Shown piece after piece: positions 1-64,000 of a stretch of 64,000 bases of DNA. The stretch comes from Nesterenkonia sp. E16_10. GTDB taxonomy: Bacteria; Actinomycetota; Actinomycetes; Actinomycetales; Micrococcaceae. The DNA is taken from positions 186,001 through 250,000 of the forward strand of contig NZ_JADPSA010000022.1 in NCBI RefSeq assembly GCF_017347085.1. The letters are read 5' to 3'. Both the position numbers and the translations under genes were made by a program. A model generated the notes under the pieces. It ran no database searches, was not told where the DNA came from, and worked only from the letters and a program-made list of their open reading frames with translations. Positions within the stretch are counted from its first letter, which is position 1. Each line of letters starts with the position of its first letter.

Positions 1-62
1 GATGACATAGCAGCGAACCGCCAGGTGTGAGGCACCTCGTATCCCCGTAGGTGTGTGCCGCC

Positions 63-68
63 TAGACT
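63..68 (+). promoter_or_regulatory. -10 box for leaderless start of the FUSC gene
   Basis: TAGACT ends 6 nt before the GTG start codon at 75, and no purine-rich Shine-Dalgarno stretch precedes that codon. The expected transcription start coincides with the start codon, so a leaderless mRNA is inferred. No good -35 box is visible. Confidence 0.6.
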
Positions 69-74
69 CGTGGG

Positions 75-1220
75 GTGACGACCGAGCGCTCCACTTCCCG
101 CCCGCTGGACCGGGCGCGCCGCTTCACCCGACGCCGAGTCCGGGTCGGGGTCCGCAGGATGCGACGCTCGGTGATTCCTGCGCTGCAGATGACCGTGGCC
201 GGCGTGGGCGCCTACACGATCGCAGAGCGGGTGCTGGGCCACGATGATCCGCTCTTCGCCGCCATCGCCGCGCTGATCGCGCTGGGCTTCACCAAGGAAC
301 CCCGGATGCGCAAGGTGCTCGAGGTCAGCGTGGGCTGCACCCTGGGCATCCTGATCGGCGACCTGCTGCTGCATCAGCTCGGCTCCAACCTGGGCACCGC
401 CGCGCTGGTGCTGTTCCTGTCCATCATGTTGGCCCGCTTCCTGGACTCCGGGCCGGTGCTGGCGATGCAGATGGGGCTGCAGGCGCTGCTGGTGGTGCTG
501 ATCCCGCCCCCGGAGGCCGCCGCGCTCGGGCCGTTCACGCGCAGCCTGGACGCCATCGTCGGCGGCGCGTTCGCCATGGTGATCACGCTGCTGACCCCGA
601 AGGATCCGCGCCGCGAGCCGATCGCTGAGCTCAAGAGCGTGGTGGACGCGATGACCGCCTCGCTGCGCGACGTCGCCGAAGCGGTGCGGAACTCGGATTC
701 CCGCCAGGCCTGGCACTCGCTGATCCGCTGCCGCGGCCTGCAGCCGCAGATCGACGAGCTGCGCAGTGCGGTGAGCTCCGCCAAGGAGCTCACCGTCTTC
801 TCCCCCGCCTACCGCAAGCACCGCCACTACGTCCGGCATATGGCCGAGGTCGCGGACCAGGTGGACCTCTCGGTGCGCAGCATGCGCGTGGTGGCGCGCC
901 GGATCATCAGCACCGTGGACCACGCCAGCCTCAGCGACGAGGCGGTGGAGAACCTCGCGGCGGTGTTGGACGAGTTCGCCGAATGTTCGCTGCTGCTCTC
1001 CCAGGCGGTCTCGGAACCCGGCTCGGCCTACACGCGTCGGATGGACACCGCCCAGGAGGCGCTCTCCCTGCTGGCCCAGAGGCTGCACCCGAAGTCCCTG
1101 GGGATCGGGACGCTGGAGGGCGAGACGGTGGTGCTGCTGCTGCGCACCCTGGTGGTGGACATGCTGCAGGCCGCCGGGTCCAGCCACGAGGATGCTCGGG
1201 AACAGCTCCCTGAGCTCTGA
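75..1220 (+). CDS. FUSC-family integral membrane protein (putative aromatic acid exporter)
   Basis: The product is 381 residues. The N-terminal half (about residues 30-180) has roughly six hydrophobic segments in the arrangement of the FUSC / aromatic-acid-exporter fold. The C-terminal half is soluble and helical, with many charged residues (about 190-370), as in this family. Members are thought to export aromatic acids or other organic anions, or to act in the envelope; the substrate here cannot be read from sequence. The GTG start at 75 is chosen because a TAGACT -10 box lies 6 nt upstream. The gene stands alone, with argA converging on it from the right. Family assignment is fairly secure; function is inferred. 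Confidence 0.75.
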   Translation: MTTERSTSRPLDRARRFTRRRVRVGVRRMRRSVIPALQMTVAGVGAYTIAERVLGHDDPLFAAIAALIALGFTKEPRMRKVLEVSVGCTLGILIGDLLLHQLGSNLGTAALVLFLSIMLARFLDSGPVLAMQMGLQALLVVLIPPPEAAALGPFTRSLDAIVGGAFAMVITLLTPKDPRREPIAELKSVVDAMTASLRDVAEAVRNSDSRQAWHSLIRCRGLQPQIDELRSAVSSAKELTVFSPAYRKHRHYVRHMAEVADQVDLSVRSMRVVARRIISTVDHASLSDEAVENLAAVLDEFAECSLLLSQAVSEPGSAYTRRMDTAQEALSLLAQRLHPKSLGIGTLEGETVVLLLRTLVVDMLQAAGSSHEDAREQLPEL

Positions 1221-1320
1221 GGCGCCGGGCGCCGATCAAGTGCCGCAGCGCTGGGCGCTGAGTTCGCAGCGCTGAGCGGAGAGCTCTGGTGGTCAGAGCA
1301 TGGAGATCAGAGCATGGAGA
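1221..1320. repeat. Short intergenic repeats between convergent genes
   Basis: Directly after the FUSC stop is a GGCGCC-G-GGCGCC inverted repeat (1221-1233), a possible short terminator stem. At 1293-1328 a 14-bp unit (TCAGAGCATGGAGA) is repeated about 2.6 times and runs into the argA stop codon from the downstream side. This looks like a small tandem duplication at the 3' end of argA. Confidence 0.6.
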
Positions 1321-1827
1321 TCAGAGCTGCAGGATCATCCTGGTGTTGCCCAAGGTGTTGGGCTTGACCCGGGCGAGGTCGAGGAACTCCGCGACGCCTT
1401 CATCGGGTGAGCGCAGCAGCTCGGTGTAGACCTCCGGGTCCACCGCGGCCTGGTCATCCATGATCCCGAAACCATGTCGGGTGAAGAACTCCACCTCGAA
1501 GGTCAGACAGAACACTCGACTCACGCCGAGGGTCTGGGCTCGCGCGGTGAGCTCCTTGAGCAGCCCGGATCCCACGCCGTGTCCGCGCCAACGGGAATCG
1601 GTGGCCAGGGTGCGCACCTCGGCGAGGTCCTTCCACATCACATGCAGGGCTCCGAAACCGATCAGGCTGCCGTCCTGAGCCTCAGCCACGACGAATTCCT
1701 GGATCGCCTCGTAGTAGGCGACGGCCTCCTTGGGCACCAGCACGCGCTGATCGACCAGGGGTTCCGCCATGCCCATGATGGCGGCGACATCGGCGGTACG
1801 CGCTGGCCTGATGATGAAGGAACCCAT
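1321..1827 (-). CDS. argA: Amino-acid N-acetyltransferase (N-acetylglutamate synthase, short actinobacterial type)
   Basis: This GNAT-fold enzyme has 168 residues. It closely resembles the stand-alone mycobacterial ArgA (Rv2747 type) from memory: shared blocks include GALHVMWKDLAEVRTLA, a GHGVG acetyl-CoA loop, FFTRHGF and the C-terminal EFLDLARVKPNTLGN signature. It would make N-acetylglutamate from acetyl-CoA and glutamate, the first step of arginine synthesis. No other arg gene is nearby. A GTG two codons upstream could be a start, but ATG 1827 lies exactly 6 nt after a TAGACT box, the spacing seen at other leaderless genes here, so it is preferred. Family certain; specific function likely. 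Confidence 0.85.
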   Translation of the reverse strand: MGSFIIRPARTADVAAIMGMAEPLVDQRVLVPKEAVAYYEAIQEFVVAEAQDGSLIGFGALHVMWKDLAEVRTLATDSRWRGHGVGSGLLKELTARAQTLGVSRVFCLTFEVEFFTRHGFGIMDDQAAVDPEVYTELLRSPDEGVAEFLDLARVKPNTLGNTRMILQL

Positions 1828-1833
1828 CGGCAC

Positions 1834-1839
1834 AGTCTA
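1834..1839 (-). promoter_or_regulatory. -10 box for leaderless argA
   Basis: On the minus strand TAGACT is followed by 6 nt and then ATG 1827. No ribosome binding site is visible, so the transcript probably begins at the start codon. Confidence 0.55.
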
Positions 1840-1895
1840 TGCGTCGACGTCACCTGGTCAGGGCGACGCCGGCGCGGCCGGTGGACCTGGTGGGA

Positions 1896-2594
1896 TCAGC
1901 CCTCGTTCAGGCTGAAGTCATGCGGCTCCGACCGGACGCCGCTGAGGCTCACGGTCAGCTCATAGCGGCCTGGATTCAGCGCGGCGGGCTCGGCGCAGTC
2001 CTCGGCCGAGTCCGAGCGTGGCCATCTGAAATGCGCCTGCTCGACCTGACCGGGTTCGAGCTGCACCGGAAGCGACTCGCGGGAGACGGAGCATTCGGCC
2101 GTGGAGAAGATGACGGCTCCGCCATGTTCGACCAGGAACTCCTGCTCTTCGGTGCCCAGATCAGCTTCGCAGGCGTAGTCGGCGGTGTTCTCCACCTCCA
2201 TCACCAGCATCGGGGCGTAGCCAGGCCCGTAGGCCTCGGAACCGGTGGAGGCGCGGACCTCGAGATCGCCGGAGCGACAGCTGCCGTCCTCGGGGGGCTG
2301 GTCCGGGGAGGGTTCGGGATCGGAGTCCGGATCCTCGGCCTCCTGGGAGTCTTCCGTGTCGGGACCCGAGCCATCCTCGTCCCCTGGCGCGGAACCGGTG
2401 GAATCGGGACCCGCGTCAGCGTCCTGGCCTGCCGAGTCCGGCCCCGGTTCATCCTCCTGTGACCCCGGTCCGCCGCCCATCGCAAGGCCAGCGAGCCATC
2501 CGACGAGGACGAGAAGCACCACTGCGAGCACCCCGACGAGGATGCGACGACGCCTGTAGACCTCGGCAGACTGCCGCCTTCGCTGGGAACCCAT
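1896..2594 (-). CDS. Membrane-anchored hypothetical protein with acidic linker and beta-rich C-terminal domain
   Basis: The product has 232 residues. A basic N-terminus (about 1-18) and one hydrophobic segment (19-41, ending WLAGLAMGGG) form a signal anchor. A low-complexity acidic linker of Asp, Glu, Pro and Ser follows (about 43-103). The C-terminal domain (about 105-230) has two Cys that could pair (SCRSGDLEVRAST and ADYACEADLGTEEQ) and alternating hydrophobic beta-strand character. The topology implies an extracytoplasmic domain tethered by a flexible spacer. Similar unnamed proteins occur across Micrococcaceae; no function can be assigned. ATG 2594 lies 6 nt after a TAACCT -10 box, suggesting a leaderless transcript. 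Confidence 0.7.
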   Translation of the reverse strand: MGSQRRRQSAEVYRRRRILVGVLAVVLLVLVGWLAGLAMGGGPGSQEDEPGPDSAGQDADAGPDSTGSAPGDEDGSGPDTEDSQEAEDPDSDPEPSPDQPPEDGSCRSGDLEVRASTGSEAYGPGYAPMLVMEVENTADYACEADLGTEEQEFLVEHGGAVIFSTAECSVSRESLPVQLEPGQVEQAHFRWPRSDSAEDCAEPAALNPGRYELTVSLSGVRSEPHDFSLNEG

Positions 2595-2600
2595 GGCCCC

Positions 2601-2606
2601 AGGTTA
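2601..2606 (-). promoter_or_regulatory. -10 box for leaderless hypothetical gene
   Basis: Minus-strand TAACCT is separated by 6 nt from ATG 2594, with no Shine-Dalgarno sequence between. Confidence 0.5.
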
Positions 2607-2629
2607 GCGGAGGAGACTGAGGCTGTTTC

Positions 2630-3178
2630 TCAGCCGAGCAGGCGCTCCCGGAGCTCACGCACGCGCAGGTGGATGTCATCGCGGACCAGCTCCATCCGCT
2701 CGCGCCCCTCGATGCCGCGCGCACTGGGCTCGTCGAGCTCCCAGCGTTCGATCTTGACGCCTTCGAGCGGTTCGACCTGGGCCTCGGGACCGAGGATCAC
2801 GACGTGCCCAGCCTCACGCATCGCCTCCGGCGTCAGCTGCGTGGGAGTCTCACCCGCGATGTCGGCGCCGACCTCCGCGAGCACCTCTGCAGCGAGCGCG
2901 TTGACCTTCGAGCCTGGCTGTGTGCCGGCCGAGGAGACGACGACGGCGCCCTCGAGTCCTGCCGCTGCAAGGTCCTGGCGCAGCAGTCCGGCGGCCATCT
3001 GAGATTTGCCGCCGTTCTTCACGCAGACGAAGAGCACCGCCGTATTCTGGGTGCGTTCGGTGGACTGTGCCACCGGGGCGATCTCTTCCTCGGCGCCGCG
3101 GACCGGCTGATCGGAGGGGCTGGTGGAGCCCTCCGGGGTGGTCTCGGGTGCTGCATGGTTCGTCGTGGGCTCGGGCAT
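2630..3178 (-). CDS. arsC: Arsenate-mycothiol transferase type arsenate reductase
   Basis: This low-molecular-weight phosphatase-fold protein has 182 residues. After a disordered N-terminal extension (about 1-45) comes the catalytic loop CVKNGGKSQMA. It has Lys where classical enzymes have the CX5R arginine, as I recall for the mycothiol-dependent ArsC1/ArsC2 of Corynebacterium. Downstream blocks (SAGTQPGSKVN, VVILGPEAQVE, ERWELDEPSARG) fit the same subgroup. The expected reaction joins arsenate to mycothiol, which mycoredoxin then reduces to arsenite. It follows arsR in a TGATG stop-start overlap, so ATG 3178 is chosen and the two genes are probably translationally coupled. Subgroup assignment rests on remembered sequences. 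Confidence 0.8.
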   Translation of the reverse strand: MPEPTTNHAAPETTPEGSTSPSDQPVRGAEEEIAPVAQSTERTQNTAVLFVCVKNGGKSQMAAGLLRQDLAAAGLEGAVVVSSAGTQPGSKVNALAAEVLAEVGADIAGETPTQLTPEAMREAGHVVILGPEAQVEPLEGVKIERWELDEPSARGIEGRERMELVRDDIHLRVRELRERLLG

Positions 3179-3540
3179 CAGGGTGTGGTCCAATCGGTCA
3201 GGGAGTGGAAGAGGTCTTGCAGGGCTCCTGGCACCACCGAGTAGTAGGACCAGGTCCCGCGCTTCTCACGCGCGAGAAGCCCGGCATCGACCAGCACCTT
3301 CAGGTGATGGGAGACCGTGGGCTGACCCAGGCCGAGCGGCTCGGTGAGGTCACAGACGCAGGCCTCCCCGGTGGCCTCGGCGGCGATCAGGGTGAGCAGC
3401 GTGAGGCGATTGGGATCTGCGAGCGCCTTGAATCCCACGGCAAGCTCGGCGGCGCCCTCGGGGTCCAGCGCGACACGATCTTTCGGCGACTGCGGATTCT
3501 GCGAACCCTGCGGGACCTTGCAGTCGATCTGGGCGGTCAT
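3178..3540 (-). CDS. arsR: ArsR-family arsenic-responsive repressor
   Basis: The product is a 120-residue winged-helix protein of the ArsR/SmtB family. The recognition helix contains QPTVSHHLKVLVDAGLL. The preceding helix carries ACVCDLTEP, the vicinal Cys-x-Cys that binds As(III) or Sb(III) in type-I ArsR proteins; another Cys lies near the N-terminus (IDCKVP). Binding arsenite would release it from DNA. ATG 3540 is chosen because GGAGGAG lies 5 nt upstream; a longer in-frame extension has no RBS. The gene is divergent from acr3, so the 3541-3702 spacer is the expected operator for both arms. Confidence 0.92.
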   Translation of the reverse strand: MTAQIDCKVPQGSQNPQSPKDRVALDPEGAAELAVGFKALADPNRLTLLTLIAAEATGEACVCDLTEPLGLGQPTVSHHLKVLVDAGLLAREKRGTWSYYSVVPGALQDLFHSLTDWTTP

Positions 3541-3634
3541 CGCTTCTCCTCCAAGGTTCGGCCTGGTCTGCTCGAGATCCATTCTCTGTCCAGGGTCGGC
3601 TTCTGCGCACATTCTCCGCCGCACATCTCATGGA

Positions 3635-3664
3635 TTGACATCCGTCGATATTCCTGACGATACT
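3635..3664 (+). promoter_or_regulatory. acr3-arsC promoter with probable ArsR operator
   Basis: TTGACA (3635-3640), an 18-nt spacer and GATACT (3659-3664) form a good promoter facing acr3. The sequence GTCGAT-N-TTCC occurs within the spacer region (about 3644-3654) and again near 3680-3690 just before the start codon. These direct repeats are candidate ArsR contacts. Confidence 0.6.
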
Positions 3665-3702
3665 CGGGGCATCGAAGTTTGTCGATCTTCCCAGGAGTGC
3701 TT

Positions 3703-4830
3703 GTGAACCAGTCTGCCCCATCCGTCCCCGATGCTTCGGCCGTGGTGGCCAAGCTCTCGGTGCTGGATCGTTTCCTGCCGGTCTGGATCATCGCCGCCAT
3801 GGGGCTGGGGCTCGCGCTGGGCGCCGTCGTCCCTGCGGTGGGGGTGGCCATGGAGTCCATGGAGGTGGCCGGCGTCTCGCTGCCCATCGCTGTGGGCCTG
3901 CTGGTCATGATGTATCCGGTGCTGGCGAAGGTGCGGTACAACGAGACCGGGCGGGTGCTGAAGGACAAGAAGCTGGTCATCACCTCGCTGCTGATCAACT
4001 GGATCCTGGCCCCGGCGTTCATGTTCGTCCTGGCCTGGGTCTTCCTGGCTGATCTGCCGGAGTACCGGACCGGGCTGATCATCGTGGGGCTTGCCCGCTG
4101 CATCGCCATGGTGTTGATCTGGAACGATCTGGCCTGCGGTGATCGTGAGGCGGCAGCGGTGCTCGTGGCGATCAACTCGGTGTTCCAGGTCTTCATGTTC
4201 GGTGTGCTGGGCTGGTTCTACCTGCAGGTGCTGCCGACCTGGCTCGGGCTCGAGACCACCTCGGCCGAGTTCTCCATCGTCGCGATCACCGTCTCGGTGC
4301 TGGTCTTCCTGGGCATTCCGCTGCTGGCGGGCTACCTCACCCGGACCCTGGGCGAACGAGCCCGGGGTCGCGAATGGTACGAGGCCAAGGTGCTGCCGAA
4401 GATCGGCCCCTGGGCGCTCTACGGCCTGCTCTTCACCATCGTGGTGCTCTTCGCGCTGCAGGGCGAACAGGTGCTGACCAATCCGATGGACGTGGTCCGG
4501 ATCGCGGTGCCGCTGCTGGTCTACTTCGTGGTCATCTTCGCCGCCTCCATGGTCATCGGCTGGATGTTGCGGATGGGCTACGAGCGCACCACCACGTTGT
4601 CCTTCACCGCGGCCGGAAACAACTTCGAGCTCGCCATCGCCGTCTCCATCGCCACCTTCGGCGCCACCAGCGGCCAGGCGCTGGCCGGAGTGGTCGGCCC
4701 ACTGATCGAGGTTCCGGTCCTGGTCGCACTGGTCTACGTGGCCCTGTGGGCCCGTCGGTTCTTCACCGGTTCGAACATCCCGGCCAAGCAGGAGAGCCCG
4801 ATCGCCGCAGCCGCCCCGCAGAGCCTCTGA
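3703..4830 (+). CDS. acr3: Arsenite efflux transporter, ACR3 family
   Basis: The product has 375 residues and about ten transmembrane segments. The ACR3 hallmark GLARCIAMVLIWNDLACGD is present, including the conserved membrane Cys needed for arsenite transport, as is the AGNNFELAIAV block near the end. It exports arsenite through the cytoplasmic membrane using the proton motive force. GTG 3703 is chosen because AGGAG lies 5 nt upstream; an upstream in-frame TTG lacks an RBS. It forms an operon with the following arsC (43-nt gap), which supplies the arsenite to be pumped out. The gene is often labelled arsB, but the sequence is the ACR3 type. Confidence 0.93.
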   Translation: MNQSAPSVPDASAVVAKLSVLDRFLPVWIIAAMGLGLALGAVVPAVGVAMESMEVAGVSLPIAVGLLVMMYPVLAKVRYNETGRVLKDKKLVITSLLINWILAPAFMFVLAWVFLADLPEYRTGLIIVGLARCIAMVLIWNDLACGDREAAAVLVAINSVFQVFMFGVLGWFYLQVLPTWLGLETTSAEFSIVAITVSVLVFLGIPLLAGYLTRTLGERARGREWYEAKVLPKIGPWALYGLLFTIVVLFALQGEQVLTNPMDVVRIAVPLLVYFVVIFAASMVIGWMLRMGYERTTTLSFTAAGNNFELAIAVSIATFGATSGQALAGVVGPLIEVPVLVALVYVALWARRFFTGSNIPAKQESPIAAAAPQSL

Positions 4831-4873
4831 CCCTCCCCTCCCCCATGATCGGCAAGCCCCCGGAAGGAACCCC

Positions 4874-5284
4874 ATGAGCACCTCCAAGCCCACAGTCCTC
4901 TTCGTCTGTGTCCACAACGCAGGCCGCTCCCAGATGGCCGCCGGATTCCTGCGTGACCTCGCCGGGGACACCGTGCAGGTGTTCTCCGGCGGCACGGCAC
5001 CGAAGGACTCGGTCAATCCGATCGCGGTGGAGGCCATGGCCGAGCTCGGCATCGACATCTCTGAGCACACCCCGAAGCGGCTCACCGATGATTCGGTGAA
5101 GGAGTCGGACGTGGTGATCACCATGGGCTGCGGGGACGACTGCCCGTTCTACCCGGGCAAGCGGTATGAGGATTGGAAGCTCGATGACCCGGCGGGACAG
5201 GGAATCGAGTCGGTCCGCGTGATCCGCGACGACATCCGCGCCCGCGTGCAGGAGCTGATCGGCAGCCTCAACGTGCAGGCCTGA
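4874..5284 (+). CDS. arsC: Arsenate reductase, thioredoxin-linked type
   Basis: This 136-residue low-molecular-weight-phosphatase-fold enzyme has the canonical loop CVHNAGRSQMA (CX5R) near residue 12. The Cys pair in MGCGDDCPFYPGK (about residues 88-94) is used by thioredoxin-coupled ArsC proteins for the intramolecular disulfide cascade. It reduces arsenate to arsenite for Acr3. GGAAGGAACCCC precedes ATG 4874. With the mycothiol-type enzyme on the other arm, the locus would couple arsenate reduction to two thiol systems. Confidence 0.92.
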   Translation: MSTSKPTVLFVCVHNAGRSQMAAGFLRDLAGDTVQVFSGGTAPKDSVNPIAVEAMAELGIDISEHTPKRLTDDSVKESDVVITMGCGDDCPFYPGKRYEDWKLDDPAGQGIESVRVIRDDIRARVQELIGSLNVQA

Positions 5285-5377
5285 ACCTGCGCCGTCCGAG
5301 CAGGTCTGCCACGGCGTCGGCGCGCAGCGACTGCCGGAGCACCTCAGCAGCGGGGAGCAGCGGTGGCCGGGAGTCTC

Positions 5378-5383
5378 TAGACT
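5378..5383 (+). promoter_or_regulatory. -10 box for leaderless mutY
   Basis: TAGACT lies 7 nt before ATG 5391 and only 1 nt before the alternative ATG 5385. This favours the inner ATG as first base of a leaderless mRNA. Confidence 0.5.
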
Positions 5384-5390
5384 CATGGCG

Positions 5391-6395
5391 ATGAGACCCA
5401 CCGCCGAGCCTTCCGCCACCACACCCCTCACCGGCTCGATCAGCGCCGCTCCAAAGGGATCCCTCCGCCCGGAGATCGGCTTCACCCCGGAGCCCACGCT
5501 GGTCCACGAGCGAGTGATCGAGTGGTTCGAGGGCAACGCCCGCCGGCTGCCCTGGCGGGAGCCTGAGTGCACCCCATGGGGGGTCATGGTCAGCGAGATC
5601 ATGCTGCAGCAGACCCCGGTGGTGCGGGTGCTGCCGCGCTGGGAGCTCTGGATGCAGCGCTGGCCGACGCCGGCCGATCTCGCCGCGGCACCGACCTCAG
5701 AGGTGCTCACCGCCTGGGACCGGCTGGGGTATCCACGCCGCGCGCTGCGGCTGCAGGCCGCCGCGCAGGCCATGGTGGAGCGCCATGACGGGGAGGTGCC
5801 CCGCACCGCCGCGCAGCTGCGCGCACTGCCGGGTGTGGGTGAGTACACCGCCGCCGCGGTGGCCTGCTTCGCGTTTCTGGAACCCGAGGTGGTGGTGGAC
5901 ACCAATATCCGCCGGGTCCATGCGCGTGCCTTCACCGGGCACGCCCTGCCTGGCAAGACCTACACCTCGGCGCAGCGTCGGCTCGCCCACGAGCTGATGC
6001 CCGCCGCCGAGCCCGACGACGGCGCCACCGCCTGTGCCTGGAACGCCTCGGCCATGGAGCTGGGGGCGCTGATCTGCACGGCCCGCGCCCCACAGTGCCA
6101 GGTCTGCCCCGTGGCGGACCTCTGCGCCTGGCGGGCCGCAGGGTCACCGCCGGCCACGCAGGAGCAGCAGACCCGCGGCCAGGGATGGGCGGGCACGGAT
6201 CGTCAGGTGCGTGGGGCGATCATGGCGGTGCTGCGCATGGGAGCCACCGTGGGGCGCACCGAGCTGCTGGACGGGCTCGCGCTTCCCGACGCCTCCCCGG
6301 AGCAGCGGAGCCGCTGCCTGGATTCGCTGCTGCGCGACGGCCTCGCCGCCGATGCTGGCGGGCAGATCAGCCTTCCCGGAGCTGGCTCAGCCTGA
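5391..6395 (+). CDS. mutY: A/G-specific adenine DNA glycosylase
   Basis: MutY removes adenine mispaired with 8-oxoguanine. The protein (334 residues) shows the helix-hairpin-helix LPGVGEYTAAAV, the catalytic Asp in VVVDTNIRRV and the C-terminal 4Fe-4S cluster Cys set in CTARAPQCQVCPVADLC. The region after the cluster is short and diverged, so a full Nudix-like 8-oxoG recognition domain is not obvious, as in many actinobacterial MutY proteins. The first about 40 residues are a poorly conserved extension. ATG 5391 is preferred over ATG 5385 from the -10 spacing. The 3' end overlaps radA tail-to-tail by 9 bp. Confidence 0.9.
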   Translation: MRPTAEPSATTPLTGSISAAPKGSLRPEIGFTPEPTLVHERVIEWFEGNARRLPWREPECTPWGVMVSEIMLQQTPVVRVLPRWELWMQRWPTPADLAAAPTSEVLTAWDRLGYPRRALRLQAAAQAMVERHDGEVPRTAAQLRALPGVGEYTAAAVACFAFLEPEVVVDTNIRRVHARAFTGHALPGKTYTSAQRRLAHELMPAAEPDDGATACAWNASAMELGALICTARAPQCQVCPVADLCAWRAAGSPPATQEQQTRGQGWAGTDRQVRGAIMAVLRMGATVGRTELLDGLALPDASPEQRSRCLDSLLRDGLAADAGGQISLPGAGSA

Positions 6396-7811
6396 CTGGC
6401 CGCCGTCGAGCACCAGGCTCAGCGCCTCGGTGAGTGAACCGACCTCGCGGACCCGCATCCCCTCCGGGGTGGCCTCCTTCTCCGTGCCGGTGGACTTCCG
6501 CGGGACGATCGCATGGGTGAAGCCCAGCCGCTGGGCCTCCTCGAGGCGCTGGCGCAGCCCGGGGACCGGGCGGACCTCACCGGCGAGGCCCACCTCCCCG
6601 AAGGCCACAAAACGGTTCGGCAGCGGCTTCTCCAGCGCCGCGGAGGCCACGGCCAGGGCGATCGAGAGATCCGCCGCCGGTTCGGTGATCTTGACCCCGC
6701 CCACGGTGGCCACATAGGCCTCGGACTTCATCAGCGCGGTGAGCTTGGCGCGGCGCTGGAGCACCGCGAGCAGCATCGAGACCCGGGGCGAGTCCAGACC
6801 GGAGACCGCCCGGCGGGGCTGGGAGGCCTGTGATTCAGCCACCAGCGCCTGGACCTCGGCGGTCAGCGGTCTGCGGCCCTCGAGGGTGATGGTGATGCAG
6901 GTGCCGGGGACGCGTTCGGTCATCGCTGAGACGAAGAGCCCGCTGGGATCCGCGAGCGAGGTCAGACCGTCCTCGTTGAGATCGAAGCAGCCCACATCAT
7001 CGGTGGGCCCGTAGCGGTTCTTCACCGCGCGCAGCAGCCGCAGCCGGGAGTGCCGGTCCCCCTCGAACTGACAGACCACGTCCACCAGGTGTTCCAGCAT
7101 CCTGGGCCCGGCGATGCTGCCATCCTTGGTCACGTGCCCCACCAGGATCATGGTCATGTTCTTGCGCTTGGCGGACTCGATCATCGAGGCGGTGACCTCG
7201 CGGATCTGGGTGACTCCGCCGGGGGCGCCGTCGACCTCGGCCGAGGAAAACGTCTGCACCGAGTCCATGATCGTGAGCTGGGGCGAGAGCTTCTCCACCT
7301 GGCCCAGCGCCTGGCCCAGGTCGGATTCGGCGGCGAGATAGAGGCCCTCGGAGATCGCGTCGATGCGCTCGGCGCGCTTCTTGACCTGCGCGGCGGACTC
7401 CTCACCGGTCAGATACAGCACCGGGGAGTCGGGGTGGGCCCTGGCCACCGCCGAGGCCACCTGCAGCAGCAGCGTGGACTTCCCGACACCGGGCTCACCG
7501 GCCATCAGGATCACCGCGCCGGGCACCAGCCCTCCACCGAGCACCCGGTCGAGCTCGCCGATAGAGGTGGGGCGGAACTCCGCCTCAGAGGCGTCGACCT
7601 CGTGGATCACCCGGGCGGGCTGGGCGAGCTGACTGGCCGCCGTCGTCCTGGCGGTGACCTGGCCCTTCTCCTCCACCGAGCCCCAGGCCTGGCACTCCGG
7701 GCAGCGGCCGACCCACTTGACCGTCTGCCAGCCACATTCGGTGCATTCGAAGGACGGGGACCCCTTGGAGCGGGACTTCCCCGTGCTCCGTGACGCGGTG
7801 CGAGTTGCCAT
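6387..7811 (-). CDS. radA: DNA repair protein RadA (Sms)
   Basis: RadA is a RecA-like ATPase that drives branch migration in recombination. The 474-residue protein has an N-terminal C4 zinc finger (CTECGW ... CPECQAWGS, about residues 22-42), Walker A GEPGVGKST, the RadA-specific KNRYG motif (KNRFG in most members) and a C-terminal Lon-protease-like domain with PVPGLRQRLEEAQRLGF. The open frame continues upstream to 8270, but conservation begins at ATG 7811. A TAACGT -10 box sits 7 nt before that ATG, so a leaderless start is inferred. Confidence 0.95.
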   Translation of the reverse strand: MATRTASRSTGKSRSKGSPSFECTECGWQTVKWVGRCPECQAWGSVEEKGQVTARTTAASQLAQPARVIHEVDASEAEFRPTSIGELDRVLGGGLVPGAVILMAGEPGVGKSTLLLQVASAVARAHPDSPVLYLTGEESAAQVKKRAERIDAISEGLYLAAESDLGQALGQVEKLSPQLTIMDSVQTFSSAEVDGAPGGVTQIREVTASMIESAKRKNMTMILVGHVTKDGSIAGPRMLEHLVDVVCQFEGDRHSRLRLLRAVKNRYGPTDDVGCFDLNEDGLTSLADPSGLFVSAMTERVPGTCITITLEGRRPLTAEVQALVAESQASQPRRAVSGLDSPRVSMLLAVLQRRAKLTALMKSEAYVATVGGVKITEPAADLSIALAVASAALEKPLPNRFVAFGEVGLAGEVRPVPGLRQRLEEAQRLGFTHAIVPRKSTGTEKEATPEGMRVREVGSLTEALSLVLDGGQSG

Positions 7812-7818
7812 GGCCTCT

Positions 7819-7824
7819 ACGTTA
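7819..7824 (-). promoter_or_regulatory. -10 box for leaderless radA
   Basis: Minus-strand TAACGT precedes ATG 7811 by 7 nt; no ribosome binding site is seen. Confidence 0.5.
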
Positions 7825-7925
7825 CCGCCGGGGCCTGACATATTCCGGCGCACCCGAGCCGCAGCCCAGACCGACCCCGTACGATGCTCGAAGCCCACCA
7901 TCCCTCGCTGATTCCCAGGAGATCC

Positions 7926-8384
7926 GTGTTCCGCTCCCCCAAGACCTTCTTCCGCGTGCTGGCCTTCGCCGAGGCGGTCTCCTGGACCCTGCTGATCGGC
8001 GGGATGATTCTGCGCGCGACCAACGACCTGGACATCGCGGTGAGCATCGGCGGCGGCATCCACGGCTTCGTGTTCCTGGCCTACGCGGCCACCGCGGTGA
8101 TCGTGGCGAAGAACCAGCGCTTCAGCGCCGGACCCACCTCGATCGCGGTGATCAGCGCGGTGATTCCCTACGCCACGATTCCGGTGGATCTCTGGCTCAA
8201 GCGCAGCGGCCGGCTCGAGGGACCCTGGCGCACCGAGGTGACCTCGGACCCACGGGATCGGAGCTGGCACGACCGCGCCCTGCGGGTGCTGCTGAACCGG
8301 CCCGCGCTGGTCGGCGGAGTGCTGGCGGCCGGCGTCGTCGTGGTCTTCGTGGTGCTGCTGATCATCGGGCCGCCGGGAGGCTAA
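7926..8384 (+). CDS. DUF3817-family integral membrane protein
   Basis: The product has 152 residues. The N-terminal portion (RVLAFAEAVSWTLLIGGMI, then a G-rich helix IHGFVFLAYAATAVIVAK) matches the actinobacterial DUF3817 signature of about three membrane helices. A further hydrophobic helix ends the protein (VLAAGVVVVFVVLLIIG). The function of this family is unknown. GTG 7926 is chosen because AGGAG lies 4 nt upstream; an in-frame ATG at 7884 has no RBS. A TACGAT element at 7879 could serve as -10 box. Confidence 0.75.
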   Translation: MFRSPKTFFRVLAFAEAVSWTLLIGGMILRATNDLDIAVSIGGGIHGFVFLAYAATAVIVAKNQRFSAGPTSIAVISAVIPYATIPVDLWLKRSGRLEGPWRTEVTSDPRDRSWHDRALRVLLNRPALVGGVLAAGVVVVFVVLLIIGPPGG

Positions 8385-8395
8385 CAGCCGCTGCC

Positions 8396-8415
8396 CCGGT
8401 CCGGTCCGGTCCGGT
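8396..8415. repeat. Pentanucleotide microsatellite (CCGGT)4
   Basis: Four perfect copies of CCGGT lie in the 64-bp gap between two convergent genes. No gene or clear hairpin accounts for them. Confidence 0.9.
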
Positions 8416-8448
8416 CGGGAGGATATCTGCCGTGCGGGCAGGCCCCGT

Positions 8449-9306
8449 TCAGGAGACCGTGGAGGTGTAGGACCGGTCCAGCCGCATCTGGTCCAGGCGG
8501 TGGGCGAATCGGCGCTGATCCTTGGGGAAGGATCCGTCGTTGCGATTGATGAACACCCAACCCAGCCCCGCCAGGAGCATCACCAGGCCACCGAACAGGC
8601 TCCAGTCGCTGCGACCGTCATCCAAGCCGACCAGGGTGAGACCCATGCCGCCGAGCCCCGCGACGGCAACCCCGATCAGCCATGACCGGCGGGGATTCAG
8701 CCGATAGGACTCCTGGAGCGTCTCTGGCACAGCCCCCGACTGGGTCATGATGAGCTCCGCGCTCCATTCAGGGTCCCTGGGGTCAACCAGCTCCGTGTCC
8801 CCTCCGGAGCCCCAGCGTGGGTTCCTCTGCGCCTCCAACCGATCCCACCAGCTCCTATACAGTGCGACCATGGCCTCTCCCCCGGGCATCCCAGGACGCG
8901 TGAGCCGCAAGCCGGCCCGACGCATGCTCATCAGATGCGCGTCGCGCAGCAACGTCCAGACGACGTAGCTCAGACCCGCGAGAATGATCCCCGTGACAGT
9001 GATCAGACTGATCACCCCATCGAAGACGTCCTCCAGGCCAACGTCCAACCGGTCAAGGACCATGGCGACTCCGATTCCGAGCACTGCCACAGGCAACGTC
9101 ACCGCGAGCACGGTACCGGCTGCCTTCCGCCCACGCCGCCACCGGTTACTTGCCTGCAAAATATCCTCATTGAGCGTTTGGATCTGTGTCCGGTAGAAGC
9201 GAGCGGAGGCGCTCTGTCCCTCACCCGCCTCCTGAACCATCTTCAGTTCGCGGTCCAGCGCGGCTGCTTCGGCTTCCTGGCGGGCCAGTTCGTCATCTGA
9301 TGTCAC
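8449..9306 (-). CDS. Hypothetical membrane protein with four hydrophobic segments
   Basis: I do not recognise this 285-residue protein. The N-terminus (about 1-55) is charged and helical and could form a short coiled coil (RQEAEAAALDRELKMVQEAG). Two hydrophobic segments follow (about 65-120), then a soluble middle with RSWWDRLEAQRNPRWGSGGD. A second membrane hairpin (WLIGVAVAGLGGMGLTLVG and LFGGLVMLLAGLGWVFINR) comes before a short basic tail. GTG 9306 has a CATTCT element 6 nt upstream, a weak version of the leaderless arrangement. It is transcribed away from clpC's 3' end, with no operon partner. Confidence 0.6.
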   Translation of the reverse strand: MTSDDELARQEAEAAALDRELKMVQEAGEGQSASARFYRTQIQTLNEDILQASNRWRRGRKAAGTVLAVTLPVAVLGIGVAMVLDRLDVGLEDVFDGVISLITVTGIILAGLSYVVWTLLRDAHLMSMRRAGLRLTRPGMPGGEAMVALYRSWWDRLEAQRNPRWGSGGDTELVDPRDPEWSAELIMTQSGAVPETLQESYRLNPRRSWLIGVAVAGLGGMGLTLVGLDDGRSDWSLFGGLVMLLAGLGWVFINRNDGSFPKDQRRFAHRLDQMRLDRSYTSTVS

Positions 9307-9342
9307 CAGCCCAGAATGCCACAGCCGGGCCGCCGAACGCGG

Positions 9343-9375
9343 AAGGCCCGCACCCTGTCCACGGGTGCGGGCCTT
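9343..9375 (-). terminator. clpC transcription terminator hairpin
   Basis: A perfect 13-bp inverted repeat (9343-9355 with 9363-9375, AAGGCCCGCACCC arms, 7-nt loop) starts about 30 nt beyond the clpC stop. It is GC-rich with only a short TT tail, as usual in actinobacteria. Confidence 0.8.
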
Positions 9376-9404
9376 CTAGGCTGAACATAGATGTTCGGTG
9401 ATGA

Positions 9405-11921
<2,517 letters not shown>

Positions 11922-12045
11922 AGCCACAGACACTCCTAGCGTTGGTGCTCTGCCCCCAAGGCTACGGGCATCGAGCGGTCCCGTCGCCGCTGTTCGCCGT
12001 AGGGAAAAGTTCTGCCCCTCGACGGCGGCGCCGAGTCTGACACCA

Positions 12046-12086
12046 GAGAAGCCCGGACGCAGCGCGATGCTGCCTCCGGGCTTCTC
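12046..12086 (-). terminator. lsr2 transcription terminator
   Basis: A perfect 12-bp outer stem (12046-12057 with 12075-12086, GAGAAGCCCGGA arm) encloses an inner GCAGC/GCTGC stem. It lies about 50 nt beyond the lsr2 stop and would separate lsr2 from clpC. Confidence 0.75.
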
Positions 12087-12134
12087 CACGACCTGCGCCG
12101 GTCGTCTCCGCGGCACCGCGAGCGGTGCGCAGGA

Positions 12135-12437
12135 TCAGCGCTTCTTGGCGTTTCGGTAGGCCTCCACGATGTCGCGGTGCAAGCGACCTCGGCTGGAGAC
12201 CTGATAACCGTTCTTCACGGCCCAGTCACGAATCTGACGGGCTTCATTCTGCGGGGATGGCGGGGCAATGGCCCGACCCTTGCGGATGTACTTCTTCAGC
12301 GTCTCGCGCAGCTCTTTGGCGTGCTCTTCGCTGAGGTCAATCTCATAGAAGCGGGAGTCCAGTCCGAACGTGACCGTCTCCTTTGCCTCACTGCCATCAA
12401 GATCATCGACGAGAACTACTTCTACCTTCTGGGCCAT
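12135..12437 (-). CDS. lsr2: Lsr2 nucleoid-associated xenogeneic silencer
   Basis: Lsr2 is the actinobacterial H-NS-like protein that binds and bridges AT-rich DNA. The 100-residue product has the N-terminal oligomerization domain (AQKVEVVLVDDLDGSEA) and the C-terminal DNA-binding domain with the RGR AT-hook-like motif (VSSRGRLHRDIVEAY). ATG 12437 is used because MAQKV is the family's standard N-terminus and GAGGTG lies upstream; a longer frame starting at 12458 is not conserved. Its own upstream region is unusually AT-rich, so autoregulation is plausible (inference). Confidence 0.95.
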   Translation of the reverse strand: MAQKVEVVLVDDLDGSEAKETVTFGLDSRFYEIDLSEEHAKELRETLKKYIRKGRAIAPPSPQNEARQIRDWAVKNGYQVSSRGRLHRDIVEAYRNAKKR

Positions 12438-12540
12438 CTGATACACCTCACTGCTCACTCACACGTCGAGACTCAACGGGCTTCATCTCTTGCGACGCTT
12501 TTCTCACTGCGACAGATCAAGAACGATCTATGTGAAGCTG

Positions 12541-12570
12541 AGTATTTCAAGAAATACAATTGGCGGTCAA
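12541..12570 (-). promoter_or_regulatory. Probable lsr2 promoter in an AT-rich spacer
   Basis: On the minus strand TTGACC (12565-12570), an 18-nt spacer and AATACT (12541-12546) face lsr2. A GTATTTC-AA-GAAATAC palindrome (12542-12557) covers the -10 region and could be an operator. The 12459-12690 gap is much richer in A/T than the rest of the window and holds no recognisable gene. Confidence 0.5.
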
Positions 12571-12690
12571 GCCGGATAGTTTTTGACTTCCACGGGCCCG
12601 GAAGATAATTCTCATTGGGAACCAGTTTCCTGAGTCAAGACAGTCAGGACTTTGTGCTTCGAGCAACCTTTTTTGCGGTGAGCCAGAGGG

Positions 12691-12879
12691 TCAGCTGCGT
12701 GGCCCAGCAGGCGGTTCATCACGCTTAAACCCCTGATCAGAGGCCTCATCGCGGACCTGAGCCTCGGCTGCACGCTCGTTCCGATCTGCCCGGAATATCG
12801 CGCGGATGGCGAGCCAGAAGACCAACCCGACGCCGATGGAAGGGGCGAGAACTTCGAAGTACGTCCAGAAGTTTTCCAT
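12691..12879 (-). CDS. Small single-pass membrane protein
   Basis: The product is only 62 residues. It has an N-terminal amphipathic start (MENFWTYFEVLAPS), one membrane helix (IGVGLVFWLAIRAIF, about 15-30) and a charged cytoplasmic tail rich in Arg, Glu and Asp. Similar unnamed small proteins occur between lysS and lsr2 in related actinobacteria, from memory. ATG 12879 follows AAGGAATGTA, a usable RBS. No function can be given. Its place after lysS suggests cotranscription, though 79 nt separate them. Confidence 0.65.
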   Translation of the reverse strand: MENFWTYFEVLAPSIGVGLVFWLAIRAIFRADRNERAAEAQVRDEASDQGFKRDEPPAGPRS

Positions 12880-12958
12880 TACATTCCTTGCTTGCACTCA
12901 GGTTGAAAAAATGTCGTTGACGGCGCTCATCATGCTACGTCTTTCGACGGTGAAACGT

Positions 12959-14488
12959 TCAAGCCTGTGCTTCAGGTTTCAGCAGCGGGAAGAGAATCGT
13001 CTCGCGGATGCCGGTCCCCGTGAAGAGCATCACCAGACGATCGATGCCCAGACCGATTCCACCCATGGGCGGCGCACCATATTCCAGGGCTCGCAGGAAG
13101 TCCTCGTCGTGCGCCATGGCCTCGTCGTCGCCGGCGGCGGCCATTCGCGCCTGCTCCACCAGGCGTTCGCGCTGCAGGACCGGGTCCACCAGCTCGGAGA
13201 ACGCGGTTCCGCGCTCCATGCCCCCGATGATCAGGTCCCAGGCTTCGATGACGCCGGGCTTGTCGCGGTGGGCTCTAGCCAGCGGCTGCGCCGCGGGCGG
13301 GTAGTCACAGACGAAGGTCGGCTGGATGAGTGTGGGCTCGACGATCTCGCCGAAGAGCTCGATCACCAGCTTCTGCGCATCCCAGGCCGGGTCCACGGAG
13401 ACCTCGTGTGCGGCGGCGACGGCGCGCAGCCTCTCGGCCGAGGTAGCAGGGGTGATCTCTTCTCCCACCGCCGCGGAGAGACCGGGGTAGACCGAGACCC
13501 AGGCCCACTCGCCGTCGAGGTCGATGACGCCCTGATCCGTCTGGATCTGATGACTGGATCCGGCGGCGTCTGCGGCATTGAGAATCATCTCGCGCATCCG
13601 CTCCGCCATCACATACATATCCGCCCAGGCCTCATAGGACTCCAGCGTGGTGAACTCCGGGGAATGCGTGGAGTCCACGCCTTCATTGCGGAAGACCCGG
13701 CCGATCTCGAAGACCCGGTCGATGCCGCCGACCACGGCGCGCTTGAGGTAGAGCTCGGTGGCGATGCGCAGCGTCATGTCCTGATCAAAGGCATTCAGGT
13801 GCGTCTGGAATGGCCGCGCCTGGGCGCCGCCGTGGATCAGCTGCAGCATGGGGGTCTCGACCTCCACGTAGCCGCGATCATGCAGCGTGTCGCGGATGGA
13901 GCGGGTGATCGCGGCCCGGCGGAACACCATCTGCCGCGCCTCGTCCCGGACGATGAGGTCCGCATAGCGCTGACGCACCCGGGTCTCCTCGTTGAGCTCC
14001 GCGTGCAGCACCGGAAGCGGGCGCACCGCCTTGGAGGCGATCTCGAAGGAGCTCGCCATGATGGAGAGCTCACCGCGGCGCGAGGCGATGACCTCGCCGC
14101 TGACTCGCACGTGATCACCGAGGTCCACCAGCGCCTTCCAGTCCGCGAGCGCGGCCTCCCCCACCTCCGCCAGGGAGATCATCGCCTGCAGCCGCACCCC
14201 GCTGCCATCGGGTCCACCCTCCTGCAGCGTGGCGAAGCACAGCTTGCCGGTGTTGCGCACGAACATCACGCGTCCGGTCACCGCCACGGTCTCCCCGGTG
14301 GAGGCCCCGGGCTCCAGGTCAGGAAAGCGCTCACGGACCTCGGCCAGCGAGGCCGAGCGCTCCACGGTCACCGGATAGGGCTGGACCCCGGCGGCGAGCA
14401 GTCGATCCCGCTTGTCCAGGCGCACGGCGCGCTGGTCGTTGGTGTCAAGGTCATTGGCGCCGGAGGCGGCGGAGTTCTGGGCAGTCAC
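12959..14488 (-). CDS. lysS: Lysyl-tRNA synthetase, class II
   Basis: LysS charges tRNA-Lys. The 509-residue product has the OB-fold anticodon-binding domain (about 60-170, with VTGRVMFVRNTGKLCFATLQ) and the class II catalytic core. That core shows motif 2 (FEIGRVFRNEGVDSTHSPEFT) split around the fRxE core RVFRNE and motif 3 GIGLGIDRLVMLF. GTG 14488 is chosen: VTAQN starts the conserved protein and TAGAAT sits 8 nt upstream with no RBS. The longer open frame beginning at 14569 is not conserved. Confidence 0.95.
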   Translation of the reverse strand: MTAQNSAASGANDLDTNDQRAVRLDKRDRLLAAGVQPYPVTVERSASLAEVRERFPDLEPGASTGETVAVTGRVMFVRNTGKLCFATLQEGGPDGSGVRLQAMISLAEVGEAALADWKALVDLGDHVRVSGEVIASRRGELSIMASSFEIASKAVRPLPVLHAELNEETRVRQRYADLIVRDEARQMVFRRAAITRSIRDTLHDRGYVEVETPMLQLIHGGAQARPFQTHLNAFDQDMTLRIATELYLKRAVVGGIDRVFEIGRVFRNEGVDSTHSPEFTTLESYEAWADMYVMAERMREMILNAADAAGSSHQIQTDQGVIDLDGEWAWVSVYPGLSAAVGEEITPATSAERLRAVAAAHEVSVDPAWDAQKLVIELFGEIVEPTLIQPTFVCDYPPAAQPLARAHRDKPGVIEAWDLIIGGMERGTAFSELVDPVLQRERLVEQARMAAAGDDEAMAHDEDFLRALEYGAPPMGGIGLGIDRLVMLFTGTGIRETILFPLLKPEAQA

Positions 14489-14496
14489 AGTCGGCC

Positions 14497-14502
14497 ATTC
14501 TA
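14497..14502 (-). promoter_or_regulatory. -10 box upstream of lysS
   Basis: Minus-strand TAGAAT precedes GTG 14488 by 8 nt, consistent with a leaderless or nearly leaderless lysS transcript. Confidence 0.5.
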
Positions 14503-14545
14503 CGTGCCCTGCGCACCGCGGAGATCGCGCATGCAGCCCGGCGAA

Positions 14546-14574
14546 GCTGCGTGCTGCCCGAAGGTGCACGCAGC
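14546..14574 (-). terminator. Hairpin between M13 peptidase and lysS
   Basis: A perfect 9-bp stem (14546-14554 GCTGCGTGC with 14566-14574) follows the peptidase stop by about 20 nt. It would end that transcript before the lysS promoter. Confidence 0.6.
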
Positions 14575-14594
14575 CCCGCTGCCCGACCTCCGGG

Positions 14595-16595
14595 TCACCA
14601 GATCGTGACGCGCTCCTGCGGGGTCAGGTACATCCCGTCCCCGGGCTGGGTCTGGAACGCGGCGTGGAAGGCGTCGAGGTTCTTGACCACCTGGGTGGCG
14701 CGGAACTCCGCCGGCGCATGCGGGTCGATGCTGATCAACGTGACCGCTCGCTCGGGGCGGGTGAGGTTTCGCCAGGCCTGCGCCCAGGCGAAGAAGAACC
14801 TCTGGTCGGCGCTGAGGCCCTCGACCTCGGCGGCTTCAGCGCCCTGGGCCTGCAGCCACACCCGGTAGGCCTTGTGCGCGATGCCCAGACCGCCGAGGTC
14901 ACCGATGTTCTCCCCCAGGGTCAGTTCCCCGTTGACCGTGTGCTCCGGCGCCTGCGAGGGGGTGAGCACGCTGTACTGCTCGACGAGCTTCGCGGTGCGC
15001 TCCTCGAAGGCGCTGCGATCAGCCTCGGTCCACCAGTTGCTCAGCGAGCCGTCGGCGCCATAGCGAGACCCCTGGTCGTCGAAGCCGTGACCAAGCTCAT
15101 GGCCGATCACGGCGCCGATGGCGCCGAAGTTCTGCGCCATGTCCCGCTCGGCGGAGAAGAACGGCGGCTGCAGGATTGCGGCCGGGAAGCAGATCACGTT
15201 CTCCAGCGGCGAGTAATAGGCGTTGACCGTCTGAGGATGCATGTGCCATTCATCAGGGTCCGGTCCCTCCTCAAGCTTGGCGATGTCACGCTGCCATTCG
15301 AATGCGGCGGCCCGGCGGACATTGGCCACCACGTCCTCGGGGTCCACCTCGACGCTGGAGTAGTCGATCCAGCGCTCGGGGAAGCCGACCATCGGCTTGA
15401 ACGCGTCGAGCTTCTCCAGCGCGCGACCCTTGGTCTCCTCCCCCATCCAGCTGAGCTCGCTGATCGACTCGCGGTAGGCCTGGATCAGCGCATCGATCAG
15501 CTCATCCATCGCGGCGCGCGCCTCGGGCGGGTAGTGCCGGGCCACATAGATCTGCGCCACATCCTCGCCCAGGTGGGCGTTGGTCAGCGCGACCCCGCGC
15601 TTCCAGCGCTCCTTGAGCTGCTGGGCCCCGGAGAGCCGCTTGGAGTAGAAGTCGAAGTTCTCGTTGACCAGCTCCTCGTGCAGCAGCGGGGCTGCCCAGC
15701 GCAGCAGCTGCACCCGCAGCCAGAGCTTCCAGGTCTGCAGCGGCTGGGTGGTCAGCGCGGCCTGCATCCCGGGGAGCACCTCGGGCTGAGCGAGCACGAG
15801 CTGTTTGGTGTGCTGCGGCTGCAGACCCCAGCCGGCGAACGCCTCGCGCAGCAGCGGCATGAGCGTCTCGGCCTCCTCGTCGGTGACCAGGTTGTAGCGC
15901 TTCTGGGCATCACGCAGCGTCACCTTGTCCCAGTGCTCGGCCGCGATGACACCTTCGAGGGCCACGACGGCGGCCGCGGCCTCGGCGGCGTCCTCGACTC
16001 CGCTGAGCTCCAGCACCCGCACCAGGTGGTCCTGGTAGGCCGCGAGGATCTCGGAGAGCTTCTCCTCGCGGTAGTACGACTCGTCGGGCAGGCCGAGGCC
16101 GGACTGCATCACGTGCCAGAGCATCCGGGTGGGGTCCCCGGCGTCGCGCATGGATCCGGCGACGAAGATCCCGTCCACCCCCTGGCGCTGCCAGGCGGCG
16201 GAGAGCCGGACGAGATCCTCCACGCTGCTCACCGCCTCGAGCTTCTCCAACATGGTCTGGATCGGGGCCAAACCGCGCCGCTGGGCGGCGTCTGCGTCCA
16301 TGAACGAGGTGTAGAAGGCCCCGATCCGGGCGGCGATGCCCTCCCCGGCTCCGTCGAGCTCCGCAGCCTCGAGGTTCCCGGCCGCGGCCTGCTCCAAGAT
16401 CTGGCGCACATCCGCCTCGGCTCGGTCGCGCAGCTCATGGAAGGACCCGTAGGCGTCCATGTCGGCGGGGATCTCGGCGGTCTTGAGCCACTCGCCGTTC
16501 ACGTGGCGCTGCAGGTCATCCTGCGGGCGCACGTCGTGGTCGAGGTACGGGAAGGAGGCGGGTGCGTTCGGGCTGCTGCTCGCGGTGTCGGTCAT
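14595..16595 (-). CDS. M13-family zinc metallopeptidase (PepO/neprilysin-like)
   Basis: The product has 666 residues, the normal size for this family. The zinc site is HELGHGFDDQG, with the third ligand expected in the LGENIGDLGGLGIAH block (ENxxDxGG). The C-terminal MYLTPQERVTIW matches the conserved M13 ending, and YYSPLENVICFPAAILQPPFF is split typical family sequence. No signal peptide is seen, so the enzyme is probably cytoplasmic and degrades oligopeptides. A TAGGCT -10 box lies 6 nt before ATG 16595 and contains the panC stop codon, so the gene is probably leaderless with its own promoter. Confidence 0.93.
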   Translation of the reverse strand: MTDTASSSPNAPASFPYLDHDVRPQDDLQRHVNGEWLKTAEIPADMDAYGSFHELRDRAEADVRQILEQAAAGNLEAAELDGAGEGIAARIGAFYTSFMDADAAQRRGLAPIQTMLEKLEAVSSVEDLVRLSAAWQRQGVDGIFVAGSMRDAGDPTRMLWHVMQSGLGLPDESYYREEKLSEILAAYQDHLVRVLELSGVEDAAEAAAAVVALEGVIAAEHWDKVTLRDAQKRYNLVTDEEAETLMPLLREAFAGWGLQPQHTKQLVLAQPEVLPGMQAALTTQPLQTWKLWLRVQLLRWAAPLLHEELVNENFDFYSKRLSGAQQLKERWKRGVALTNAHLGEDVAQIYVARHYPPEARAAMDELIDALIQAYRESISELSWMGEETKGRALEKLDAFKPMVGFPERWIDYSSVEVDPEDVVANVRRAAAFEWQRDIAKLEEGPDPDEWHMHPQTVNAYYSPLENVICFPAAILQPPFFSAERDMAQNFGAIGAVIGHELGHGFDDQGSRYGADGSLSNWWTEADRSAFEERTAKLVEQYSVLTPSQAPEHTVNGELTLGENIGDLGGLGIAHKAYRVWLQAQGAEAAEVEGLSADQRFFFAWAQAWRNLTRPERAVTLISIDPHAPAEFRATQVVKNLDAFHAAFQTQPGDGMYLTPQERVTIW

Positions 16596-16601
16596 GGCTC
16601 A

Positions 16602-16607
16602 AGCCTA
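16602..16607 (-). promoter_or_regulatory. -10 box for leaderless M13 peptidase, overlapping the panC stop
   Basis: Minus-strand TAGGCT precedes ATG 16595 by 6 nt. Its first three bases are the TAG stop codon of panC. Confidence 0.55.
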
Positions 16608-17546
16608 CTCCCGGGGCTGTGACCTGCCCGGAGTCAGCATGACGTTGTCGATCAGCCGCACCGGGCCGACTCGGGCGGCGATCAGCGCGAGCGCCGGCGC
16701 ACGCAGGATCCCCTGCCCATCCAACAGCGCGCCGCCGGGCTGGAGCTCCTGGAGCGAGGCGGGGTCGACGACGACCAGGTAGTCCAGCTCCACGCCCTCG
16801 GCCGAGCTGAGCTCCGCGACCTGATCGGCCAGCCCCAGCGGGCGCTCGGAGGCGGCGTCCTCACGCAGCGCGAAGAGCGCGCCGGGCAGTGCGAGCGCGG
16901 CGGCGTAATCGGCCTCGTCCAGACGCTGATTCCGGCTGGAGCGGGCGAGTCCAAGCTCATCGCGCACCGTGGCTACGGTGCGAATCTCCACCGGGAGGTT
17001 CAGGTCCTGAGTCATCCGGGTGATGATGGCGACCTGTTCGGCGTCCTTCGCACCGAACCAGGCCTGCAGACTGGCCGGCGCCGGGGGGCTCATGATGTTG
17101 AAGAGCTTGGCCACCACGGTGACCACTCCGTCGAAGTGCCCGGGCCGCGCGGCCCCCTCCCAGCGCCTTCCGAGCTCCCCGGCGCTGACCCGCACCAGCG
17201 GGGCGCGGGACTCGCCGGGGTACATCGTCGCGATGTCGGGGACGAAGACCAGATCGGCCCCGTGGGCACCGAGCAGCGCGACGTCGAGCTCCGGCGTGCG
17301 CGGATAGTGCAGGTAGTCGGACTCGTCGTCGAACTGGAGCGGGTTCACGAAGATCGAGGCGATCACGATGTCCGAGGCCTCTCGAGCGGCGTCGATGAGG
17401 CCGGCGTGCCCGGAGTGCAGCGCACCCATGGTCGGGATCAGCCCGACGGTGGGGGCGCTTCCGTGTTCACGGAGGTGGGCGGCGACCGCCTCGGCGAGCG
17501 CGGCGCGGAAGCTGGCAACGGTGGTCAGGACCTGCGGTGGAGTCAC
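16605..17546 (-). CDS. panC: Pantoate--beta-alanine ligase (pantothenate synthetase)
   Basis: PanC joins pantoate and beta-alanine with ATP to form pantothenate. The 313-residue product has PTMGALHSGHAGLI (HIGH-like nucleotide site), the second-motif region FGAKDAEQVAIITRM and the conserved RSSRNQRLDEADY block. GTG 17546 is supported by a TAGACT box exactly 6 nt upstream and the lack of an RBS. It follows the DUF2520 gene with a 103-nt gap. No panB, panD or classical panE is in the window. Confidence 0.95.
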   Translation of the reverse strand: MTPPQVLTTVASFRAALAEAVAAHLREHGSAPTVGLIPTMGALHSGHAGLIDAAREASDIVIASIFVNPLQFDDESDYLHYPRTPELDVALLGAHGADLVFVPDIATMYPGESRAPLVRVSAGELGRRWEGAARPGHFDGVVTVVAKLFNIMSPPAPASLQAWFGAKDAEQVAIITRMTQDLNLPVEIRTVATVRDELGLARSSRNQRLDEADYAAALALPGALFALREDAASERPLGLADQVAELSSAEGVELDYLVVVDPASLQELQPGGALLDGQGILRAPALALIAARVGPVRLIDNVMLTPGRSQPRE

Positions 17547-17552
17547 CGGAAC

Positions 17553-17558
17553 AGTCTA
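17553..17558 (-). promoter_or_regulatory. -10 box for leaderless panC
   Basis: Minus-strand TAGACT is followed by 6 nt and GTG 17546, with no Shine-Dalgarno sequence. Confidence 0.55.
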
Positions 17559-17649
17559 GGTCCGCGCGCCGAGTGCCCGTCTCCTCCGGCTCTGGTCCCT
17601 TCCCGTGGGGGCTCCGCCTGCGGGCCGCGGACCGTTCCAGGTGGGCGGC

Positions 17650-18576
17650 TCAGGCGTCGAGGACCCTGAGAAGCTCGGTGGCCTTCGCGGCGGTGATCAG
17701 GCTGCGGTCGAGCGCACGCTGGGTGGTGGCGCGAGCCATGGCCATATAGGCCGTGCGGATGTCGGCGGGCAGCTCCGAGCCCGCCAGCAGCTGCACGTGG
17801 TGCCGGAGCGTGCCGACGTCGCCGCGGGCCACCGGTCCGGTCAGCGCACCTTCTCCCGAGGCCAGCGCGTTGTCCAGCGAGGCCTGCATGAGCGGGCGCA
17901 GCACGGTCTCGGCGCGCTCCACCCCGATCCGGTGCAGCATCTCGGCGGACTGGCCGGTGATGGTGTTCAGGTGGTTCGAGGCGTGCGCGAGAGCCGCGTG
18001 ATAGGTCAGCCGGTCCGCCTCCTGGATCACCACCGGCTCCCCGCCCATCTCCACCACCAGTGCCTGGGCGATCGGCAGCACCGGGGCCGGGGCGGTGACT
18101 CCGAAGGCGCAGGTGTGCAGCTTCTGCAGGTCCATGCTAAGTCCGGTGAAGGTCATCGCCGGGTGGATCGCCAGCCCGATGGCGCCGCTGCGCTGCGCGG
18201 GGGCGAGCACCTCGGTGCCGTAGCGGCCGGAGGTGTGCACGATCAGCTGACCTGCTTGGATGTGACCGGCCTCGGCCAGACCGGCGACCAGCTCGGCCAG
18301 GGCGTCATCGGGCACCGCGATCAGCACCAGTTCGGCCCGGCGCATGATCTCCGGGATCTCCAGCACCGGCACCCCGCCCAGCAGCGATTCCGCCCGGTTG
18401 CGGGAGTCCTCGGAGACCGCGTGGGCGCCGATCACCGAGTGCCCGGCTCCACGCAGCGCCGCGCCCAGCACCGAGCCGACCTTCCCGGCCGAGATCACGC
18501 CGATGCCGAGGCGACCTTCCCGCTGGGAGGGCGGAAGCTCCGCGGCGTAAGGGTCCACGGGCTGCTCAGCGGTCAC
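17650..18576 (-). CDS. Rossmann-like DUF2520-family protein
   Basis: The product has 308 residues. The N-terminal NAD(P)-binding fold has the glycine-rich loop GVISAGKVGSVLGAALRGAG (about 23-42), and the C-terminal part matches the helical DUF2520 domain (HPAMTFTGL, YHAALAHASNHLNTITGQS). The fold resembles ketopantoate reductases and 6-phosphogluconate-dehydrogenase-like enzymes. Genomes often place this family next to panC, so a role in pantothenate synthesis, possibly reducing ketopantoate, is a reasonable but unproven inference. GTG 18576 overlaps the upstream gene by 11 nt; the longer upstream frame is proline/arginine-rich shadow sequence. Confidence 0.8.
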   Translation of the reverse strand: MTAEQPVDPYAAELPPSQREGRLGIGVISAGKVGSVLGAALRGAGHSVIGAHAVSEDSRNRAESLLGGVPVLEIPEIMRRAELVLIAVPDDALAELVAGLAEAGHIQAGQLIVHTSGRYGTEVLAPAQRSGAIGLAIHPAMTFTGLSMDLQKLHTCAFGVTAPAPVLPIAQALVVEMGGEPVVIQEADRLTYHAALAHASNHLNTITGQSAEMLHRIGVERAETVLRPLMQASLDNALASGEGALTGPVARGDVGTLRHHVQLLAGSELPADIRTAYMAMARATTQRALDRSLITAAKATELLRVLDA

Positions 18577-20542
18577 GGGGGTCCTGTTCCTGGTGGGTCG
18601 GAAGGTCTGCGGGGTGGACGGCGGCGTGAGGATGCGGCAGGCCCGTCGGGGCGGCGCGCACCGGGAATTCTCCGGCGGCGGCTGCCTCCGGTGCGGCCAG
18701 CGCCTCCGCGGCCTTGCGCTCAAACTCGCGCAGCTCCTCGGGGCGCATCCACTGGTTGCGGTCGCTGTAGCGCCGGGCCTGGGCGGCATGGTCGGACTCG
18801 TATTCGAAGAGGTCCTTGACCGCGTCGAGGTCCTGGTTCTTCAGCTTCGCAGCGAATGGGCCGGCCGGGGAGTGGATGAAGATGTCGGCGATCGACCGAC
18901 GGCGCTGCAGCGGGCCCTGGGTCAGGCTCAGCGACTGGATCCGCTCATGCGGGACCATCGTCAGCTGCCGGGAGGCGCGCCCGTCGCGGAACATCAGAGC
19001 GGTGGGCGTGGTGCGGAACCCGCGACGACGGCGAACGATCGGGTCGAAGAACCGGGCACGACGTGGCACCTCGGTGTAGCCCAGCTCGGTCCCCGTGCCC
19101 GTCAGCCCGGCGGTGAAGACCTCCTCGGGGTTCTCCACCTGCAGATCGGGAAACATCTCTGCGGCGGTGGCCATGACGTCCTCAAGCCGGCCCACGGGCA
19201 GCAGCACCGAACGCTTCTCGCCGATGCCGTAGCCGGCCACGGTGACCACGATCCTGAACCACTTGAAGGGACGCCAGAGCACCGGCTGCTGGATCTGCAG
19301 CGCCTGCACCCGGCCCGGCGGGATGGTCTGGTTGGTGGTCTCCAGCAGCCCATAGCGAACGCGCAGCCCCGAGCTGGTCGCCGTGGAGGTGAAGCCGAAG
19401 CCGGAGCTGAACTGCTGGTAATAGATGGTGACGGCCGCGATGCCCATCGGGATGACCGCCGGGAGTCCGACGCCGGTGAGCACGGCCCAGATCGAGACCG
19501 AATCGGCATCCGAGCCGACGGCCAGACCGATCCCGATGGACACCATCGCCGTGATCAGGATGACCAGCACGAAGACGGTCCCCCAGCCGCTGAGCACCGA
19601 GCCGATCAGCCGCCCGGTGGGGACCTTGGCGATCAACCGGTCCTGGCGCGCGATGTGGTGGGACTCAGGGGTCGGGCCGCCGGCGTGGGGGTGCTGCGCG
19701 CTGGAGGAGTCATGGGACCGGGCCGGGTCCGCCTGGCCGGCGTACGCGTAGCCGGCGTATGCCTGACCGGGGTCCGTGTGGCCGGCGTATGCGTGGCCGG
19801 GGTCTGTGTGTCCGGCGTATGCCTCGCCAGGGCCTGCAGGGCCGGGCCCCGCGTCACCGTGCGTCGCCCCGAGACCTTCGGCCGCGGTGAGCGGCGCGTC
19901 CCTGCCGGAGGCGCGGTCCATGATCTCGGAGCGCAGCTCTTCTGCCTGGGACTTCTTCAGGAACGCCAGGGTGGCGGCGGTGCCGTCGCCCTCAGCCACC
20001 TCGAACTTGAGCTCGGCGAGGCCGGTGAGCCGGGCGAGCAGCGGCTGGCGCAGGTCCACGGCCTGGACCCGATCGATCCGGGCCTGGCGGTGCTGGCGCA
20101 CGAAGATCCCGGACTTCACCATCACGTGCTCGGAGGTGATCTTGTAACGGGTGAACCACCAGGAGAGCACGAAGCTGGAGAAGATCACCGCGATCACCAG
20201 CAGCACGCCGCCGGCGCCGAACAGGAACGGGGTGGGGTTGGATTCCAGATTGCGCTGGATCTCACCGCTGCGGAACGCCTCCCAGGCGTCCATCCAGCTC
20301 TGCCAGTTGTAGCTCAGGAAGATGCCGGGGATCGCGATGACGGCGAGCCCGCCGCGCACGATCGGGCTCAGCGGGTGGACCTTGGTCCAGCTCGCATCGA
20401 ACCACCGCTCAGAGGTGCCCTTGGGCTCCCCGGCGGCCTGGTCCGGGGCGTGCGCCCCAGTCGCCCGCCCCTCGGCGGCCTGGTTCCCGGCCTGGGTTCC
20501 GGGCTGGTTCCCGGCGGCGTGATCCTCCATGCCCCGGCTCAC
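18566..20542 (-). CDS. Large PH-domain (bPH_2 / YdbT-like) membrane protein
   Basis: The product has 658 residues. It carries two N-terminal membrane helices (about 65-130), three bacterial PH-like (DUF304) domains, and a central membrane hairpin (VFVLVILITAMVSIGIGLAV and a following helix). Each PH block shows the usual 'R-Y-G-L-L-E-T-T-N-Q-T-I-P' style strand pattern. A low-complexity insert (about 225-280) contains repeated AYAGHTDPGH units. Such YdbS/YdbT pairs are linked to envelope stress or antibiotic tolerance in Bacillus; the role here is unknown. GTG 20542 overlaps the previous stop as GTGA, implying translational coupling; ATG 20530 is an alternative. Confidence 0.82.
   Translation of the reverse strand: MSRGMEDHAAGNQPGTQAGNQAAEGRATGAHAPDQAAGEPKGTSERWFDASWTKVHPLSPIVRGGLAVIAIPGIFLSYNWQSWMDAWEAFRSGEIQRNLESNPTPFLFGAGGVLLVIAVIFSSFVLSWWFTRYKITSEHVMVKSGIFVRQHRQARIDRVQAVDLRQPLLARLTGLAELKFEVAEGDGTAATLAFLKKSQAEELRSEIMDRASGRDAPLTAAEGLGATHGDAGPGPAGPGEAYAGHTDPGHAYAGHTDPGQAYAGYAYAGQADPARSHDSSSAQHPHAGGPTPESHHIARQDRLIAKVPTGRLIGSVLSGWGTVFVLVILITAMVSIGIGLAVGSDADSVSIWAVLTGVGLPAVIPMGIAAVTIYYQQFSSGFGFTSTATSSGLRVRYGLLETTNQTIPPGRVQALQIQQPVLWRPFKWFRIVVTVAGYGIGEKRSVLLPVGRLEDVMATAAEMFPDLQVENPEEVFTAGLTGTGTELGYTEVPRRARFFDPIVRRRRGFRTTPTALMFRDGRASRQLTMVPHERIQSLSLTQGPLQRRRSIADIFIHSPAGPFAAKLKNQDLDAVKDLFEYESDHAAQARRYSDRNQWMRPEELREFERKAAEALAAPEAAAAGEFPVRAAPTGLPHPHAAVHPADLPTHQEQDPRDR
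19735..19850 (-). repeat. 30-bp tandem repeat inside the PH-domain gene
   Basis: The unit encodes AYAGHTDPG(H/Q) and occurs about three times, followed by degenerate AYAGY and AYAGQADP copies. It keeps the reading frame and adds a flexible Gly/Ala/Tyr-rich linker. Confidence 0.7.
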
Positions 20543-21051
20543 AGACCGGCCAGGCGAGCCTGGCCACGGACGGAGAGTTCTTCACGCAGCCGCGCGCCCT
20601 CCTCGCGGGAGGCTCCCGGGATGACGGCATCGGTGGCCGCGGCCGCGGTCTTCAGCTGTACGGTGCACAGCCCGTAGCGGCGCATCAGCGGACCGGCCTC
20701 GATGTCGACGTACTGCAGCCGCCCGTAGGGCACCGCAACCACCCGCTGGAACAGGATTCCGCGGCGGATCAGCAGATCATCGGCACGCTCGTGGTAGCCG
20801 ATCGCTCGGATCCTTCGCGGAATCAGCCAGAGGTCCACTGCCGCCCAGATCAGCACCACACCAGGGACCAAGATCTTGATCCACAGCGGGATCCCGCTGA
20901 AGACGCCGATGGCGTCGAGCACGATCGGGGTGGCGATCACCGCCAGAGTGATCACCCAGCCGAGGATCCCGGTGATGTACTTCACCGTGATGTACCGCTC
21001 GTCGACTCGGGTCCAGGTGACACCTGTGGGATCAATGGGTTCCGCGGGCAT
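20539..21051 (-). CDS. PH-domain membrane protein (YdbS-like)
   Basis: The product has 170 residues. Two membrane helices (about 24-70) precede one bacterial PH-like domain (RRIRAIGYHERADDLLIRRG, then VVAVPYGRLQYVDIEAGPL). This is the YdbS partner of the larger YdbT-like protein encoded immediately downstream with a 4-nt overlap, and the two probably form one membrane complex. ATG 21051 has GGAGGAGGG upstream and lies 20 nt inside the DUF3180 gene. The longer upstream frame is a shadow of that gene. Confidence 0.85.
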   Translation of the reverse strand: MPAEPIDPTGVTWTRVDERYITVKYITGILGWVITLAVIATPIVLDAIGVFSGIPLWIKILVPGVVLIWAAVDLWLIPRRIRAIGYHERADDLLIRRGILFQRVVAVPYGRLQYVDIEAGPLMRRYGLCTVQLKTAAAATDAVIPGASREEGARLREELSVRGQARLAGL

Positions 21052-21595
21052 AGCCCTCCTCCGGTATCGGTCCTGTGTTGCGTTCGGGCTTTCCGCGGCG
21101 CCGCTCTCCCGGCGGGTTCTCATCCGGCGGGTTCTCGTCTGGTGGGATCCTGCAGAGCAGCTCGACGACAAACCCAATGATCACCCAGATCATGCCCCCC
21201 GTGATCATCAGTAGGGATGAGTTCACGTTCGGGGCGCTCAGCGCCGCGGCGGGCACCAGGTCACCGAGGATACCCGCATGCCAGCCGGCGATCAGCGCAC
21301 CGGCATAGGCGCCGGCCTGCCCCGCGGTCAGGACCCGGACGGCGTGGAGCGGGTGCAGGCTGCGTTGCCCGCGTCGACCCTTGGCTGCGGCCGAGGCGAT
21401 CCGGCGCTGATCGCGCCAGACCAGCAGCCCCAGGGTCAGCACGATCAGCGCGATCCCCAGCAGGGTCACCAGAGAGGTGCGCGGCAGGACCGGGGAGCTC
21501 ATCCCCTGGGCAGACATGTAGACGGTGGTGATGAACCCGGCCAGGGCGGTGAGGGCCGCGATGATCAGCAGCCGCAGCGCCGAGAGTCGGCTCAT
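21032..21595 (-). CDS. DUF3180-family membrane protein
   Basis: The product has 187 residues with four predicted membrane helices (about 6-26, 40-58, 90-108, 125-145) and a basic, proline-rich C-terminal tail containing a PPDEN duplication. DUF3180 is an actinobacterial family almost always found behind folK, as here, where ATG 21595 overlaps the folBK stop as ATGA. Function is unknown; synteny suggests only cotranscription with folate genes. Confidence 0.85.
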   Translation of the reverse strand: MSRLSALRLLIIAALTALAGFITTVYMSAQGMSSPVLPRTSLVTLLGIALIVLTLGLLVWRDQRRIASAAAKGRRGQRSLHPLHAVRVLTAGQAGAYAGALIAGWHAGILGDLVPAAALSAPNVNSSLLMITGGMIWVIIGFVVELLCRIPPDENPPDENPPGERRRGKPERNTGPIPEEGYARGTH

Positions 21596-22569
21596 CGGAG
21601 GCTCTCCAGCGGTTCCACGCTCTGCGCGTCGGCGGCGTGCCGGGCGAGCTCTGCCACGGGCGTCCCGTCCAGCTCGGCCCGCGGGTCCATCCAGGTCCAG
21701 GGGACCAGCACGAATCCCCGGATGCCGGCCCGCGGGTGCGGAACCTGAAGCGTGATCGAGGAGATCCGGGCGCGGCCGTAGGTGATGATGTCGATGTCCA
21801 GCGTGCGCGGGCCCCAGCGGACCTCGCCGTTCTCCACACCGCGGGCCCGATGATGGTCCTGCTCGATCGCCTGGGTGCAGGCCAGCAGCGCATGCGGGCT
21901 CAGCGTGGTGGCGACCTCGAGCACCTGGTTGTGGAAGTCAGGCTGTCCCGCCGGCCCGCCCACCGGGCTGGTCTTGGCCACCGGGGAGGTTCGGAGCACC
22001 CGCACCGTCTCGGCGCGGTCCAGTGCGGCGACTGCCGAGGCCAGCGTCACGGCGGATTCTCCGAGGTTGGATCCCAGCGCCAGCACCGCGGTCACCTCCC
22101 CGGCGGGCGCGGCGTCGGGGTCCAGGCTGGGTCCCGGCGCGGCGGCGGACCCGCCCTCCGTCGCGGGGTCTTCCGCCGCAGGCAGATCGCTGCGGTCCCG
22201 GCGGGTGGTCACCGAGACGTCTTCGAAGGTCTGGGCCAGCGGGGCCTGCGGCTTGTGCACGGTGATCTCCGCCGCGAGCAGACGCCGATCGGTGGCCAGG
22301 ATCTCTCGAGCCAGGTGATCGGCGAGGGCTTCGATCAGGTCGAAGGGCTCGCCGGTGATGGCGGCGTGGATGAGCTCCGCGATCTCCACATAGGAGACGG
22401 TGTCGCCGAGGGTGTCGCTGCGGCCTGCGGCGCGCAGGTCCAGCGTGAGCTCGGCGTCGACCCGGAAGATCTGACCCTCGCGCTTCTCGAAGTCGAAGAC
22501 CCCGTGGTGGCCGGTGGCCGTGAGTCCGGTGAGCCGGATGGTGTCACGGGGGCTGCTCCTGCTGGACAT
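21592..22569 (-). CDS. folBK: Fused dihydroneopterin aldolase / 6-hydroxymethyl-dihydropterin pyrophosphokinase
   Basis: This 325-residue bifunctional enzyme performs two consecutive folate steps. The FolB domain is about residues 1-130 (LTGLTATGHHGVFDFEKREG, YVEIAELIHAAI, catalytic Lys in ITVHKPQAPL). After an Ala/Pro/Asp-rich linker (about 130-165) comes FolK (about 165-325), with LALGSNLGES and the signature RWGPRTLDIDIITYG. FolB makes 6-hydroxymethyl-dihydropterin, which FolK pyrophosphorylates for FolP. ATG 22569 lies 4 nt behind the folP stop, giving the operon order folE-folP-folBK-DUF3180. Confidence 0.95.
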   Translation of the reverse strand: MSSRSSPRDTIRLTGLTATGHHGVFDFEKREGQIFRVDAELTLDLRAAGRSDTLGDTVSYVEIAELIHAAITGEPFDLIEALADHLAREILATDRRLLAAEITVHKPQAPLAQTFEDVSVTTRRDRSDLPAAEDPATEGGSAAAPGPSLDPDAAPAGEVTAVLALGSNLGESAVTLASAVAALDRAETVRVLRTSPVAKTSPVGGPAGQPDFHNQVLEVATTLSPHALLACTQAIEQDHHRARGVENGEVRWGPRTLDIDIITYGRARISSITLQVPHPRAGIRGFVLVPWTWMDPRAELDGTPVAELARHAADAQSVEPLESLR

Positions 22570-22573
22570 TGCT

Positions 22574-23398
22574 CTACCTTCTCAGCTTGGAGACCACTTG
22601 CACAGCATCTCGGCTTCCCTGCACGTCATGGACCCGCACGCCCCAGACCCCGGCCTGGGAGGCCAGGGCGGAGAGCACCGCGGTGGCGGTGTCTCGGTCT
22701 CCCTCGGAGGTGACCGAGCCGAGGAACCCCTTGCGGGAGGCTCCGAAGAGCACCCGGTGCCCGAGCCGGACGAAGCTCTCGAGGCTGCGGATCAGTTCCC
22801 AGTTCTGCTCATGGGTCTTGGAGAACCCGATTCCTGGATCCAGGATGAGCTGTTCGCGGCGGGCGCCGGCGTCGAGGTAGCGGTCCCGTACGGCGAGCAG
22901 CTCGGCGGTGACGTCTTCGAGCAGCGACTCGTATTCGGTCAGGGCCCCCATGGTCTGGGAGTCGCCGCGGTTGTGCGTGATCACGATCTGCGCCCCGGAT
23001 TCGGCGATCAGCTCCGGCATCGCGGGATCGGTGAGCGCACCGGAGACGTCGTTGATGGTCAGCCTCCGCGGATCCAGGCCGCGGCGCTGCGCACATTCCA
23101 GCGCGGCCAGCGCGGTGCTGGCTCGTCTGGTGTCCACCGAGACCGTGATCCCGCAGCCCAGCAGCTCCTCGAGCACCGGCAGGATCCTGCGCTGCTCCTC
23201 GGCCACGGGGGTGGGCTCTGCGCCCGGTCGGGTGGATTCCCCGCCGACGTCGATCAGGTCGGCCCCGGTCTGGGTCATGCGCAGCGCCTCGGTGACCGCA
23301 GCCGCCACATCGGGGCTGCCGGCGCCGTCGTCGAACCGGCCGCCGTCGGAGAAGGAGTCCGGGGTGAGGTTCAGAATCCCCATGATGGAAGTGCTCAT
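22574..23398 (-). CDS. folP: Dihydropteroate synthase
   Basis: FolP condenses the pterin pyrophosphate with para-aminobenzoate and is the sulfonamide target. The 274-residue TIM-barrel shows MGILNLTPDSFSDGGRF (pterin/Mg site), DVGGESTRPGAEP (pABA loop), LTINDVSGAL, and C-terminal LFGASRKGFLG with the conserved SRK. ATG 23398 has GGAGAG 5 nt upstream; the frame further upstream is not conserved. Confidence 0.95.
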   Translation of the reverse strand: MSTSIMGILNLTPDSFSDGGRFDDGAGSPDVAAAVTEALRMTQTGADLIDVGGESTRPGAEPTPVAEEQRRILPVLEELLGCGITVSVDTRRASTALAALECAQRRGLDPRRLTINDVSGALTDPAMPELIAESGAQIVITHNRGDSQTMGALTEYESLLEDVTAELLAVRDRYLDAGARREQLILDPGIGFSKTHEQNWELIRSLESFVRLGHRVLFGASRKGFLGSVTSEGDRDTATAVLSALASQAGVWGVRVHDVQGSRDAVQVVSKLRR

Positions 23399-23427
23399 CT
23401 GGCTCTCCGATTCAATCAGGCGGCGTG

Positions 23428-24025
23428 CTAACGGGGTCGTCCGTGGAGCATCAGGCTCATCGCCTCGGCGCGGGTGGCGGGGTCCCGGAGCTGCCCGCGC
23501 ACCGCGGAGGTGATGGTCCGTGCGCCGGGCTTGGAGACTCCGCGCATGGACATGCACAGGTGCTCGGCCTCGACGACGACCATCGCCCCTCCCGGGGTCA
23601 GGTGCTGGACCAGGGCGTCGACCACCTGGGTGGTGAGCTGCTCCTGGACCTGCGGGCGCTTGGCGAAGATGTCGACCAGCCGGGCCAGCTTGCTCAGTCC
23701 GGTGACCCTGCCCTCCGGGGAGGGGATATAACCGATATGGGCGTGGCCGAAGAAGGGCACCAGGTGGTGCTCACAGGTGGAGTAGAACGGGACGTCGCGG
23801 ACCAGCACGAGCTCTTCGTGGCCGATGTCGAAGGTGGTCGACATCAGCTCCGCAGGGTCCTCGCGCAGCCCCAGGAAGGCCTCCTCATAGGCCCGGGCCA
23901 CCCGAGCGGGCGTGCCCTTGAGGCCCTCGCGCTCCGGGTCCTCGCCCACGGCGAGCAGGATCTCGCGCACCGCTGCCTCGATCCGCGGCAGATCCACCGG
24001 CTCGGTCAGGGGCGGTCCAGGGTGA

Positions 24026-24033
<8 letters not shown>
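23428..24033 (-). CDS. folE: GTP cyclohydrolase I
   Basis: FolE converts GTP to dihydroneopterin triphosphate, the entry to folate. The 201-residue product carries the zinc ligands in [12 protein letters not shown] and [10 protein letters not shown] and the active-site block [21 protein letters not shown] (split by GxxxGLSK). ATG 24033 overlaps the end of ftsH by 8 nt, so folE is likely translated from the ftsH transcript. Confidence 0.96.
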
Positions 24034-25987
<1,954 letters not shown>

Positions 25988-26200
25988 GCAGCTCCGTCAG
26001 ACGCAGATATACCTAGCATCTAAAGGTACTCGGGCTCGAGGTGATGGGGCTAACCCACAGTGACCACGTTCGCCTCCGGGAGAACTCGCCCCGTCCTGGC
26101 TCCGGAGAGCAGCGGGGTTCGAAACGGCCGGGTCAGGGCCTGGATGCTGCTGCTGCACAGCCCGGCTGCTGCCCGGACTTCGCGGCTTCGCGCGGTCAGC
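25988..26200. other. ftsH upstream region
   Basis: This 213-nt gap separates hpt and ftsH. On the minus strand a TGC-TAGGTAT stretch (about 26010-26020) resembles an extended -10 box for ftsH. No gene or strong hairpin is seen. Confidence 0.35.
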
Positions 26201-26752
26201 TCACTGGTAGACGTGGGGAGCGAGGATCCCGACACAGTCGAGGTTGCGGTACTTCTCGGCGAAGTCCAGGCCGTAGCCGACGACGAACTTGTTCGGGATG
26301 TCCATACCGACGTACTTCACGTCGATGTCGACCTTCACGGCGTCGGGCTTGCGGAAGAGCGTGCAGATCTCCAGTGAGGCCGGACCGCGGGATTCCAGGT
26401 TGGTCTTCAGCCAGGAGAGCGTCAGTCCGGAGTCGATGATGTCTTCGACGATGAGCACGTGGCGGTTCATCAGGTCGGCATCGAGGTCCTTGAGGATGCG
26501 CACCACCCCGGAGGACTTGGTGCCGGAGCCGTAGGAGGACACCGCCATCCAGTCCATGGTCACGTGTGAGCGCAGCGCGCGGGCCAGATCGGCCATGACC
26601 ATGACCGCGCCCTTGAGGACACCGACCAGCAGGACGTCCTTATCCGCGTAATCACGGTCGATGACGGCTGCAAGTTCTTTGATCTTCGCGTCGATCTCGT
26701 CCTTGGTGTAGAGCACCTCGGTGAGATCTGCTTTGACATCCTGAGCATCCAT
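26201..26752 (-). CDS. hpt: Hypoxanthine phosphoribosyltransferase
   Basis: Hpt salvages hypoxanthine and guanine using PRPP. The 183-residue product shows the PRPP-binding loop [14 protein letters not shown], the early loop [15 protein letters not shown] and the C-terminal [19 protein letters not shown], all diagnostic. It sits between tilS and ftsH, an order conserved widely in Gram-positive bacteria. ATG 26752 follows AGGAG by about 12 nt, a long but usable spacing. Confidence 0.95.
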
Positions 26753-26791
26753 GGGTGGTGTCCAGCTCCTAATAGATAAGTCTCGCGTTCC

Positions 26792-27847
26792 TCAGTTCAG
26801 GCGTGGAACGATGACAAGTTTCGCATAGTCCGGGCTCCCCCGCGTCCCTCGGTGCGCACTGACCCCGCCCTCCAGCTCGATCGGGCCCGCCGATCCGGTC
26901 CTGCCCAGCAGCTTCTCCACGGCCATCAGCCGCTCGAAGGAGGGGTTGGCGCCGCCGGCTGCGACCACGGCGAGCGCGATCACCCGGCGGCGGATCGCCG
27001 GCGGTGCGGCCAGCAGCGCTTCGAGCTCCATGCGCAGCTGGCCCTCCGGTCCCGGGTCGTGGAGCAGCTGCGCGAAGCTGGCCTTGGCCTGCTGGTCCAG
27101 ATGGTCGGCGTCCTCGGCGGCGATCTGCGCGGTGCGCGCCAAGGACTCGCGGATGGAGCCACTGAGCTGCGACTCCAGGTAGGGCAGGATCTCGGTGCGG
27201 ACCTTCGAGCGCAGGAACCGGGGGTCGGAGTTGGCCGGGTCCTGCCACGGGCGCAGCCGGGCGTGGGCACAGATCTCCTCGGTCTGCTCCCGGGTCAGGC
27301 TCAGCAGCGGACGTCGAAACGGTCCGCGCACCGCAGGGATCCCGGCGAGGCTGCGGGTCCCGGAGCCGCGGGCGAGGCCGAGCAGCACCTGTTCGGCCTG
27401 GTCGTCGCGGGTGTGGGCGAGCAGGATCCGGGTGGCTCCGGTCTGGGTCAGCGCCTGGGCGAAGGCGCGGTAGCGGGCGGTGCGCGCCGCCGCCTCGGGG
27501 CCCTCCGCGGAGTCGGGGTCCACGCTGGCCCGCACCGAGAGCACCGGATCCAGTCCCAGGCCACGCAGCTGGGCGGCCGCCGTCGCGGTGACCGCCTCGC
27601 TGTCCGGGTGCAGCCCGTGGTCGACCACGACGGCGCCTACTCGGGCCGGTGCGCCGGCACGCTCGCCGTCGGGGCGCTTGGTGTCCTTCTCCCCCGCGAG
27701 GCGCCGCTGGTGGAAGGCGGCGGCTGCGGCCAGGGCGAGGGAATCCGCCCCGCCGGAGCAGGCCACCAGGTTCAGCCCCGCGGGATCCAGGGCGGCTTCC
27801 ACGGCGCGGCGCGCCCGGTTGACCGAGTCGGGGAAGCGGGGGCTCAC
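26792..27847 (-). CDS. tilS: tRNA(Ile)-lysidine synthase
   Basis: TilS attaches lysine to C34 of tRNA-Ile(CAU) so that it reads AUA. The 351-residue product has the PP-loop ACSGGADSLALA (about residues 29-40), the HTRDDQAEQVLLGLARGSG block with the family HxxDDQ motif and a C-terminal domain. GTG 27847 forms a GTGA overlap with the preceding metalloprotease stop, so it is preferred over an upstream ATG that would overlap by 28 nt. It is probably cotranscribed with hpt. Confidence 0.93.
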   Translation of the reverse strand: MSPRFPDSVNRARRAVEAALDPAGLNLVACSGGADSLALAAAAAFHQRRLAGEKDTKRPDGERAGAPARVGAVVVDHGLHPDSEAVTATAAAQLRGLGLDPVLSVRASVDPDSAEGPEAAARTARYRAFAQALTQTGATRILLAHTRDDQAEQVLLGLARGSGTRSLAGIPAVRGPFRRPLLSLTREQTEEICAHARLRPWQDPANSDPRFLRSKVRTEILPYLESQLSGSIRESLARTAQIAAEDADHLDQQAKASFAQLLHDPGPEGQLRMELEALLAAPPAIRRRVIALAVVAAGGANPSFERLMAVEKLLGRTGSAGPIELEGGVSAHRGTRGSPDYAKLVIVPRLN

Positions 27848-28914
27848 ACCAGCCCCATGCGCTCGATCCATTCCTGCGGGTGGTGCAGCTCCTGCTCGGT
27901 GGGCAGATGCGCCGGGGACTCCCAGATGATGTTGAACGAGTCCATGCCGATGGTGTCCACGATGTGGCCCACGAACTTCTGCCCGTCACGGTACTGCGCG
28001 GCCTTCACATCGAGCTGGAGCAGCTTGCGGATGAACTTCTCCAGCGGGGTGCGGGTCTTGCCGCGAGCCTCGAAGCGGCGTCGGATCGTCTTCACGGTGG
28101 GCACGATCGAGGAGTCGACCCCGTCCATGATGACGTTGGCGTGGCCCTCGAGCAGGCTCATCACGGCCGTCAGGTGGGACATGGTCTCGCGGTCCTGCGG
28201 GGTCTGGATGACCTCGACGAATCCGCGGCCCGCCCGGACCGCCTCGATGACCTCCCCGAGCCGGTCCCCCAGCCCGGAGGCCATGCCCATGGTGGAGGAG
28301 CTCAGCTCGGTGATCTTGGACTTGAGGTGATCGGCGAGCCAGGGAGCGGCGGCGAACTGCACCCGGTGGGTCTGTTCATGCAGGCACACCCAGAGCCGGA
28401 AGTCCTCGGGCACCACGTTGAGCTCGGTGGTGATCTCCGCGATGTTCGGGGCCACCAGGATCAGCCGATTCTGAGTGAACGGATCGAACTGCCCGAGCAC
28501 GTGGGCGGAGAGGAAGGCCAGCACCGCGCCGAGCTCTGCGCCGGCGAAGGAGGAGCCGTAGACCTGCGCGCTGGAGCCTTCCTTGCCCAGCTCGGGCTTC
28601 TGCTCCAGAGCGATCTTCAGCGCCGGACCCAGCAGCTCTCGGAAGCTCTCCACATTGGCCTTGGACCAGGTGGCGCGGTCCACCACGAGGGTCTCGGCGG
28701 GATCGGCGCCGAGGCTCCGGGCGGCCTCGAGCCCGGTGATCCGATGCACGTGGTCCACGGCCTCTGCGGCCGCGCTGCGCAGCGCGGCCACCTCCTGGCT
28801 GACCTGGGCGGCGCTGAACCGGGGTCCTGCCGGAGCCACGCGTGCCGCTGTAGTGGTGGCGAGCTCCCAGTTGATCATCAGGTCACTGGCTCGGGCCGCG
28901 GAGATGCTGTTCAT
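27844..28914 (-). CDS. DUF2342-family zinc-dependent metalloprotease
   Basis: The product has 356 residues. The family (once annotated as coenzyme F420-associated) has a zincin fold; the site here is LHEQTHRVQFAAAPWL (HExxH) with a downstream EGHANVIMDGVD segment probably carrying the third ligand. INWELATTTAARVAPAGP near the N-terminus is typical. Physiological substrate unknown. ATG 28914 is chosen; a TGTGAT element lies 6 nt upstream and may be a weak leaderless -10. ATG 28878 is an alternative. It immediately precedes tilS, as in other actinobacteria. Confidence 0.85.
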   Translation of the reverse strand: MNSISAARASDLMINWELATTTAARVAPAGPRFSAAQVSQEVAALRSAAAEAVDHVHRITGLEAARSLGADPAETLVVDRATWSKANVESFRELLGPALKIALEQKPELGKEGSSAQVYGSSFAGAELGAVLAFLSAHVLGQFDPFTQNRLILVAPNIAEITTELNVVPEDFRLWVCLHEQTHRVQFAAAPWLADHLKSKITELSSSTMGMASGLGDRLGEVIEAVRAGRGFVEVIQTPQDRETMSHLTAVMSLLEGHANVIMDGVDSSIVPTVKTIRRRFEARGKTRTPLEKFIRKLLQLDVKAAQYRDGQKFVGHIVDTIGMDSFNIIWESPAHLPTEQELHHPQEWIERMGLV

Positions 28915-28983
28915 CCATCCATCACACCACAACAACAGCGGCCGCGTGAGCGTCTCGCCAGCCGAGGCCCCGCAGCTGGAGAC

Positions 28984-29814
28984 TCAGCCCATCACCCGTC
29001 CGGTGATCTGGTCCAGCAGCCTGTCGCTGAGCATCCGGCGGCCGAAGAGTCCGGCCCAGGCCAGGTGGCCCTGCGCGTAGCGGGTGCGAGGACGTGAGGA
29101 GCGCGCGGCGCGCTCGATGACCCGAGCGATCAGATCGGGCCCGGAGGCGCGGCGTTGCACGCCCTCGGGGTTGAGGATGCCGCGGGCCAGGCGCTCGACC
29201 CGGTGCGCATAATGCCCCTCTCCGGAGGCGGTGCGCGCCGCGAGGAGCGCATTGGCGCCCCACTCGGTCTTGATCGCGCCGGGCTGGACCACGACCACGC
29301 GAACCCCGAAGGGGGCCACCTCCTGGCGCAGCGAGTCGCTGAAACCCTCCAGCGCGAACTTCGTGGCGTGGTACCAGCCGCCCATCGGTCCGGCGACCCG
29401 TCCTGCCACGGAGGAGACGTTGATGATGGTGCCGGTGCCGTGGGAGCGCATCATCGGCAGACTCAGCTGCACCAGTCGGGCCAGGCCGAAGAGGTTGACC
29501 TCGAACTGGCGGCGAGCCTCCTCGATCGGGACGTCCTCCACGGCTCCGAAGGCGCCATAGCCGGCGTTGTTGACCAGCAGGTCGAGGCGTCCGGTGTCCT
29601 CGCGAATCTGCTTGAGCGCGGTGTTCAACGAACCCTCGTCGAGCAGATCCAGCACCAGCGGCACGACGCCGTCGCCGCGCAGCTCCTCGAGTCGTTCAGC
29701 TCGGCGCGCGGCGCCGTAGACGTGGTACCCGGCGGCGGCGAGCCTGCGCGCGGTCGCGGCGCCGATCCCGGAGGAGGCTCCGGTGACCAGGGCGACGGGC
29801 TGTGGGGAGGTCAT
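28984..29814 (-). CDS. Short-chain dehydrogenase/reductase
   Basis: This classical SDR has 276 residues. It shows the cofactor loop TGASSGIGAATARRLA, NNAGYGAFG, catalytic Ser in INVSSVAG, YHATKFALEGF (YxxxK) and a C-terminal extension ending LLDQITGRVMG. Such proteins reduce or oxidize diverse carbonyls with NAD(P)H; the substrate cannot be inferred. ATG 29814 has AAAGG about 8 nt upstream; the longer frame upstream is low-complexity Arg/Ala/Pro shadow. Confidence 0.88.
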   Translation of the reverse strand: MTSPQPVALVTGASSGIGAATARRLAAAGYHVYGAARRAERLEELRGDGVVPLVLDLLDEGSLNTALKQIREDTGRLDLLVNNAGYGAFGAVEDVPIEEARRQFEVNLFGLARLVQLSLPMMRSHGTGTIINVSSVAGRVAGPMGGWYHATKFALEGFSDSLRQEVAPFGVRVVVVQPGAIKTEWGANALLAARTASGEGHYAHRVERLARGILNPEGVQRRASGPDLIARVIERAARSSRPRTRYAQGHLAWAGLFGRRMLSDRLLDQITGRVMG

Positions 29815-29922
29815 GCGGAAGGCCTTTGCGTGAAGTGGCGGCGTGGTCTGCGAGCGCACAGGGTGAGCAGGTCGGGCGCGGGCGGGTCGGGCGCGGGCGG
29901 GCGCGCGAGCGCCGCGGGCACA

Positions 29923-29995
29923 CATCGAGTGGGCGTTCTGCGGCGGATTCCCGGTCCAGAACGGTGGGAGAGCCCCGCAGAACGCCCACTCGATG
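29923..29995. repeat. 73-bp palindromic repeat element, copy 1
   Basis: Perfect 21-bp inverted arms (29923-29943 and 29975-29995, beginning CATCGAGTGGGCG) flank a 31-nt centre. It lies 15 nt beyond the ppa stop and upstream of the SDR. A second element at 34450-34522 has exactly the same length, the same outer 13 bp and a similar core (GATTC ... CCAGAA). As a hairpin it may also terminate ppa. Confidence 0.85.
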
Positions 29996-30010
29996 AGAAG
30001 TGGAGCTGGA

Positions 30011-30496
30011 TCAGCCCTTGAAGCGCTCGATGGAGCGGGTCAGCTCGGCCTCGGCCTCGGCGCGGCCGGCCCAGCCCTCGATCTTGACCCACTTGCCGGG
30101 CTCGAGGTCCTTATAGCGGGTGAAGAAGTGCTCGATCTCCTGGCGCGTCCACTGGTCCACATCCTCGAGCTCCTGGATGTGATCAAAGCGCTTGTCCTTG
30201 GGCACGCAGAGCAGCTTGGCGTCGCCGCCGCCGTCGTCGGTCATGTTCAGCACGCCCACGGGGCGGGACTCCACGACGACGCCGGGGACCAGGTCCACGC
30301 CTGGGATCCAGACCATCGCGTCCAGCGGGTCGCCGTCCTCACCGAGGGTGTCATCGAAGTACCCGTAGTGGGTGGGGTACTGCATGGGGGTGAAGAGCAC
30401 GCGGTCGAGCCGGAGACGGTGGGTCTCGTGATCGATCTCGTACTTCACGCGTGAGCCTTCGGGGATTTCGATGGTGACGTCGTGGGTCAGGGTCAC
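30011..30496 (-). CDS. ppa: Inorganic pyrophosphatase
   Basis: This 161-residue family I enzyme hydrolyses pyrophosphate. It shows [19 protein letters not shown], the signature [12 protein letters not shown] with the Mg-binding Asp residues, and [19 protein letters not shown] 30496 has AGGAG 5 nt upstream. It is a single gene followed by a palindromic element. Confidence 0.96.
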
Positions 30497-30616
30497 GGGT
30501 TCTCCTAGTGTTGAGCGTCAAGAGCACTGCTGCGCGGCCGCGTCGGGGCCCTGGGGCCCGCGCGTCCGCTTCCACGGCCAAGCGTACACATTGCGCCCGG
30601 TCGCCGGTCCTCGTCG

Positions 30617-30670
30617 CACACGGTGATGGATCCGCGTGACACACGGCGATGGATCCGCGTGGCACACGGT
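30617..30670. repeat. 23-bp tandem repeat behind the AlkZ-like gene
   Basis: The unit CACACGGTGATGGATCCGCG plus three bases occurs at 30617-30639 and 30640-30662, differing at two positions, and a partial third copy runs into the AlkZ-like stop codon at 30670. Confidence 0.8.
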
Positions 30671-31854
30671 CACGACTGCTCGCCGCTGCCCAGGATCTGC
30701 ATCTCGGTGCCGAGCTGGGTGCTCAGCGTCCTGGCCCCGGCGCGGAGGCGAGCGGTGACGGAACGGGTGCTGTGTCCGGGCTCGGGGAAGACCCGGTTGA
30801 TCTGCAGCACCGGGCCCACGCGCTGGAGATCCACCCTGCCGACCAGTTCGGTGCCGGAGAGCACCGCCATCACATAGTGGCCGTAGCGCCGCTTGTCCCT
30901 GGGCACATAGGCCTCGAAGGTGTAGTCGAAGTCGAAGATCCGCCGCGCCCGGCCGCGGTCGCGCAGCAACGGGTCGAAGGGGCCGATGAGCCGGGACTGT
31001 GCCGCCGGGGCGGTGCCGGCCGCAGCCGCAGCCTGCTCGGGCAGCCCCGGACGACAGTAGCCGAGGTCCTTCCACCCGGGGACCTGCAGCGCCGTGAGTC
31101 CGGCCAGCTCGATCCCGCGAGCGGCGTCGGCGGTGGAGAGGTGGTAGTGGTGGGCGAAGTCGGCCACGGTCATCACCGCCAGCGTGCCGGCGGCGCGGCG
31201 GGCGAGGTCTCCGCGCAGCTGCTCCGGCGGCAGCTGGGCGGCCTCCAGGATCGGGGCGGGCAGCGCGCGTTCGGGCAGGTCGAAGAGCCGGATGATGCCG
31301 TTGCGCGCGGTGATCACGAGCTCCCCGGTGCGAACCATCAGCTCTGCGGCGTGCTTGATCTCCGACCAGTTCCAGCCGGTGGTGCGCGTGGCGCCCATCG
31401 CGGCTTCGATCCCGCCGATCTGGATGCCGTTCTGCGCGGCGGCGACCACCTCACGGATCTGCGCGCGCATCCGCGGATCCAGGCGCTGCGCGTAGGTCTC
31501 GCGGACACGTTCGCGGCGCAGCTGCAGCAGCGGCCAGTCCTCGATCGGGAACAGGCAGGCCACCTTGGTGAAGGCCTCGAAGGAGACCGGTGTCCCATGC
31601 AGCGGGGCTCCTGCGGGCCAGAGCGAGGAGTCGATCTCCTCGGCCCGGGCGCTGCGCGGCAGACGGGTCAGCGTGGTGAGCCGCTGGGCGGTGGAGACCC
31701 GGGTGAGCGGGTCCAGCTGGATCAGTCCGATGCCGCGCAGCACCTCGGCCGCATCGGCGTAGGACCCGGGGCCGGCGGGGGCGGGGATGTGCTGGGCAGC
31801 TGTGACGACGGCGCGCACCCAGTCGGTGCTCACCGGCAGCGCGGGCTCAGTCAT
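30670..31854 (-). CDS. AlkZ/YcaQ-like winged-helix DNA glycosylase
   Basis: The product has 394 residues and belongs to the HTH_42 superfamily. AlkZ of Streptomyces unhooks azinomycin interstrand crosslinks and YcaQ removes alkylated bases, both using a Gln-x-Asp motif; here GLIQLDPL provides it (about residue 40). Three winged-helix modules are expected. The C-terminal part has RLIGPFDPLLRDRGRARRIF and YVPRDKRRYGHYVMAVLSG, typical of the family. ATG 31854 overlaps the upstream acetyltransferase by 8 nt, so the pair is probably cotranscribed; the longer frame is that gene's shadow. Confidence 0.85.
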   Translation of the reverse strand: MTEPALPVSTDWVRAVVTAAQHIPAPAGPGSYADAAEVLRGIGLIQLDPLTRVSTAQRLTTLTRLPRSARAEEIDSSLWPAGAPLHGTPVSFEAFTKVACLFPIEDWPLLQLRRERVRETYAQRLDPRMRAQIREVVAAAQNGIQIGGIEAAMGATRTTGWNWSEIKHAAELMVRTGELVITARNGIIRLFDLPERALPAPILEAAQLPPEQLRGDLARRAAGTLAVMTVADFAHHYHLSTADAARGIELAGLTALQVPGWKDLGYCRPGLPEQAAAAAGTAPAAQSRLIGPFDPLLRDRGRARRIFDFDYTFEAYVPRDKRRYGHYVMAVLSGTELVGRVDLQRVGPVLQINRVFPEPGHSTRSVTARLRAGARTLSTQLGTEMQILGSGEQS

Positions 31855-32572
31855 GGCCGAAGAACGTCCTGAGCTCTGCATTGCCGGAGACCTGGACCTG
31901 GAAGGGCGGGCGGAGCAGGTCGTTCTTCGGGAGCCGGAACAGGTGCTCCCATTCAGGCTCGACTCCGTGGGCGTCGGGGACCCGCCGGGTGCCGGAGGTG
32001 AAGTAGCCCAGGGATTCGGAGACCCGCCGGGAGCGTTCGTTCCAGGTGTAGGCCCCGGATTCGGCGTATTCGGCGCCGAAGTGATCAAAGGCCCAGAGCA
32101 GCATCGCGGCCCGGGCCTCGGTGCCCAGACCCTGACCCTGCCGGTCCGCGCGGAGCCAGCTTCCGGAGCTGATCGTGCGCAGGATCGACCAGTCATGGGC
32201 ATAGCAGTCCTGCATCCCGATCAGCTCCCCGGGGGCTGTTCCCTCGGGGCTCCCGGAGCCGGCCGGATGCTTGAGGAAGACCCCGAGTGCCAGGTGCCAG
32301 TGATCCGGGCCGATCGCGGAGCGGGTGGACCACAGGAACGGCAGCGAGGACTTGACCAGCTCCTCCGGGCGCTTCTCGTTCCAGGCGAAGCGGAAGGGGT
32401 TCCTGCTGGTCTGCGTGACCCCGGAGGCCGCGGCGTCAGCGTAGGCGGGGAAGTCGGTCTCGCGCACGACCCGCAGCTCCAACCGAGGGGAGGCGATGCG
32501 CAGACCGAAGGGCGGCCAGAGCTCCTCCAGGGTTGTCGCGGGGGTCACCGGGGACTCGCTGGGCTCAGACAT
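31847..32572 (-). CDS. GNAT-family N-acetyltransferase (RimJ/RimL-like)
   Basis: The product has 241 residues. After an approximately 25-residue extension it follows the Acetyltransf_3 pattern: RLELRVVRETDFPAYADAA, WHLALGVFLK, IGMQDCYAH, SWLRADRQGQGLGTEARAAM (acetyl-CoA loop) and YTWNERSRRVSESLGY. It would acetylate a protein N-terminus, an amino acid or a small amine; the substrate is unknown. ATG 32572 lies 6 nt after a TAGGAT box without an RBS. It overlaps the AlkZ-like gene. Confidence 0.85.
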   Translation of the reverse strand: MSEPSESPVTPATTLEELWPPFGLRIASPRLELRVVRETDFPAYADAAASGVTQTSRNPFRFAWNEKRPEELVKSSLPFLWSTRSAIGPDHWHLALGVFLKHPAGSGSPEGTAPGELIGMQDCYAHDWSILRTISSGSWLRADRQGQGLGTEARAAMLLWAFDHFGAEYAESGAYTWNERSRRVSESLGYFTSGTRRVPDAHGVEPEWEHLFRLPKNDLLRPPFQVQVSGNAELRTFFGHD

Positions 32573-32578
32573 CCCACG

Positions 32579-32584
32579 ATCCTA
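32579..32584 (-). promoter_or_regulatory. -10 box for leaderless acetyltransferase
   Basis: Minus-strand TAGGAT is followed by 6 nt and ATG 32572. Confidence 0.55.
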
Positions 32585-32666
32585 ACCTCGGCGCGCGATC
32601 GAGCAGTGTCCCCGCTCACACGTTGACGCGTACTATGTCTGGCATCACATCAATCGCACCGTAACC

Positions 32667-32690
32667 GGCGCCTGCCCGCGCGCAGGCGCC
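32667..32690 (+). promoter_or_regulatory. Stem-loop in the cstA leader
   Basis: A perfect 9-bp stem (32667-32675 GGCGCCTGC with 32682-32690, 6-nt loop) ends 19 nt before the cstA start codon, just ahead of its GAGGAGG ribosome binding site. It could affect translation or be a terminator-like leader structure. Confidence 0.55.
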
Positions 32691-32709
32691 CCTCAATGAG
32701 GAGGACACG

Positions 32710-34425
32710 ATGGACGGGGTCAATTCTCTGGTCATCGCCGTGATCGGCATCGCCATGATGCTGAGCGGCTATTTCCTATATTCGCGGTTCCTCGCGAAGA
32801 AGGTCTACAAGCTCAACGCTGAGTTCAAGACGCCTGCACACCAGTTCAACGACGGCGTGGACTACGTCCCCACCAACCGCTACGTGCTCTGGGGCCACCA
32901 CTTCACCTCGGTGGCCGGCGCCGCACCGATCGTGGGCCCGGCCGTCGCCGTGATCTGGGGCTGGCTGCCGGCGTTCCTCTGGGTCACCATCGGCACCGTG
33001 TTCATCGCGGGCATGCATGATCTGGGCGCGCTCTGGGCCTCACAGCGCAACCGGGGGCAGTCGATCGGCACGCTCTCGGGCCGCTACATCAGCGCCCGCG
33101 GCCGCAACCTGTTCCTGGTCGTGGTCTTCCTGCTGCTGCTGATGGTGGTCACCGCCTTCGCCGTGGTGATCTCGAACCTGCTGGTCGCACAGCCGGGCGC
33201 CGTCATTCCCACCTGGGGCGCGCTGATCGTCGCCCTGGCCGTGGGCCAGGCGATCTACCGATTCCGCTGGAACCTGCTGGCCGTGACCGCGGTCGGCGTC
33301 ATCGCCCTCTACGGGCTGATCATCCTGGGCAACTCGTATCCGATCGAGCTGCCGGAGAGCACCTTCGGTCTCGCGCCCAACGGCGTCTGGATCATCGTGC
33401 TCTTCCTCTACGCCGGCATCGCCTCGCTGCTGCCGGTATGGGTCCTGCTGCAGCCGCGTGACTACATCAACGGTGTGCAGCTGTTCATCGGTCTGGGCAT
33501 CCTCTACGGCGCCACCATGTTCGCCACCCCGACCATCGTGGCACCGGCGATCAACACGAACATCCCGGAGGGCACGCCCTCGATGATTCCGCTGCTCTTC
33601 GTGACCATCGCCTGCGGCGCGATCTCCGGGTTCCACGGCACCGTGGCCAGCGGCACCACCTCCAAGCAGCTCGATCGAGAGACCGATGCCCGGTTCGTGG
33701 GCTACTTCGGCGCCGTCGGTGAGGGACTGCTGGCACTGGGCGCGATCATCGCCACCACCGCCGGGTTCCAGACGCTCGCCCAGTGGGAAGAGGTCTACGC
33801 CACCTTCAACGACAACCCGGTCGGGAACTTCGTCGAGGGCGGCGGCGCCATCGTCAACGCCGGCCTCGGCATTCCGGTGGACCTCTCGGCCACCATCCTG
33901 GCGACCATGGCGGTGCTCTTCGCCGCGACCACCATGGATACCGGCGTGCGCCTCATGCGCTTCGTGGTCCAAGAGATCGGCGAGCTGGCCAAGATCCGGA
34001 TCGGCGTCATCGCTGCGACGGTCGTCGTGATCCTCGTCGGCGGCGGCCTGACCTTCTCACAGGGCGCCGACGGCTCCGGCGGCATGCTGATCTGGCCGCT
34101 GTTCGGCACCACCAACCAGCTGCTGGCCTCGCTGACCATGGGCATCATCGTGGTGATGCTGATGCGCAAGAAGCGCCCGTTCCTGCCGGTGCTGATCCCG
34201 ATGGCGTTCGTGCTCGTGATGAGCTCCTGGGCGGCGGTGGTCCAGGTCTTCAGCTTCTTCAACGAGGGCGAGTGGCTGCTGTTCTCCATCAACGTGGTGA
34301 TCATCTTCGCCGCGATCTGGGTCCTGGCGGAGTGCATCATGTCCATGAAGCGGGCCTGGAGCGGAGAGAAAGAGCCCGAGGACGACGTCGCGCTCACCGC
34401 AGAGGAGAAGCTGCCCCTGCGCTGA
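32710..34425 (+). CDS. cstA: Carbon starvation protein CstA family (peptide/pyruvate transporter)
   Basis: The product has 571 residues and about 15 membrane segments. Family blocks include PTNRYVLWGHHFTSVAGAAP, QRNRGQSIGTLSGRYISARG, GFHGTVASGTTSKQLDRETD and LFGTTNQLLASL. CstA-type proteins take up peptides or pyruvate, often during carbon limitation; the substrate here is not determined. ATG 32710 has GAGGAGG 6 nt upstream and a stable leader hairpin. It converges on the HAD gene across a palindromic element. Confidence 0.93.
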   Translation: MDGVNSLVIAVIGIAMMLSGYFLYSRFLAKKVYKLNAEFKTPAHQFNDGVDYVPTNRYVLWGHHFTSVAGAAPIVGPAVAVIWGWLPAFLWVTIGTVFIAGMHDLGALWASQRNRGQSIGTLSGRYISARGRNLFLVVVFLLLLMVVTAFAVVISNLLVAQPGAVIPTWGALIVALAVGQAIYRFRWNLLAVTAVGVIALYGLIILGNSYPIELPESTFGLAPNGVWIIVLFLYAGIASLLPVWVLLQPRDYINGVQLFIGLGILYGATMFATPTIVAPAINTNIPEGTPSMIPLLFVTIACGAISGFHGTVASGTTSKQLDRETDARFVGYFGAVGEGLLALGAIIATTAGFQTLAQWEEVYATFNDNPVGNFVEGGGAIVNAGLGIPVDLSATILATMAVLFAATTMDTGVRLMRFVVQEIGELAKIRIGVIAATVVVILVGGGLTFSQGADGSGGMLIWPLFGTTNQLLASLTMGIIVVMLMRKKRPFLPVLIPMAFVLVMSSWAAVVQVFSFFNEGEWLLFSINVVIIFAAIWVLAECIMSMKRAWSGEKEPEDDVALTAEEKLPLR

Positions 34426-34449
34426 GCCAGCGGTCGAGCACCCCATCCT

Positions 34450-34522
34450 CATCGAGTGGGCGATCTGAGTGATTCTTCGGGCCAGAATGCCCGCTGGATC
34501 CGCTCGGATCGCCCACTCGATG
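34450..34522. repeat. 73-bp palindromic repeat element, copy 2
   Basis: Perfect 16-bp arms (34450-34465 and 34507-34522) extend inward with mismatches; an inner CGGGC/GCCCG stem sits in the centre. Length and outer bases equal copy 1 at 29923-29995. It lies between the convergent cstA and HAD genes, 24 nt after the cstA stop, and probably also acts as a terminator. Confidence 0.85.
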
Positions 34523-34596
34523 CGTTTCTGGCGATATGCCCAGCCCTGGCGCAGAGGTGCCAGGGGCTCGGGCGTGCAGAGGCGTGACCCCAGGCG

Positions 34597-35484
34597 TCAG
34601 TCCTGTTCCAGGAGGCTCCGCAGCACAGGCACCAGGCCGTCTTCCTCCACCGGGGCGGTGAGCTCGTCGGCGACGTCGATGACCTCCTGGGGCGCCTGCC
34701 CCATGGCCACTCCGCGAGCCGCCCAGCCGAGCATCTCGATGTCGTTGCGTCCGTCTCCGACGGCCACGGTGTCCTCGGCGGGCACCGCAAGCCGTTCGCG
34801 CAGCGCTTCGAGGGAGGATCCCTTGGTGACGCCGGCGGCGGCGATGTCCAGCCAGGCCGACCAGCCCACCGAGTAGGTGACTCCATGGAGTCCGATGCTC
34901 TGCACCGCGGTGGCGAATTCCTCGGCGGTGGACTCGGTGGAGTTGACCACCAGGCGGACCGCCTCGGCCTCCTTCATCTCCTGGAAGCTCACGCCACGGG
35001 CATCGAGGCCGAAGGACATGTCTTCGAAACGCTCGGTGGAGAGGAAGTCCCCGACGGAGGTCTCGATGGCGTAGCGCGCGTTCGGCAGCCGGTCCATCAG
35101 CGCGTCGAGCGCGGGGGCGGGATCGAAGACCCTCCGGTCCAGGACCTCGTAGCCGTCTTCCAGAGACACATCGATCCGCACGGTGACTCCACCGTTGCTG
35201 CACACCGCGTAGCCCTGCTCGATGCCGAAGGTCTCGACCACCGGAAGCGTGGCCGGCAGCGACCGCCCGGTGGAGACCACGACCGTGTGACCCTCGGCCA
35301 CCAGGGCGCGACCGGCCTGCTTCACGGCCTCGGACATCCGCCCGTCATGGAAGACGATCGTGCCGTCCACGTCGAGGCAGACCATCTTCTTCCCAGGCGT
35401 ATGGGAGAAGCTGCCGCCCGCGCCGGCCGGCGGGATCGAGAACTCTTCAGAAGTTGTCATTGCCGATGTATTCATTGTCATCAC
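34597..35484 (-). CDS. HAD-superfamily Cof-type phosphatase
   Basis: The product has 295 residues. It has HAD motif I CLDVDGTIVF, motif II VVVSTGRS, the Lys region AAAGVTKGSSLEAL and motif IV VGDGRNDIEMLGWA. The C2B cap between motifs II and III is typical of Cof/YidA sugar-phosphate phosphatases. Likely a broad-specificity phosphatase for sugar phosphates or cofactors. The N-terminus is uncertain: ATG codons at 35484, 35475 and 35460 are in frame and none has a clear RBS; the first is reported. Confidence 0.88.
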   Translation of the reverse strand: MMTMNTSAMTTSEEFSIPPAGAGGSFSHTPGKKMVCLDVDGTIVFHDGRMSEAVKQAGRALVAEGHTVVVSTGRSLPATLPVVETFGIEQGYAVCSNGGVTVRIDVSLEDGYEVLDRRVFDPAPALDALMDRLPNARYAIETSVGDFLSTERFEDMSFGLDARGVSFQEMKEAEAVRLVVNSTESTAEEFATAVQSIGLHGVTYSVGWSAWLDIAAAGVTKGSSLEALRERLAVPAEDTVAVGDGRNDIEMLGWAARGVAMGQAPQEVIDVADELTAPVEEDGLVPVLRSLLEQD

Positions 35485-35703
35485 ACTCGCTCAGAAGGGG
35501 TAACCGGTCATTATGCCTCATCGATCAGTCTCACACCGTCGCACCCCCTGGTTCGGCACGAATAGGCCGAACTATGGCCTTTTGGGTACTGTTGCCCCAC
35601 ATGTAACTTCACGTTTCACTGCCGCCGTCCGCCTGGTCCTCAGCCGGGTGGGGCAGTGCCAAGGGAACGCGGAGGTCTGCGACCTTCGTAGGAGGCACCA
35701 CAA
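35485..35703. other. Divergent intergenic region with inverted repeat
   Basis: This region separates the HAD gene and the mutarotase gene. It holds a near-perfect inverted repeat GGTTCGGC-N8-GCCGAACT (35549-35572), a TACTGT that could be a -10 box, and a CACTGCC/GGCAGTG stem in the mutarotase leader. AGGAGG lies 8 nt before ATG 35704. No gene is seen. Confidence 0.4.
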
Positions 35704-36942
35704 ATGGACGCGACGAACTCGGTATCCATCACCGGCGGCGGATACGCGGCGCAGATCAGCCTTCTCGGCGGTCAGCTGCTGAACCTCACACATCAGGAGG
35801 ACGAGCTCATCGTGCCCGCCGCCAAGACGGAGGGCGCCTTCGCCGGGGCCGTGCTCGCGCCCTGGCCCAACCGGACCAAGGGCGGCCGCTACACCTTCAA
35901 CGGGGTGGAGCATCTGCTCCCGGTCAACGAAGAGGCCACCGGTGCCGCGCTGCACGGACTGCTCATCGACCTTCCGCTGCGCGTGGTCTCGCAGAAGGAG
36001 TCCGAGGTGCAGCTGGCGGGCTGGCTCGAGAGCTCGGAGGGGTACCCCTTCGGCCTGGACATCGCCCTGACCTACCGAGTCTCCGCCGACCTCGGCCTCG
36101 CCGCGACGCTGATGGCGCGCTACCGCCCCGAGGAGCTGGCCGAAGATGCCGCTCCGGACCAGGATGCCCCGCTGGCCGAGTCCGAGGACACCCTCGAGCC
36201 TGCCGAAGGCCTCGAAGTCGCGGACCTTCAAACGCCGGATGACGCGGGCAACCAGGACGCCGACACAGACCGGACCGAGTCAGAAGCGCCCGACGGTGAG
36301 GCAGCCGAGGCCGAGGGCGCGGACACAGAAGCCGAGGTGTCCGAGGACGCCGAGGGCGAGGACACAGAAGCCGAGGCGACCGAGGACGAGGGCACAGAGG
36401 ACGAGGGGCCCGAGGGCGCGTCCACCGAGACCGATTCGTCCACGGCGCCCGAGGCGACTGACACCGATCCATCCCCCGCCCCGGTTCCGCAGACCGCGCC
36501 CTTCGGCGCCGGCTTCCATCCGTACCTGACGGCCGGCGGGGCCTCGCTGCGGGAATGCCGACTGCGGCTTCCCGCACGGACCCTGCTCAAGACGAAGTCC
36601 GACGGCACCGTGACCGGTCGCAAGACGGTGGCTCAGGACTTCGATCTCACCCACGGTCCGCTGCTGTCCGGGCGCACCATCGATCACGCCTTCACCGACC
36701 TTCCCGAGGAGGGCTGGACGGCGGAACTCATCCACGGCCCTTCGGGGTTCGTGGTGCGCATGATCGCCGATTCGCCCTGGGTCCAGGTCTACACCGGTGA
36801 GCGGATCGACCGGGCCGGCATCGCCGTGGAACCGATGACCTGCCCGCCGAATGCACTCAACAGCGGCGAGGACCTGATCCACCTGGAACCCGGGAAATGG
36901 TTCCGCATGGGCTACAGCATCGAAGCGATCCGCGCCGGCTGA
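35704..36942 (+). CDS. Aldose 1-epimerase-like protein with long acidic insertion
   Basis: The product has 412 residues. Residues 1-141 (GAVLAPWPNRTKGGRYTFNG, ATGAALHGLL) and 266-412 (FGAGFHPYLTAGG, DHAFTDLP, VQVYTGERIDRAGIAVEPMT) are the two halves of a galactose-mutarotase fold. It carries the catalytic His region and a Glu late in the sequence (GIAVEPMTCPPNA). Between them, residues about 142-265 are a Glu/Asp/Ala/Thr-rich low-complexity stretch where relatives have only a short turn. Mutarotation of sugars such as xylose fits the neighbouring xyl genes. No signal peptide is seen. The insertion keeps the frame and contains a 39-bp duplication. Confidence 0.85.
   Translation: MDATNSVSITGGGYAAQISLLGGQLLNLTHQEDELIVPAAKTEGAFAGAVLAPWPNRTKGGRYTFNGVEHLLPVNEEATGAALHGLLIDLPLRVVSQKESEVQLAGWLESSEGYPFGLDIALTYRVSADLGLAATLMARYRPEELAEDAAPDQDAPLAESEDTLEPAEGLEVADLQTPDDAGNQDADTDRTESEAPDGEAAEAEGADTEAEVSEDAEGEDTEAEATEDEGTEDEGPEGASTETDSSTAPEATDTDPSPAPVPQTAPFGAGFHPYLTAGGASLRECRLRLPARTLLKTKSDGTVTGRKTVAQDFDLTHGPLLSGRTIDHAFTDLPEEGWTAELIHGPSGFVVRMIADSPWVQVYTGERIDRAGIAVEPMTCPPNALNSGEDLIHLEPGKWFRMGYSIEAIRAG
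36311..36388 (+). repeat. 39-bp tandem duplication in the acidic insertion
   Basis: Units at 36311-36349 and 36350-36388 are nearly identical and encode 13-residue repeats (EGADTEAEVSEDA and EGEDTEAEATEDE), followed by decayed copies. Confidence 0.8.
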
Positions 36943-36948
36943 GCCGGT

Positions 36949-38328
36949 TCACCCGGGCTGCGGGATCCACTGCAGCGGGGCGTCCACCACGCATCGCATC
37001 GCGCGCAGCGCTCCGCCGGTGGCGGCCGGCGCCGCCTGGGACGAGGCGGTGCGCACCCGGAAGGTGCTCCACTGTGCCGAGAGCACCCGGGAGTTGAGCT
37101 CCTTCTCGATCCGGGGCCGCAGCATGTCCGCCAGTGGACCGTAGACCCCGCCGAGCACGATGTCGTGGACGTCGAGCAGGTTCATCGCCCCGGCCAAGGC
37201 CACGCCGAGCGCCCATCCGGCGCGGTCGATCGCCTCGCAGGCGATCCGGCCGGCCTCGTCCTCGCGCTGACTGAGCTCCACCAGGTCTTGGGCGGTGGCG
37301 GTGCGTTCCATCCCGGCGGCCGCGAGCAGCGATCGCTTCCCGGCGTAGGTCTCCAGGCAGCCCAGCGCCCCGCAGCCACACTGCGGGCCCTCGGGCTCCA
37401 CCGAGATGTGCCCGATCTCCCCGGCCCATCCGTGCTGTCCGACGTCGACCACTGATTCGATGACCACGGCGGCGCCGATGCCCATCTGCGCCGAGACGTA
37501 GAGGAAGGTCTGCTCCTGCTGATCCGCCGCCGCGAGCTCCTGCGCCACCGCGAGCGCGGCCAGCTTGGCCTCGTTCGCGGCGTGGATGAATCCGCCGAAG
37601 GCATCACGGTGCTCCCCCACCAGCAGCGGCACGGCGTCCACGCCGCGCCAGCCGAGGTTCGGGGCCAGCACCAGCGAGTGCTCGTCGGCGCCGATCAGAC
37701 CGGGCAGCGCCAGGACGGTGCCCACCACGCGCGCCCCGCGGGCGGTGGCCTGCTGGGCCACGCGCAGCGCCATCGCCCCGGCCTGGGGCAGCACCGCGGA
37801 AGGATCCGAGCCGCGGAAGTCGCCGTCGATGATCTCCTCGGCCAGGGTCTCTCCGGTCAGGTCCAGGGCACGCGCGGCCATGAAGTCCACGCTGATCTCC
37901 ACGCCGAGCCCGGCCAGGGTCGCCCGCGCCGGGTGCAGCGGCACGGCGGGGCGGCCACGGGAGCCGCCTCCCACGGCCGGGGAGCCCTCCCGGATGATCC
38001 CGGCGGCGAGCAGGTCATCGACCAGCCGGGAGACCGTGGAACGGGTCATCCCGGTGCGCGTCGCCAGGTCGGCCCGGGAGAGCGGCTCCACGGCGGAGAA
38101 GATCTCCTCGGTGAGCAGCAACAGGTTCGACTCGCGCAGGGACTCCTGACGGGCACCGGGACGCGAGGACTGGTCACTCGGGCCGCCCTCCGCGCGCGGG
38201 GCGCGGGAGAAGTCGCCATGGTCGTCTCCGGAGCTGCGGCCCAGCCGGGCCAGCGAGCCGCGCGAGGTCACGCCGAACGCGGTGCTGGGCCTGGGTCCTG
38301 CGGTCCGGCGGGTAGTGTCTTGGGTCAC
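36949..38328 (-). CDS. xylR: ROK-family transcriptional repressor (XylR-like)
   Basis: The product has 459 residues. A disordered extension (1-65) precedes a MarR-like winged helix (ADLATRTGMTRSTVSRLVDD) and a ROK sugar-kinase-like domain with the zinc-binding signature CGCGALGCLETYAG. Divergence from xylA-xylB suggests xylose-responsive repression, as for Bacillus XylR. GTG 38328 is preferred because a TAAGAT box lies 7 nt upstream and that arrangement recurs here; much of the N-terminal extension could be omitted if an internal start were used. Its stop is 6 nt from the convergent mutarotase stop. Confidence 0.88.
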   Translation of the reverse strand: MTQDTTRRTAGPRPSTAFGVTSRGSLARLGRSSGDDHGDFSRAPRAEGGPSDQSSRPGARQESLRESNLLLLTEEIFSAVEPLSRADLATRTGMTRSTVSRLVDDLLAAGIIREGSPAVGGGSRGRPAVPLHPARATLAGLGVEISVDFMAARALDLTGETLAEEIIDGDFRGSDPSAVLPQAGAMALRVAQQATARGARVVGTVLALPGLIGADEHSLVLAPNLGWRGVDAVPLLVGEHRDAFGGFIHAANEAKLAALAVAQELAAADQQEQTFLYVSAQMGIGAAVVIESVVDVGQHGWAGEIGHISVEPEGPQCGCGALGCLETYAGKRSLLAAAGMERTATAQDLVELSQREDEAGRIACEAIDRAGWALGVALAGAMNLLDVHDIVLGGVYGPLADMLRPRIEKELNSRVLSAQWSTFRVRTASSQAAPAATGGALRAMRCVVDAPLQWIPQPG

Positions 38329-38332
38329 GGAC

Positions 38333-38361
38333 TTGATCTTAGCCCCATTAGGATTTAGGTT
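38333..38361. promoter_or_regulatory. Overlapping divergent promoters of xylR and xylA
   Basis: Facing xylA: TTGATC (38333-38338), 17-nt spacer, TAGGTT (38356-38361). Facing xylR: a minus-strand TAAGAT -10 box at 38336-38341, 7 nt before its GTG. The xylA -35 and xylR -10 share three bases, so the two promoters compete for one site. The AT-rich stretch to 38378 is the likely XylR operator, but I see no clean palindrome. Confidence 0.6.
38336..38341 (-). promoter_or_regulatory. -10 box for leaderless xylR
   Basis: Minus-strand TAAGAT precedes GTG 38328 by 7 nt, without a ribosome binding site. Confidence 0.5.
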
Positions 38362-38443
38362 ACATCTAGAAACAAAATGAGTGCCGGGTCACAGCCTTCC
38401 CGGTGCACCCCGGAACCATACCTTTTCCTTGCAGGAGGCCCCC

Positions 38444-39625
38444 ATGGCATCGACGCCAGCATCTGACTACAAGCTCTCCTTCGGTCTCTGGACCGTCGGA
38501 TGGACCGCGCAGGACCAGTTCGGGTCGGCCTCCCGCCCCGAGTTCGAGCCCTGGGAGTACCTTCCGAAGCTGAAGGAGGCCGGCGCGTCCGGTGTCACCT
38601 TCCACGACGACGACGTCGCCCCCTTCGGCACCGATGACTCCGCGCGGGAGAAGTACTTCACCCGCTTCAAGGAGGTCGCCGATGAGGTCGGCCTGAAGGT
38701 CGAGATGGTCACCACCAACACCTTCTCCCACCCGGTCTTCAAGGACGGCGGGCTCACCTCGAACGATCGCTCCGTGCGCCGCTTCGGACTGCGCAAGCTG
38801 CTGCGCAACGTCGACCGCGCCGCCGAGTTCGGCGCCGAGACCTTCGTGATGTGGGGCGGGCGTGAAGGCGCCGAGTATGACGGTTCCAAGGACCTCTTCG
38901 CCGCCCACGAGCGCTACGCCGAGGGCGTGGACACCATCGCCAGCTACATCAAGGACAAGGGCTATGACCTGCGCATCGCGCTGGAGCCCAAGCCCAACGA
39001 GCCGCGCGGCGACATCTTCCTGCCCACCATCGGCCACGCGCTGGGCTTCATCGCCCAGCTCGAGCACGGCGACATCGTCGGACTGAACCCGGAGACCGGC
39101 CACGAGCAGATGGCCGGACTGAACTTCACCCACGGCATCGCCCAGGCGCTGTGGGCCGGCAAGCTCTTCCACATCGACCTCAACGGTCAGCGCTCGATCA
39201 AGTACGACCAGGACCTGGTCTTCGGCCACGGCGAGCTGGCCTCGGCGTTCTTCACCATCGACCTGCTGGTCAACGGCTTCCCCGGCGGCGGCCCCAGCTA
39301 CGACGGCTGGATGCACTTCGACTACAAGCCCTCCCGCACCGACTACGTCCAGGGCATCTGGGACTCAGCGAAGGCCAACGTCGAGATGGTCACCATGCTC
39401 GCGGACAAGTCCAAGGCATTCCGCGCGGACCCCGAGGTCCAGGCCGCCCTGAAGGCCTCCGGGGTCTACGAGCTCGGCGAGACCACCCTGGCCGCCGGCG
39501 AATCGCTCACCGACTTCCTGGCCGACACCTCCACCTACGAGAACTTCGACGTGGACAAGGCGGCCGAGCGCAACTACGGCTTCGTGAACCTCAACCAGCT
39601 GGCCATGAAGCACCTGATCGGCTGA
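38444..39625 (+). CDS. xylA: Xylose isomerase
   Basis: XylA interconverts D-xylose and D-xylulose. The 393-residue product is of the short actinobacterial class. It has [10 protein letters not shown] with the catalytic His, [26 protein letters not shown] with a metal-binding Glu, [16 protein letters not shown] and [11 protein letters not shown] 38444 has AGGAGG 5 nt upstream; the longer frame from 38381 lacks support. It is the first gene of the xylA-xylB pair. Confidence 0.96.
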
Positions 39626-39679
39626 GCCTCAACGGTTCTGCCGAGCCTCGGCTGAGCCTCAGCGGTTCTGCCTAGCCTC
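39620..39679 (+). repeat. 30-bp tandem duplication across the xylA stop
   Basis: Units 39620-39649 and 39650-39679 differ at only two positions. The first unit contains the xylA TGA stop codon, so the second is a downstream copy of the gene's end. A further GAGCCTCATCTG fragment follows. Confidence 0.85.
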
Positions 39680-39864
39680 ATCTGAACTGAGCCTCATCTG
39701 CATCTCACCGCGTGGCCGGTCGCACCAGGACACTGGGGCGGCCGGCCACGGCTGTGAGATCCTCGACACGACGTCACCGACCATCCCGCCAGCTCCTCCC
39801 GCCGGTCTCCACAGCCGCCCTGACCGGGCGGAGTGCCCGGGCGGGTGTCACGAAAGGACACTGC

Positions 39865-41310
39865 ATGCCCACTCTGGTCGCAGGTATCGACTCCTCCACC
39901 CAGTCCTGCAAGGTCGTCATCCGTGACGCGCACACCGGTGAGCTGGTGCGCACCGGCTCCGCGAAGCACCCTGAGGGGACCGAGGTCGCCCCGGCCGCCT
40001 GGTGGGACGCCCTGCTGGACGCCATCGCGGCCGCCGGCGGGCTCGCCGACGTCGCGGCCGCCTCGGTGGGCGGGCAGCAGCACGGCATGGTTGCCCTGGA
40101 CTCCGCGGGCGAGGTCATCCGTGACGCGCTGCTCTGGAACGACACCCGCTCCGCCGACGCCGCCGCCGAGCTGATCGCCGAATACGGCGGCGGGGCCGAG
40201 GGCGCGGCGGCCTGGACCTCGATGACCGGGTCGGTGCCGGTGGCCTCCCTGACCGTGACCAAGCTGCGCTGGCTCGCTGATGCCGAACCGGAGAACGCCG
40301 GCCGCGTGGCCGCCGTCGCACTCCCCCACGACTGGCTGACCTGGAAGCTCTCAGGCTCCACCGAGCTCAGCGATCTGGCCACCGACCGTTCCGACGCCTC
40401 CGGCACCGGCTACTTCGACGCCGCCACCGGCAGCTACCGCTACGATCTTCTGGCCCGCGCGCTGCGGATCAGCGAGGATGCCGCTCGGGCGATCATCCTG
40501 CCCCGGGTCGCCGGCCCGCAGGAGCAGGTGGGCACCGGTGACGCGGCCCGCGACTGGGCGCACCTGCTCCTGGGCCCCGGCGCCGGAGACAACGCCGCCG
40601 CTGCCCTGGGGCTGGGCATGCGCACCGGCGACGTGGCGATCTCCATCGGAACCTCCGGGGTGGTCTCCGCGGTCTCGCCGAAGCCGATCCAGGACCCTTC
40701 GGGCATGGTCACCGGATTCGCCGACGCCACCGGCGAGTTCCTCCCGCTTGCGGTGACCCTCAACGGATCCCGGGTCCTCGACGGCGCCGCGAAGATGCTC
40801 GGGGTGGACCATGCCGGTCTGGCAGACCTCGCGCTGGCCGCTGCGCCCGGTGCGAACGGGCTGACGCTGGTGCCCTATCTCGAGGGCGAGCGCACCCCGA
40901 ACCTTCCCCACGCCACCGGCTCTTTCATCGGCCTGACCCTGGCCTCGATGAACCCGCAGGACGTGGCCCGTGCGGCCGTGGAGGGTCTGCTCTGCGGCCT
41001 CGCCGACGGCCTGGAGGCGATGACCTCCCAGGGCGTCCCGGTGGAATCCATCACGCTGATCGGCGGCGCCGCCCGCTCCGCCGCCGTGCAGCAGATCGCC
41101 CCGTCGATCTTGGGCCGCGAGGTCAGCGTCCCGGCACCGGGCGAGTACGTGGCCGACGGCGCCGCACGTCAGGCCGCCTGGGTGCTCTCCGGCGCGGCCC
41201 AGCCGCCGGCCTGGTCCACCGTGGAGACCCAGACCATCACCGGCACCCCGACCCCGGAGGTCCGCCAGGCCTACGCGGCCCGTCGCGCCCTGATCGCCGA
41301 GAAGCACTGA
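39865..41310 (+). CDS. xylB: Xylulokinase
   Basis: XylB phosphorylates D-xylulose to xylulose 5-phosphate. The 481-residue FGGY kinase has [16 protein letters not shown] (phosphate 1), [23 protein letters not shown], the adenosine block [16 protein letters not shown] and a [14 protein letters not shown] end. ATG 39865 has AAAGGA 6 nt upstream. It lies 239 nt after xylA, a gap large enough for a separate promoter. Confidence 0.95.
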
Positions 41311-41322
41311 GGCGCTGCCCGG

Positions 41323-41366
41323 GTGTGATCAGGCCCGGGCGTGATCGGGCCAGGGCGTGATCACAC
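41323..41366 (+). terminator. xylB terminator hairpin
   Basis: A perfect 9-bp outer stem (GTGTGATCA at 41323-41331 with 41358-41366) encloses GGCCC/GGGCC inner pairing. It is 12 nt beyond the xylB stop. The region also reads as three diverged 16-bp GTGATC-N10 repeats. Confidence 0.65.
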
Positions 41367-41510
41367 TCTGGCCTGAATCACGGAGCCATGGCACACTGTC
41401 TGTGATCCACCCCGCCCAGGGTGGTGTTCTCGCAGGTCGGAGCCGCATCGCAGCACGGCACTGCCCGGCGCAGGCTGCTCAGCCGACGCGCTGAGCCAGG
41501 AAGGAGCTGC

Positions 41511-42548
41511 ATGGCAGCCCAGCAGCGCCAGGTGACCCTGACCGACGTGGCGCGAGCCGCCGGAGTCTCCACGGCCACCGCCTCGCGGGCGATCAACGGC
41601 AGCTCTCGACGCGTGAGCGAGGACATCGCCGCGCGGGTCAAGCGCACCGCCGAGGAGCTGGGCTATCTGCCGAACCTCTCCGCCCAGACGGTCGCCAAGG
41701 GCGCCTCCCCCACCGTGGCGGTGCTGCTCAGCGATATCGCCGACCCCTACTTCAGCGCCATCGCCTCGGGCATCATGGCCAGGGCCAGCGAGGCGGCGCT
41801 GATGGTGACCATGGCTGCCTCGGAGCGCAGCGGCGCTCGGGAGCTGCAGATGCTGCGCACCTTCCGCAGCCAGCACCCCCGGGCCATCATCGTCGCGGGC
41901 TCCCGGGACGAGGAGAACGCCCATTCACAGGAGGTCACCGCCGCGCTGCGCGCCTACGCCGAGACCGGCGGGCGCGTCGTCGTGATCTCCCAGGGACCCT
42001 CACCCTTCGATCTGGTGGACATCCAGAACCACGACGGCGCCCGGAAGCTCGCGCACGCGCTGCTCGATCGCGGCGGTGCGAACTTCGGGGTGGTCTCCGG
42101 CCGGGTCACCCTGCACACCAACGCCGACCGGATCAACGGCTTCCGCACGGGCCTGGCCGAGCGCGGCCACACCCTGGCCGATGATGCGATCGTGGAGGCG
42201 GAGTTCACCCGCGACGGCGGCTATGTGGGCATGCAGGAGCTCCTGGCGCGGCGCGAAGACCTCGGCGCTCCGCTGGACACCGTCTTCGTCACCTCAGACA
42301 TGATGGCCTTCGGCGCCGCCACCGCCATCCGGGACCATGGGCTCAGCGTGGGAACCGACATCTCGCTGGCCGGCTTCGACAACGTCGGGCTGACCCAGGA
42401 CGTGACCCCGGCGATGACCTCGGTGGAGATCCCGCTGCATGAGGTGGGGCGCAGCGCGGTGCGGATGGCGCTGGGATCCGGCACGGAACCGGTGCACCTG
42501 GCGGTCCAGACCCACGTGGTGCTGCGCGCAAGCACCCCGCAGCGCTGA
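41511..42548 (+). CDS. LacI-family transcriptional regulator
   Basis: The product has 345 residues. The N-terminal helix-turn-helix is VTLTDVARAAGVSTATASRA with the hinge helix after it (residues about 8-65). The periplasmic-binding-protein-like effector domain follows (VAVLLSDIADPYFSAIASGI, SLAGFDNVGLTQDVTPAMTS). It most likely senses a sugar imported or released by the neighbouring transporters. ATG 41511 has AAGGAG 4 nt upstream. A LacI-type operator candidate lies downstream at 42738-42751, before the ABC operon. Confidence 0.93.
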   Translation: MAAQQRQVTLTDVARAAGVSTATASRAINGSSRRVSEDIAARVKRTAEELGYLPNLSAQTVAKGASPTVAVLLSDIADPYFSAIASGIMARASEAALMVTMAASERSGARELQMLRTFRSQHPRAIIVAGSRDEENAHSQEVTAALRAYAETGGRVVVISQGPSPFDLVDIQNHDGARKLAHALLDRGGANFGVVSGRVTLHTNADRINGFRTGLAERGHTLADDAIVEAEFTRDGGYVGMQELLARREDLGAPLDTVFVTSDMMAFGAATAIRDHGLSVGTDISLAGFDNVGLTQDVTPAMTSVEIPLHEVGRSAVRMALGSGTEPVHLAVQTHVVLRASTPQR

Positions 42549-42681
42549 GCAGGCTCCACGGAGACCCTGCCCCGCCCTGCTCCGCCGCACCCCGCTCAGT
42601 CGTATCCCGCACGGCCCTGCCCTGCTCCGCGCGCCTTCACCGGTCCTGGACCCGCCGCCGATGGCGATTTCAGTGACCCGA

Positions 42682-42697
42682 TGTGACCTGAGCCACG
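42682..42697 (+). promoter_or_regulatory. CRP/GlxR-like site 1
   Basis: TGTGA-CCTGAG-CCACG fits the TGTGA-N6-TCACA consensus with two mismatches. It lies just upstream of the -35 box of the ABC operon. Confidence 0.45.
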
Positions 42698-42704
42698 CAT
42701 TTTC

Positions 42705-42734
42705 TTGACTTAAGGTGTGTGATGCAACTAAGTT
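42705..42734 (+). promoter_or_regulatory. Promoter of the LplABC-type ABC operon
   Basis: TTGACT (42705-42710), 18-nt spacer, TAAGTT (42729-42734). It is bracketed by two CRP-like sites and followed by a LacI-type operator, which fits catabolite control of a sugar transporter. Confidence 0.65.
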
Positions 42735-42737
42735 CTA

Positions 42738-42751
42738 GGAAAACGCTTACC
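42738..42751 (+). promoter_or_regulatory. LacI-type operator candidate
   Basis: GGAAAACGCTTACC is an imperfect palindrome centred on CG (5 of 7 paired positions), the form bound by LacI-family repressors. It begins 4 nt after the -10 box, so binding would block transcription. The regulator at 41511 is the obvious candidate. Confidence 0.6.
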
Positions 42752-42752
42752 T

Positions 42753-42768
42753 TGTGACCTGGATCACG
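42753..42768 (+). promoter_or_regulatory. CRP/GlxR-like site 2
   Basis: TGTGA-CCTGGA-TCACG matches TGTGA-N6-TCACA with one mismatch, and 14 of 16 bases equal site 1. Confidence 0.5.
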
Positions 42769-42816
42769 GTTGATCGCCTCGCCGCAGGGTAGCTGAGTCA
42801 CTCTGAGGGGAGCTGC

Positions 42817-43860
42817 ATGAGCGCCATCGGTGTCACCGAGGGGAGCAGTCAGCCGGCGCTGCGCGAAGCCGGCGTCGTGCCGGAGTTCAAGGACCCGCAT
42901 TCCACGCCGAAGAAGAAGCGCCGCGCGGACCGGAAGGGCTATGCCGGGACCAACAACACCAACACCTGGAAGCATGCGTTCAAGACCGACTGGCGGCTCT
43001 ATACGCTGCTGATCCTGCCGCTGCTGTTCCTGCTGATCTTCCGCTACCTGCCCATGGCCGGCAACGTCATCGCGTTCCGCCGCTTCCGTCCCGGATCCTC
43101 GATCTTCGGTGACGAGTGGGTCGGGATGCACTACATCGAGATGTTCATCCAGGACCCCACCTTCTGGCGGGTGTTCTGGAACACGATCATCCTGGGCGTG
43201 CTGACCCTGGCGATCTGCTTCCCGCTGCCGATCGTGCTCGCACTGATGTTCAACGAGCTGCGCAGCAACAAGTTCAAACGGATCGCCCAGTCCATCTCCT
43301 ACCTGCCGCACTTCATGTCCATCGTGATCGTCGCCGGCATGGTCCTGCAGCTGACCAGCGTGAACGGCACGATCAACCAGCTGATCAGCTCCCTGGGCGG
43401 GGAGTCCATGCCGTTCATGCAGCTGCCTGAGTGGTTCCGCACGATCTACGTCACCTCCGAGGTCTGGCAGACCGTGGGCTGGGGAACCATCCTCTACCTG
43501 GCGGCGCTGACCACGATCGACCCCCAGCTCTACGAGGCGGCCCGGATCGACGGCGCGAACCGCTGGAAGCAGATGTGGCATGTGACCATCCCGGGCATCA
43601 CCCCGACGATGATCGTGCTGCTGATCCTCAACGTCGGCACCTTCATGGCCGTGGGCTTCGAGAAGGTGCTGCTGCTCTACAACCCGCTGATCTACGAGAC
43701 AGCCGACATCATCGCCACCTACGTCTACCGGGTGGGCATCACCTCGTCGAACTTCTCCTACGCCGCCGCCATCGGTCTCTTCGAGGCGCTCATCGGCCTG
43801 GTCCTGATCCTGTCCGCCAACGGCATCGCCCGCAAGCTCGGAGGTAACTCGCTGTGGTGA
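42817..43860 (+). CDS. ABC sugar transporter permease, LplB type
   Basis: The product has 347 residues. After a charged cytoplasmic N-terminus (about 1-60) come six membrane helices. The EAA loop is EAARIDGANRWKQMWHVTIPG (E-A-A-x-I-D-G-A core), which contacts the ATPase. LplB/YtcP-like permeases serve oligosaccharides of plant polysaccharides. ATG 42817 has GAGGGGAG upstream. It overlaps the next permease and no ATPase gene is linked. Confidence 0.92.
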   Translation: MSAIGVTEGSSQPALREAGVVPEFKDPHSTPKKKRRADRKGYAGTNNTNTWKHAFKTDWRLYTLLILPLLFLLIFRYLPMAGNVIAFRRFRPGSSIFGDEWVGMHYIEMFIQDPTFWRVFWNTIILGVLTLAICFPLPIVLALMFNELRSNKFKRIAQSISYLPHFMSIVIVAGMVLQLTSVNGTINQLISSLGGESMPFMQLPEWFRTIYVTSEVWQTVGWGTILYLAALTTIDPQLYEAARIDGANRWKQMWHVTIPGITPTMIVLLILNVGTFMAVGFEKVLLLYNPLIYETADIIATYVYRVGITSSNFSYAAAIGLFEALIGLVLILSANGIARKLGGNSLW

Positions 43861-44804
43861 CAATCCCCGCCGAACCCGGCACCAAGATCGAGAAGGATCC
43901 ACGCATCGGGTCCCGACCGACCCAGACCATCAAGATCAAGGACTCGAGGTCCTATACCGCGTTCCGAGCCTTCAACGGCATCGCCATCATCGTGATCTGT
44001 GCGGTGACGCTGTATCCCTTCCTGAACATCGTCGCCCAGTCCTTCTCCTCGGAGGGCTACATCAACGCCGGACAGGTCAATCTGATCCCACGCGGCTTCA
44101 ACGTCACCACCTTCGAGGTGGTGATGAGCGATTCGATGTTCTGGCGCAACTACGCCAACACCGTGGTCTACACGGTGGTGGCCACCGCGATCGCCATGGT
44201 GCTGACCACCTGTTTCGCCTATGCGCTGAGCAAGCGGCACCTGAAGGGCCGCAGCTTCTTCATCGGGCTCGCAGTGTTCACGATGTTCTTCAACGGCGGC
44301 CTGATCCCGAACTACGTGCTGATCAACGCGATGGGGTTCACGAACACGATCTGGGCGATCGTGCTGCCCAACGCGATCAGCGTGTTCAACCTGCTGGTGA
44401 TGAAGGCGTTCTTCGAGAACTTCTCCCAAGAGCTCGAGGAGGCGGCCGAGATCGATGGTCTGACCACCTACGGCATCCTGTGGCGGATCGTGATCCCGCT
44501 CTCGAAGGCCGTCATGGCGACGATGATCCTGTTCTACGCGGTGAGCTTCTGGAACGCCTGGTTCCAGGCCTTCCTCTACCTGGACCGTCGTGAGCTCTAC
44601 CCGGTGACGGTCTACCTGCGCAACCTGCTCGCCGGCGCCACCGGCACCGAACAGATGGGCGGGGCCGCCGGCGAAGGCACGCAGATCGCCTCCAACGTCC
44701 AGTCGGTCACGATGCTGCTGACCACGCTTCCGATCATCTGTCTCTACCCCTTCCTGCAGAAGTACTTCGTCCGCGGCATCATGCTCGGCTCCGTCAAGGC
44801 CTAA
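43854..44804 (+). CDS. ABC sugar transporter permease, LplC/YtcP type
   Basis: The product has 316 residues with six membrane helices and the EAA loop EAAEIDGLTTYGILWRIVIP. It is the second half of the channel with the preceding LplB-like protein. The GTG start at 43854 (or the adjacent GTG 43857) overlaps that gene's stop, and GGAGG lies upstream at 43840-43844, so the two are translationally coupled. Confidence 0.92.
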   Translation: MVTIPAEPGTKIEKDPRIGSRPTQTIKIKDSRSYTAFRAFNGIAIIVICAVTLYPFLNIVAQSFSSEGYINAGQVNLIPRGFNVTTFEVVMSDSMFWRNYANTVVYTVVATAIAMVLTTCFAYALSKRHLKGRSFFIGLAVFTMFFNGGLIPNYVLINAMGFTNTIWAIVLPNAISVFNLLVMKAFFENFSQELEEAAEIDGLTTYGILWRIVIPLSKAVMATMILFYAVSFWNAWFQAFLYLDRRELYPVTVYLRNLLAGATGTEQMGGAAGEGTQIASNVQSVTMLLTTLPIICLYPFLQKYFVRGIMLGSVKA

Positions 44805-44850
44805 TCCCTCCTCGAACCCGCCGCGCAGTCCAGGCGGCCCCAGACCTCGC

Positions 44851-44873
44851 ACCGGATCAATGATCGATCCGGT
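44851..44873 (+). terminator. Stem-loop between permease and binding-protein genes
   Basis: A perfect 8-bp stem (ACCGGATC at 44851-44858 with 44866-44873). In ABC operons such hairpins commonly adjust the ratio of binding protein to permease; whether it terminates or stabilizes mRNA is not decidable here. Confidence 0.5.
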
Positions 44874-44897
44874 CAGGCACGAAAGGAACACTCGCAC

Positions 44898-46607
44898 ATG
44901 AACACTCCAGTCACCCGCACACCTGAGGGACGACGTCGACGTATGCGGCACGCCTGGCCGGTCACCTCGATCTTCGCCGCCTCGGCGCTGCTGCTGGCCT
45001 CCTGCGGCGGCGGCGACGCCGAGGACGGTGCCGCCGAGCTCGATATGGAAGCCTCCGGAGCCGGGGCGATGGAAGACTTCGCCGCCGGCGACACCTTCGT
45101 CGCCACCGAGCCGGTGGAGTTCTCGCTGCTCTACCGCGACCACCCGAACTACCCGATCGAGAGTGGGTGGGATTTCTTCACCCAGCTGGAGGAGGAGCAC
45201 GGGGTGACGCTGGAGACCAGCAACGCCCCGCTCTCGGACTGGGCGGAACGCCGCGCCCTGGTCATCGGCGCCGGCGACGCCCCGGACTTCATCCCGATCA
45301 CCTACCCCGGGGACGAGACCCAGTTCATCGCCGGCGGCGCGCTGCTGCCGGTGAGCGACTACGTGGACCTGATGCCGAACTTCCTGGAGAAGGTCGAGGA
45401 ATGGGGGCTCGAGGAGGATCTCGCCTCGCTGTACCAGGAGGACGGCAAGTTCTATGTGCTCCCCGGGCTCCATGAGGCGCCCCAGGCCCAGTACTCCTTC
45501 GCGGTGCGCGGAGACATCTGGGACGAGCTCGACCTCGGTGAGCCGGAGAGCTTCGAGGAGTTCGCTGATCAGCTGCGCGAGGTCCAGGCTGCCTACCCCG
45601 ACATGATTCCATTCTCCGACCGCTGGTCGGAGAACGGCCCGCTGGAAGCGACCCTGACCACAGCGGCTCCGAACTTCGGCACCAGCGCCGGCTGGGGCTA
45701 CGGCGATGGCATGCACTACGACGCCGAGGCCGATGAGTTCGTCTACGCCGGAGCCATGGACGAATACCGTGACCTGATCGGGTACTTCGCGGAACTGGTC
45801 GACGAGGGACTGATGGACTCCGAGTCACTGACCCAGGACGACGACCAGGCGGTCCAGAAGTTCGCCTCGGGCCAGTCCGCAGTCATCGGCGCCAATGATC
45901 AGACCGTGCTGGAGTACCGCACCTCGGTCGAGGAGGTCGGCGACGAGGACATGGAGGTGCGACAGATCAGGGTGCCCGCCGGGCCGGCCGGAGACAAGGT
46001 GGCGGGGAGCCGCTTCGAATCAGGCATCGCACTCTCCGCCTCCACCGCAGAGGAAGACGACTTCGTCGCGCTGATGCAGTTCCTCGACTGGCTCTACTAC
46101 TCCGATGAGGGCATGGAGTTCGCCAAGTGGGGCGTGGAGGATGAGACCTATACCGTCGATGACGACGGCACACGCACGCTGGCCGAGAACGTGAACATGC
46201 ATGGGTTGAACCCCGAGGCCGAGGAAGAGCTCAACGTCGACTACGGCTACCACAACGGCGTCTTCCTGCTCGCCCACGGCTCCTCCACAGAGCTGGTGCA
46301 GTCCATGCTGCGCGACGAGGTCATCGAGTTCCGTGAGTCCATGGACGACAAGGAGCTCGTGCCGCCCGCACCTGCCCGTCCACTGGACGAGCTCGAGCGC
46401 GAGCGCGCCTCGATCAGCCAGACCCAGCTGACCGACCAGGTTCGCACCGCCACCGCCCAGTTCATCCTGGGACAGCGCGACATCGAGGACTGGGACGCCT
46501 TCGTCGCGGAGCTGGAGTCCTCCGGCATGGCCGAGTTCGTGGACCTGCACAATGAGGCCTACCAGCGAGCCCAGGAGAACATCGACAGTGACATCCTCGA
46601 GGACTGA
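44898..46607 (+). CDS. Extracellular solute-binding lipoprotein (LplA type)
   Basis: The product has 569 residues. A basic N-terminus and hydrophobic segment end in the lipobox LLASC (Cys36), giving a membrane-anchored lipoprotein on the outer face. The remainder is a large two-lobed family 1 binding protein, very acidic, of the size usual for LplA/YtcQ oligosaccharide receptors. It delivers substrate to the two permeases encoded upstream. ATG 44898 has AAAGGAA upstream. A perfect terminator follows the gene. Confidence 0.92.
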   Translation: MNTPVTRTPEGRRRRMRHAWPVTSIFAASALLLASCGGGDAEDGAAELDMEASGAGAMEDFAAGDTFVATEPVEFSLLYRDHPNYPIESGWDFFTQLEEEHGVTLETSNAPLSDWAERRALVIGAGDAPDFIPITYPGDETQFIAGGALLPVSDYVDLMPNFLEKVEEWGLEEDLASLYQEDGKFYVLPGLHEAPQAQYSFAVRGDIWDELDLGEPESFEEFADQLREVQAAYPDMIPFSDRWSENGPLEATLTTAAPNFGTSAGWGYGDGMHYDAEADEFVYAGAMDEYRDLIGYFAELVDEGLMDSESLTQDDDQAVQKFASGQSAVIGANDQTVLEYRTSVEEVGDEDMEVRQIRVPAGPAGDKVAGSRFESGIALSASTAEEDDFVALMQFLDWLYYSDEGMEFAKWGVEDETYTVDDDGTRTLAENVNMHGLNPEAEEELNVDYGYHNGVFLLAHGSSTELVQSMLRDEVIEFRESMDDKELVPPAPARPLDELERERASISQTQLTDQVRTATAQFILGQRDIEDWDAFVAELESSGMAEFVDLHNEAYQRAQENIDSDILED

Positions 46608-46647
46608 GCCTGTGGTGCTGCAGGACCGCGTCTGACGACCCACCGCT

Positions 46648-46678
46648 GCGCCCCGGCCCCCCCCACGGGCCGGGGCGC
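46648..46678 (+). terminator. Terminator of the LplABC-type operon
   Basis: A perfect 12-bp stem (GCGCCCCGGCCC at 46648-46659 with 46667-46678, C-rich 7-nt loop) lies 41 nt after the binding-protein stop. Confidence 0.8.
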
Positions 46679-46694
46679 ACTATCTTGGAGCTCT

Positions 46695-47351
46695 ATGGAC
46701 ATCGATCGCAACGGCCCGCTCAGCCGGGTCACGAACTTCGTGTACCGGCTGCTGATCATCGAGCTCGGATTCGTCCTGGCCACCGCCCCGGCGCTGATCG
46801 GGATCTTCCTGCTCGAGCCCGACGCCAGCAACATCCCGCTCTACGCGGTGTGCGCGCTGCTCTTCGGGCCGGCCATCACCGCAGGGGTCTACGCCTGGCG
46901 CACCGATCACGACGTGGTGCCCTGGCTGCGGTTCTGGAAGGGCTGGGTCGACGGCCTGGGCCAGTCGCTGATGATCTGGGTGCCGGCGGTGGCGCTGCTC
47001 GGCCTGGCCGCCTTCAACGCCGCCTATGCCCAGGTGGGGATCGGCTTCATCGTCGCTGGGATCGTCCTCGGCGTCGCCGGGGTGATCGCCGCGGTCACCG
47101 CCCTGGTGGTGATCGCGAACTTCTCCTTCCGCAGCCGGGACCTGTTCAAGGTCGCGCTCTACGGTGCCGCCTCCGCCCCGCTGGCGGCACTGGGGATCAT
47201 CTCGATGATCGTGCTCACGGGTGGACTGATCGTGGTGGTCTCCGACTGGCTGCCGGTGTTCCTGGCCTCGTTCCTGCTGCTGCTGCTCGCCCGCACGGTG
47301 ACCCCGATGCTGCACCAGATCCAGTCGGACCTGGTGGTCACGCCGAGCTGA
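46695..47351 (+). CDS. DUF624-family (YesL-like) membrane protein
   Basis: The product has 218 residues and about five to six membrane helices, starting with the family pattern FVYRLLIIELGFVLATAPAL and PLYAVCALLFGPAITAGVYAW. DUF624/YesL proteins accompany oligosaccharide ABC transporters and glycosidases in Gram-positive bacteria; their role is unknown. A TATCTT element at 46681 is 8 nt before ATG 46695, directly after the operon terminator, so the gene may be separately transcribed; GGAG also lies 6 nt upstream as an RBS. Confidence 0.85.
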   Translation: MDIDRNGPLSRVTNFVYRLLIIELGFVLATAPALIGIFLLEPDASNIPLYAVCALLFGPAITAGVYAWRTDHDVVPWLRFWKGWVDGLGQSLMIWVPAVALLGLAAFNAAYAQVGIGFIVAGIVLGVAGVIAAVTALVVIANFSFRSRDLFKVALYGAASAPLAALGIISMIVLTGGLIVVVSDWLPVFLASFLLLLLARTVTPMLHQIQSDLVVTPS

Positions 47352-47404
47352 ACAAGCAGGCCGGGCGGGCCGGCACGCTGAACAGGCCGAGCAGGCCGAG
47401 CAGG

Positions 47405-47436
47405 CCGGCTGCGCCGCTGGGCGGCGGCGCAGCCGG
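47405..47436. terminator. Bidirectional terminator between DUF624 and GH3 genes
   Basis: A perfect 13-bp stem (47405-47417 with 47424-47436, CCGGCTGCGCCGC arm, 6-nt loop) lies between convergent genes. Just before it are three 9-bp repeats of the form GAGCAGGCC (about 47378-47405). Confidence 0.8.
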
Positions 47437-47439
47437 GGC

Positions 47440-49806
47440 TCAGCTCACGCGGGCCGGGGTGGTCAGCACGCGCTGGCCGCTGATCTCTCGGACCTCGCCG
47501 ACCAGGGTCACCTCGGCCTGCAGCGGCAGCTCCCCCACGGAGGGACCGGCGTAGAGGTCGATCGCGCCGGGCTCCACGATTCGGCGGTAGTGCACCCCGG
47601 TGAAGGAGAACCGGTCCGCGTGGACCTCGAAGGTCACGGTGCGGCTCTGCCCCGGAGCCAGCTCCACCTTGGAGTAGCCGAGCAGCTGGCGCACCGGACG
47701 GGCCACCGAGGCCACCCGGTCACCGAAGTAGAGCTGGGCGACCTCCTCGGTGGGTCGCGCACCGGTGTTTCTCAGCGTCACCGAGACCTCCACGGTGCCG
47801 TCCACCGGGACCTGAGCCTGGGAGACGCTGAGGTCCGAGTACTCCACGGTGGTGTAGCTCAGGCCGTGGCCGAAGGGGTAGAGCGGGGTGGGGTCGAGGT
47901 TGGACACGCCCTGGCTGTTGAGCCCGAGCGGCGCCGCGATATAGCCCGAGGGCTGTCCGCCCGGGTGCACGGGCACGCCGATGGGCAGCCGGCCGGTGGG
48001 CTCGATGGCGCCGCTGAGCAGGTCCACGATGGCGGGGCCGCCTTCCTCTCCGGGGAAGAAGCCCTGCACGATCGCGGCGCAGCGCTGTGCCAGGCCGCCC
48101 AGCGCATAGGGCCGGCCGGAGATGACCACGAGCACCACCGGGGTCCCGGTGGCCAGGACGGCCTCGACCAGCTCGTGCTGGGCGCCGGGGAGCTTGAGGT
48201 CCTCGACGTCGCAGCCTTCCCCGGAGGTGCCGGCGCCGAACATGCCGGCCAGGTCACCGACGGTCACCACGGCCAGGTCTGCCGCGGCGGCGGCTTCGGC
48301 GGCCGCGGCGATCTCGGAGTCGTCATAGCTCACGATGGGTGCACCGTAGCTATAGGTGACCTCGGCCTCGGAGTAGGTCTCGCGCAGGGATTCCAGCACC
48401 GAGGGCATCGGCACGCCGATCCCCTTGTGCGGGAAGGTCCCTGCGGGGTATTTGGCCAGCACGTGGTTGGGGAAGGAGTAGCAGCCCATCATGGTGCGCG
48501 GCTCATCGGCGGAGGGTCCGACCACGGCGATCCGCTTGCCCGCCAGCGACTCGGCAGGGGCCGGCAGGACGCCGTCGTTCTTCAGCAGCACCAGGGACTT
48601 CGCGGCCACCTTGCGGGCCAGGGCCCGGTTGCTCGCGGAGTCCAGGTCCACCGATTCGTCGATGCGGGGCTCCCAGTCGGCGTCGCCCTCGCGGCGGTCG
48701 AGCAGCCCGAGCTCGGCCTTCTGCCGCAGCACCCGACGCACCGAGGCGTCCAGCACGGATTCCTCCAGCAGCCCGTCGCGGACCTGCTGGGCCAGCGTGC
48801 GGTAGCCGCCGGTGTGCGGCAGCTCGACGTCGAGCCCGGCAGAGATCGCGAGCCGGGCGGCCTCGGCCTGGTCGGCCGCCACGTGGTGCATCTTCTCCAG
48901 GAACGCCACCGACCAGTAGTCCGCGACCACGGTGCCCTCGAAGCCCCACTGCTCGCGCAGCACCTCGGTGAGCAGCCAGTGTGAGGCGGCGGGGGCTTCG
49001 CCGTCGATGTCGGCGTAGGAGTTCATCACCGAGCCGACCTTGCCCTCGCGCACGGCGAGCTCGAAGGGGTAGAAGATCATGTCGATGAGTTCACGCCTGC
49101 CCATGTGCACCGGGGCGTGGTTCCGGGCGGCGCGGGAGGCGGCGTAGCCGGCGAAATGCTTCAGCGTGGCGATGATTCCGCTTCCCTGCAGGCCCTTGAC
49201 GTAGGCGGTGGCCAGCGTGCCGATCACATACGGGTCCTCGCCGATGGTCTCCTCCACCCGGCCCCAGCGGGCATCGCGGACCACGTCGAGCACCGGAGAG
49301 AGTCCCTGCTGGACTCCGGTGGCGGCCATGTCGGCGCCGATCGCAGCGGCCATCTCCTCGATCAGCTCCGGATCGAAGGTCGCACCCCAGGCCAGCGAGG
49401 TCGGATAGACCGTGGCCTGGTAAGCGGTGTAGCCGGTGAGGCACTCCTCATGAGCGATCGCGGGGATGCCGAAGCGGTTGGCGGCGACCACGGCGGCCTG
49501 TCGCTGGCGCAGATCTGCGGCCCCTTCGGGCACCGAGAGCGCCACGGTGCCATAGGTGCGGGTCAGGTGCCCTTCGCCGTCGAGGATCTCGGACTCGAAG
49601 GGCAGCTTGCCCGAGGACATCGCGTCCTCCATCGGGGCCACCTCGCCCTGGGTGTCGGGGTCCTCGCGCATCTCCCAGTGCGAGCCGAGCTGGGAGACCT
49701 TCTCCTCCAGCGTCATCTCGGCCAGCAGCGCCTCCGCACGCGCCGAGGCGGAGAGCGAGGTGTCGTTCCAGGGGCCGGTGGTCCGTTCTGGGTTCTGGTT
49801 GCTCAC
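47440..49806 (-). CDS. Glycoside hydrolase family 3 (beta-glucosidase / beta-xylosidase type)
   Basis: The product has 788 residues. The N-terminal GH3 barrel contains RWGRVEETIGEDPYVIG, TLKHFAGY and the nucleophile Asp in TVVADYWSV. The GH3 C-terminal domain (VVTVGDLAGMFGAGTSGEGCD) and a fibronectin-III-like domain (TVEVSVTLRNTG) follow. No signal peptide is present, so it acts on imported oligosaccharides in the cytoplasm. Xylooligosaccharide or beta-glucoside cleavage fits the neighbourhood; specificity cannot be read from sequence. GTG 49806 has AGGAG 7 nt upstream. Confidence 0.93.
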   Translation of the reverse strand: MSNQNPERTTGPWNDTSLSASARAEALLAEMTLEEKVSQLGSHWEMREDPDTQGEVAPMEDAMSSGKLPFESEILDGEGHLTRTYGTVALSVPEGAADLRQRQAAVVAANRFGIPAIAHEECLTGYTAYQATVYPTSLAWGATFDPELIEEMAAAIGADMAATGVQQGLSPVLDVVRDARWGRVEETIGEDPYVIGTLATAYVKGLQGSGIIATLKHFAGYAASRAARNHAPVHMGRRELIDMIFYPFELAVREGKVGSVMNSYADIDGEAPAASHWLLTEVLREQWGFEGTVVADYWSVAFLEKMHHVAADQAEAARLAISAGLDVELPHTGGYRTLAQQVRDGLLEESVLDASVRRVLRQKAELGLLDRREGDADWEPRIDESVDLDSASNRALARKVAAKSLVLLKNDGVLPAPAESLAGKRIAVVGPSADEPRTMMGCYSFPNHVLAKYPAGTFPHKGIGVPMPSVLESLRETYSEAEVTYSYGAPIVSYDDSEIAAAAEAAAAADLAVVTVGDLAGMFGAGTSGEGCDVEDLKLPGAQHELVEAVLATGTPVVLVVISGRPYALGGLAQRCAAIVQGFFPGEEGGPAIVDLLSGAIEPTGRLPIGVPVHPGGQPSGYIAAPLGLNSQGVSNLDPTPLYPFGHGLSYTTVEYSDLSVSQAQVPVDGTVEVSVTLRNTGARPTEEVAQLYFGDRVASVARPVRQLLGYSKVELAPGQSRTVTFEVHADRFSFTGVHYRRIVEPGAIDLYAGPSVGELPLQAEVTLVGEVREISGQRVLTTPARVS

Positions 49807-49860
49807 AGGGGAACTCCTAGGGTGTGCGCCGCAGCGCAGCTGTCGCGGTCGGTTCGGGAA

Positions 49861-49900
49861 CAGCGAAGCTGCCGGTCATGGAGGACCGGCAGCTTCGCTG
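49861..49900 (-). terminator. 17-bp perfect hairpin between permease and GH3 genes
   Basis: Arms 49861-49877 and 49884-49900 (CAGCGAAGCTGCCGGTC) are perfectly complementary with a 6-nt loop. It lies 27 nt after the MalG-like stop and 54 nt before the GH3 start, the strongest hairpin in the window. Confidence 0.8.
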
Positions 49901-49926
49901 AGGGGATCAAGGGGTGGCGCCGAGGG

Positions 49927-50868
49927 TCACTTGCCGAAGCCTGCGGTCAGTCCGGCCACGATGTGGCGGCGGGCGAGCATGTAGACCACGAGCAGCGGCA
50001 GCGCGGAGAGCACGACGGCGGCCAGGGTGGCCGGCACGTCGATGCCGAACTGGCCGCTGTACTCCCAGAGCGAGAGCGGCAGCACCCGGACGTCGCTGCT
50101 CTGGGTGAGCACCAGCGGGAACAGGAAGCCGTTCCAGACCTGCAGCGCCTGGTAGATGCCCACGGTCATCAGGGCCGGCTTGGCCATCGGCAGCACCAGC
50201 GAGGTGAGGATCTTCCACTCCCCGGCGCCGTCGACCTTCATCGACTCGAAGAGCTCCATCGGGATGTCGCGGACGAAGTTCACGATGATCAGCACGCTCA
50301 ACGGGATCGCGAAGGCGATCTGCGGCAGGATCAGCGCCCAGAGGGTGTCATAGAGACCCAGCTGCTGGATCAGGTAGTACACCGGGATGATCGTGGCCTG
50401 CACCGGGATCGCGATGCCCAGCAGGATCACCTGGAACAGCCGTCGACCACCCAGGGTGGTGGACCGGGCGATGTAGTAGGCGGCCATCACCGAGACGGCG
50501 AGCACGACGGCGACCGTCGAGAGCGTCACGATCAGCGAGTTCGTGAAGTAGTGGAAGAAGTCGTTCTGGATCACCTTGATGAACGGTGCCAGCGTCGGAT
50601 TCGTGGTGGGCAGCAGCTGGTTCGAGGAGCGCAGGTCCTCGCTGGTCCGGAACGAGGTGATGACGATGTAGTAGATCGGCAGAATGATGATGGCCAGCCA
50701 GAGCCAGCCGCCGAGGCCGCCGAGGATGTTCGGCTTCTCTCCCGGGGCGCCCGTGCGGCGGACCTTGTTCTGCTTCACCTCGCGGTGCTCGAAGCCGGGC
50801 ACCTCAGGGTCGAGGGCCTTGCCAGCATCGGGGGTCGCGGATTGGGTGCTTGCGGTGTGAGTCATCAT
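49927..50868 (-). CDS. ABC sugar transporter permease, MalG/carbohydrate type
   Basis: The product has 313 residues, including a cytoplasmic extension of about 50 residues and six membrane helices. The EAA loop is around ELFESMKVDGAGEWKILTSLV, with E-S-M replacing E-A-A, then DG. It pairs with the MalF-like permease whose stop codon it overlaps as ATGA. No ATPase gene is adjacent. Confidence 0.92.
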   Translation of the reverse strand: MMTHTASTQSATPDAGKALDPEVPGFEHREVKQNKVRRTGAPGEKPNILGGLGGWLWLAIIILPIYYIVITSFRTSEDLRSSNQLLPTTNPTLAPFIKVIQNDFFHYFTNSLIVTLSTVAVVLAVSVMAAYYIARSTTLGGRRLFQVILLGIAIPVQATIIPVYYLIQQLGLYDTLWALILPQIAFAIPLSVLIIVNFVRDIPMELFESMKVDGAGEWKILTSLVLPMAKPALMTVGIYQALQVWNGFLFPLVLTQSSDVRVLPLSLWEYSGQFGIDVPATLAAVVLSALPLLVVYMLARRHIVAGLTAGFGK

Positions 50869-51776
50869 GCGCCTGCCTTGTCGCTCTCCATCTTGGATGA
50901 ACCGGAGATGATGTTCAGGGCCAAGGAGAGGGTCAGTCCGATGGCTACCAGGATCACCGCGATGACCGAGGCGTAGCCGAGGTTGTATGAGCTGAAGCCG
51001 GTCACGTACATGTCCAGCGGCAGGATCCGCACCGCGTCGGCGGGCTGGCCGCCGGTGAGCACGAAGATCAGGTCGAAGTAGGTCAGCGAGCCCACGAGCA
51101 TCAGCGTCGAGGAGGTGATGATCGTGTAGCGCAGCTGCGGGATCGTGATCGAGAAGAACTGGCGGACCCGGCCGGCGCCGTCGATGGTGGCGGCCTCATA
51201 CATGGACTGCGGGATCTGGCGCACACCTGCCTGGTAGAGCAGCCCGTGGAAGGGCACGAAGCACCAGCCGACCACGAAGATCATCACCCACATGACCAGG
51301 TCGGAGTTCGACAGCCAGTCATTGGGCAGCCATTCGAAGGGCAGCGCCGCGGAGAGTCCGTAGTTCGGGGAGAACAGCGACTGGAACGTCAGGCCCACGG
51401 CCACCGAGGAGAACAGCAGCGGGAGGAAGTAGAGGACCGCGAGCAGGGCGCGGTAGCGCTGCTGTCCGGCCATGAAGACGCCGAGCAGCAGGGCCACAGG
51501 GGCCTGGAAGAGGTAGGAGCCGATGACGAAGGTGATCGTCAGGCCCAGTGCGGTCCAGGTGAAGGGCCGGTCGAAGAGCACCGCCTGCCAGTTGCTCAGA
51601 CCCACCCAGGTGGGAGAGCCCAGAACGTTCCACTCCATGAAGGAGATCACGACCACCCCGATGAGCGGTATCAGTGCGAATATTCCGAAGAACAGGACGG
51701 CAGGCAGAGCCATGAGGAATGAAGGTCCCTTATGGCCCAATCCGGTCGTCCTGCTTCGAGCAGCGGTTTCAGTCAT
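50865..51776 (-). CDS. ABC sugar transporter permease, MalF/carbohydrate type
   Basis: The product has 303 residues and six membrane helices. The EAA loop is SMYEAATIDGAGRVRQFFSI. It is the first permease of the leftward importer, following the binding-protein gene at 51864 after a hairpin. ATG 51776 is the first in-frame start after that hairpin. Confidence 0.92.
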   Translation of the reverse strand: MTETAARSRTTGLGHKGPSFLMALPAVLFFGIFALIPLIGVVVISFMEWNVLGSPTWVGLSNWQAVLFDRPFTWTALGLTITFVIGSYLFQAPVALLLGVFMAGQQRYRALLAVLYFLPLLFSSVAVGLTFQSLFSPNYGLSAALPFEWLPNDWLSNSDLVMWVMIFVVGWCFVPFHGLLYQAGVRQIPQSMYEAATIDGAGRVRQFFSITIPQLRYTIITSSTLMLVGSLTYFDLIFVLTGGQPADAVRILPLDMYVTGFSSYNLGYASVIAVILVAIGLTLSLALNIISGSSKMESDKAGA

Positions 51777-51811
51777 GGGCTCGATTCAGATCCTGGTTGT
51801 CGGTGCAAGGC

Positions 51812-51852
51812 AATCGGTCCGGGGCGACTGCATCAGCCGCCCCGAACCGATT
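51812..51852 (-). terminator. Intercistronic hairpin between binding protein and permeases
   Basis: A 15-bp stem with one mismatch (51812-51826 with 51838-51852) follows the binding-protein stop by 12 nt. It probably limits read-through so that binding protein exceeds permease. Confidence 0.7.
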
Positions 51853-51863
51853 TCAGGGGTGTA

Positions 51864-53147
51864 TCAGAGGGAGTTCATCGCTTCGACGAACTGCTCGGGG
51901 GTCATGTCCCCGCGGAGGATCTGCGACAGGTTGTCCGTCAGCGGCTGGGCCACCTCAGGGGCGACTGCCTGATCCCAGGAGAGCTGGAAGTGGTTGGCTT
52001 CGCCCACCAGGTCGCTGGAGAACTGCAGGAAGTCGGAGTCCTCGGTCTCGGCGATCTGGTCCTCGATGTCAGACAGCGGCGGCAGCGAGCCGGCCTCCAG
52101 CATCGACGTCACGGTCTCCTCGTTATAGAGGTTCTCGCTGATGTAGTCGAAGGCGATCTGCTGCTCCTCCTCCGAGGCGTCAGCAGAGACCGACCAGAAG
52201 TTGGCGGGGTTGCCCACGATGTTCGAGGGATCACCGGCACCGTCCTCGAGGGTCGGGAAGGAGGTGAAGCCGAAGTCACCGGACTCGGCGAACTCCGGGA
52301 AGTCCTGGTTGATCGTGGAGTAGACCCAGGAGCCCTGCAGCAGCATGGCGGCCTGGCCGTCTGCCAGCAGCTGGGCATCCTCGTTCTGGTCCGCGGTCAC
52401 CGAGTTGTAGGTGTCGATGTAGCCGCCGTTCTCACCCAGGTCCTGCATGGTCTCCAGCGCGAAGAGGATGGACTCGTTGTCCCACGCGCCCTCTTCCCCT
52501 TCGACCACGGCTGCGAAGACCTCTTCGCCGCCGTGGCGATCGGTGAGGTACTGCAGCCACATCAGTGCGGGCCAGACGGAGCCGCCGGCCAGTGAGAAGG
52601 GCGCGACATCGTTCTCGTTGAACGTCTCGATCGCTGCTTCGACGTCTTCCCAGGTCTCGGGGATCTCGACGCCGGCCTCATCGAAGACCGACTGGTTGTA
52701 GTACATGACCACTGGCTGCACGTCGTTCAGCGGCACCGCGTAGGTGCTGTCCTCGACCTGGCCGTTCTGCCAGACCGAGTCGAAGACCCGGGACTCCAGC
52801 TCGCCGGTGTGTTCGCTGAGGTCGACGATGCGCTCTTCCTCGGCGTATTCCAGCAGCGCGCCGCCGGTCCAGGACATGATCAGCGTGGGCGCCTCGCCGG
52901 AGCCGACGGCGGTGCGGATCTGACCCTTATAGGAGTCGTTCTCGATGGCTTCGGTGTCGATCTGGGCGTCTTCGTTGGCTTCGTTCCAGCGGTCGAAGTC
53001 CTCCTGGATGGCGGGCCAGCCGCCTCCGGTGAGGATCCATGCGTCAGCATTGGCGTCGCCGCCGTTGTCGCCGCCGCCGCAGGCCGAGAGGGCCATCAGG
53101 GAGGTGACTCCGAGGCCTGCTGCTGCAATTCGAGTTGTTCTACGCAT
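51864..53147 (-). CDS. Extracellular sugar-binding lipoprotein, paralog B
   Basis: The product has 427 residues. The signal peptide ends in the lipobox LSAC (Cys23), followed by GGGDNGGDAN. It is a family 1 solute-binding protein (AWILTGGGWPAIQEDFDRWN at the start of the mature part). It is clearly paralogous to the gene at 53483: both end in an FQLSWDQAV block followed by an acidic helix. ATG 53147 has AAAGGA 7 nt upstream. It has its own strong promoter in the preceding spacer. Confidence 0.92.
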   Translation of the reverse strand: MRRTTRIAAAGLGVTSLMALSACGGGDNGGDANADAWILTGGGWPAIQEDFDRWNEANEDAQIDTEAIENDSYKGQIRTAVGSGEAPTLIMSWTGGALLEYAEEERIVDLSEHTGELESRVFDSVWQNGQVEDSTYAVPLNDVQPVVMYYNQSVFDEAGVEIPETWEDVEAAIETFNENDVAPFSLAGGSVWPALMWLQYLTDRHGGEEVFAAVVEGEEGAWDNESILFALETMQDLGENGGYIDTYNSVTADQNEDAQLLADGQAAMLLQGSWVYSTINQDFPEFAESGDFGFTSFPTLEDGAGDPSNIVGNPANFWSVSADASEEEQQIAFDYISENLYNEETVTSMLEAGSLPPLSDIEDQIAETEDSDFLQFSSDLVGEANHFQLSWDQAVAPEVAQPLTDNLSQILRGDMTPEQFVEAMNSL

Positions 53148-53323
53148 CGTCGCGTCCTTTCTCATCAAGGCGAGCCCCAGCTCTGTACCGGTACCTGGCC
53201 GAGGCACCCCAGGTGTCCGGATCGGCCGGGTGGGGGATGCTCAGCAGTACAGCGCCGAAGTCCGAACCAGATCCTGCCCGGGACCAGAAAAAGGAACCTG
53301 GCGCAGACTGTGATCTGTATTTC

Positions 53324-53369
53324 GTCTTGCCGTAAGACTAAATAGCCGCCGGGTGTGTGTCAAGACACA
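53324..53369 (-). promoter_or_regulatory. Promoter and operator candidates for binding protein B
   Basis: On the minus strand TTGACA (53358-53363), 17-nt spacer, TAGTCT (53335-53340), the best promoter in this region. GTCTT-N5-AAGAC (53324-53338) straddles the -10 box and start region, and TGTGTC-AA-GACACA (53356-53369) covers the -35 box. Both are operator candidates. Confidence 0.7.
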
Positions 53370-53418
53370 GCACATGACCACCGTCACAGTCCTGCAACAT
53401 GGCGATACACGGCCCAGA

Positions 53419-53457
53419 GGCCTGACCGAGCGCACTGGCTGCGCGCCTGGTCAGGCC
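53419..53457 (-). terminator. Terminator of binding protein A
   Basis: Outer stem GGCCTGACC (53419-53427) with GGTCAGGCC (53449-53457) and inner stem GCGCA/TGCGC (53430-53434, 53440-53444). It lies 26 nt after the paralog A stop and separates it from the downstream importer genes. Confidence 0.75.
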
Positions 53458-53482
53458 CCTGGAGAGTGAATCGATCCACACC

Positions 53483-54778
53483 TCAGTCGGTGGGCTGCGT
53501 GGCGTTCATGTTCTCCGCGAACTCCTCGGGCGTGATGCTTCCCTCGAAGATCTGGCCGAGGTTCTCCAGCAGCGCGCGCTCCTGGCTCGGATCCACCGCC
53601 TGGTCCCAGGAGAGCTGGAAGTTCGGGGCCTCCTGGACCATGTCGTAGGCGAAGCTCAGGAACTCGGGGTCCTCGGTCTCGGCGATCTTGTCCTCGAGAC
53701 CGGTCAGCGGCGGGATGTTGCCGGTCTCGAGCATCCCGTCGACATAGTCGTCGTTGAAGAGCCAGTCGGAGAGGTAGTCGACCCCGGCCTGCTGCTCCTC
53801 CTCGCTGGCGTTGGCCGAGACCGACCAGAAGTTCGCCGGATTGCCCACGATGCTGTTGGGATCCCCCTCGCCATCGGGGATCGACGGGAAGGTGGTCACC
53901 CCGAGATTGCCTGACTCCATGAACTCCGGGCTCTCCTCCAGCAGCCGCGAGTAGACCCACGACCCCTGGAGGACCATGGCCGAGAGGCCGTCGGCCACCA
54001 GGTGTGCATCCTCGTTGTTGTCCGCCACCACGGAGGCGAAGCCGGGATCGAAGGCTCCGGCGTCAACCAGCTCCTGGCAGCGCTCCATGGCTTCGATGAT
54101 CGCCGGGTGGGACCAGGCGTCGGGCTCCCCTGCCACCACGGCCTCGAAGGCCTCAGGCCCGCCGATGCGGTCGGTCAGATAGGAGGCCCACATCAGCATG
54201 GGCCAGAGCGAGCCGCCTGCGAGGGAGAAGGGGTGCACGCCCTGTTCCTGGAAGACCTCGACCGCCTCGAGCAGCTCGTCCCAGTCGGCGGGCACCTCGA
54301 TGCCGGCCTCGTCGAAGAGCTCCTGGTTGTAATACATCATCACCGGCTGCACGTTGTTCATCGGCACCGCATACGTGGTGCCGTCGACCTCGCCGTTGGC
54401 GACCACCGAATCGATGAGTCCTTCGCGCAGCTCCTCGGTGTCCTCTGTGATGTCCGCGACGTAATCGCCCTCGACGTATTCCAGCAGTCCGCCGCCGGTC
54501 CAGCCGACGATCAACGTGGGCGCTTCACCGGAACCCACCGCTGTGCGGATGCGCTCCTTATAGATGTCGTTGGCGAAGCTCTCCACGGTGAAGGCCTGTT
54601 CGGGGTTCTCCTCGTTCCAGGCCTCGAAGTCCTCTTCCACGACGGTCCAGACGCCACCGTTGAGCACCCAGGCGTCGGGCTCTGACTCAGAGTCGCCTCC
54701 GCCGCCGCAGGCGGAGAGCCCGAGCAGGGATCCTGCCGCCAGGACTGCGGTGCTCAGCTGTGCTTTTCTTCCCCACAT
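53483..54778 (-). CDS. Extracellular sugar-binding lipoprotein, paralog A
   Basis: The product has 431 residues with the lipobox LSAC (Cys24) after a basic signal sequence. The mature sequence (AWVLNGGVWTVVEEDFEAWN) parallels paralog B throughout, so the two arose by duplication. Start choice is uncertain: ATG 54778 leaves room for a GGGA ribosome site upstream, while ATG 54787 and ATG 54817 do not. The gene ends in its own terminator, so it may be expressed under different conditions from paralog B while sharing the permeases. Confidence 0.9.
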   Translation of the reverse strand: MWGRKAQLSTAVLAAGSLLGLSACGGGGDSESEPDAWVLNGGVWTVVEEDFEAWNEENPEQAFTVESFANDIYKERIRTAVGSGEAPTLIVGWTGGGLLEYVEGDYVADITEDTEELREGLIDSVVANGEVDGTTYAVPMNNVQPVMMYYNQELFDEAGIEVPADWDELLEAVEVFQEQGVHPFSLAGGSLWPMLMWASYLTDRIGGPEAFEAVVAGEPDAWSHPAIIEAMERCQELVDAGAFDPGFASVVADNNEDAHLVADGLSAMVLQGSWVYSRLLEESPEFMESGNLGVTTFPSIPDGEGDPNSIVGNPANFWSVSANASEEEQQAGVDYLSDWLFNDDYVDGMLETGNIPPLTGLEDKIAETEDPEFLSFAYDMVQEAPNFQLSWDQAVDPSQERALLENLGQIFEGSITPEEFAENMNATQPTD

Positions 54779-54813
54779 AGAAATCATTCCCTGTCTCATC
54801 AAAGTGCGAGTGA

Positions 54814-54829
54814 TCATTCGGTCGAGTGA
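54814..54829 (-). promoter_or_regulatory. Inverted repeat upstream of binding protein A
   Basis: TCATTCGGTCGAGTGA pairs at 6 of 8 positions and lies 36 nt before the start codon. An 8-bp ATCACTCG is also directly repeated here with 16-bp spacing. A regulator site is possible; no convincing -35/-10 pair is seen. Confidence 0.35.
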
Positions 54830-54834
54830 TGAAG

Positions 54835-54854
54835 CGCGCGTGCTTCGACGCGCG
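54835..54854 (-). terminator. Possible gntP terminator
   Basis: CGCGCGT (54835-54841) pairs with ACGCGCG (54848-54854) across a 6-nt loop, 46 nt after the GntP stop. It is a short but GC-only stem. Confidence 0.4.
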
Positions 54855-54900
54855 TCCTGCGATGTATGCGCCTCAGCGGGTCAGCCTCGGCAGCGCGTCC

Positions 54901-56304
54901 TCAGGCGGCGATGGCGTAGACCCCCCAGCTGAGGAAGAAGGCCATGAACCCGATGGCGGTGGCCATGACGGACCAGGTCTTCAGTGTGGTGATCGTGTCG
55001 AAGCCGCAGAAGCGACCCACCAGCCAGAAGCCGGAGTCGTTGAAGTGCGAGAAGGTGATCGAACCCGCCACGATGGCGACCACCAGGGATGCCAGGGCGA
55101 AGCCGTCGAGCCCCAGCTCCATGACGCCGGGGGCCATGATGCCGCCGGCGGTGGTGGCGGCCACGGTGGCCGAGCCCTGCGCCACGCGGATGACCACGGC
55201 GACCAGGAAACCGGCCAGGATGACCGGCAGTCCCATCGCGTCGAGTCCTTCGGCGATGGAGCCGCCGATTCCGGTGGCGGTGAGCACCGCGCCGAAGGCG
55301 CCGCCGGCGCCGGTGATCAGAATGATCGAGCAGACCGGGGCGAGGGCGTTGTCGATCAGATCAGAGAGTGCGTCGCCGAGCTTGCCCGTGCCCTTGCGCG
55401 GCCTGATGAAGAGCAGGTACATCGCGATCAGGGTGGAGATCAGCAGCGCGACCGGGGTGGGGCCGATCAGCTGGGAGAGCGCGTAGCCGAAGCTGTCCTC
55501 GCTGATCCGACCATCGGCGGCCAGCGTGTTGGAGAGCGCGTTGTAGAAGATCAGCGCCAGCGGCAGCAGCAGCACCAGGATCACGGTGCCGAAGGCCGGG
55601 CGTTCGTGCTCCTCGGTGACCCGGGATTCGCCGAAGAGGTTCGGCACCGGGAAGTTCGGGTACCCCTTCGCCATCACAAGCCCGAGCCGGTAGCCGGCCA
55701 GGTACCAGGTGGGGAGTCCGACCATCAGCGCGACGATCAGCACCAGTCCGATGTCCGCGCCCATGACCGTGGCGGCCGCCGTCGGACCGGGGTGCGGCGG
55801 GGTCAGTGCATGCATCATCAGGAAGGCACCGATGGAGGGCAGCACGTAGAGCATGAAGCTGCCCCCGAGCCGGCGCGCCACGGTGTAGATCACCGGCAGC
55901 ATCACGATGAAGCCGGCGTCGAGGAAGATCGGGAACGCGTAGAACAGCGAGGCCACGGCCAGCGCCAGCGGCGCCCGCTTCTCCCCGAAGGTCTTCAGCA
56001 TCTTGTCCGCCAGGACCTGGGCGCCGCCGGAGACCTCGACGAGGCGTCCGAGCACGGCGCCGAAGCCGATCAGCAGCGCCACATTGCCCACCGTGGTGGA
56101 GAAGCCGCCGACGACCACGGAGAGCACGTCCCCTACGGCGATGCCGGCCGCCAGCGCGGTGACCAGCGAGACGATGATCAGGGAGAAGAAGGCATGGAGC
56201 TTGACCTTCACGATCAGCACCAGGAGAAGGAGGATGGAGCCCAGCGCAAGGGTCAGCAGGGCCGCCGTGGGCAGCTCGAAGGCGAGCGTCAGTTCTTCGT
56301 TCAC
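54901..56304 (-). CDS. GntP-family sugar-acid:H+ symporter
   Basis: The product has 467 residues and about 12-14 membrane segments. Family blocks include GFGAVLGRLVEVSGGAQVLAD, FLDAGFIVMLPVIYTVAR, MMHALTPPHPGPTAAATVMG (conserved PPHPGP) and HFNDSGFWLVGRF. GntP proteins import gluconate, gluconate-like aldonates and related hydroxy acids. GTG 56304 overlaps the dehydrogenase stop as GTGA, so uptake and oxidation are translationally coupled. The substrate is inferred to be the sugar acid used by the adjoining catabolic genes. Confidence 0.92.
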   Translation of the reverse strand: MNEELTLAFELPTAALLTLALGSILLLLVLIVKVKLHAFFSLIIVSLVTALAAGIAVGDVLSVVVGGFSTTVGNVALLIGFGAVLGRLVEVSGGAQVLADKMLKTFGEKRAPLALAVASLFYAFPIFLDAGFIVMLPVIYTVARRLGGSFMLYVLPSIGAFLMMHALTPPHPGPTAAATVMGADIGLVLIVALMVGLPTWYLAGYRLGLVMAKGYPNFPVPNLFGESRVTEEHERPAFGTVILVLLLPLALIFYNALSNTLAADGRISEDSFGYALSQLIGPTPVALLISTLIAMYLLFIRPRKGTGKLGDALSDLIDNALAPVCSIILITGAGGAFGAVLTATGIGGSIAEGLDAMGLPVILAGFLVAVVIRVAQGSATVAATTAGGIMAPGVMELGLDGFALASLVVAIVAGSITFSHFNDSGFWLVGRFCGFDTITTLKTWSVMATAIGFMAFFLSWGVYAIAA

Positions 56305-57269
56305 TTCTTGCCCTTAGGTGCGGGGCCGAGCTCGCGCACCAGCTCCCCCATGCGGGCGTAGGCCTTGTTGCGGTAGGCGATGAGCTCCGCCTTGGTCTCG
56401 TCGTCGAAGTCTCCGGTCCACCCCTTGCCGTTCTTCAGACCGTGGCGTCCGGCGTCGACGTTGTCCTTGAGCAGCTCCGGCGCGGCGAGACGCTCGCCGT
56501 AGGCCTCAGAGAGCGTGTTGAATCCGAGCCCGTAGACGTCCAGACCGGCCTGGTCCGCGATCGCGAAGGGGCCGAAGAAGCCCAGCCGGAAGCCGAAGGT
56601 CGTGCGCACCACGGTGTCCACGTCCTCGGCGGTGGCGATGCCCTCCTCCACCACGGAGGCGGCCTCCTTGAGCAGCGCGTACTGCAGTCGGTTGAGCACC
56701 ATGCCGGGGGTGTCCGCCACCTCGGCGCCCTCGCGGCCGGCGCGGGCCAGCAGCTCCTTCACCGCGTCCACCACGTCGGGGGTGGTGGCCTCGCCGGAGA
56801 CCAGCTCGACGCCGGGGATGAAGGGGGCGGGGTTGGAGAAGTGCACGGTGAGGAACCGTTCGGGATGCTTCACCGCGGAGACCAGCACGTGCACCGGGAT
56901 GGTGGAGGTGTTGGTGCCGATGATCGCGTCCGGACGGGCGTGGGCGGAGATCTTGCCCAGCACCTCCCGCTTGACCTCAGGGGATTCGAACACGGCCTCT
57001 TCGATGAAGTCGGCCTCGGCCACTGCCTCCTCCAGGGTGCGCCCGGCGGTGAGGTTGGCCTTGATCCGGTCCGTGGAACCAGCGGCATAGAGTCCCTGGT
57101 CCTCGAACTCCTGGGCCTCGACGAGCAGCCGGGCCAGGCCCTTGCGGGCGGCCTCGACGTCGACGTCGACGATCTCGACCTGCAGGTCTGCCAGCGCGAG
57201 CGACTGTGCGATGCCGCCGCCCATGTAGCCGGCGCCGACGACGGTGACAGTGTTGATGGTTCTAGCCAT
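56301..57269 (-). CDS. NAD-dependent 3-hydroxy-acid dehydrogenase (3HCDH / L-gulonate 3-dehydrogenase-like)
   Basis: The product has 322 residues. The Rossmann domain begins VTVVGAGYMGGGIAQSLALA with an Asp-rich acceptor (VDVDVEAA) indicating NAD. The active-site region NTSTIPVHVL ... TVHFSNPAPFIPGVELV matches the 3-hydroxyacyl-CoA dehydrogenase superfamily His and Asn, and the C-terminal domain follows. In a cluster with a GntP permease and no acyl-CoA genes, oxidation of C3 of an aldonate (as by L-gulonate 3-dehydrogenase) is more likely than fatty-acid oxidation; this is inference. ATG 57269 is the conserved start. Confidence 0.85.
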   Translation of the reverse strand: MARTINTVTVVGAGYMGGGIAQSLALADLQVEIVDVDVEAARKGLARLLVEAQEFEDQGLYAAGSTDRIKANLTAGRTLEEAVAEADFIEEAVFESPEVKREVLGKISAHARPDAIIGTNTSTIPVHVLVSAVKHPERFLTVHFSNPAPFIPGVELVSGEATTPDVVDAVKELLARAGREGAEVADTPGMVLNRLQYALLKEAASVVEEGIATAEDVDTVVRTTFGFRLGFFGPFAIADQAGLDVYGLGFNTLSEAYGERLAAPELLKDNVDAGRHGLKNGKGWTGDFDDETKAELIAYRNKAYARMGELVRELGPAPKGKK

Positions 57270-57360
57270 GGGTCTGAAGTCTCTTTCGTGAGGGGGAGAT
57301 TCGGGCACCACCGTGGTGCGGTGGTGGATCAGCTGGTGTGCGGGCGCGAGGCCGCGGAGC

Positions 57361-58314
57361 TCAGTGGCTCTCGGCGGCGGTGCTGCGCAGCGGACTGTCC
57401 TGGTACGAGGTCAGGACCTGCCGGATGTAGCCGCTGTTCTCGGCGCAGACCCCGATGGAGTCGGAGCCGTAGTGCTCACAGCAGAACGGGCCGGTGTAGC
57501 CGAGCTCAAGGGCTCGACGGATGATCTTGCGGTAGTTGATCAGCCCGTACTTCAGCGGCATCGGCGCGGAGGAGTAGCCGCCGGCCGCCGGGTCTTCGTC
57601 CCGGGTGTAGTTCTTGATATGCCAGAAGTTGGCGTGCGGCAGGACCTTCTCGAACATCTCTTCGTAGGCGGGCATCGGGCGGTGCAGCCGGATGAAGTTG
57701 CCGAGATCGGGGTTGAGCCCGACGGCGGGGTGGTTCACCTCCGCGTGGAAGGCGACCGCCTCGTCGGCGGTCCCGAGGAACGTGTCCTCATACATCTCCA
57801 GGCTCAGCTCGATGCCGTTGGCCTGCGCGTGGTCGCCCAGTTCACGGACCCGTTCCACGGCCAGGGGCCGCAGGGCGGGGTCGTCGTGGTGCCCCTCGGC
57901 GAGCCAGAACCACAGCGCCTGCTCCTGGGCGGGGGTCAGCTTCTGCATGAATCCGGTGTTGACGATGGTGGCGCCGAACTCGGGGGCGATGTCGATGAGC
58001 CGATGGGCATCGGCGAGGTTCGCCTCGCCGTGCTCGCGGTCGACCACCGAGTTTCGGGTCATCGAGATGGACGAGATCTTCAGTCCCTCGTCGGCGAGGA
58101 CCTTCTTGAACTCCTGAAGGCGGGCCGGGGAGAGCTTCTGCAGGGGCAACCATGCATCGGTGGGGTCGATGTGATCGAACCCGAGTTCGCGCATCTGACG
58201 CAGGCAGTCGGACCAGTAGGTCGTCGATGCCTGCCAGACCGGAACACCCTCGGAGGTCTTGCCTCCGAAGGCGAGCATATTGCCGGCGATGGGCCATGAG
58301 GCTGCTGTGAACAT
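57361..58314 (-). CDS. Metal-dependent TIM-barrel sugar enzyme (AP endonuclease 2 superfamily)
   Basis: The product has 317 residues, a xylose-isomerase-like barrel. Four likely metal ligands are visible: Glu in ELSLEMYEDTF, Asp in GLNPDLGNF, His in FWHIKNYTRD and Glu in FCCEHYGSD. Members include hydroxypyruvate and OtnI-type isomerases and sugar-acid decarboxylases (OiaC, as I recall). After the 3-dehydrogenase, decarboxylation or isomerization of a 3-keto sugar acid is the best guess. ATG 58314 has AAGGGAAC upstream, and a promoter-like TTGACA-N17-CAGGAT precedes it. The 92-nt gap to the dehydrogenase is compatible with one operon. Confidence 0.82.
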   Translation of the reverse strand: MFTAASWPIAGNMLAFGGKTSEGVPVWQASTTYWSDCLRQMRELGFDHIDPTDAWLPLQKLSPARLQEFKKVLADEGLKISSISMTRNSVVDREHGEANLADAHRLIDIAPEFGATIVNTGFMQKLTPAQEQALWFWLAEGHHDDPALRPLAVERVRELGDHAQANGIELSLEMYEDTFLGTADEAVAFHAEVNHPAVGLNPDLGNFIRLHRPMPAYEEMFEKVLPHANFWHIKNYTRDEDPAAGGYSSAPMPLKYGLINYRKIIRRALELGYTGPFCCEHYGSDSIGVCAENSGYIRQVLTSYQDSPLRSTAAESH

Positions 58315-58343
58315 TTGTTCCCTTCAAACGTGCGTGCGGGTTC

Positions 58344-58380
58344 ATCCTGGGACAGTTGGCGATCTGTGTCAAGCGTCACA
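58344..58380 (-). promoter_or_regulatory. Promoter and CRP-like site for the TIM-barrel gene
   Basis: Minus-strand TTGACA (58367-58372), 17-nt spacer, CAGGAT (58344-58349). TGTGT-CAAGCG-TCACA (58365-58380) matches TGTGA-N6-TCACA with one mismatch and covers the -35 box. Confidence 0.5.
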
Positions 58381-58405
58381 CCTTGGTACAGGCGTGCATG
58401 AGGGG

Positions 58406-59215
58406 CTACTGGAGCCCGCTGACCTCGGGTTTCCCGGTGGCTGCGGCGATTCTGAGAATCTGGAGATAGCCCTGCAGGGTCCAGGCTGCGCGACCGACGA
58501 AGAGCCCCTGGACTCCAGGGATCAGGAGCATCTCGAGCGCGTTCTCGGGTGAGACGGATCCGCCGTAGAGCAGCGCCTGGACCTGGCCGGCGTACTCGCG
58601 GCTGAGCACCTCGAAGGGTTCGCGCAGCTCCGCGGGGGTGGCCGGGCGGCCCTGGGCGCCGATGGCCCAGATGGGCTCGTAGGCGATGAGCACCCGGCTC
58701 AGCTGGTCCGCGGGGAGACCGCGCAGCGCTCCACGTGCCTGGTCCAGGATGTACGCGGCGGTCTCGCCGCGCTCCTGGACCTGGGCAGGTTCACCGATGC
58801 ACAGCAGCGGCACCAGGCCGTGGCGCAGCGTGCTCGCGACCTTCAGCCGGGTGGTCTCGATGGTCTCGCCGAAGTGCTCGCGGCGTTCGGAGTGGCCGAT
58901 CTCGACCAGCTCGGCCCCGGCGTCGGCGACCTGAGGCACAGAGATCTCCCCGGTCCAGGCGCCGTCGTCCTCCCAGTGGGCGTTCTGCGCCCCGAGCCGC
59001 ACGGCGCTGCCCCGCCCAGGCACATCAGCCCCGCTCGGCTTCGCCAGCTCCTCGGCCACCGCCGCGAGCGCGGTGTGCGGGGGGATGATGAAGGGCTGCA
59101 CCCCGTGCAGCAGCTCGGGGTGCTCCTGGAGGGCCGAGCTCAGGCCGGCGGCAAAGGCGCGCGCCTCGCGCAGCGTCTTGTTCATCTTCCAGCTCGTGCC
59201 GATCCAGCGCGTCAT
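58406..59215 (-). CDS. lerI: Triosephosphate isomerase family protein, probable L-erythrulose-1-phosphate isomerase
   Basis: The product has 269 residues. It keeps the TIM residues: Lys in GTSWKMNKT, His in ELVEIGHSERREHFGE, Glu in AYEPIWAIG and the phosphate-binding LLYGGSVSPENA. Compared with glycolytic TpiA the N-terminal and loop regions differ, and it is linked directly (4-nt gap) to a DhaK-DhaL kinase. This matches EryH/LerI proteins that convert L-erythrulose 1-phosphate to D-erythrulose 4-phosphate. A spare TpiA cannot be excluded by sequence alone. Confidence 0.82.
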   Translation of the reverse strand: MTRWIGTSWKMNKTLREARAFAAGLSSALQEHPELLHGVQPFIIPPHTALAAVAEELAKPSGADVPGRGSAVRLGAQNAHWEDDGAWTGEISVPQVADAGAELVEIGHSERREHFGETIETTRLKVASTLRHGLVPLLCIGEPAQVQERGETAAYILDQARGALRGLPADQLSRVLIAYEPIWAIGAQGRPATPAELREPFEVLSREYAGQVQALLYGGSVSPENALEMLLIPGVQGLFVGRAAWTLQGYLQILRIAAATGKPEVSGLQ

Positions 59216-59219
59216 CGAC

Positions 59220-60941
59220 TCACCGACCCAGATGCTCGGCGAGCGCGGTCATCAGCAGCGCGAAGGAGGTGGCACCCGGGTCTGGGGTTCCCAGGGACTT
59301 CTCCCCCAGCACGCGGGAGCGCCCGAGCCGGGCCTTGAGCTCGGCGGTCGAGGCCGCGGCCTCGGTGGCCACTGCCGCGGCGGACTCCAGGGCGGCGGAG
59401 AAGCCTTCCCCGGCCTGGAATCGGTCCTGCAGCGCCCGCGCGAAGGGGGCGGCGGCGTCGATCATGGTCTTGTCCCCGGGCTGGGCGCCGCCGAGCCGCT
59501 GCACCGCCTCCACGGCATTGTGCAGCGCCGTCACCCCGTCGGCCTCTTCGGGGGCGGAGGTGTCCGAGAGCGCCCGGGATGCGGCGGTCAGCGCCGAGCC
59601 CCACAGGGCGCCGGAGGTGCCGCCGGCAGATTCGGCCCAGGCGGTGCCGGCATGGACCAGCAGCGTGCGGGCGCCGGCTCCACGCTCAAGGGCCCTGCGG
59701 CCTGCCTCCACGGCTCCTCGGGTGCCCAGCACCATGCCCTGACCGTGGTCGCCGTCGCCGGCGACGGCGTCGAGACGACCAAGCTCGTTCTCATGGGTGG
59801 CGCACACCTCGGCGAAGCGTTCCAGGAGCCCCTGGACCGAGGCGGCGGCGGCCTGGGCCTCGCTGGAGGCCTCCGGCACCCGCTCCTCGCCGGGGGTGTA
59901 GAACTCGGTGCGCGGCACCCGCTCGGCGTGGGCGTCGAGGCTGCGCAGATCGCCGCGGCGGTAGGCGGGGGTGTCCACGGCGGCGGTCCAGTGCTCTTCG
60001 AGCTCCTCGTCGAGGAAGACCATGGTCAGCGAGAGTCCTGCCATGTCCAGGCTGGTGACGAACTCGCCGACCTCGGGCGCGACGGCGGTGAGGCCGGCCT
60101 CGGAGAGTCGCTCGGCCACGCGGTGGTAGACCACGAAGAGCTCTTCGTACTTCACCCGGCCGAGTCCGTTGAGCAGCACGGCGACGCGGCCGGAACGGTC
60201 CGCCGGCGCCTCTTCCATGAGGCCTTCGAAGAGCAGGTCTGCGACCTCTTGGGCGGTTCCCATCGGGATGTCGCGGATGCCGGGCTCGCCGTGGATGCCC
60301 AGACCCACTCCCATGGAGGCTTCGGGCACGTGGAACAGCGGCTCTTCGGCTCCCGGGAGTGTGCAGCCGTCGAAGGCCACTCCGAAGGAGCGGGTCGCGT
60401 CATTGGCCTTCCAGGCGATGCGCTCCGCCTCGTCGAGTCCAGCCCCGGCCTCGATGGCGGCCCCGGCGATCTTGAACACCGGCAGGTCTCCGGCGATGCC
60501 TCGGCGGTCTCGGTGGTTCTCCCGGGTGTTGGAGGCGATGTCGTCACTGACCCGGATGATCCGCACGTCCACGCCCTCGGCGCGCAGCTTCTCCGCCGCG
60601 GCGCCGAAGTGCAGGACATCCCCGGCGTAATTGCCGAAGCCCATGATCACGCCGCCGCCGTTCTCGGCGTTGCGCGCCACGGAGTAGACCTGGGAGGCCG
60701 AGGGTGAGGAGAAGATGTTGCCGCAGGGGGCTCCGTGTCCCATGCCGGGCCCCACCCAGCCGGCGAAGGCCGGGTAGTGTCCGGAGCCGCCGCCGATGAC
60801 CAGTGCCGGCTGACCGGCGGGGGTCTCGGTGGATCGGACCACACCGCCGTGGACCGCCGTCACGTACTGGGGGTTGGCCGCCGCGAAGCCGAGCACGGCC
60901 TCCTGGGCGAATGCGGATGCGTCGTTGAGCAAGTAGGTCAT
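59220..60941 (-). CDS. lerK: DhaK-DhaL fused kinase, probable L-erythrulose kinase
   Basis: The product has 573 residues. The DhaK domain (about 1-330) shows GGGSGHYPAFAG, CGNIFSSPSASQV and GLGIHGEPGIRD, whose His forms the hemiaminal with the ketose. The DhaL domain (about 365-573) has VAGDGDHGQGM for ATP-Mg and ESAGGTSGALWG. ATP-dependent DhaKL kinases phosphorylate dihydroxyacetone or tetruloses; mycobacterial LerK makes L-erythrulose 1-phosphate, from memory. Pairing with lerI- and derI-type genes supports the tetrulose. ATG 60941 is the natural DhaK start (TYLLNDASAFAQEAVLG). Confidence 0.85.
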   Translation of the reverse strand: MTYLLNDASAFAQEAVLGFAAANPQYVTAVHGGVVRSTETPAGQPALVIGGGSGHYPAFAGWVGPGMGHGAPCGNIFSSPSASQVYSVARNAENGGGVIMGFGNYAGDVLHFGAAAEKLRAEGVDVRIIRVSDDIASNTRENHRDRRGIAGDLPVFKIAGAAIEAGAGLDEAERIAWKANDATRSFGVAFDGCTLPGAEEPLFHVPEASMGVGLGIHGEPGIRDIPMGTAQEVADLLFEGLMEEAPADRSGRVAVLLNGLGRVKYEELFVVYHRVAERLSEAGLTAVAPEVGEFVTSLDMAGLSLTMVFLDEELEEHWTAAVDTPAYRRGDLRSLDAHAERVPRTEFYTPGEERVPEASSEAQAAAASVQGLLERFAEVCATHENELGRLDAVAGDGDHGQGMVLGTRGAVEAGRRALERGAGARTLLVHAGTAWAESAGGTSGALWGSALTAASRALSDTSAPEEADGVTALHNAVEAVQRLGGAQPGDKTMIDAAAPFARALQDRFQAGEGFSAALESAAAVATEAAASTAELKARLGRSRVLGEKSLGTPDPGATSFALLMTALAEHLGR

Positions 60942-60985
60942 GACTGTCCTCGGGGTCCCGGATCTGCACTCCCGAGACCGGCAGT

Positions 60986-61001
60986 ACAGATGTTCTCTGA
61001 C
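60986..61001. promoter_or_regulatory. Shared operator-like motif between lerK and its regulator
   Basis: ACAGATGT (60986-60993) followed by TCTCTGAC. On the opposite strand the same ACAGATGT followed by ATTTGAC occurs before the RpiB gene (62581-62596). It is a candidate binding site for the SorC/DeoR-like regulator between them. Confidence 0.5.
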
Positions 61002-61078
61002 ATATGTGCTGAGGCCACACTAGAGCAGGAGGCGTGATCGGCACCACTTCTGCGGCAGAGTCGGCGGGCCATCCCAGA

Positions 61079-61084
61079 TACGAT
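61079..61084 (+). promoter_or_regulatory. -10 box for the leaderless sugar regulator
   Basis: TACGAT precedes ATG 61091 by 6 nt. An AGGAGG at 61027-61032 is too close to the upstream GTG 61034 to serve it. Confidence 0.5.
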
Positions 61085-61090
61085 GGCCCG

Positions 61091-62050
61091 ATGGAGGCAA
61101 CTGAGGTCACGAAGGAGGCAGCCGCGGGCACATCCGAGCTGGAGCGCCTGTACCGCGCCGCCCAGCTCTACTACGAGCAGGGCGCGACGCAGGCTGAGGT
61201 GGCCGAGCAGCTGAAGGTCTCACGCCCCTCGGTGAGCCGCATGCTGGCCGAGGCGCGCGCCCAGGGGATCGTGGAGATCCGGGTGCATCGACCCGCCTCG
61301 ACCGGCATGGATGAGCTGGGTGAGCGGCTCGCGCTGAAGCTCGGCCTCGACGGCGTGCATCTGGCGCCGGGGGATCAGTCCCAGCGCGTGGGGCTGGGCC
61401 TGGGACCGGTGGCTCGCCAGGCCCTGGCCGAGACGAACCTGCGCGCCGGGGATGTGCTGTTGCTGGCCTCGGGAGAGACCACATACGCGCTGGCCCAGCA
61501 GAGGCTGGGGAACTTTTCCGGCGTCGTGGTGGCGCCGACCGTCGGGGGGCAGGCCGAGCCGGACCCCTGGCACCAGACCAATGAGGTGGTGCGCGCCTTC
61601 GCCGCCACCTCAGGCGGCTACCCGCACTACCTCTTCGCACCTTCGATGCCCTCGGAGGCGCTGCTCTCGGCCCTGCAGGACGACCCTGGGTACCGCCAGG
61701 TGGTCGCCGACTGGAACTCGGCGAAGGTGGCGCTGGTAGGAATTGGAGCCGCACCGCTCTCGCGAAACTCCATCGCCCAGTCGGTGCCGAGGAACCACCC
61801 GAACCTGGCGAGGTCGATCGGCGACGTCTGCCTGGCCTTCTACGACCCGCAGGGCAATGAGGTCACCTTCCCGGGCAGCGAGCGCATGGTCCGGGTCCCG
61901 GGTCCCACGCTGCGCGCGGTGCCGACCCGGATCGCTGCAGCGGTGGGCACGCATAAGGCTCCGAGCATCATCGCCGCAGCCAGCGCCGGATGGTTCAACA
62001 TCTTGGTGACCGATGAATCAACGGCTCGCGCCGTGGATCGTCAGCTCTAG
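61091..62050 (+). CDS. SorC/DeoR-like sugar-binding transcriptional regulator
   Basis: The product has 319 residues. The N-terminal helix-turn-helix ([19 protein letters not shown]) is the sigma-like HTH of the SorC family, and the rest is a sugar-isomerase-fold effector domain ([39 protein letters not shown]). It probably senses a phosphorylated sugar such as erythrulose phosphate. Divergent from lerK and convergent with the RpiB gene, it is the obvious local regulator. ATG 61091 is preferred to the in-frame GTG 61034 by the -10 spacing. Confidence 0.9.
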
Positions 62051-62523
62051 CTGCAGCTGCCGGTGTCCTCGTAGCGGGTGATCGCACCGACCTTCTCCGC
62101 CGAGGCGCTGGCGGGGTCGAAGTCATGCTTGAGCCACTCGTCCACGAGCTTGCGGGCGAGCTCCTTGCCGATCACACGTTCACCCATGCAGAGGATCTGT
62201 GCGTTGTTCGAGAGCACGCCGCGCTCGACCGAGTAGGCGTCGTGGGCGGTCACGGCGCGCACTCCCTTGACCTTGTTGGCGGAGATCGCCACGCCGAGTC
62301 CGGTGCCGCAGATCAGCACGGCGCGGTCGGCCTGGTCTGAGGCGACCCGCTCTGCCGCGGCCACGGCGATGTTCGGGTAGGCCGTCTTGTCGGAGGCGTC
62401 GCCGACGCCGACATCGACCACTTCAGAGACCCGTGGATGGGCCTCGAGGTCCGCCTTCAGCGCCTCCTTATAGGAGTGACCGGCCTCATCGCTGCCGATG
62501 ACGATACGAAACTGACTCTTCAT
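62047..62523 (-). CDS. derI: RpiB/LacAB-family sugar-phosphate isomerase, probable D-erythrulose-4-phosphate isomerase
   Basis: The product has 158 residues. RpiB-fold signatures are [30 protein letters not shown] with the catalytic Cys, [20 protein letters not shown] and a C-terminal EWLKHDF. It could be ribose-5-phosphate isomerase B, but the link to lerK and lerI favours the DerI role, turning D-erythrulose 4-phosphate into D-erythrose 4-phosphate. GGAGGAG lies 5 nt before ATG 62523. Its stop overlaps the regulator's stop within CTAG. Confidence 0.82.
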
Positions 62524-62537
62524 GGTGTCTCCTCCAC

Positions 62538-62596
62538 TGGTGCCGGGGCTCTGACTCCATGCTACGTGGCGCCGAACAAACGTCAAATACATCTGT
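62538..62596 (-). promoter_or_regulatory. Promoter of the RpiB-like gene with operator motif
   Basis: Minus-strand TTGACG (62580-62585), 16-nt spacer and TAGCAT (62558-62563), with ACAGATGT (62589-62596) just upstream. The motif recurs before lerK. Confidence 0.55.
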
Positions 62597-62619
62597 TCAC
62601 CCTTCGGGCTCCGAACGCG

Positions 62620-62666
62620 GAAGAGCCCCCCGTCGGCACCGATGAGGTGTTGACGAGGGGCCCTTC
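62620..62666 (-). terminator. dps terminator hairpin
   Basis: Arms 62620-62634 and 62652-62666 pair at 13 of 15 positions, starting 22 nt after the dps stop. Confidence 0.7.
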
Positions 62667-62688
62667 GAGGCGGCTCCGGATCAGTCGA

Positions 62689-63192
62689 TCAGGAGGCGGT
62701 GCCTGCCTTGTCCAGGTGCGAGCGGATGAACCACTGGAACAGCTCGAGCTCCCTGACCTGCCCGACGAGCAGGTCTTCGGTGATCGGGTCGAGCTCGCCG
62801 ACCTTGTTGAGCACATCGCGGTGATCGCCGATGACGCCGTCGTAGACCTTCTCGAGCTCGGCCAGGTGAGTGGCTCCGTCGGCCTTGAACAGCGGGTAGT
62901 CCTCCCAGTGGCGCTTGGAGACCAGCTCGCCGCTGAGGCCTGAGGGAGAGCCACCGAGGGTCGCGATGCGCTCTGCGACCTCGTCGGCGAAGCCACGGAC
63001 GACCTCGGTCTGCGGGTCGAGCATCTCGTGGATCGAGATGAAGTTCGGGCCCACGACGTTCCAGTGCACGTGCTTGAGCACGAGGTGAAGATCGTTCAGG
63101 GCGTACAGGCGGCTCTGCAGCAGGCCGGCGATCTCGTGGCCGTTCTCCTGCGCGAGACCTGGAGCGGTGTAGTCGGAGTACTTCTGAGTCAT
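62689..63192 (-). CDS. dps: Dps-family ferritin-like DNA-protection protein
   Basis: Dps stores iron and protects DNA in starvation or oxidative stress. The 167-residue four-helix protein has LHLVLKHVHWNVVGPNFISI and HEMLDPQTEVVRGFADEVAE, which supply the inter-subunit ferroxidase ligands. ATG 63192 has AAGGAG 6 nt upstream. Single gene with its own terminator. Confidence 0.93.
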   Translation of the reverse strand: MTQKYSDYTAPGLAQENGHEIAGLLQSRLYALNDLHLVLKHVHWNVVGPNFISIHEMLDPQTEVVRGFADEVAERIATLGGSPSGLSGELVSKRHWEDYPLFKADGATHLAELEKVYDGVIGDHRDVLNKVGELDPITEDLLVGQVRELELFQWFIRSHLDKAGTAS

Positions 63193-63269
63193 GTGACACT
63201 CCTTGTGCTGTTGAGGCAATTGGCGCTGTTCGGCGCCGACCCTCTTGATACTAATGATTCAGAAAAGCG

Positions 63270-63292
63270 CTGGCTAGGCAGATGAGCCTATC
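63270..63292 (-). terminator. Probable serS terminator
   Basis: TAGGC (63275-63279) pairs with GCCTA (63286-63290) across 6 nt, with partly paired flanks. On the minus strand it lies about 18 nt after the serS stop and is followed by AGCGCTTTT. Confidence 0.5.
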
Positions 63293-63307
63293 CTCAGTTG
63301 AGTTCGC

Positions 63308-64000
63308 TCACGCCACCGGCTCGATGACCTCCAGGCCGCCGAGGTAGCGGCGCAGCGCCTCGGGAACCCGGACCGTGCCGTCGGCCTGCTGGTGGTTCTC
63401 CAGGATGGCCACCAGCCAGCGCGTCGTCGCCAGGGTTCCATTCAGCGTGGCCAGCGGCCTGGTGGGCCCCTTGGATCCGTCTTCCTTGAGCGTGCGTTCG
63501 CGGATGTTGAGCCGTCGGGCCTGGAAGGTGGTGCAGTCGGAGGTCGACGTCAGCTCGCGGTAGGTCTGCTGTGAGGGCACCCATGCCTCGCAGTCGAATT
63601 TGCGCGCGGCCGAGAGGCCGAGGTCTCCGGCGGCGATGTCGACCACCCGGTAGGGCAGCTCCATCTTCTGCAGCATCTGCTCTTCCCAGGCGAGGAGCTT
63701 GGCGTGCTCCGCGGCGGACTCCTCGGCGGTGCAGAAGATGAACATCTCCAGCTTGTTGAACTGATGCACGCGCAGGATTCCGCGGGTGTCGCGTCCGTGG
63801 GAGCCGGCTTCGCGGCGGTAACAGGTGGACCAGCCGGCGATCCGTTCCGACCCCTTGTCGAGGTCGAGGATCTCATCGGAGTGATATCCGGCGATGGCCA
63901 CCTCGGAGGTGCCCACCAGATAGAGGTCATCGCGCTCGAGCCGGTAGATCTCGTCGTCGTGCTCCACGTCGAACCCGGTGCCGGCCATGGTCTCCGGACG
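63308..64000 (-). CDS. serS: Seryl-tRNA synthetase, 3' part (gene continues past window end)
   Basis: About 231 C-terminal codons are present; the N-terminal coiled coil and the start lie beyond position 64000. Visible class II features are [15 protein letters not shown], motif 2 around [20 protein letters not shown] and FNKLEMFIF, and motif 3 [18 protein letters not shown]. The reading frame stays open to the last base of the window. Confidence 0.95.

What the first reader, a model, noticed from the sequence alone, without database searches (positions are those of the whole stretch)
54901..62523. Candidate pathway from a C5 sugar acid to D-erythrose 4-phosphate through erythrulose
Seen: genes for a GntP permease, a 3HCDH-type NAD dehydrogenase, a four-ligand metal TIM-barrel enzyme, a TIM-like isomerase, a DhaK-DhaL kinase, a SorC-like regulator and an RpiB-like isomerase in 7.6 kb. 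Known: LerK, LerI and DerI of mycobacteria turn L-erythrulose into D-erythrose 4-phosphate. Inference: the first enzymes oxidize C3 of a pentonic (or branched, apionate-like) acid to a 3-keto acid and release CO2, giving erythrulose. No tetritol dehydrogenase, DUF1537 kinase or class II aldolase is present, so erythritol and threonate routes fit less well. The permease-dehydrogenase-barrel combination feeding erythrulose may be undescribed or an actinobacterial version of an apionate-type route.
Basis: partly seen in the sequence, partly recalled or inferred. Interest (0 to 1): 0.82.

Follow-up and report, generated by a model that had tools for sequence, protein, structure and literature searches.

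The report
Sugar-acid operon feeding erythrulose
A set of bacterial genes that probably imports an unidentified five-carbon sugar acid, oxidises it, releases carbon dioxide and sends the remaining four-carbon sugar into central metabolism; the last steps are of a known type, but no function is known to us for the first two enzymes.

Summary
In detail: GntP permease, 3HCDH-type dehydrogenase (HCDH), AP_endonuc_2 barrel (BAR), TIM-like isomerase, DhaK-DhaL kinase (KL), SorC-type regulator and RpiB lie at 54901-62523 in a Nesterenkonia-like genome. In 198 genomes of the order, all 48 with the HCDH ortholog also have BAR and this RpiB, and 47 have KL. The TIM groups with an erythritol-locus TIM, not with the genome's own housekeeping TIM. 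An Erwinia plasmid has the same gene order with an ApnO/OiaC-type pair (apionate route) in place of HCDH/BAR, and four loci carry both pairs. So the erythrulose-to-erythrose-4-phosphate half is well supported, and the window is probably not an apionate pathway. New here: a PdxA-like enzyme, usually with a TctA-type transporter, stands in for HCDH/GntP beside BAR in other actinobacteria and on Sinorhizobium plasmids; none of 101 stretches has both. Best reading: HCDH makes a 3-keto pentonate and BAR decarboxylates it to erythrulose. Substrate and BAR's reaction are inferred; an epimerase role for BAR is the main rival. New variant of a known kind.

The parts
54901..56304 (-). GntP-family permease, putative sugar-acid importer
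   Evidence: PF02447 375 bits, TIGR00791 340 bits over its cutoff; overlaps HCDH by 4 bases
56301..57269 (-). 3HCDH-type NAD dehydrogenase (HCDH), putative non-CoA beta-hydroxy-acid dehydrogenase
   Evidence: PF02737/PF00725; motif HFSNPAPFIPGVE and no 3-residue deletion, nearer to FHMPC dehydrogenase 4om8 than to the two CoA enzymes aligned; BAR present in 48 of 48 genomes with the ortholog
57361..58314 (-). Metal TIM barrel (BAR), putative 3-keto-acid decarboxylase
   Evidence: PF01261; about 70% identical to PDB 5TNV, M. smegmatis, Mg-bound; E173, D203, H232, E280 invariant in 28 aligned sequences
58406..59215 (-). [quoted passage not shown]
   Evidence: Best PDB match 11ef 'L-erythrulose-1-phosphate isomerase' 234 bits against 156 for the best TIM; clade with an ery-locus TIM, apart from the genome's own TIM
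59220..60941 (-). DhaK-DhaL fused kinase (KL), putative L-erythrulose 1-kinase
   Evidence: Dak1+Dak2; NF011049 739 bits over its cutoff; 53% to the kinase of an ApnO/OiaC-type operon
60984..61007 (.). Candidate SorC operator ACATATGTCAGAGAACATCTGTAC between KL and SorC
   Evidence: Conserved in the seven loci (window and six Nesterenkonia) from which I drew the pattern; one match in the window, 0.05 expected; exact in 6 of 150 loci
61091..62050 (+). SorC/DeoR-type sugar-binding regulator (alternative start 61034)
   Evidence: PF04198 117 bits; 28% to the regulator of the Erwinia operon
62047..62523 (-). [quoted passage not shown]
   Evidence: TIGR02133 207 bits over cutoff; NF051858 (rhizobial DerI) 156 bits, under its cutoff of 240; present in 55 of 56 BAR genomes
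49927..54817 (-). Neighbouring ABC sugar importer (SBPs 53483-54817 and 51864-53207; permeases 50865-51776, 49927-50868); role in the pathway unknown
   Evidence: SBP or permease genes follow the module in several Nesterenkonia loci
47440..49806 (-). GH3 glycosidase, probably beta-xylosidase; neighbour of uncertain relevance
   Evidence: PF00933/PF01915; best PDB 7zb3 beta-xylosidase 599 bits

Best explanation
The operon imports a C5 aldonic acid through GntP. HCDH oxidises the hydroxyl at C3 (the beta carbon) with NAD to a 3-keto acid. BAR binds the 3-keto/2-hydroxy part at its divalent metal (E173, D203, H232, E280), orients the carboxylate with conserved basic residues (R87, R209, K234, R238, R262), releases CO2 and protonates the enediolate to erythrulose, most likely L-erythrulose. 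KL phosphorylates it to L-erythrulose 1-phosphate, the LerI-type TIM turns this into D-erythrulose 4-phosphate, and the RpiB-like enzyme makes D-erythrose 4-phosphate for the pentose phosphate pathway. SorC controls it from the divergent promoter. Shown by sequence: family membership, conservation, co-occurrence, TIM clade. Inferred: every substrate, the stereochemistry, the metal ligands, BAR's reaction and the order of steps. In lineages without a second TIM the product may be D-erythrulose, which needs no LerI step.
For: Co-occurrence in 198 order-level genomes: BAR in 48/48 HCDH genomes; RpiB in 48/48 HCDH and 55/56 BAR genomes; KL in 47/48 and 55/56; a second TIM in 41/48 and 46/56; HCDH within 5 kb of BAR in 43 of 48. 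TIM tree: the six housekeeping TIMs are one clade (100/100), the window TIM is in a 12-row clade with a Paracoccus TIM from what reads as an erythritol locus (98/95). Erwinia plasmid L132 has KL, TIM, OiaC-like, ApnO-like, SorC in a row with MFS and rpiB beside them: the same plan with another entry pair; the ApnO-like family stands next to an annotated OiaX in Paracoccus. HCDH lacks the motifs of the CoA enzymes aligned. HCDH (60 of 101 BAR stretches) and a PdxA-like dehydrogenase (16 of 101) never share a stretch; for the 86 of 15 kb or more (50 and 15) the hypergeometric chance is 2.6e-7, rows not independent; their transporters swap with them. Precedent: 3HCDH-fold L-gulonate 3-dehydrogenase followed by a metal beta-keto-acid decarboxylase (PMC12435205, a commentary, whole text read).
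Against: No substrate is identified. PdxA enzymes usually decarboxylate by themselves (recalled), so BAR beside PdxA need not be a decarboxylase. Foldseek neighbours of BAR after 5TNV are mostly sugar 3-epimerases and isomerases at 14-19% identity. BAR is no nearer to the OiaC-like family than to a Hyi-like protein when single sequences are compared. RpiB scores higher as actinobacterial ribose-5-phosphate isomerase than as DerI. Linkage is looser than presence: in 15 of 56 BAR genomes RpiB, in 14 KL and in 12 HCDH is not within 10 kb of BAR, and 33 of 60 HCDH stretches hold KL, TIM and RpiB together (some stretches are short). Ten of 56 BAR genomes lack a second TIM. None of the five plasmid BAR loci has RpiB or TIM adjacent. 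25 of 101 BAR stretches have neither dehydrogenase.
Confidence: 0.55

Rival explanations
1. BAR is a ketose or keto-acid epimerase/isomerase. The HCDH (or PdxA) product loses CO2 spontaneously or on that enzyme, and BAR converts the resulting erythrulose or keto acid to the isomer that KL accepts.
For: Structural neighbours of BAR after 5TNV are mostly sugar 3-epimerases; best NCBIfam match is an L-ribulose-5-phosphate 3-epimerase model at 40 bits, under its cutoff of 200; BAR persists beside PdxA-like enzymes.
Against: The superfamily shares this fold and metal site, so these matches do not tell reactions apart; an OiaC-type protein of the same Pfam family occupies the equivalent place in the Erwinia operon.
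Confidence: 0.22
2. C4 acid route: threonate or erythronate is oxidised to 3-oxotetronate, decarboxylated to dihydroxyacetone, phosphorylated by KL (a true DHA kinase) and isomerised by the TIM.
For: Four plasmid loci have PdxA, Tct transporter, BAR and KL and none of the isomerases; 3-oxo-tetronate kinase and aldolase genes follow in Paracoccus; LtnD and DUF1537 genes follow HCDH and GntP in L053 and L062.
Against: RpiB is present in 48/48 HCDH genomes and has no role in this route; the window TIM is not of the housekeeping clade; Paracoccus TOH carries TIM and RpiB of what reads as an ery locus on the same plasmid.
Confidence: 0.12
3. An actinobacterial D-apionate route in which HCDH replaces ApnO and BAR replaces OiaC.
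For: Same KL-TIM-barrel-dehydrogenase order as the Erwinia ApnO/OiaC-type operon.
Against: C3 of apionate is tertiary and cannot be oxidised by a beta-hydroxy-acid dehydrogenase (chemistry); four stretches hold HCDH, BAR, ApnO and OiaC-type genes together (L037, L053, L057, L062), and four more hold BAR with ApnO/OiaC but no HCDH (L059, L064, L065, L080).
Confidence: 0.06
4. HCDH is a CoA-dependent beta-oxidation enzyme that happens to lie here.
For: The best-scoring NCBIfam models are 3-hydroxybutyryl- and 3-hydroxyacyl-CoA dehydrogenases, all under cutoff.
Against: Motifs; 48/48 co-occurrence with BAR and 43 of 48 within 5 kb.
Confidence: 0.03

Closest known systems
Oxidative D-apionate pathway ApnO-OiaC-LerK-LerI-DerI (Carter et al. 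2018, Nat Chem Biol; recalled, paper not held)
   Same: Acid to 3-keto acid, decarboxylation to L-erythrulose by an AP_endonuc_2 protein, then kinase, TIM-like and RpiB-like isomerases; same operon plan
   Different: HCDH (3HCDH) in place of ApnO (PF16896); BAR is a separate subfamily (23% to OiaC-like in a profile alignment); GntP instead of MFS; substrate cannot be apionate by this chemistry
LerK/LerI/DerI tetritol catabolism of Mycolicibacterium smegmatis (Huang et al. 2015, recalled, not held; passages of PMC10733421 and PMC12780249 seen)
   Same: Last three steps from L-erythrulose to D-erythrose 4-phosphate
   Different: Entry by an acid permease and acid dehydrogenase instead of tetritol dehydrogenases
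Mammalian L-gulonate 3-dehydrogenase (CRYL1) and 3-dehydro-L-gulonate decarboxylase (C11orf54); commentary PMC12435205, whole text read
   Same: 3HCDH-fold enzyme makes a 3-keto aldonate, a metal enzyme decarboxylates it to a ketose
   Different: C6 acid to L-xylulose; decarboxylase is DUF1907, another Pfam family than BAR
PDB 5TNV, xylose isomerase-like TIM barrel of M. smegmatis with Mg
   Same: Close homolog of BAR, about 70% identical
   Different: No function named in the entry title; no paper naming 5TNV in the library searched
Erythritol locus of alphaproteobacteria (EryABC, EryH/TpiB, EryI/RpiB; names recalled)
   Same: TIM-like (50% to the window TIM) and RpiB-like (43%) isomerases
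   Different: Starts with an FGGY kinase and a glycerol-3-phosphate-dehydrogenase-like enzyme, no decarboxylation

Membership tests
L-erythrulose to D-erythrose 4-phosphate branch (LerK, LerI, DerI) | DhaK-DhaL type kinase | tested here: met
   Dak1+Dak2 in one chain; substrate not tested
L-erythrulose to D-erythrose 4-phosphate branch (LerK, LerI, DerI) | TIM-like isomerase distinct from housekeeping TIM | tested here: met
L-erythrulose to D-erythrose 4-phosphate branch (LerK, LerI, DerI) | RpiB-like isomerase of DerI type | tested here: inconclusive
   TIGR02133 over cutoff; NF051858 156 bits under cutoff 240
L-erythrulose to D-erythrose 4-phosphate branch (LerK, LerI, DerI) | Activity on erythrulose and its phosphates | not testable with these tools
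   Needs enzyme assay
D-apionate oxidoisomerase/OiaC route | ApnO (PF16896 type) | tested here: not met
   None among the nine proteins scanned from 51864-62523
D-apionate oxidoisomerase/OiaC route | OiaC-family decarboxylase | tested here: not met
   BAR is a separate subfamily, 23% in profile alignment; the OiaC-like reference is a homolog set named by context and recall, not a characterised OiaC
L-gulonate 3-dehydrogenase-like (3HCDH, non-CoA) | 3HCDH fold without CoA-enzyme motif | tested here: met
   HFSNPAPFIPGVE against HFFNPxPxMxLVE of two CoA enzymes; nearer to 4om8
L-gulonate 3-dehydrogenase-like (3HCDH, non-CoA) | NAD-dependent oxidation of an aldonate at C3 | not testable with these tools
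   Needs enzyme assay
3-dehydro-L-gulonate decarboxylase (C11orf54, DUF1907) | PF08925 domain | tested here: not met
   BAR matches PF01261 only
Tetronate pathways (DUF1537 kinase, OtnC, OtnI) | DUF1537 kinase and class II aldolase in the locus | tested here: not met
   Absent among the nine proteins scanned
Canonical triosephosphate isomerase | Falls with housekeeping TIMs | tested here: not met
   The six housekeeping TIMs form a clade without it, 100/100; G000 has another TIM at C5:13127-13867. By the curated cutoff alone it passes NF000722 'triose-phosphate isomerase' (336 over 293 bits)

The most novel reading that the evidence does not exclude
An uncharacterised C5 sugar-acid pathway in which two unrelated NAD dehydrogenases, a 3HCDH enzyme and a PdxA-like enzyme, each tending to have its own transporter (GntP or Tct), feed one shared, uncharacterised metal TIM-barrel decarboxylase that makes erythrulose. 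BAR would mark it in about a quarter of the sampled genomes of this order, in mycobacteria, and on Sinorhizobium plasmids.
Probability: 0.45. Interest if true: 0.72.

Novelty: new variant of a known kind. Interest (0 to 1): 0.6.

Why it matters
It assigns a testable role to an enzyme family with a solved structure (5TNV) and no function that I found, explains why a 'hydroxyacyl-CoA dehydrogenase' and a 'sugar phosphate isomerase/epimerase' keep turning up beside erythrulose-type kinases, and suggests a bacterial counterpart of the gulonate dehydrogenase-decarboxylase pair. The PdxA version in Sinorhizobium meliloti 1021 pSymB makes it testable in a genetic model, and the enzymes could be useful for making erythrulose or feeding erythrose 4-phosphate.

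Tried and rejected
Rejected: apionate route (separate ApnO/OiaC-type genes coexist); CoA beta-oxidation (motifs, co-occurrence); pure DHA route (RpiB in every HCDH genome, TIM clade), kept as a rival. Tried without result: placing BAR next to OiaC by profile comparison (alignment against alignment scored 81, but single OiaC-like sequences 40-75 against 54 for a Hyi-like protein). Beta-xylosidases as a clue to the substrate: GH39 genes lie within 20 kb of BAR in 8 of 23 places, but all eight in one family (two split matches merged by me, the nearest miss lies at 20.1 kb); GH3 lies near BAR in 3 of the places listed, by my reading of a truncated list, so neither was used. Papers: Carter 2018, Huang 2015 and PMC4273404 (Barbier 2014 by recall) are not held. 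No paper naming the HCDH/BAR route appeared in the listings of ten searches of the open-licence library; most subscription papers are missing, so this does not show that it is unpublished.


Full report
What is there. The window comes from a Nesterenkonia-like genome (BAR 94% in N. sandarakina). At 54901-62523 lie, on the - strand, RpiB, KL, TIM, BAR, HCDH and GntP, with a SorC-type regulator on the + strand between RpiB and KL. KL to GntP are tightly packed. Downstream on the same strand follow two sugar-binding proteins, two ABC permeases and a GH3 enzyme closest to beta-xylosidases. ARAGORN found no tRNA in the window. A conserved motif at 60984-61007 between KL and SorC is a candidate operator.

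Conservation. BAR is rare in a sample of the phylum: of 396 genomes 20 match at E 0.001 or better, only four of them strongly (E 1e-80 or better), the own genome included. Within the order it is found in 56 of 198 genomes. HCDH orthologs show a clear gap: 52% identity or more in 48 genomes, one at 42%, the rest at most 39%. All 48 have BAR. RpiB of this type is in 48/48 HCDH and 55/56 BAR genomes, KL in 47/48 and 55/56, a second TIM in 41/48 and 46/56. The misses for RpiB and KL, G423 and G428, are draft assemblies of 1060 and 110 contigs. HCDH lies within 5 kb of BAR in 43 of 48 cases; in 15 of 56 BAR genomes RpiB and in 14 KL is not within 10 kb. These rows are not phylogenetically independent; BAR occurs in 20 of 72 genera.

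Tetrulose-phosphate half. The TIM's best solved relative is named L-erythrulose-1-phosphate isomerase (234 bits; best TIM 156), although it also passes NCBI's triose-phosphate isomerase model. In a 26-row tree the six housekeeping TIMs, including the one from this genome, form one clade (100/100), while the window TIM is in a 12-row clade (98/95) with nine BAR-locus TIMs, a second TIM of G400 and a Paracoccus TIM from what reads as an erythritol locus. A third set of eight holds seven other BAR-locus TIMs and the TIM of the Erwinia operon. So two non-housekeeping TIM types serve BAR loci. RpiB is over the cutoff of the actinobacterial ribose-5-phosphate isomerase model but under that of rhizobial DerI, so DerI activity is inferred from context.

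Entry half. The ApnO-like family (PF16896) stands beside an annotated OiaX and a four-carbon acid sugar kinase in Paracoccus. In Erwinia E602 DhaKL, TIM, OiaC-like, ApnO-like and SorC genes lie in a row, with MFS and rpiB beside them: the window's plan with another entry pair; window KL, RpiB and TIM are 53, 45 and 36% identical to its genes. Four loci hold both pairs: L053, L057 and L062 (Brachybacterium) and L037 (Nesterenkonia sp. F); in L053 and L062 both lie beside one KL/RpiB/TIM core. This makes HCDH/BAR a parallel entry to erythrulose rather than an apionate variant. HCDH carries HFSNPAPFIPGVE and an uninterrupted GFRLGFFGPFA stretch; the non-CoA enzyme 4om8 has HWSNPPHIIPMIE and no gap there, while the two CoA enzymes aligned read HFFNPAPVMKLVE or HFFNPVPLMQLVE and lack three residues there.

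A second dehydrogenase. Over 101 BAR stretches 60 hold HCDH, 16 a PdxA-like protein, 25 neither and none both. Among the 86 of at least 15 kb the counts are 50, 15 and 21 (hypergeometric 2.6e-7 for no overlap). GntP is in 23 of 50 HCDH and 1 of 15 PdxA stretches, TctA in 1 of 50 and 13 of 15. DUF1537 was not detected in any of the 15 PdxA stretches, so the acid is probably not phosphorylated first. In Shinella, Pararhizobium and Paracoccus the PdxA, TctCBA, BAR and KL genes stand together, as do PdxA, TctC, TctA, BAR and KL in S. meliloti 1021 pSymB; Sinorhizobium BG8 has BAR and KL without a detected PdxA. Paracoccus carries TIM and RpiB of an apparent erythritol locus on the same plasmid. 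Two unrelated enzymes that both oxidise beta-hydroxy acids (family knowledge) point to a 3-keto acid as the common intermediate.

BAR. E173, D203, H232 and E280 are invariant in 28 sequences, with R87, R209, K234, R238, R262, W135 and W137; that the first four bind metal is inferred from the family and the Mg-bound 5TNV. The model is confident (pLDDT 92.8) and matches 5TNV (TM 0.94), then mostly sugar 3-epimerases and isomerases at 14-19% identity. This does not settle decarboxylase against epimerase. The decarboxylase reading rests on the place of an OiaC-type protein in the parallel operon, on carbon arithmetic (a C4 kinase/isomerase chain behind an acid importer) and on the gulonate precedent.

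Stereochemistry. A LerI-type TIM implies L-erythrulose and hence an L-pentonate (or a branched acid) in the window. Ten of 56 BAR genomes lack a second TIM, and in G422 and G490 BAR-HCDH stand apart from KL and RpiB, which would fit D-erythrulose there. This is unresolved.

Noticed in passing
L110 (NC_003078.1 pSymB, about 1558.7-1565.6 kb): S. meliloti 1021 carries a PdxA-TctC-TctA-BAR-DhaKL cluster; the PLSDB copy has no annotation there.
   Followed up: partly
L059, L068, L071, L079, L081, L088, L091, L092, L096, L110-L113, L122, L134, L136: PdxA-like dehydrogenase, mostly with a TctA-type transporter, beside BAR and without HCDH.
   Followed up: partly
window 47440-54817: GH3 (beta-xylosidase-like) and an ABC sugar importer follow the module; GH3 recurs in several Nesterenkonia loci.
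   Followed up: partly
G406, G422, G436, G450, G476, G490, G504, G574: A GH39 gene lies within 20 kb of BAR in these eight genomes of one family (8 of 23 GH39 places).
   Followed up: partly
L116-L118, L124, L125 (G422, G490): BAR-HCDH pair without nearby KL or RpiB and with no second TIM; RpiB sits with an FGGY kinase and, by eye, a HAD and a dehydrogenase gene whose relatives lie in L074.
   Followed up: partly
L069: Carnimonas nigrificans, outside Actinomycetota, has a 67% BAR with HCDH (53%), KL, RpiB and TIM, suggesting horizontal transfer.
   Followed up: no
TIM tree: BAR loci use two separate non-housekeeping TIM sets, one like a Paracoccus ery-locus TIM and one like the Erwinia apionate-type operon.
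   Followed up: partly
L053 10972-11775 and others, 30 of 86 stretches: An SDR of one family often lies near BAR; substrate unknown, could be a sugar-acid or polyol dehydrogenase.
   Followed up: partly
L123 (G413): BAR-KL-RpiB with a periplasmic-binding protein, an amidohydrolase_2 (lactonase-like), a 2-hydroxyacid dehydrogenase and an aldo-keto reductase: a possible sugar-to-acid entry.
   Followed up: no
window 62689-63219 and 63308-64000: A ferritin-like (Dps type by recall) gene and the end of a class II aminoacyl-tRNA synthetase (seryl type by recall) flank the module.
   Followed up: no
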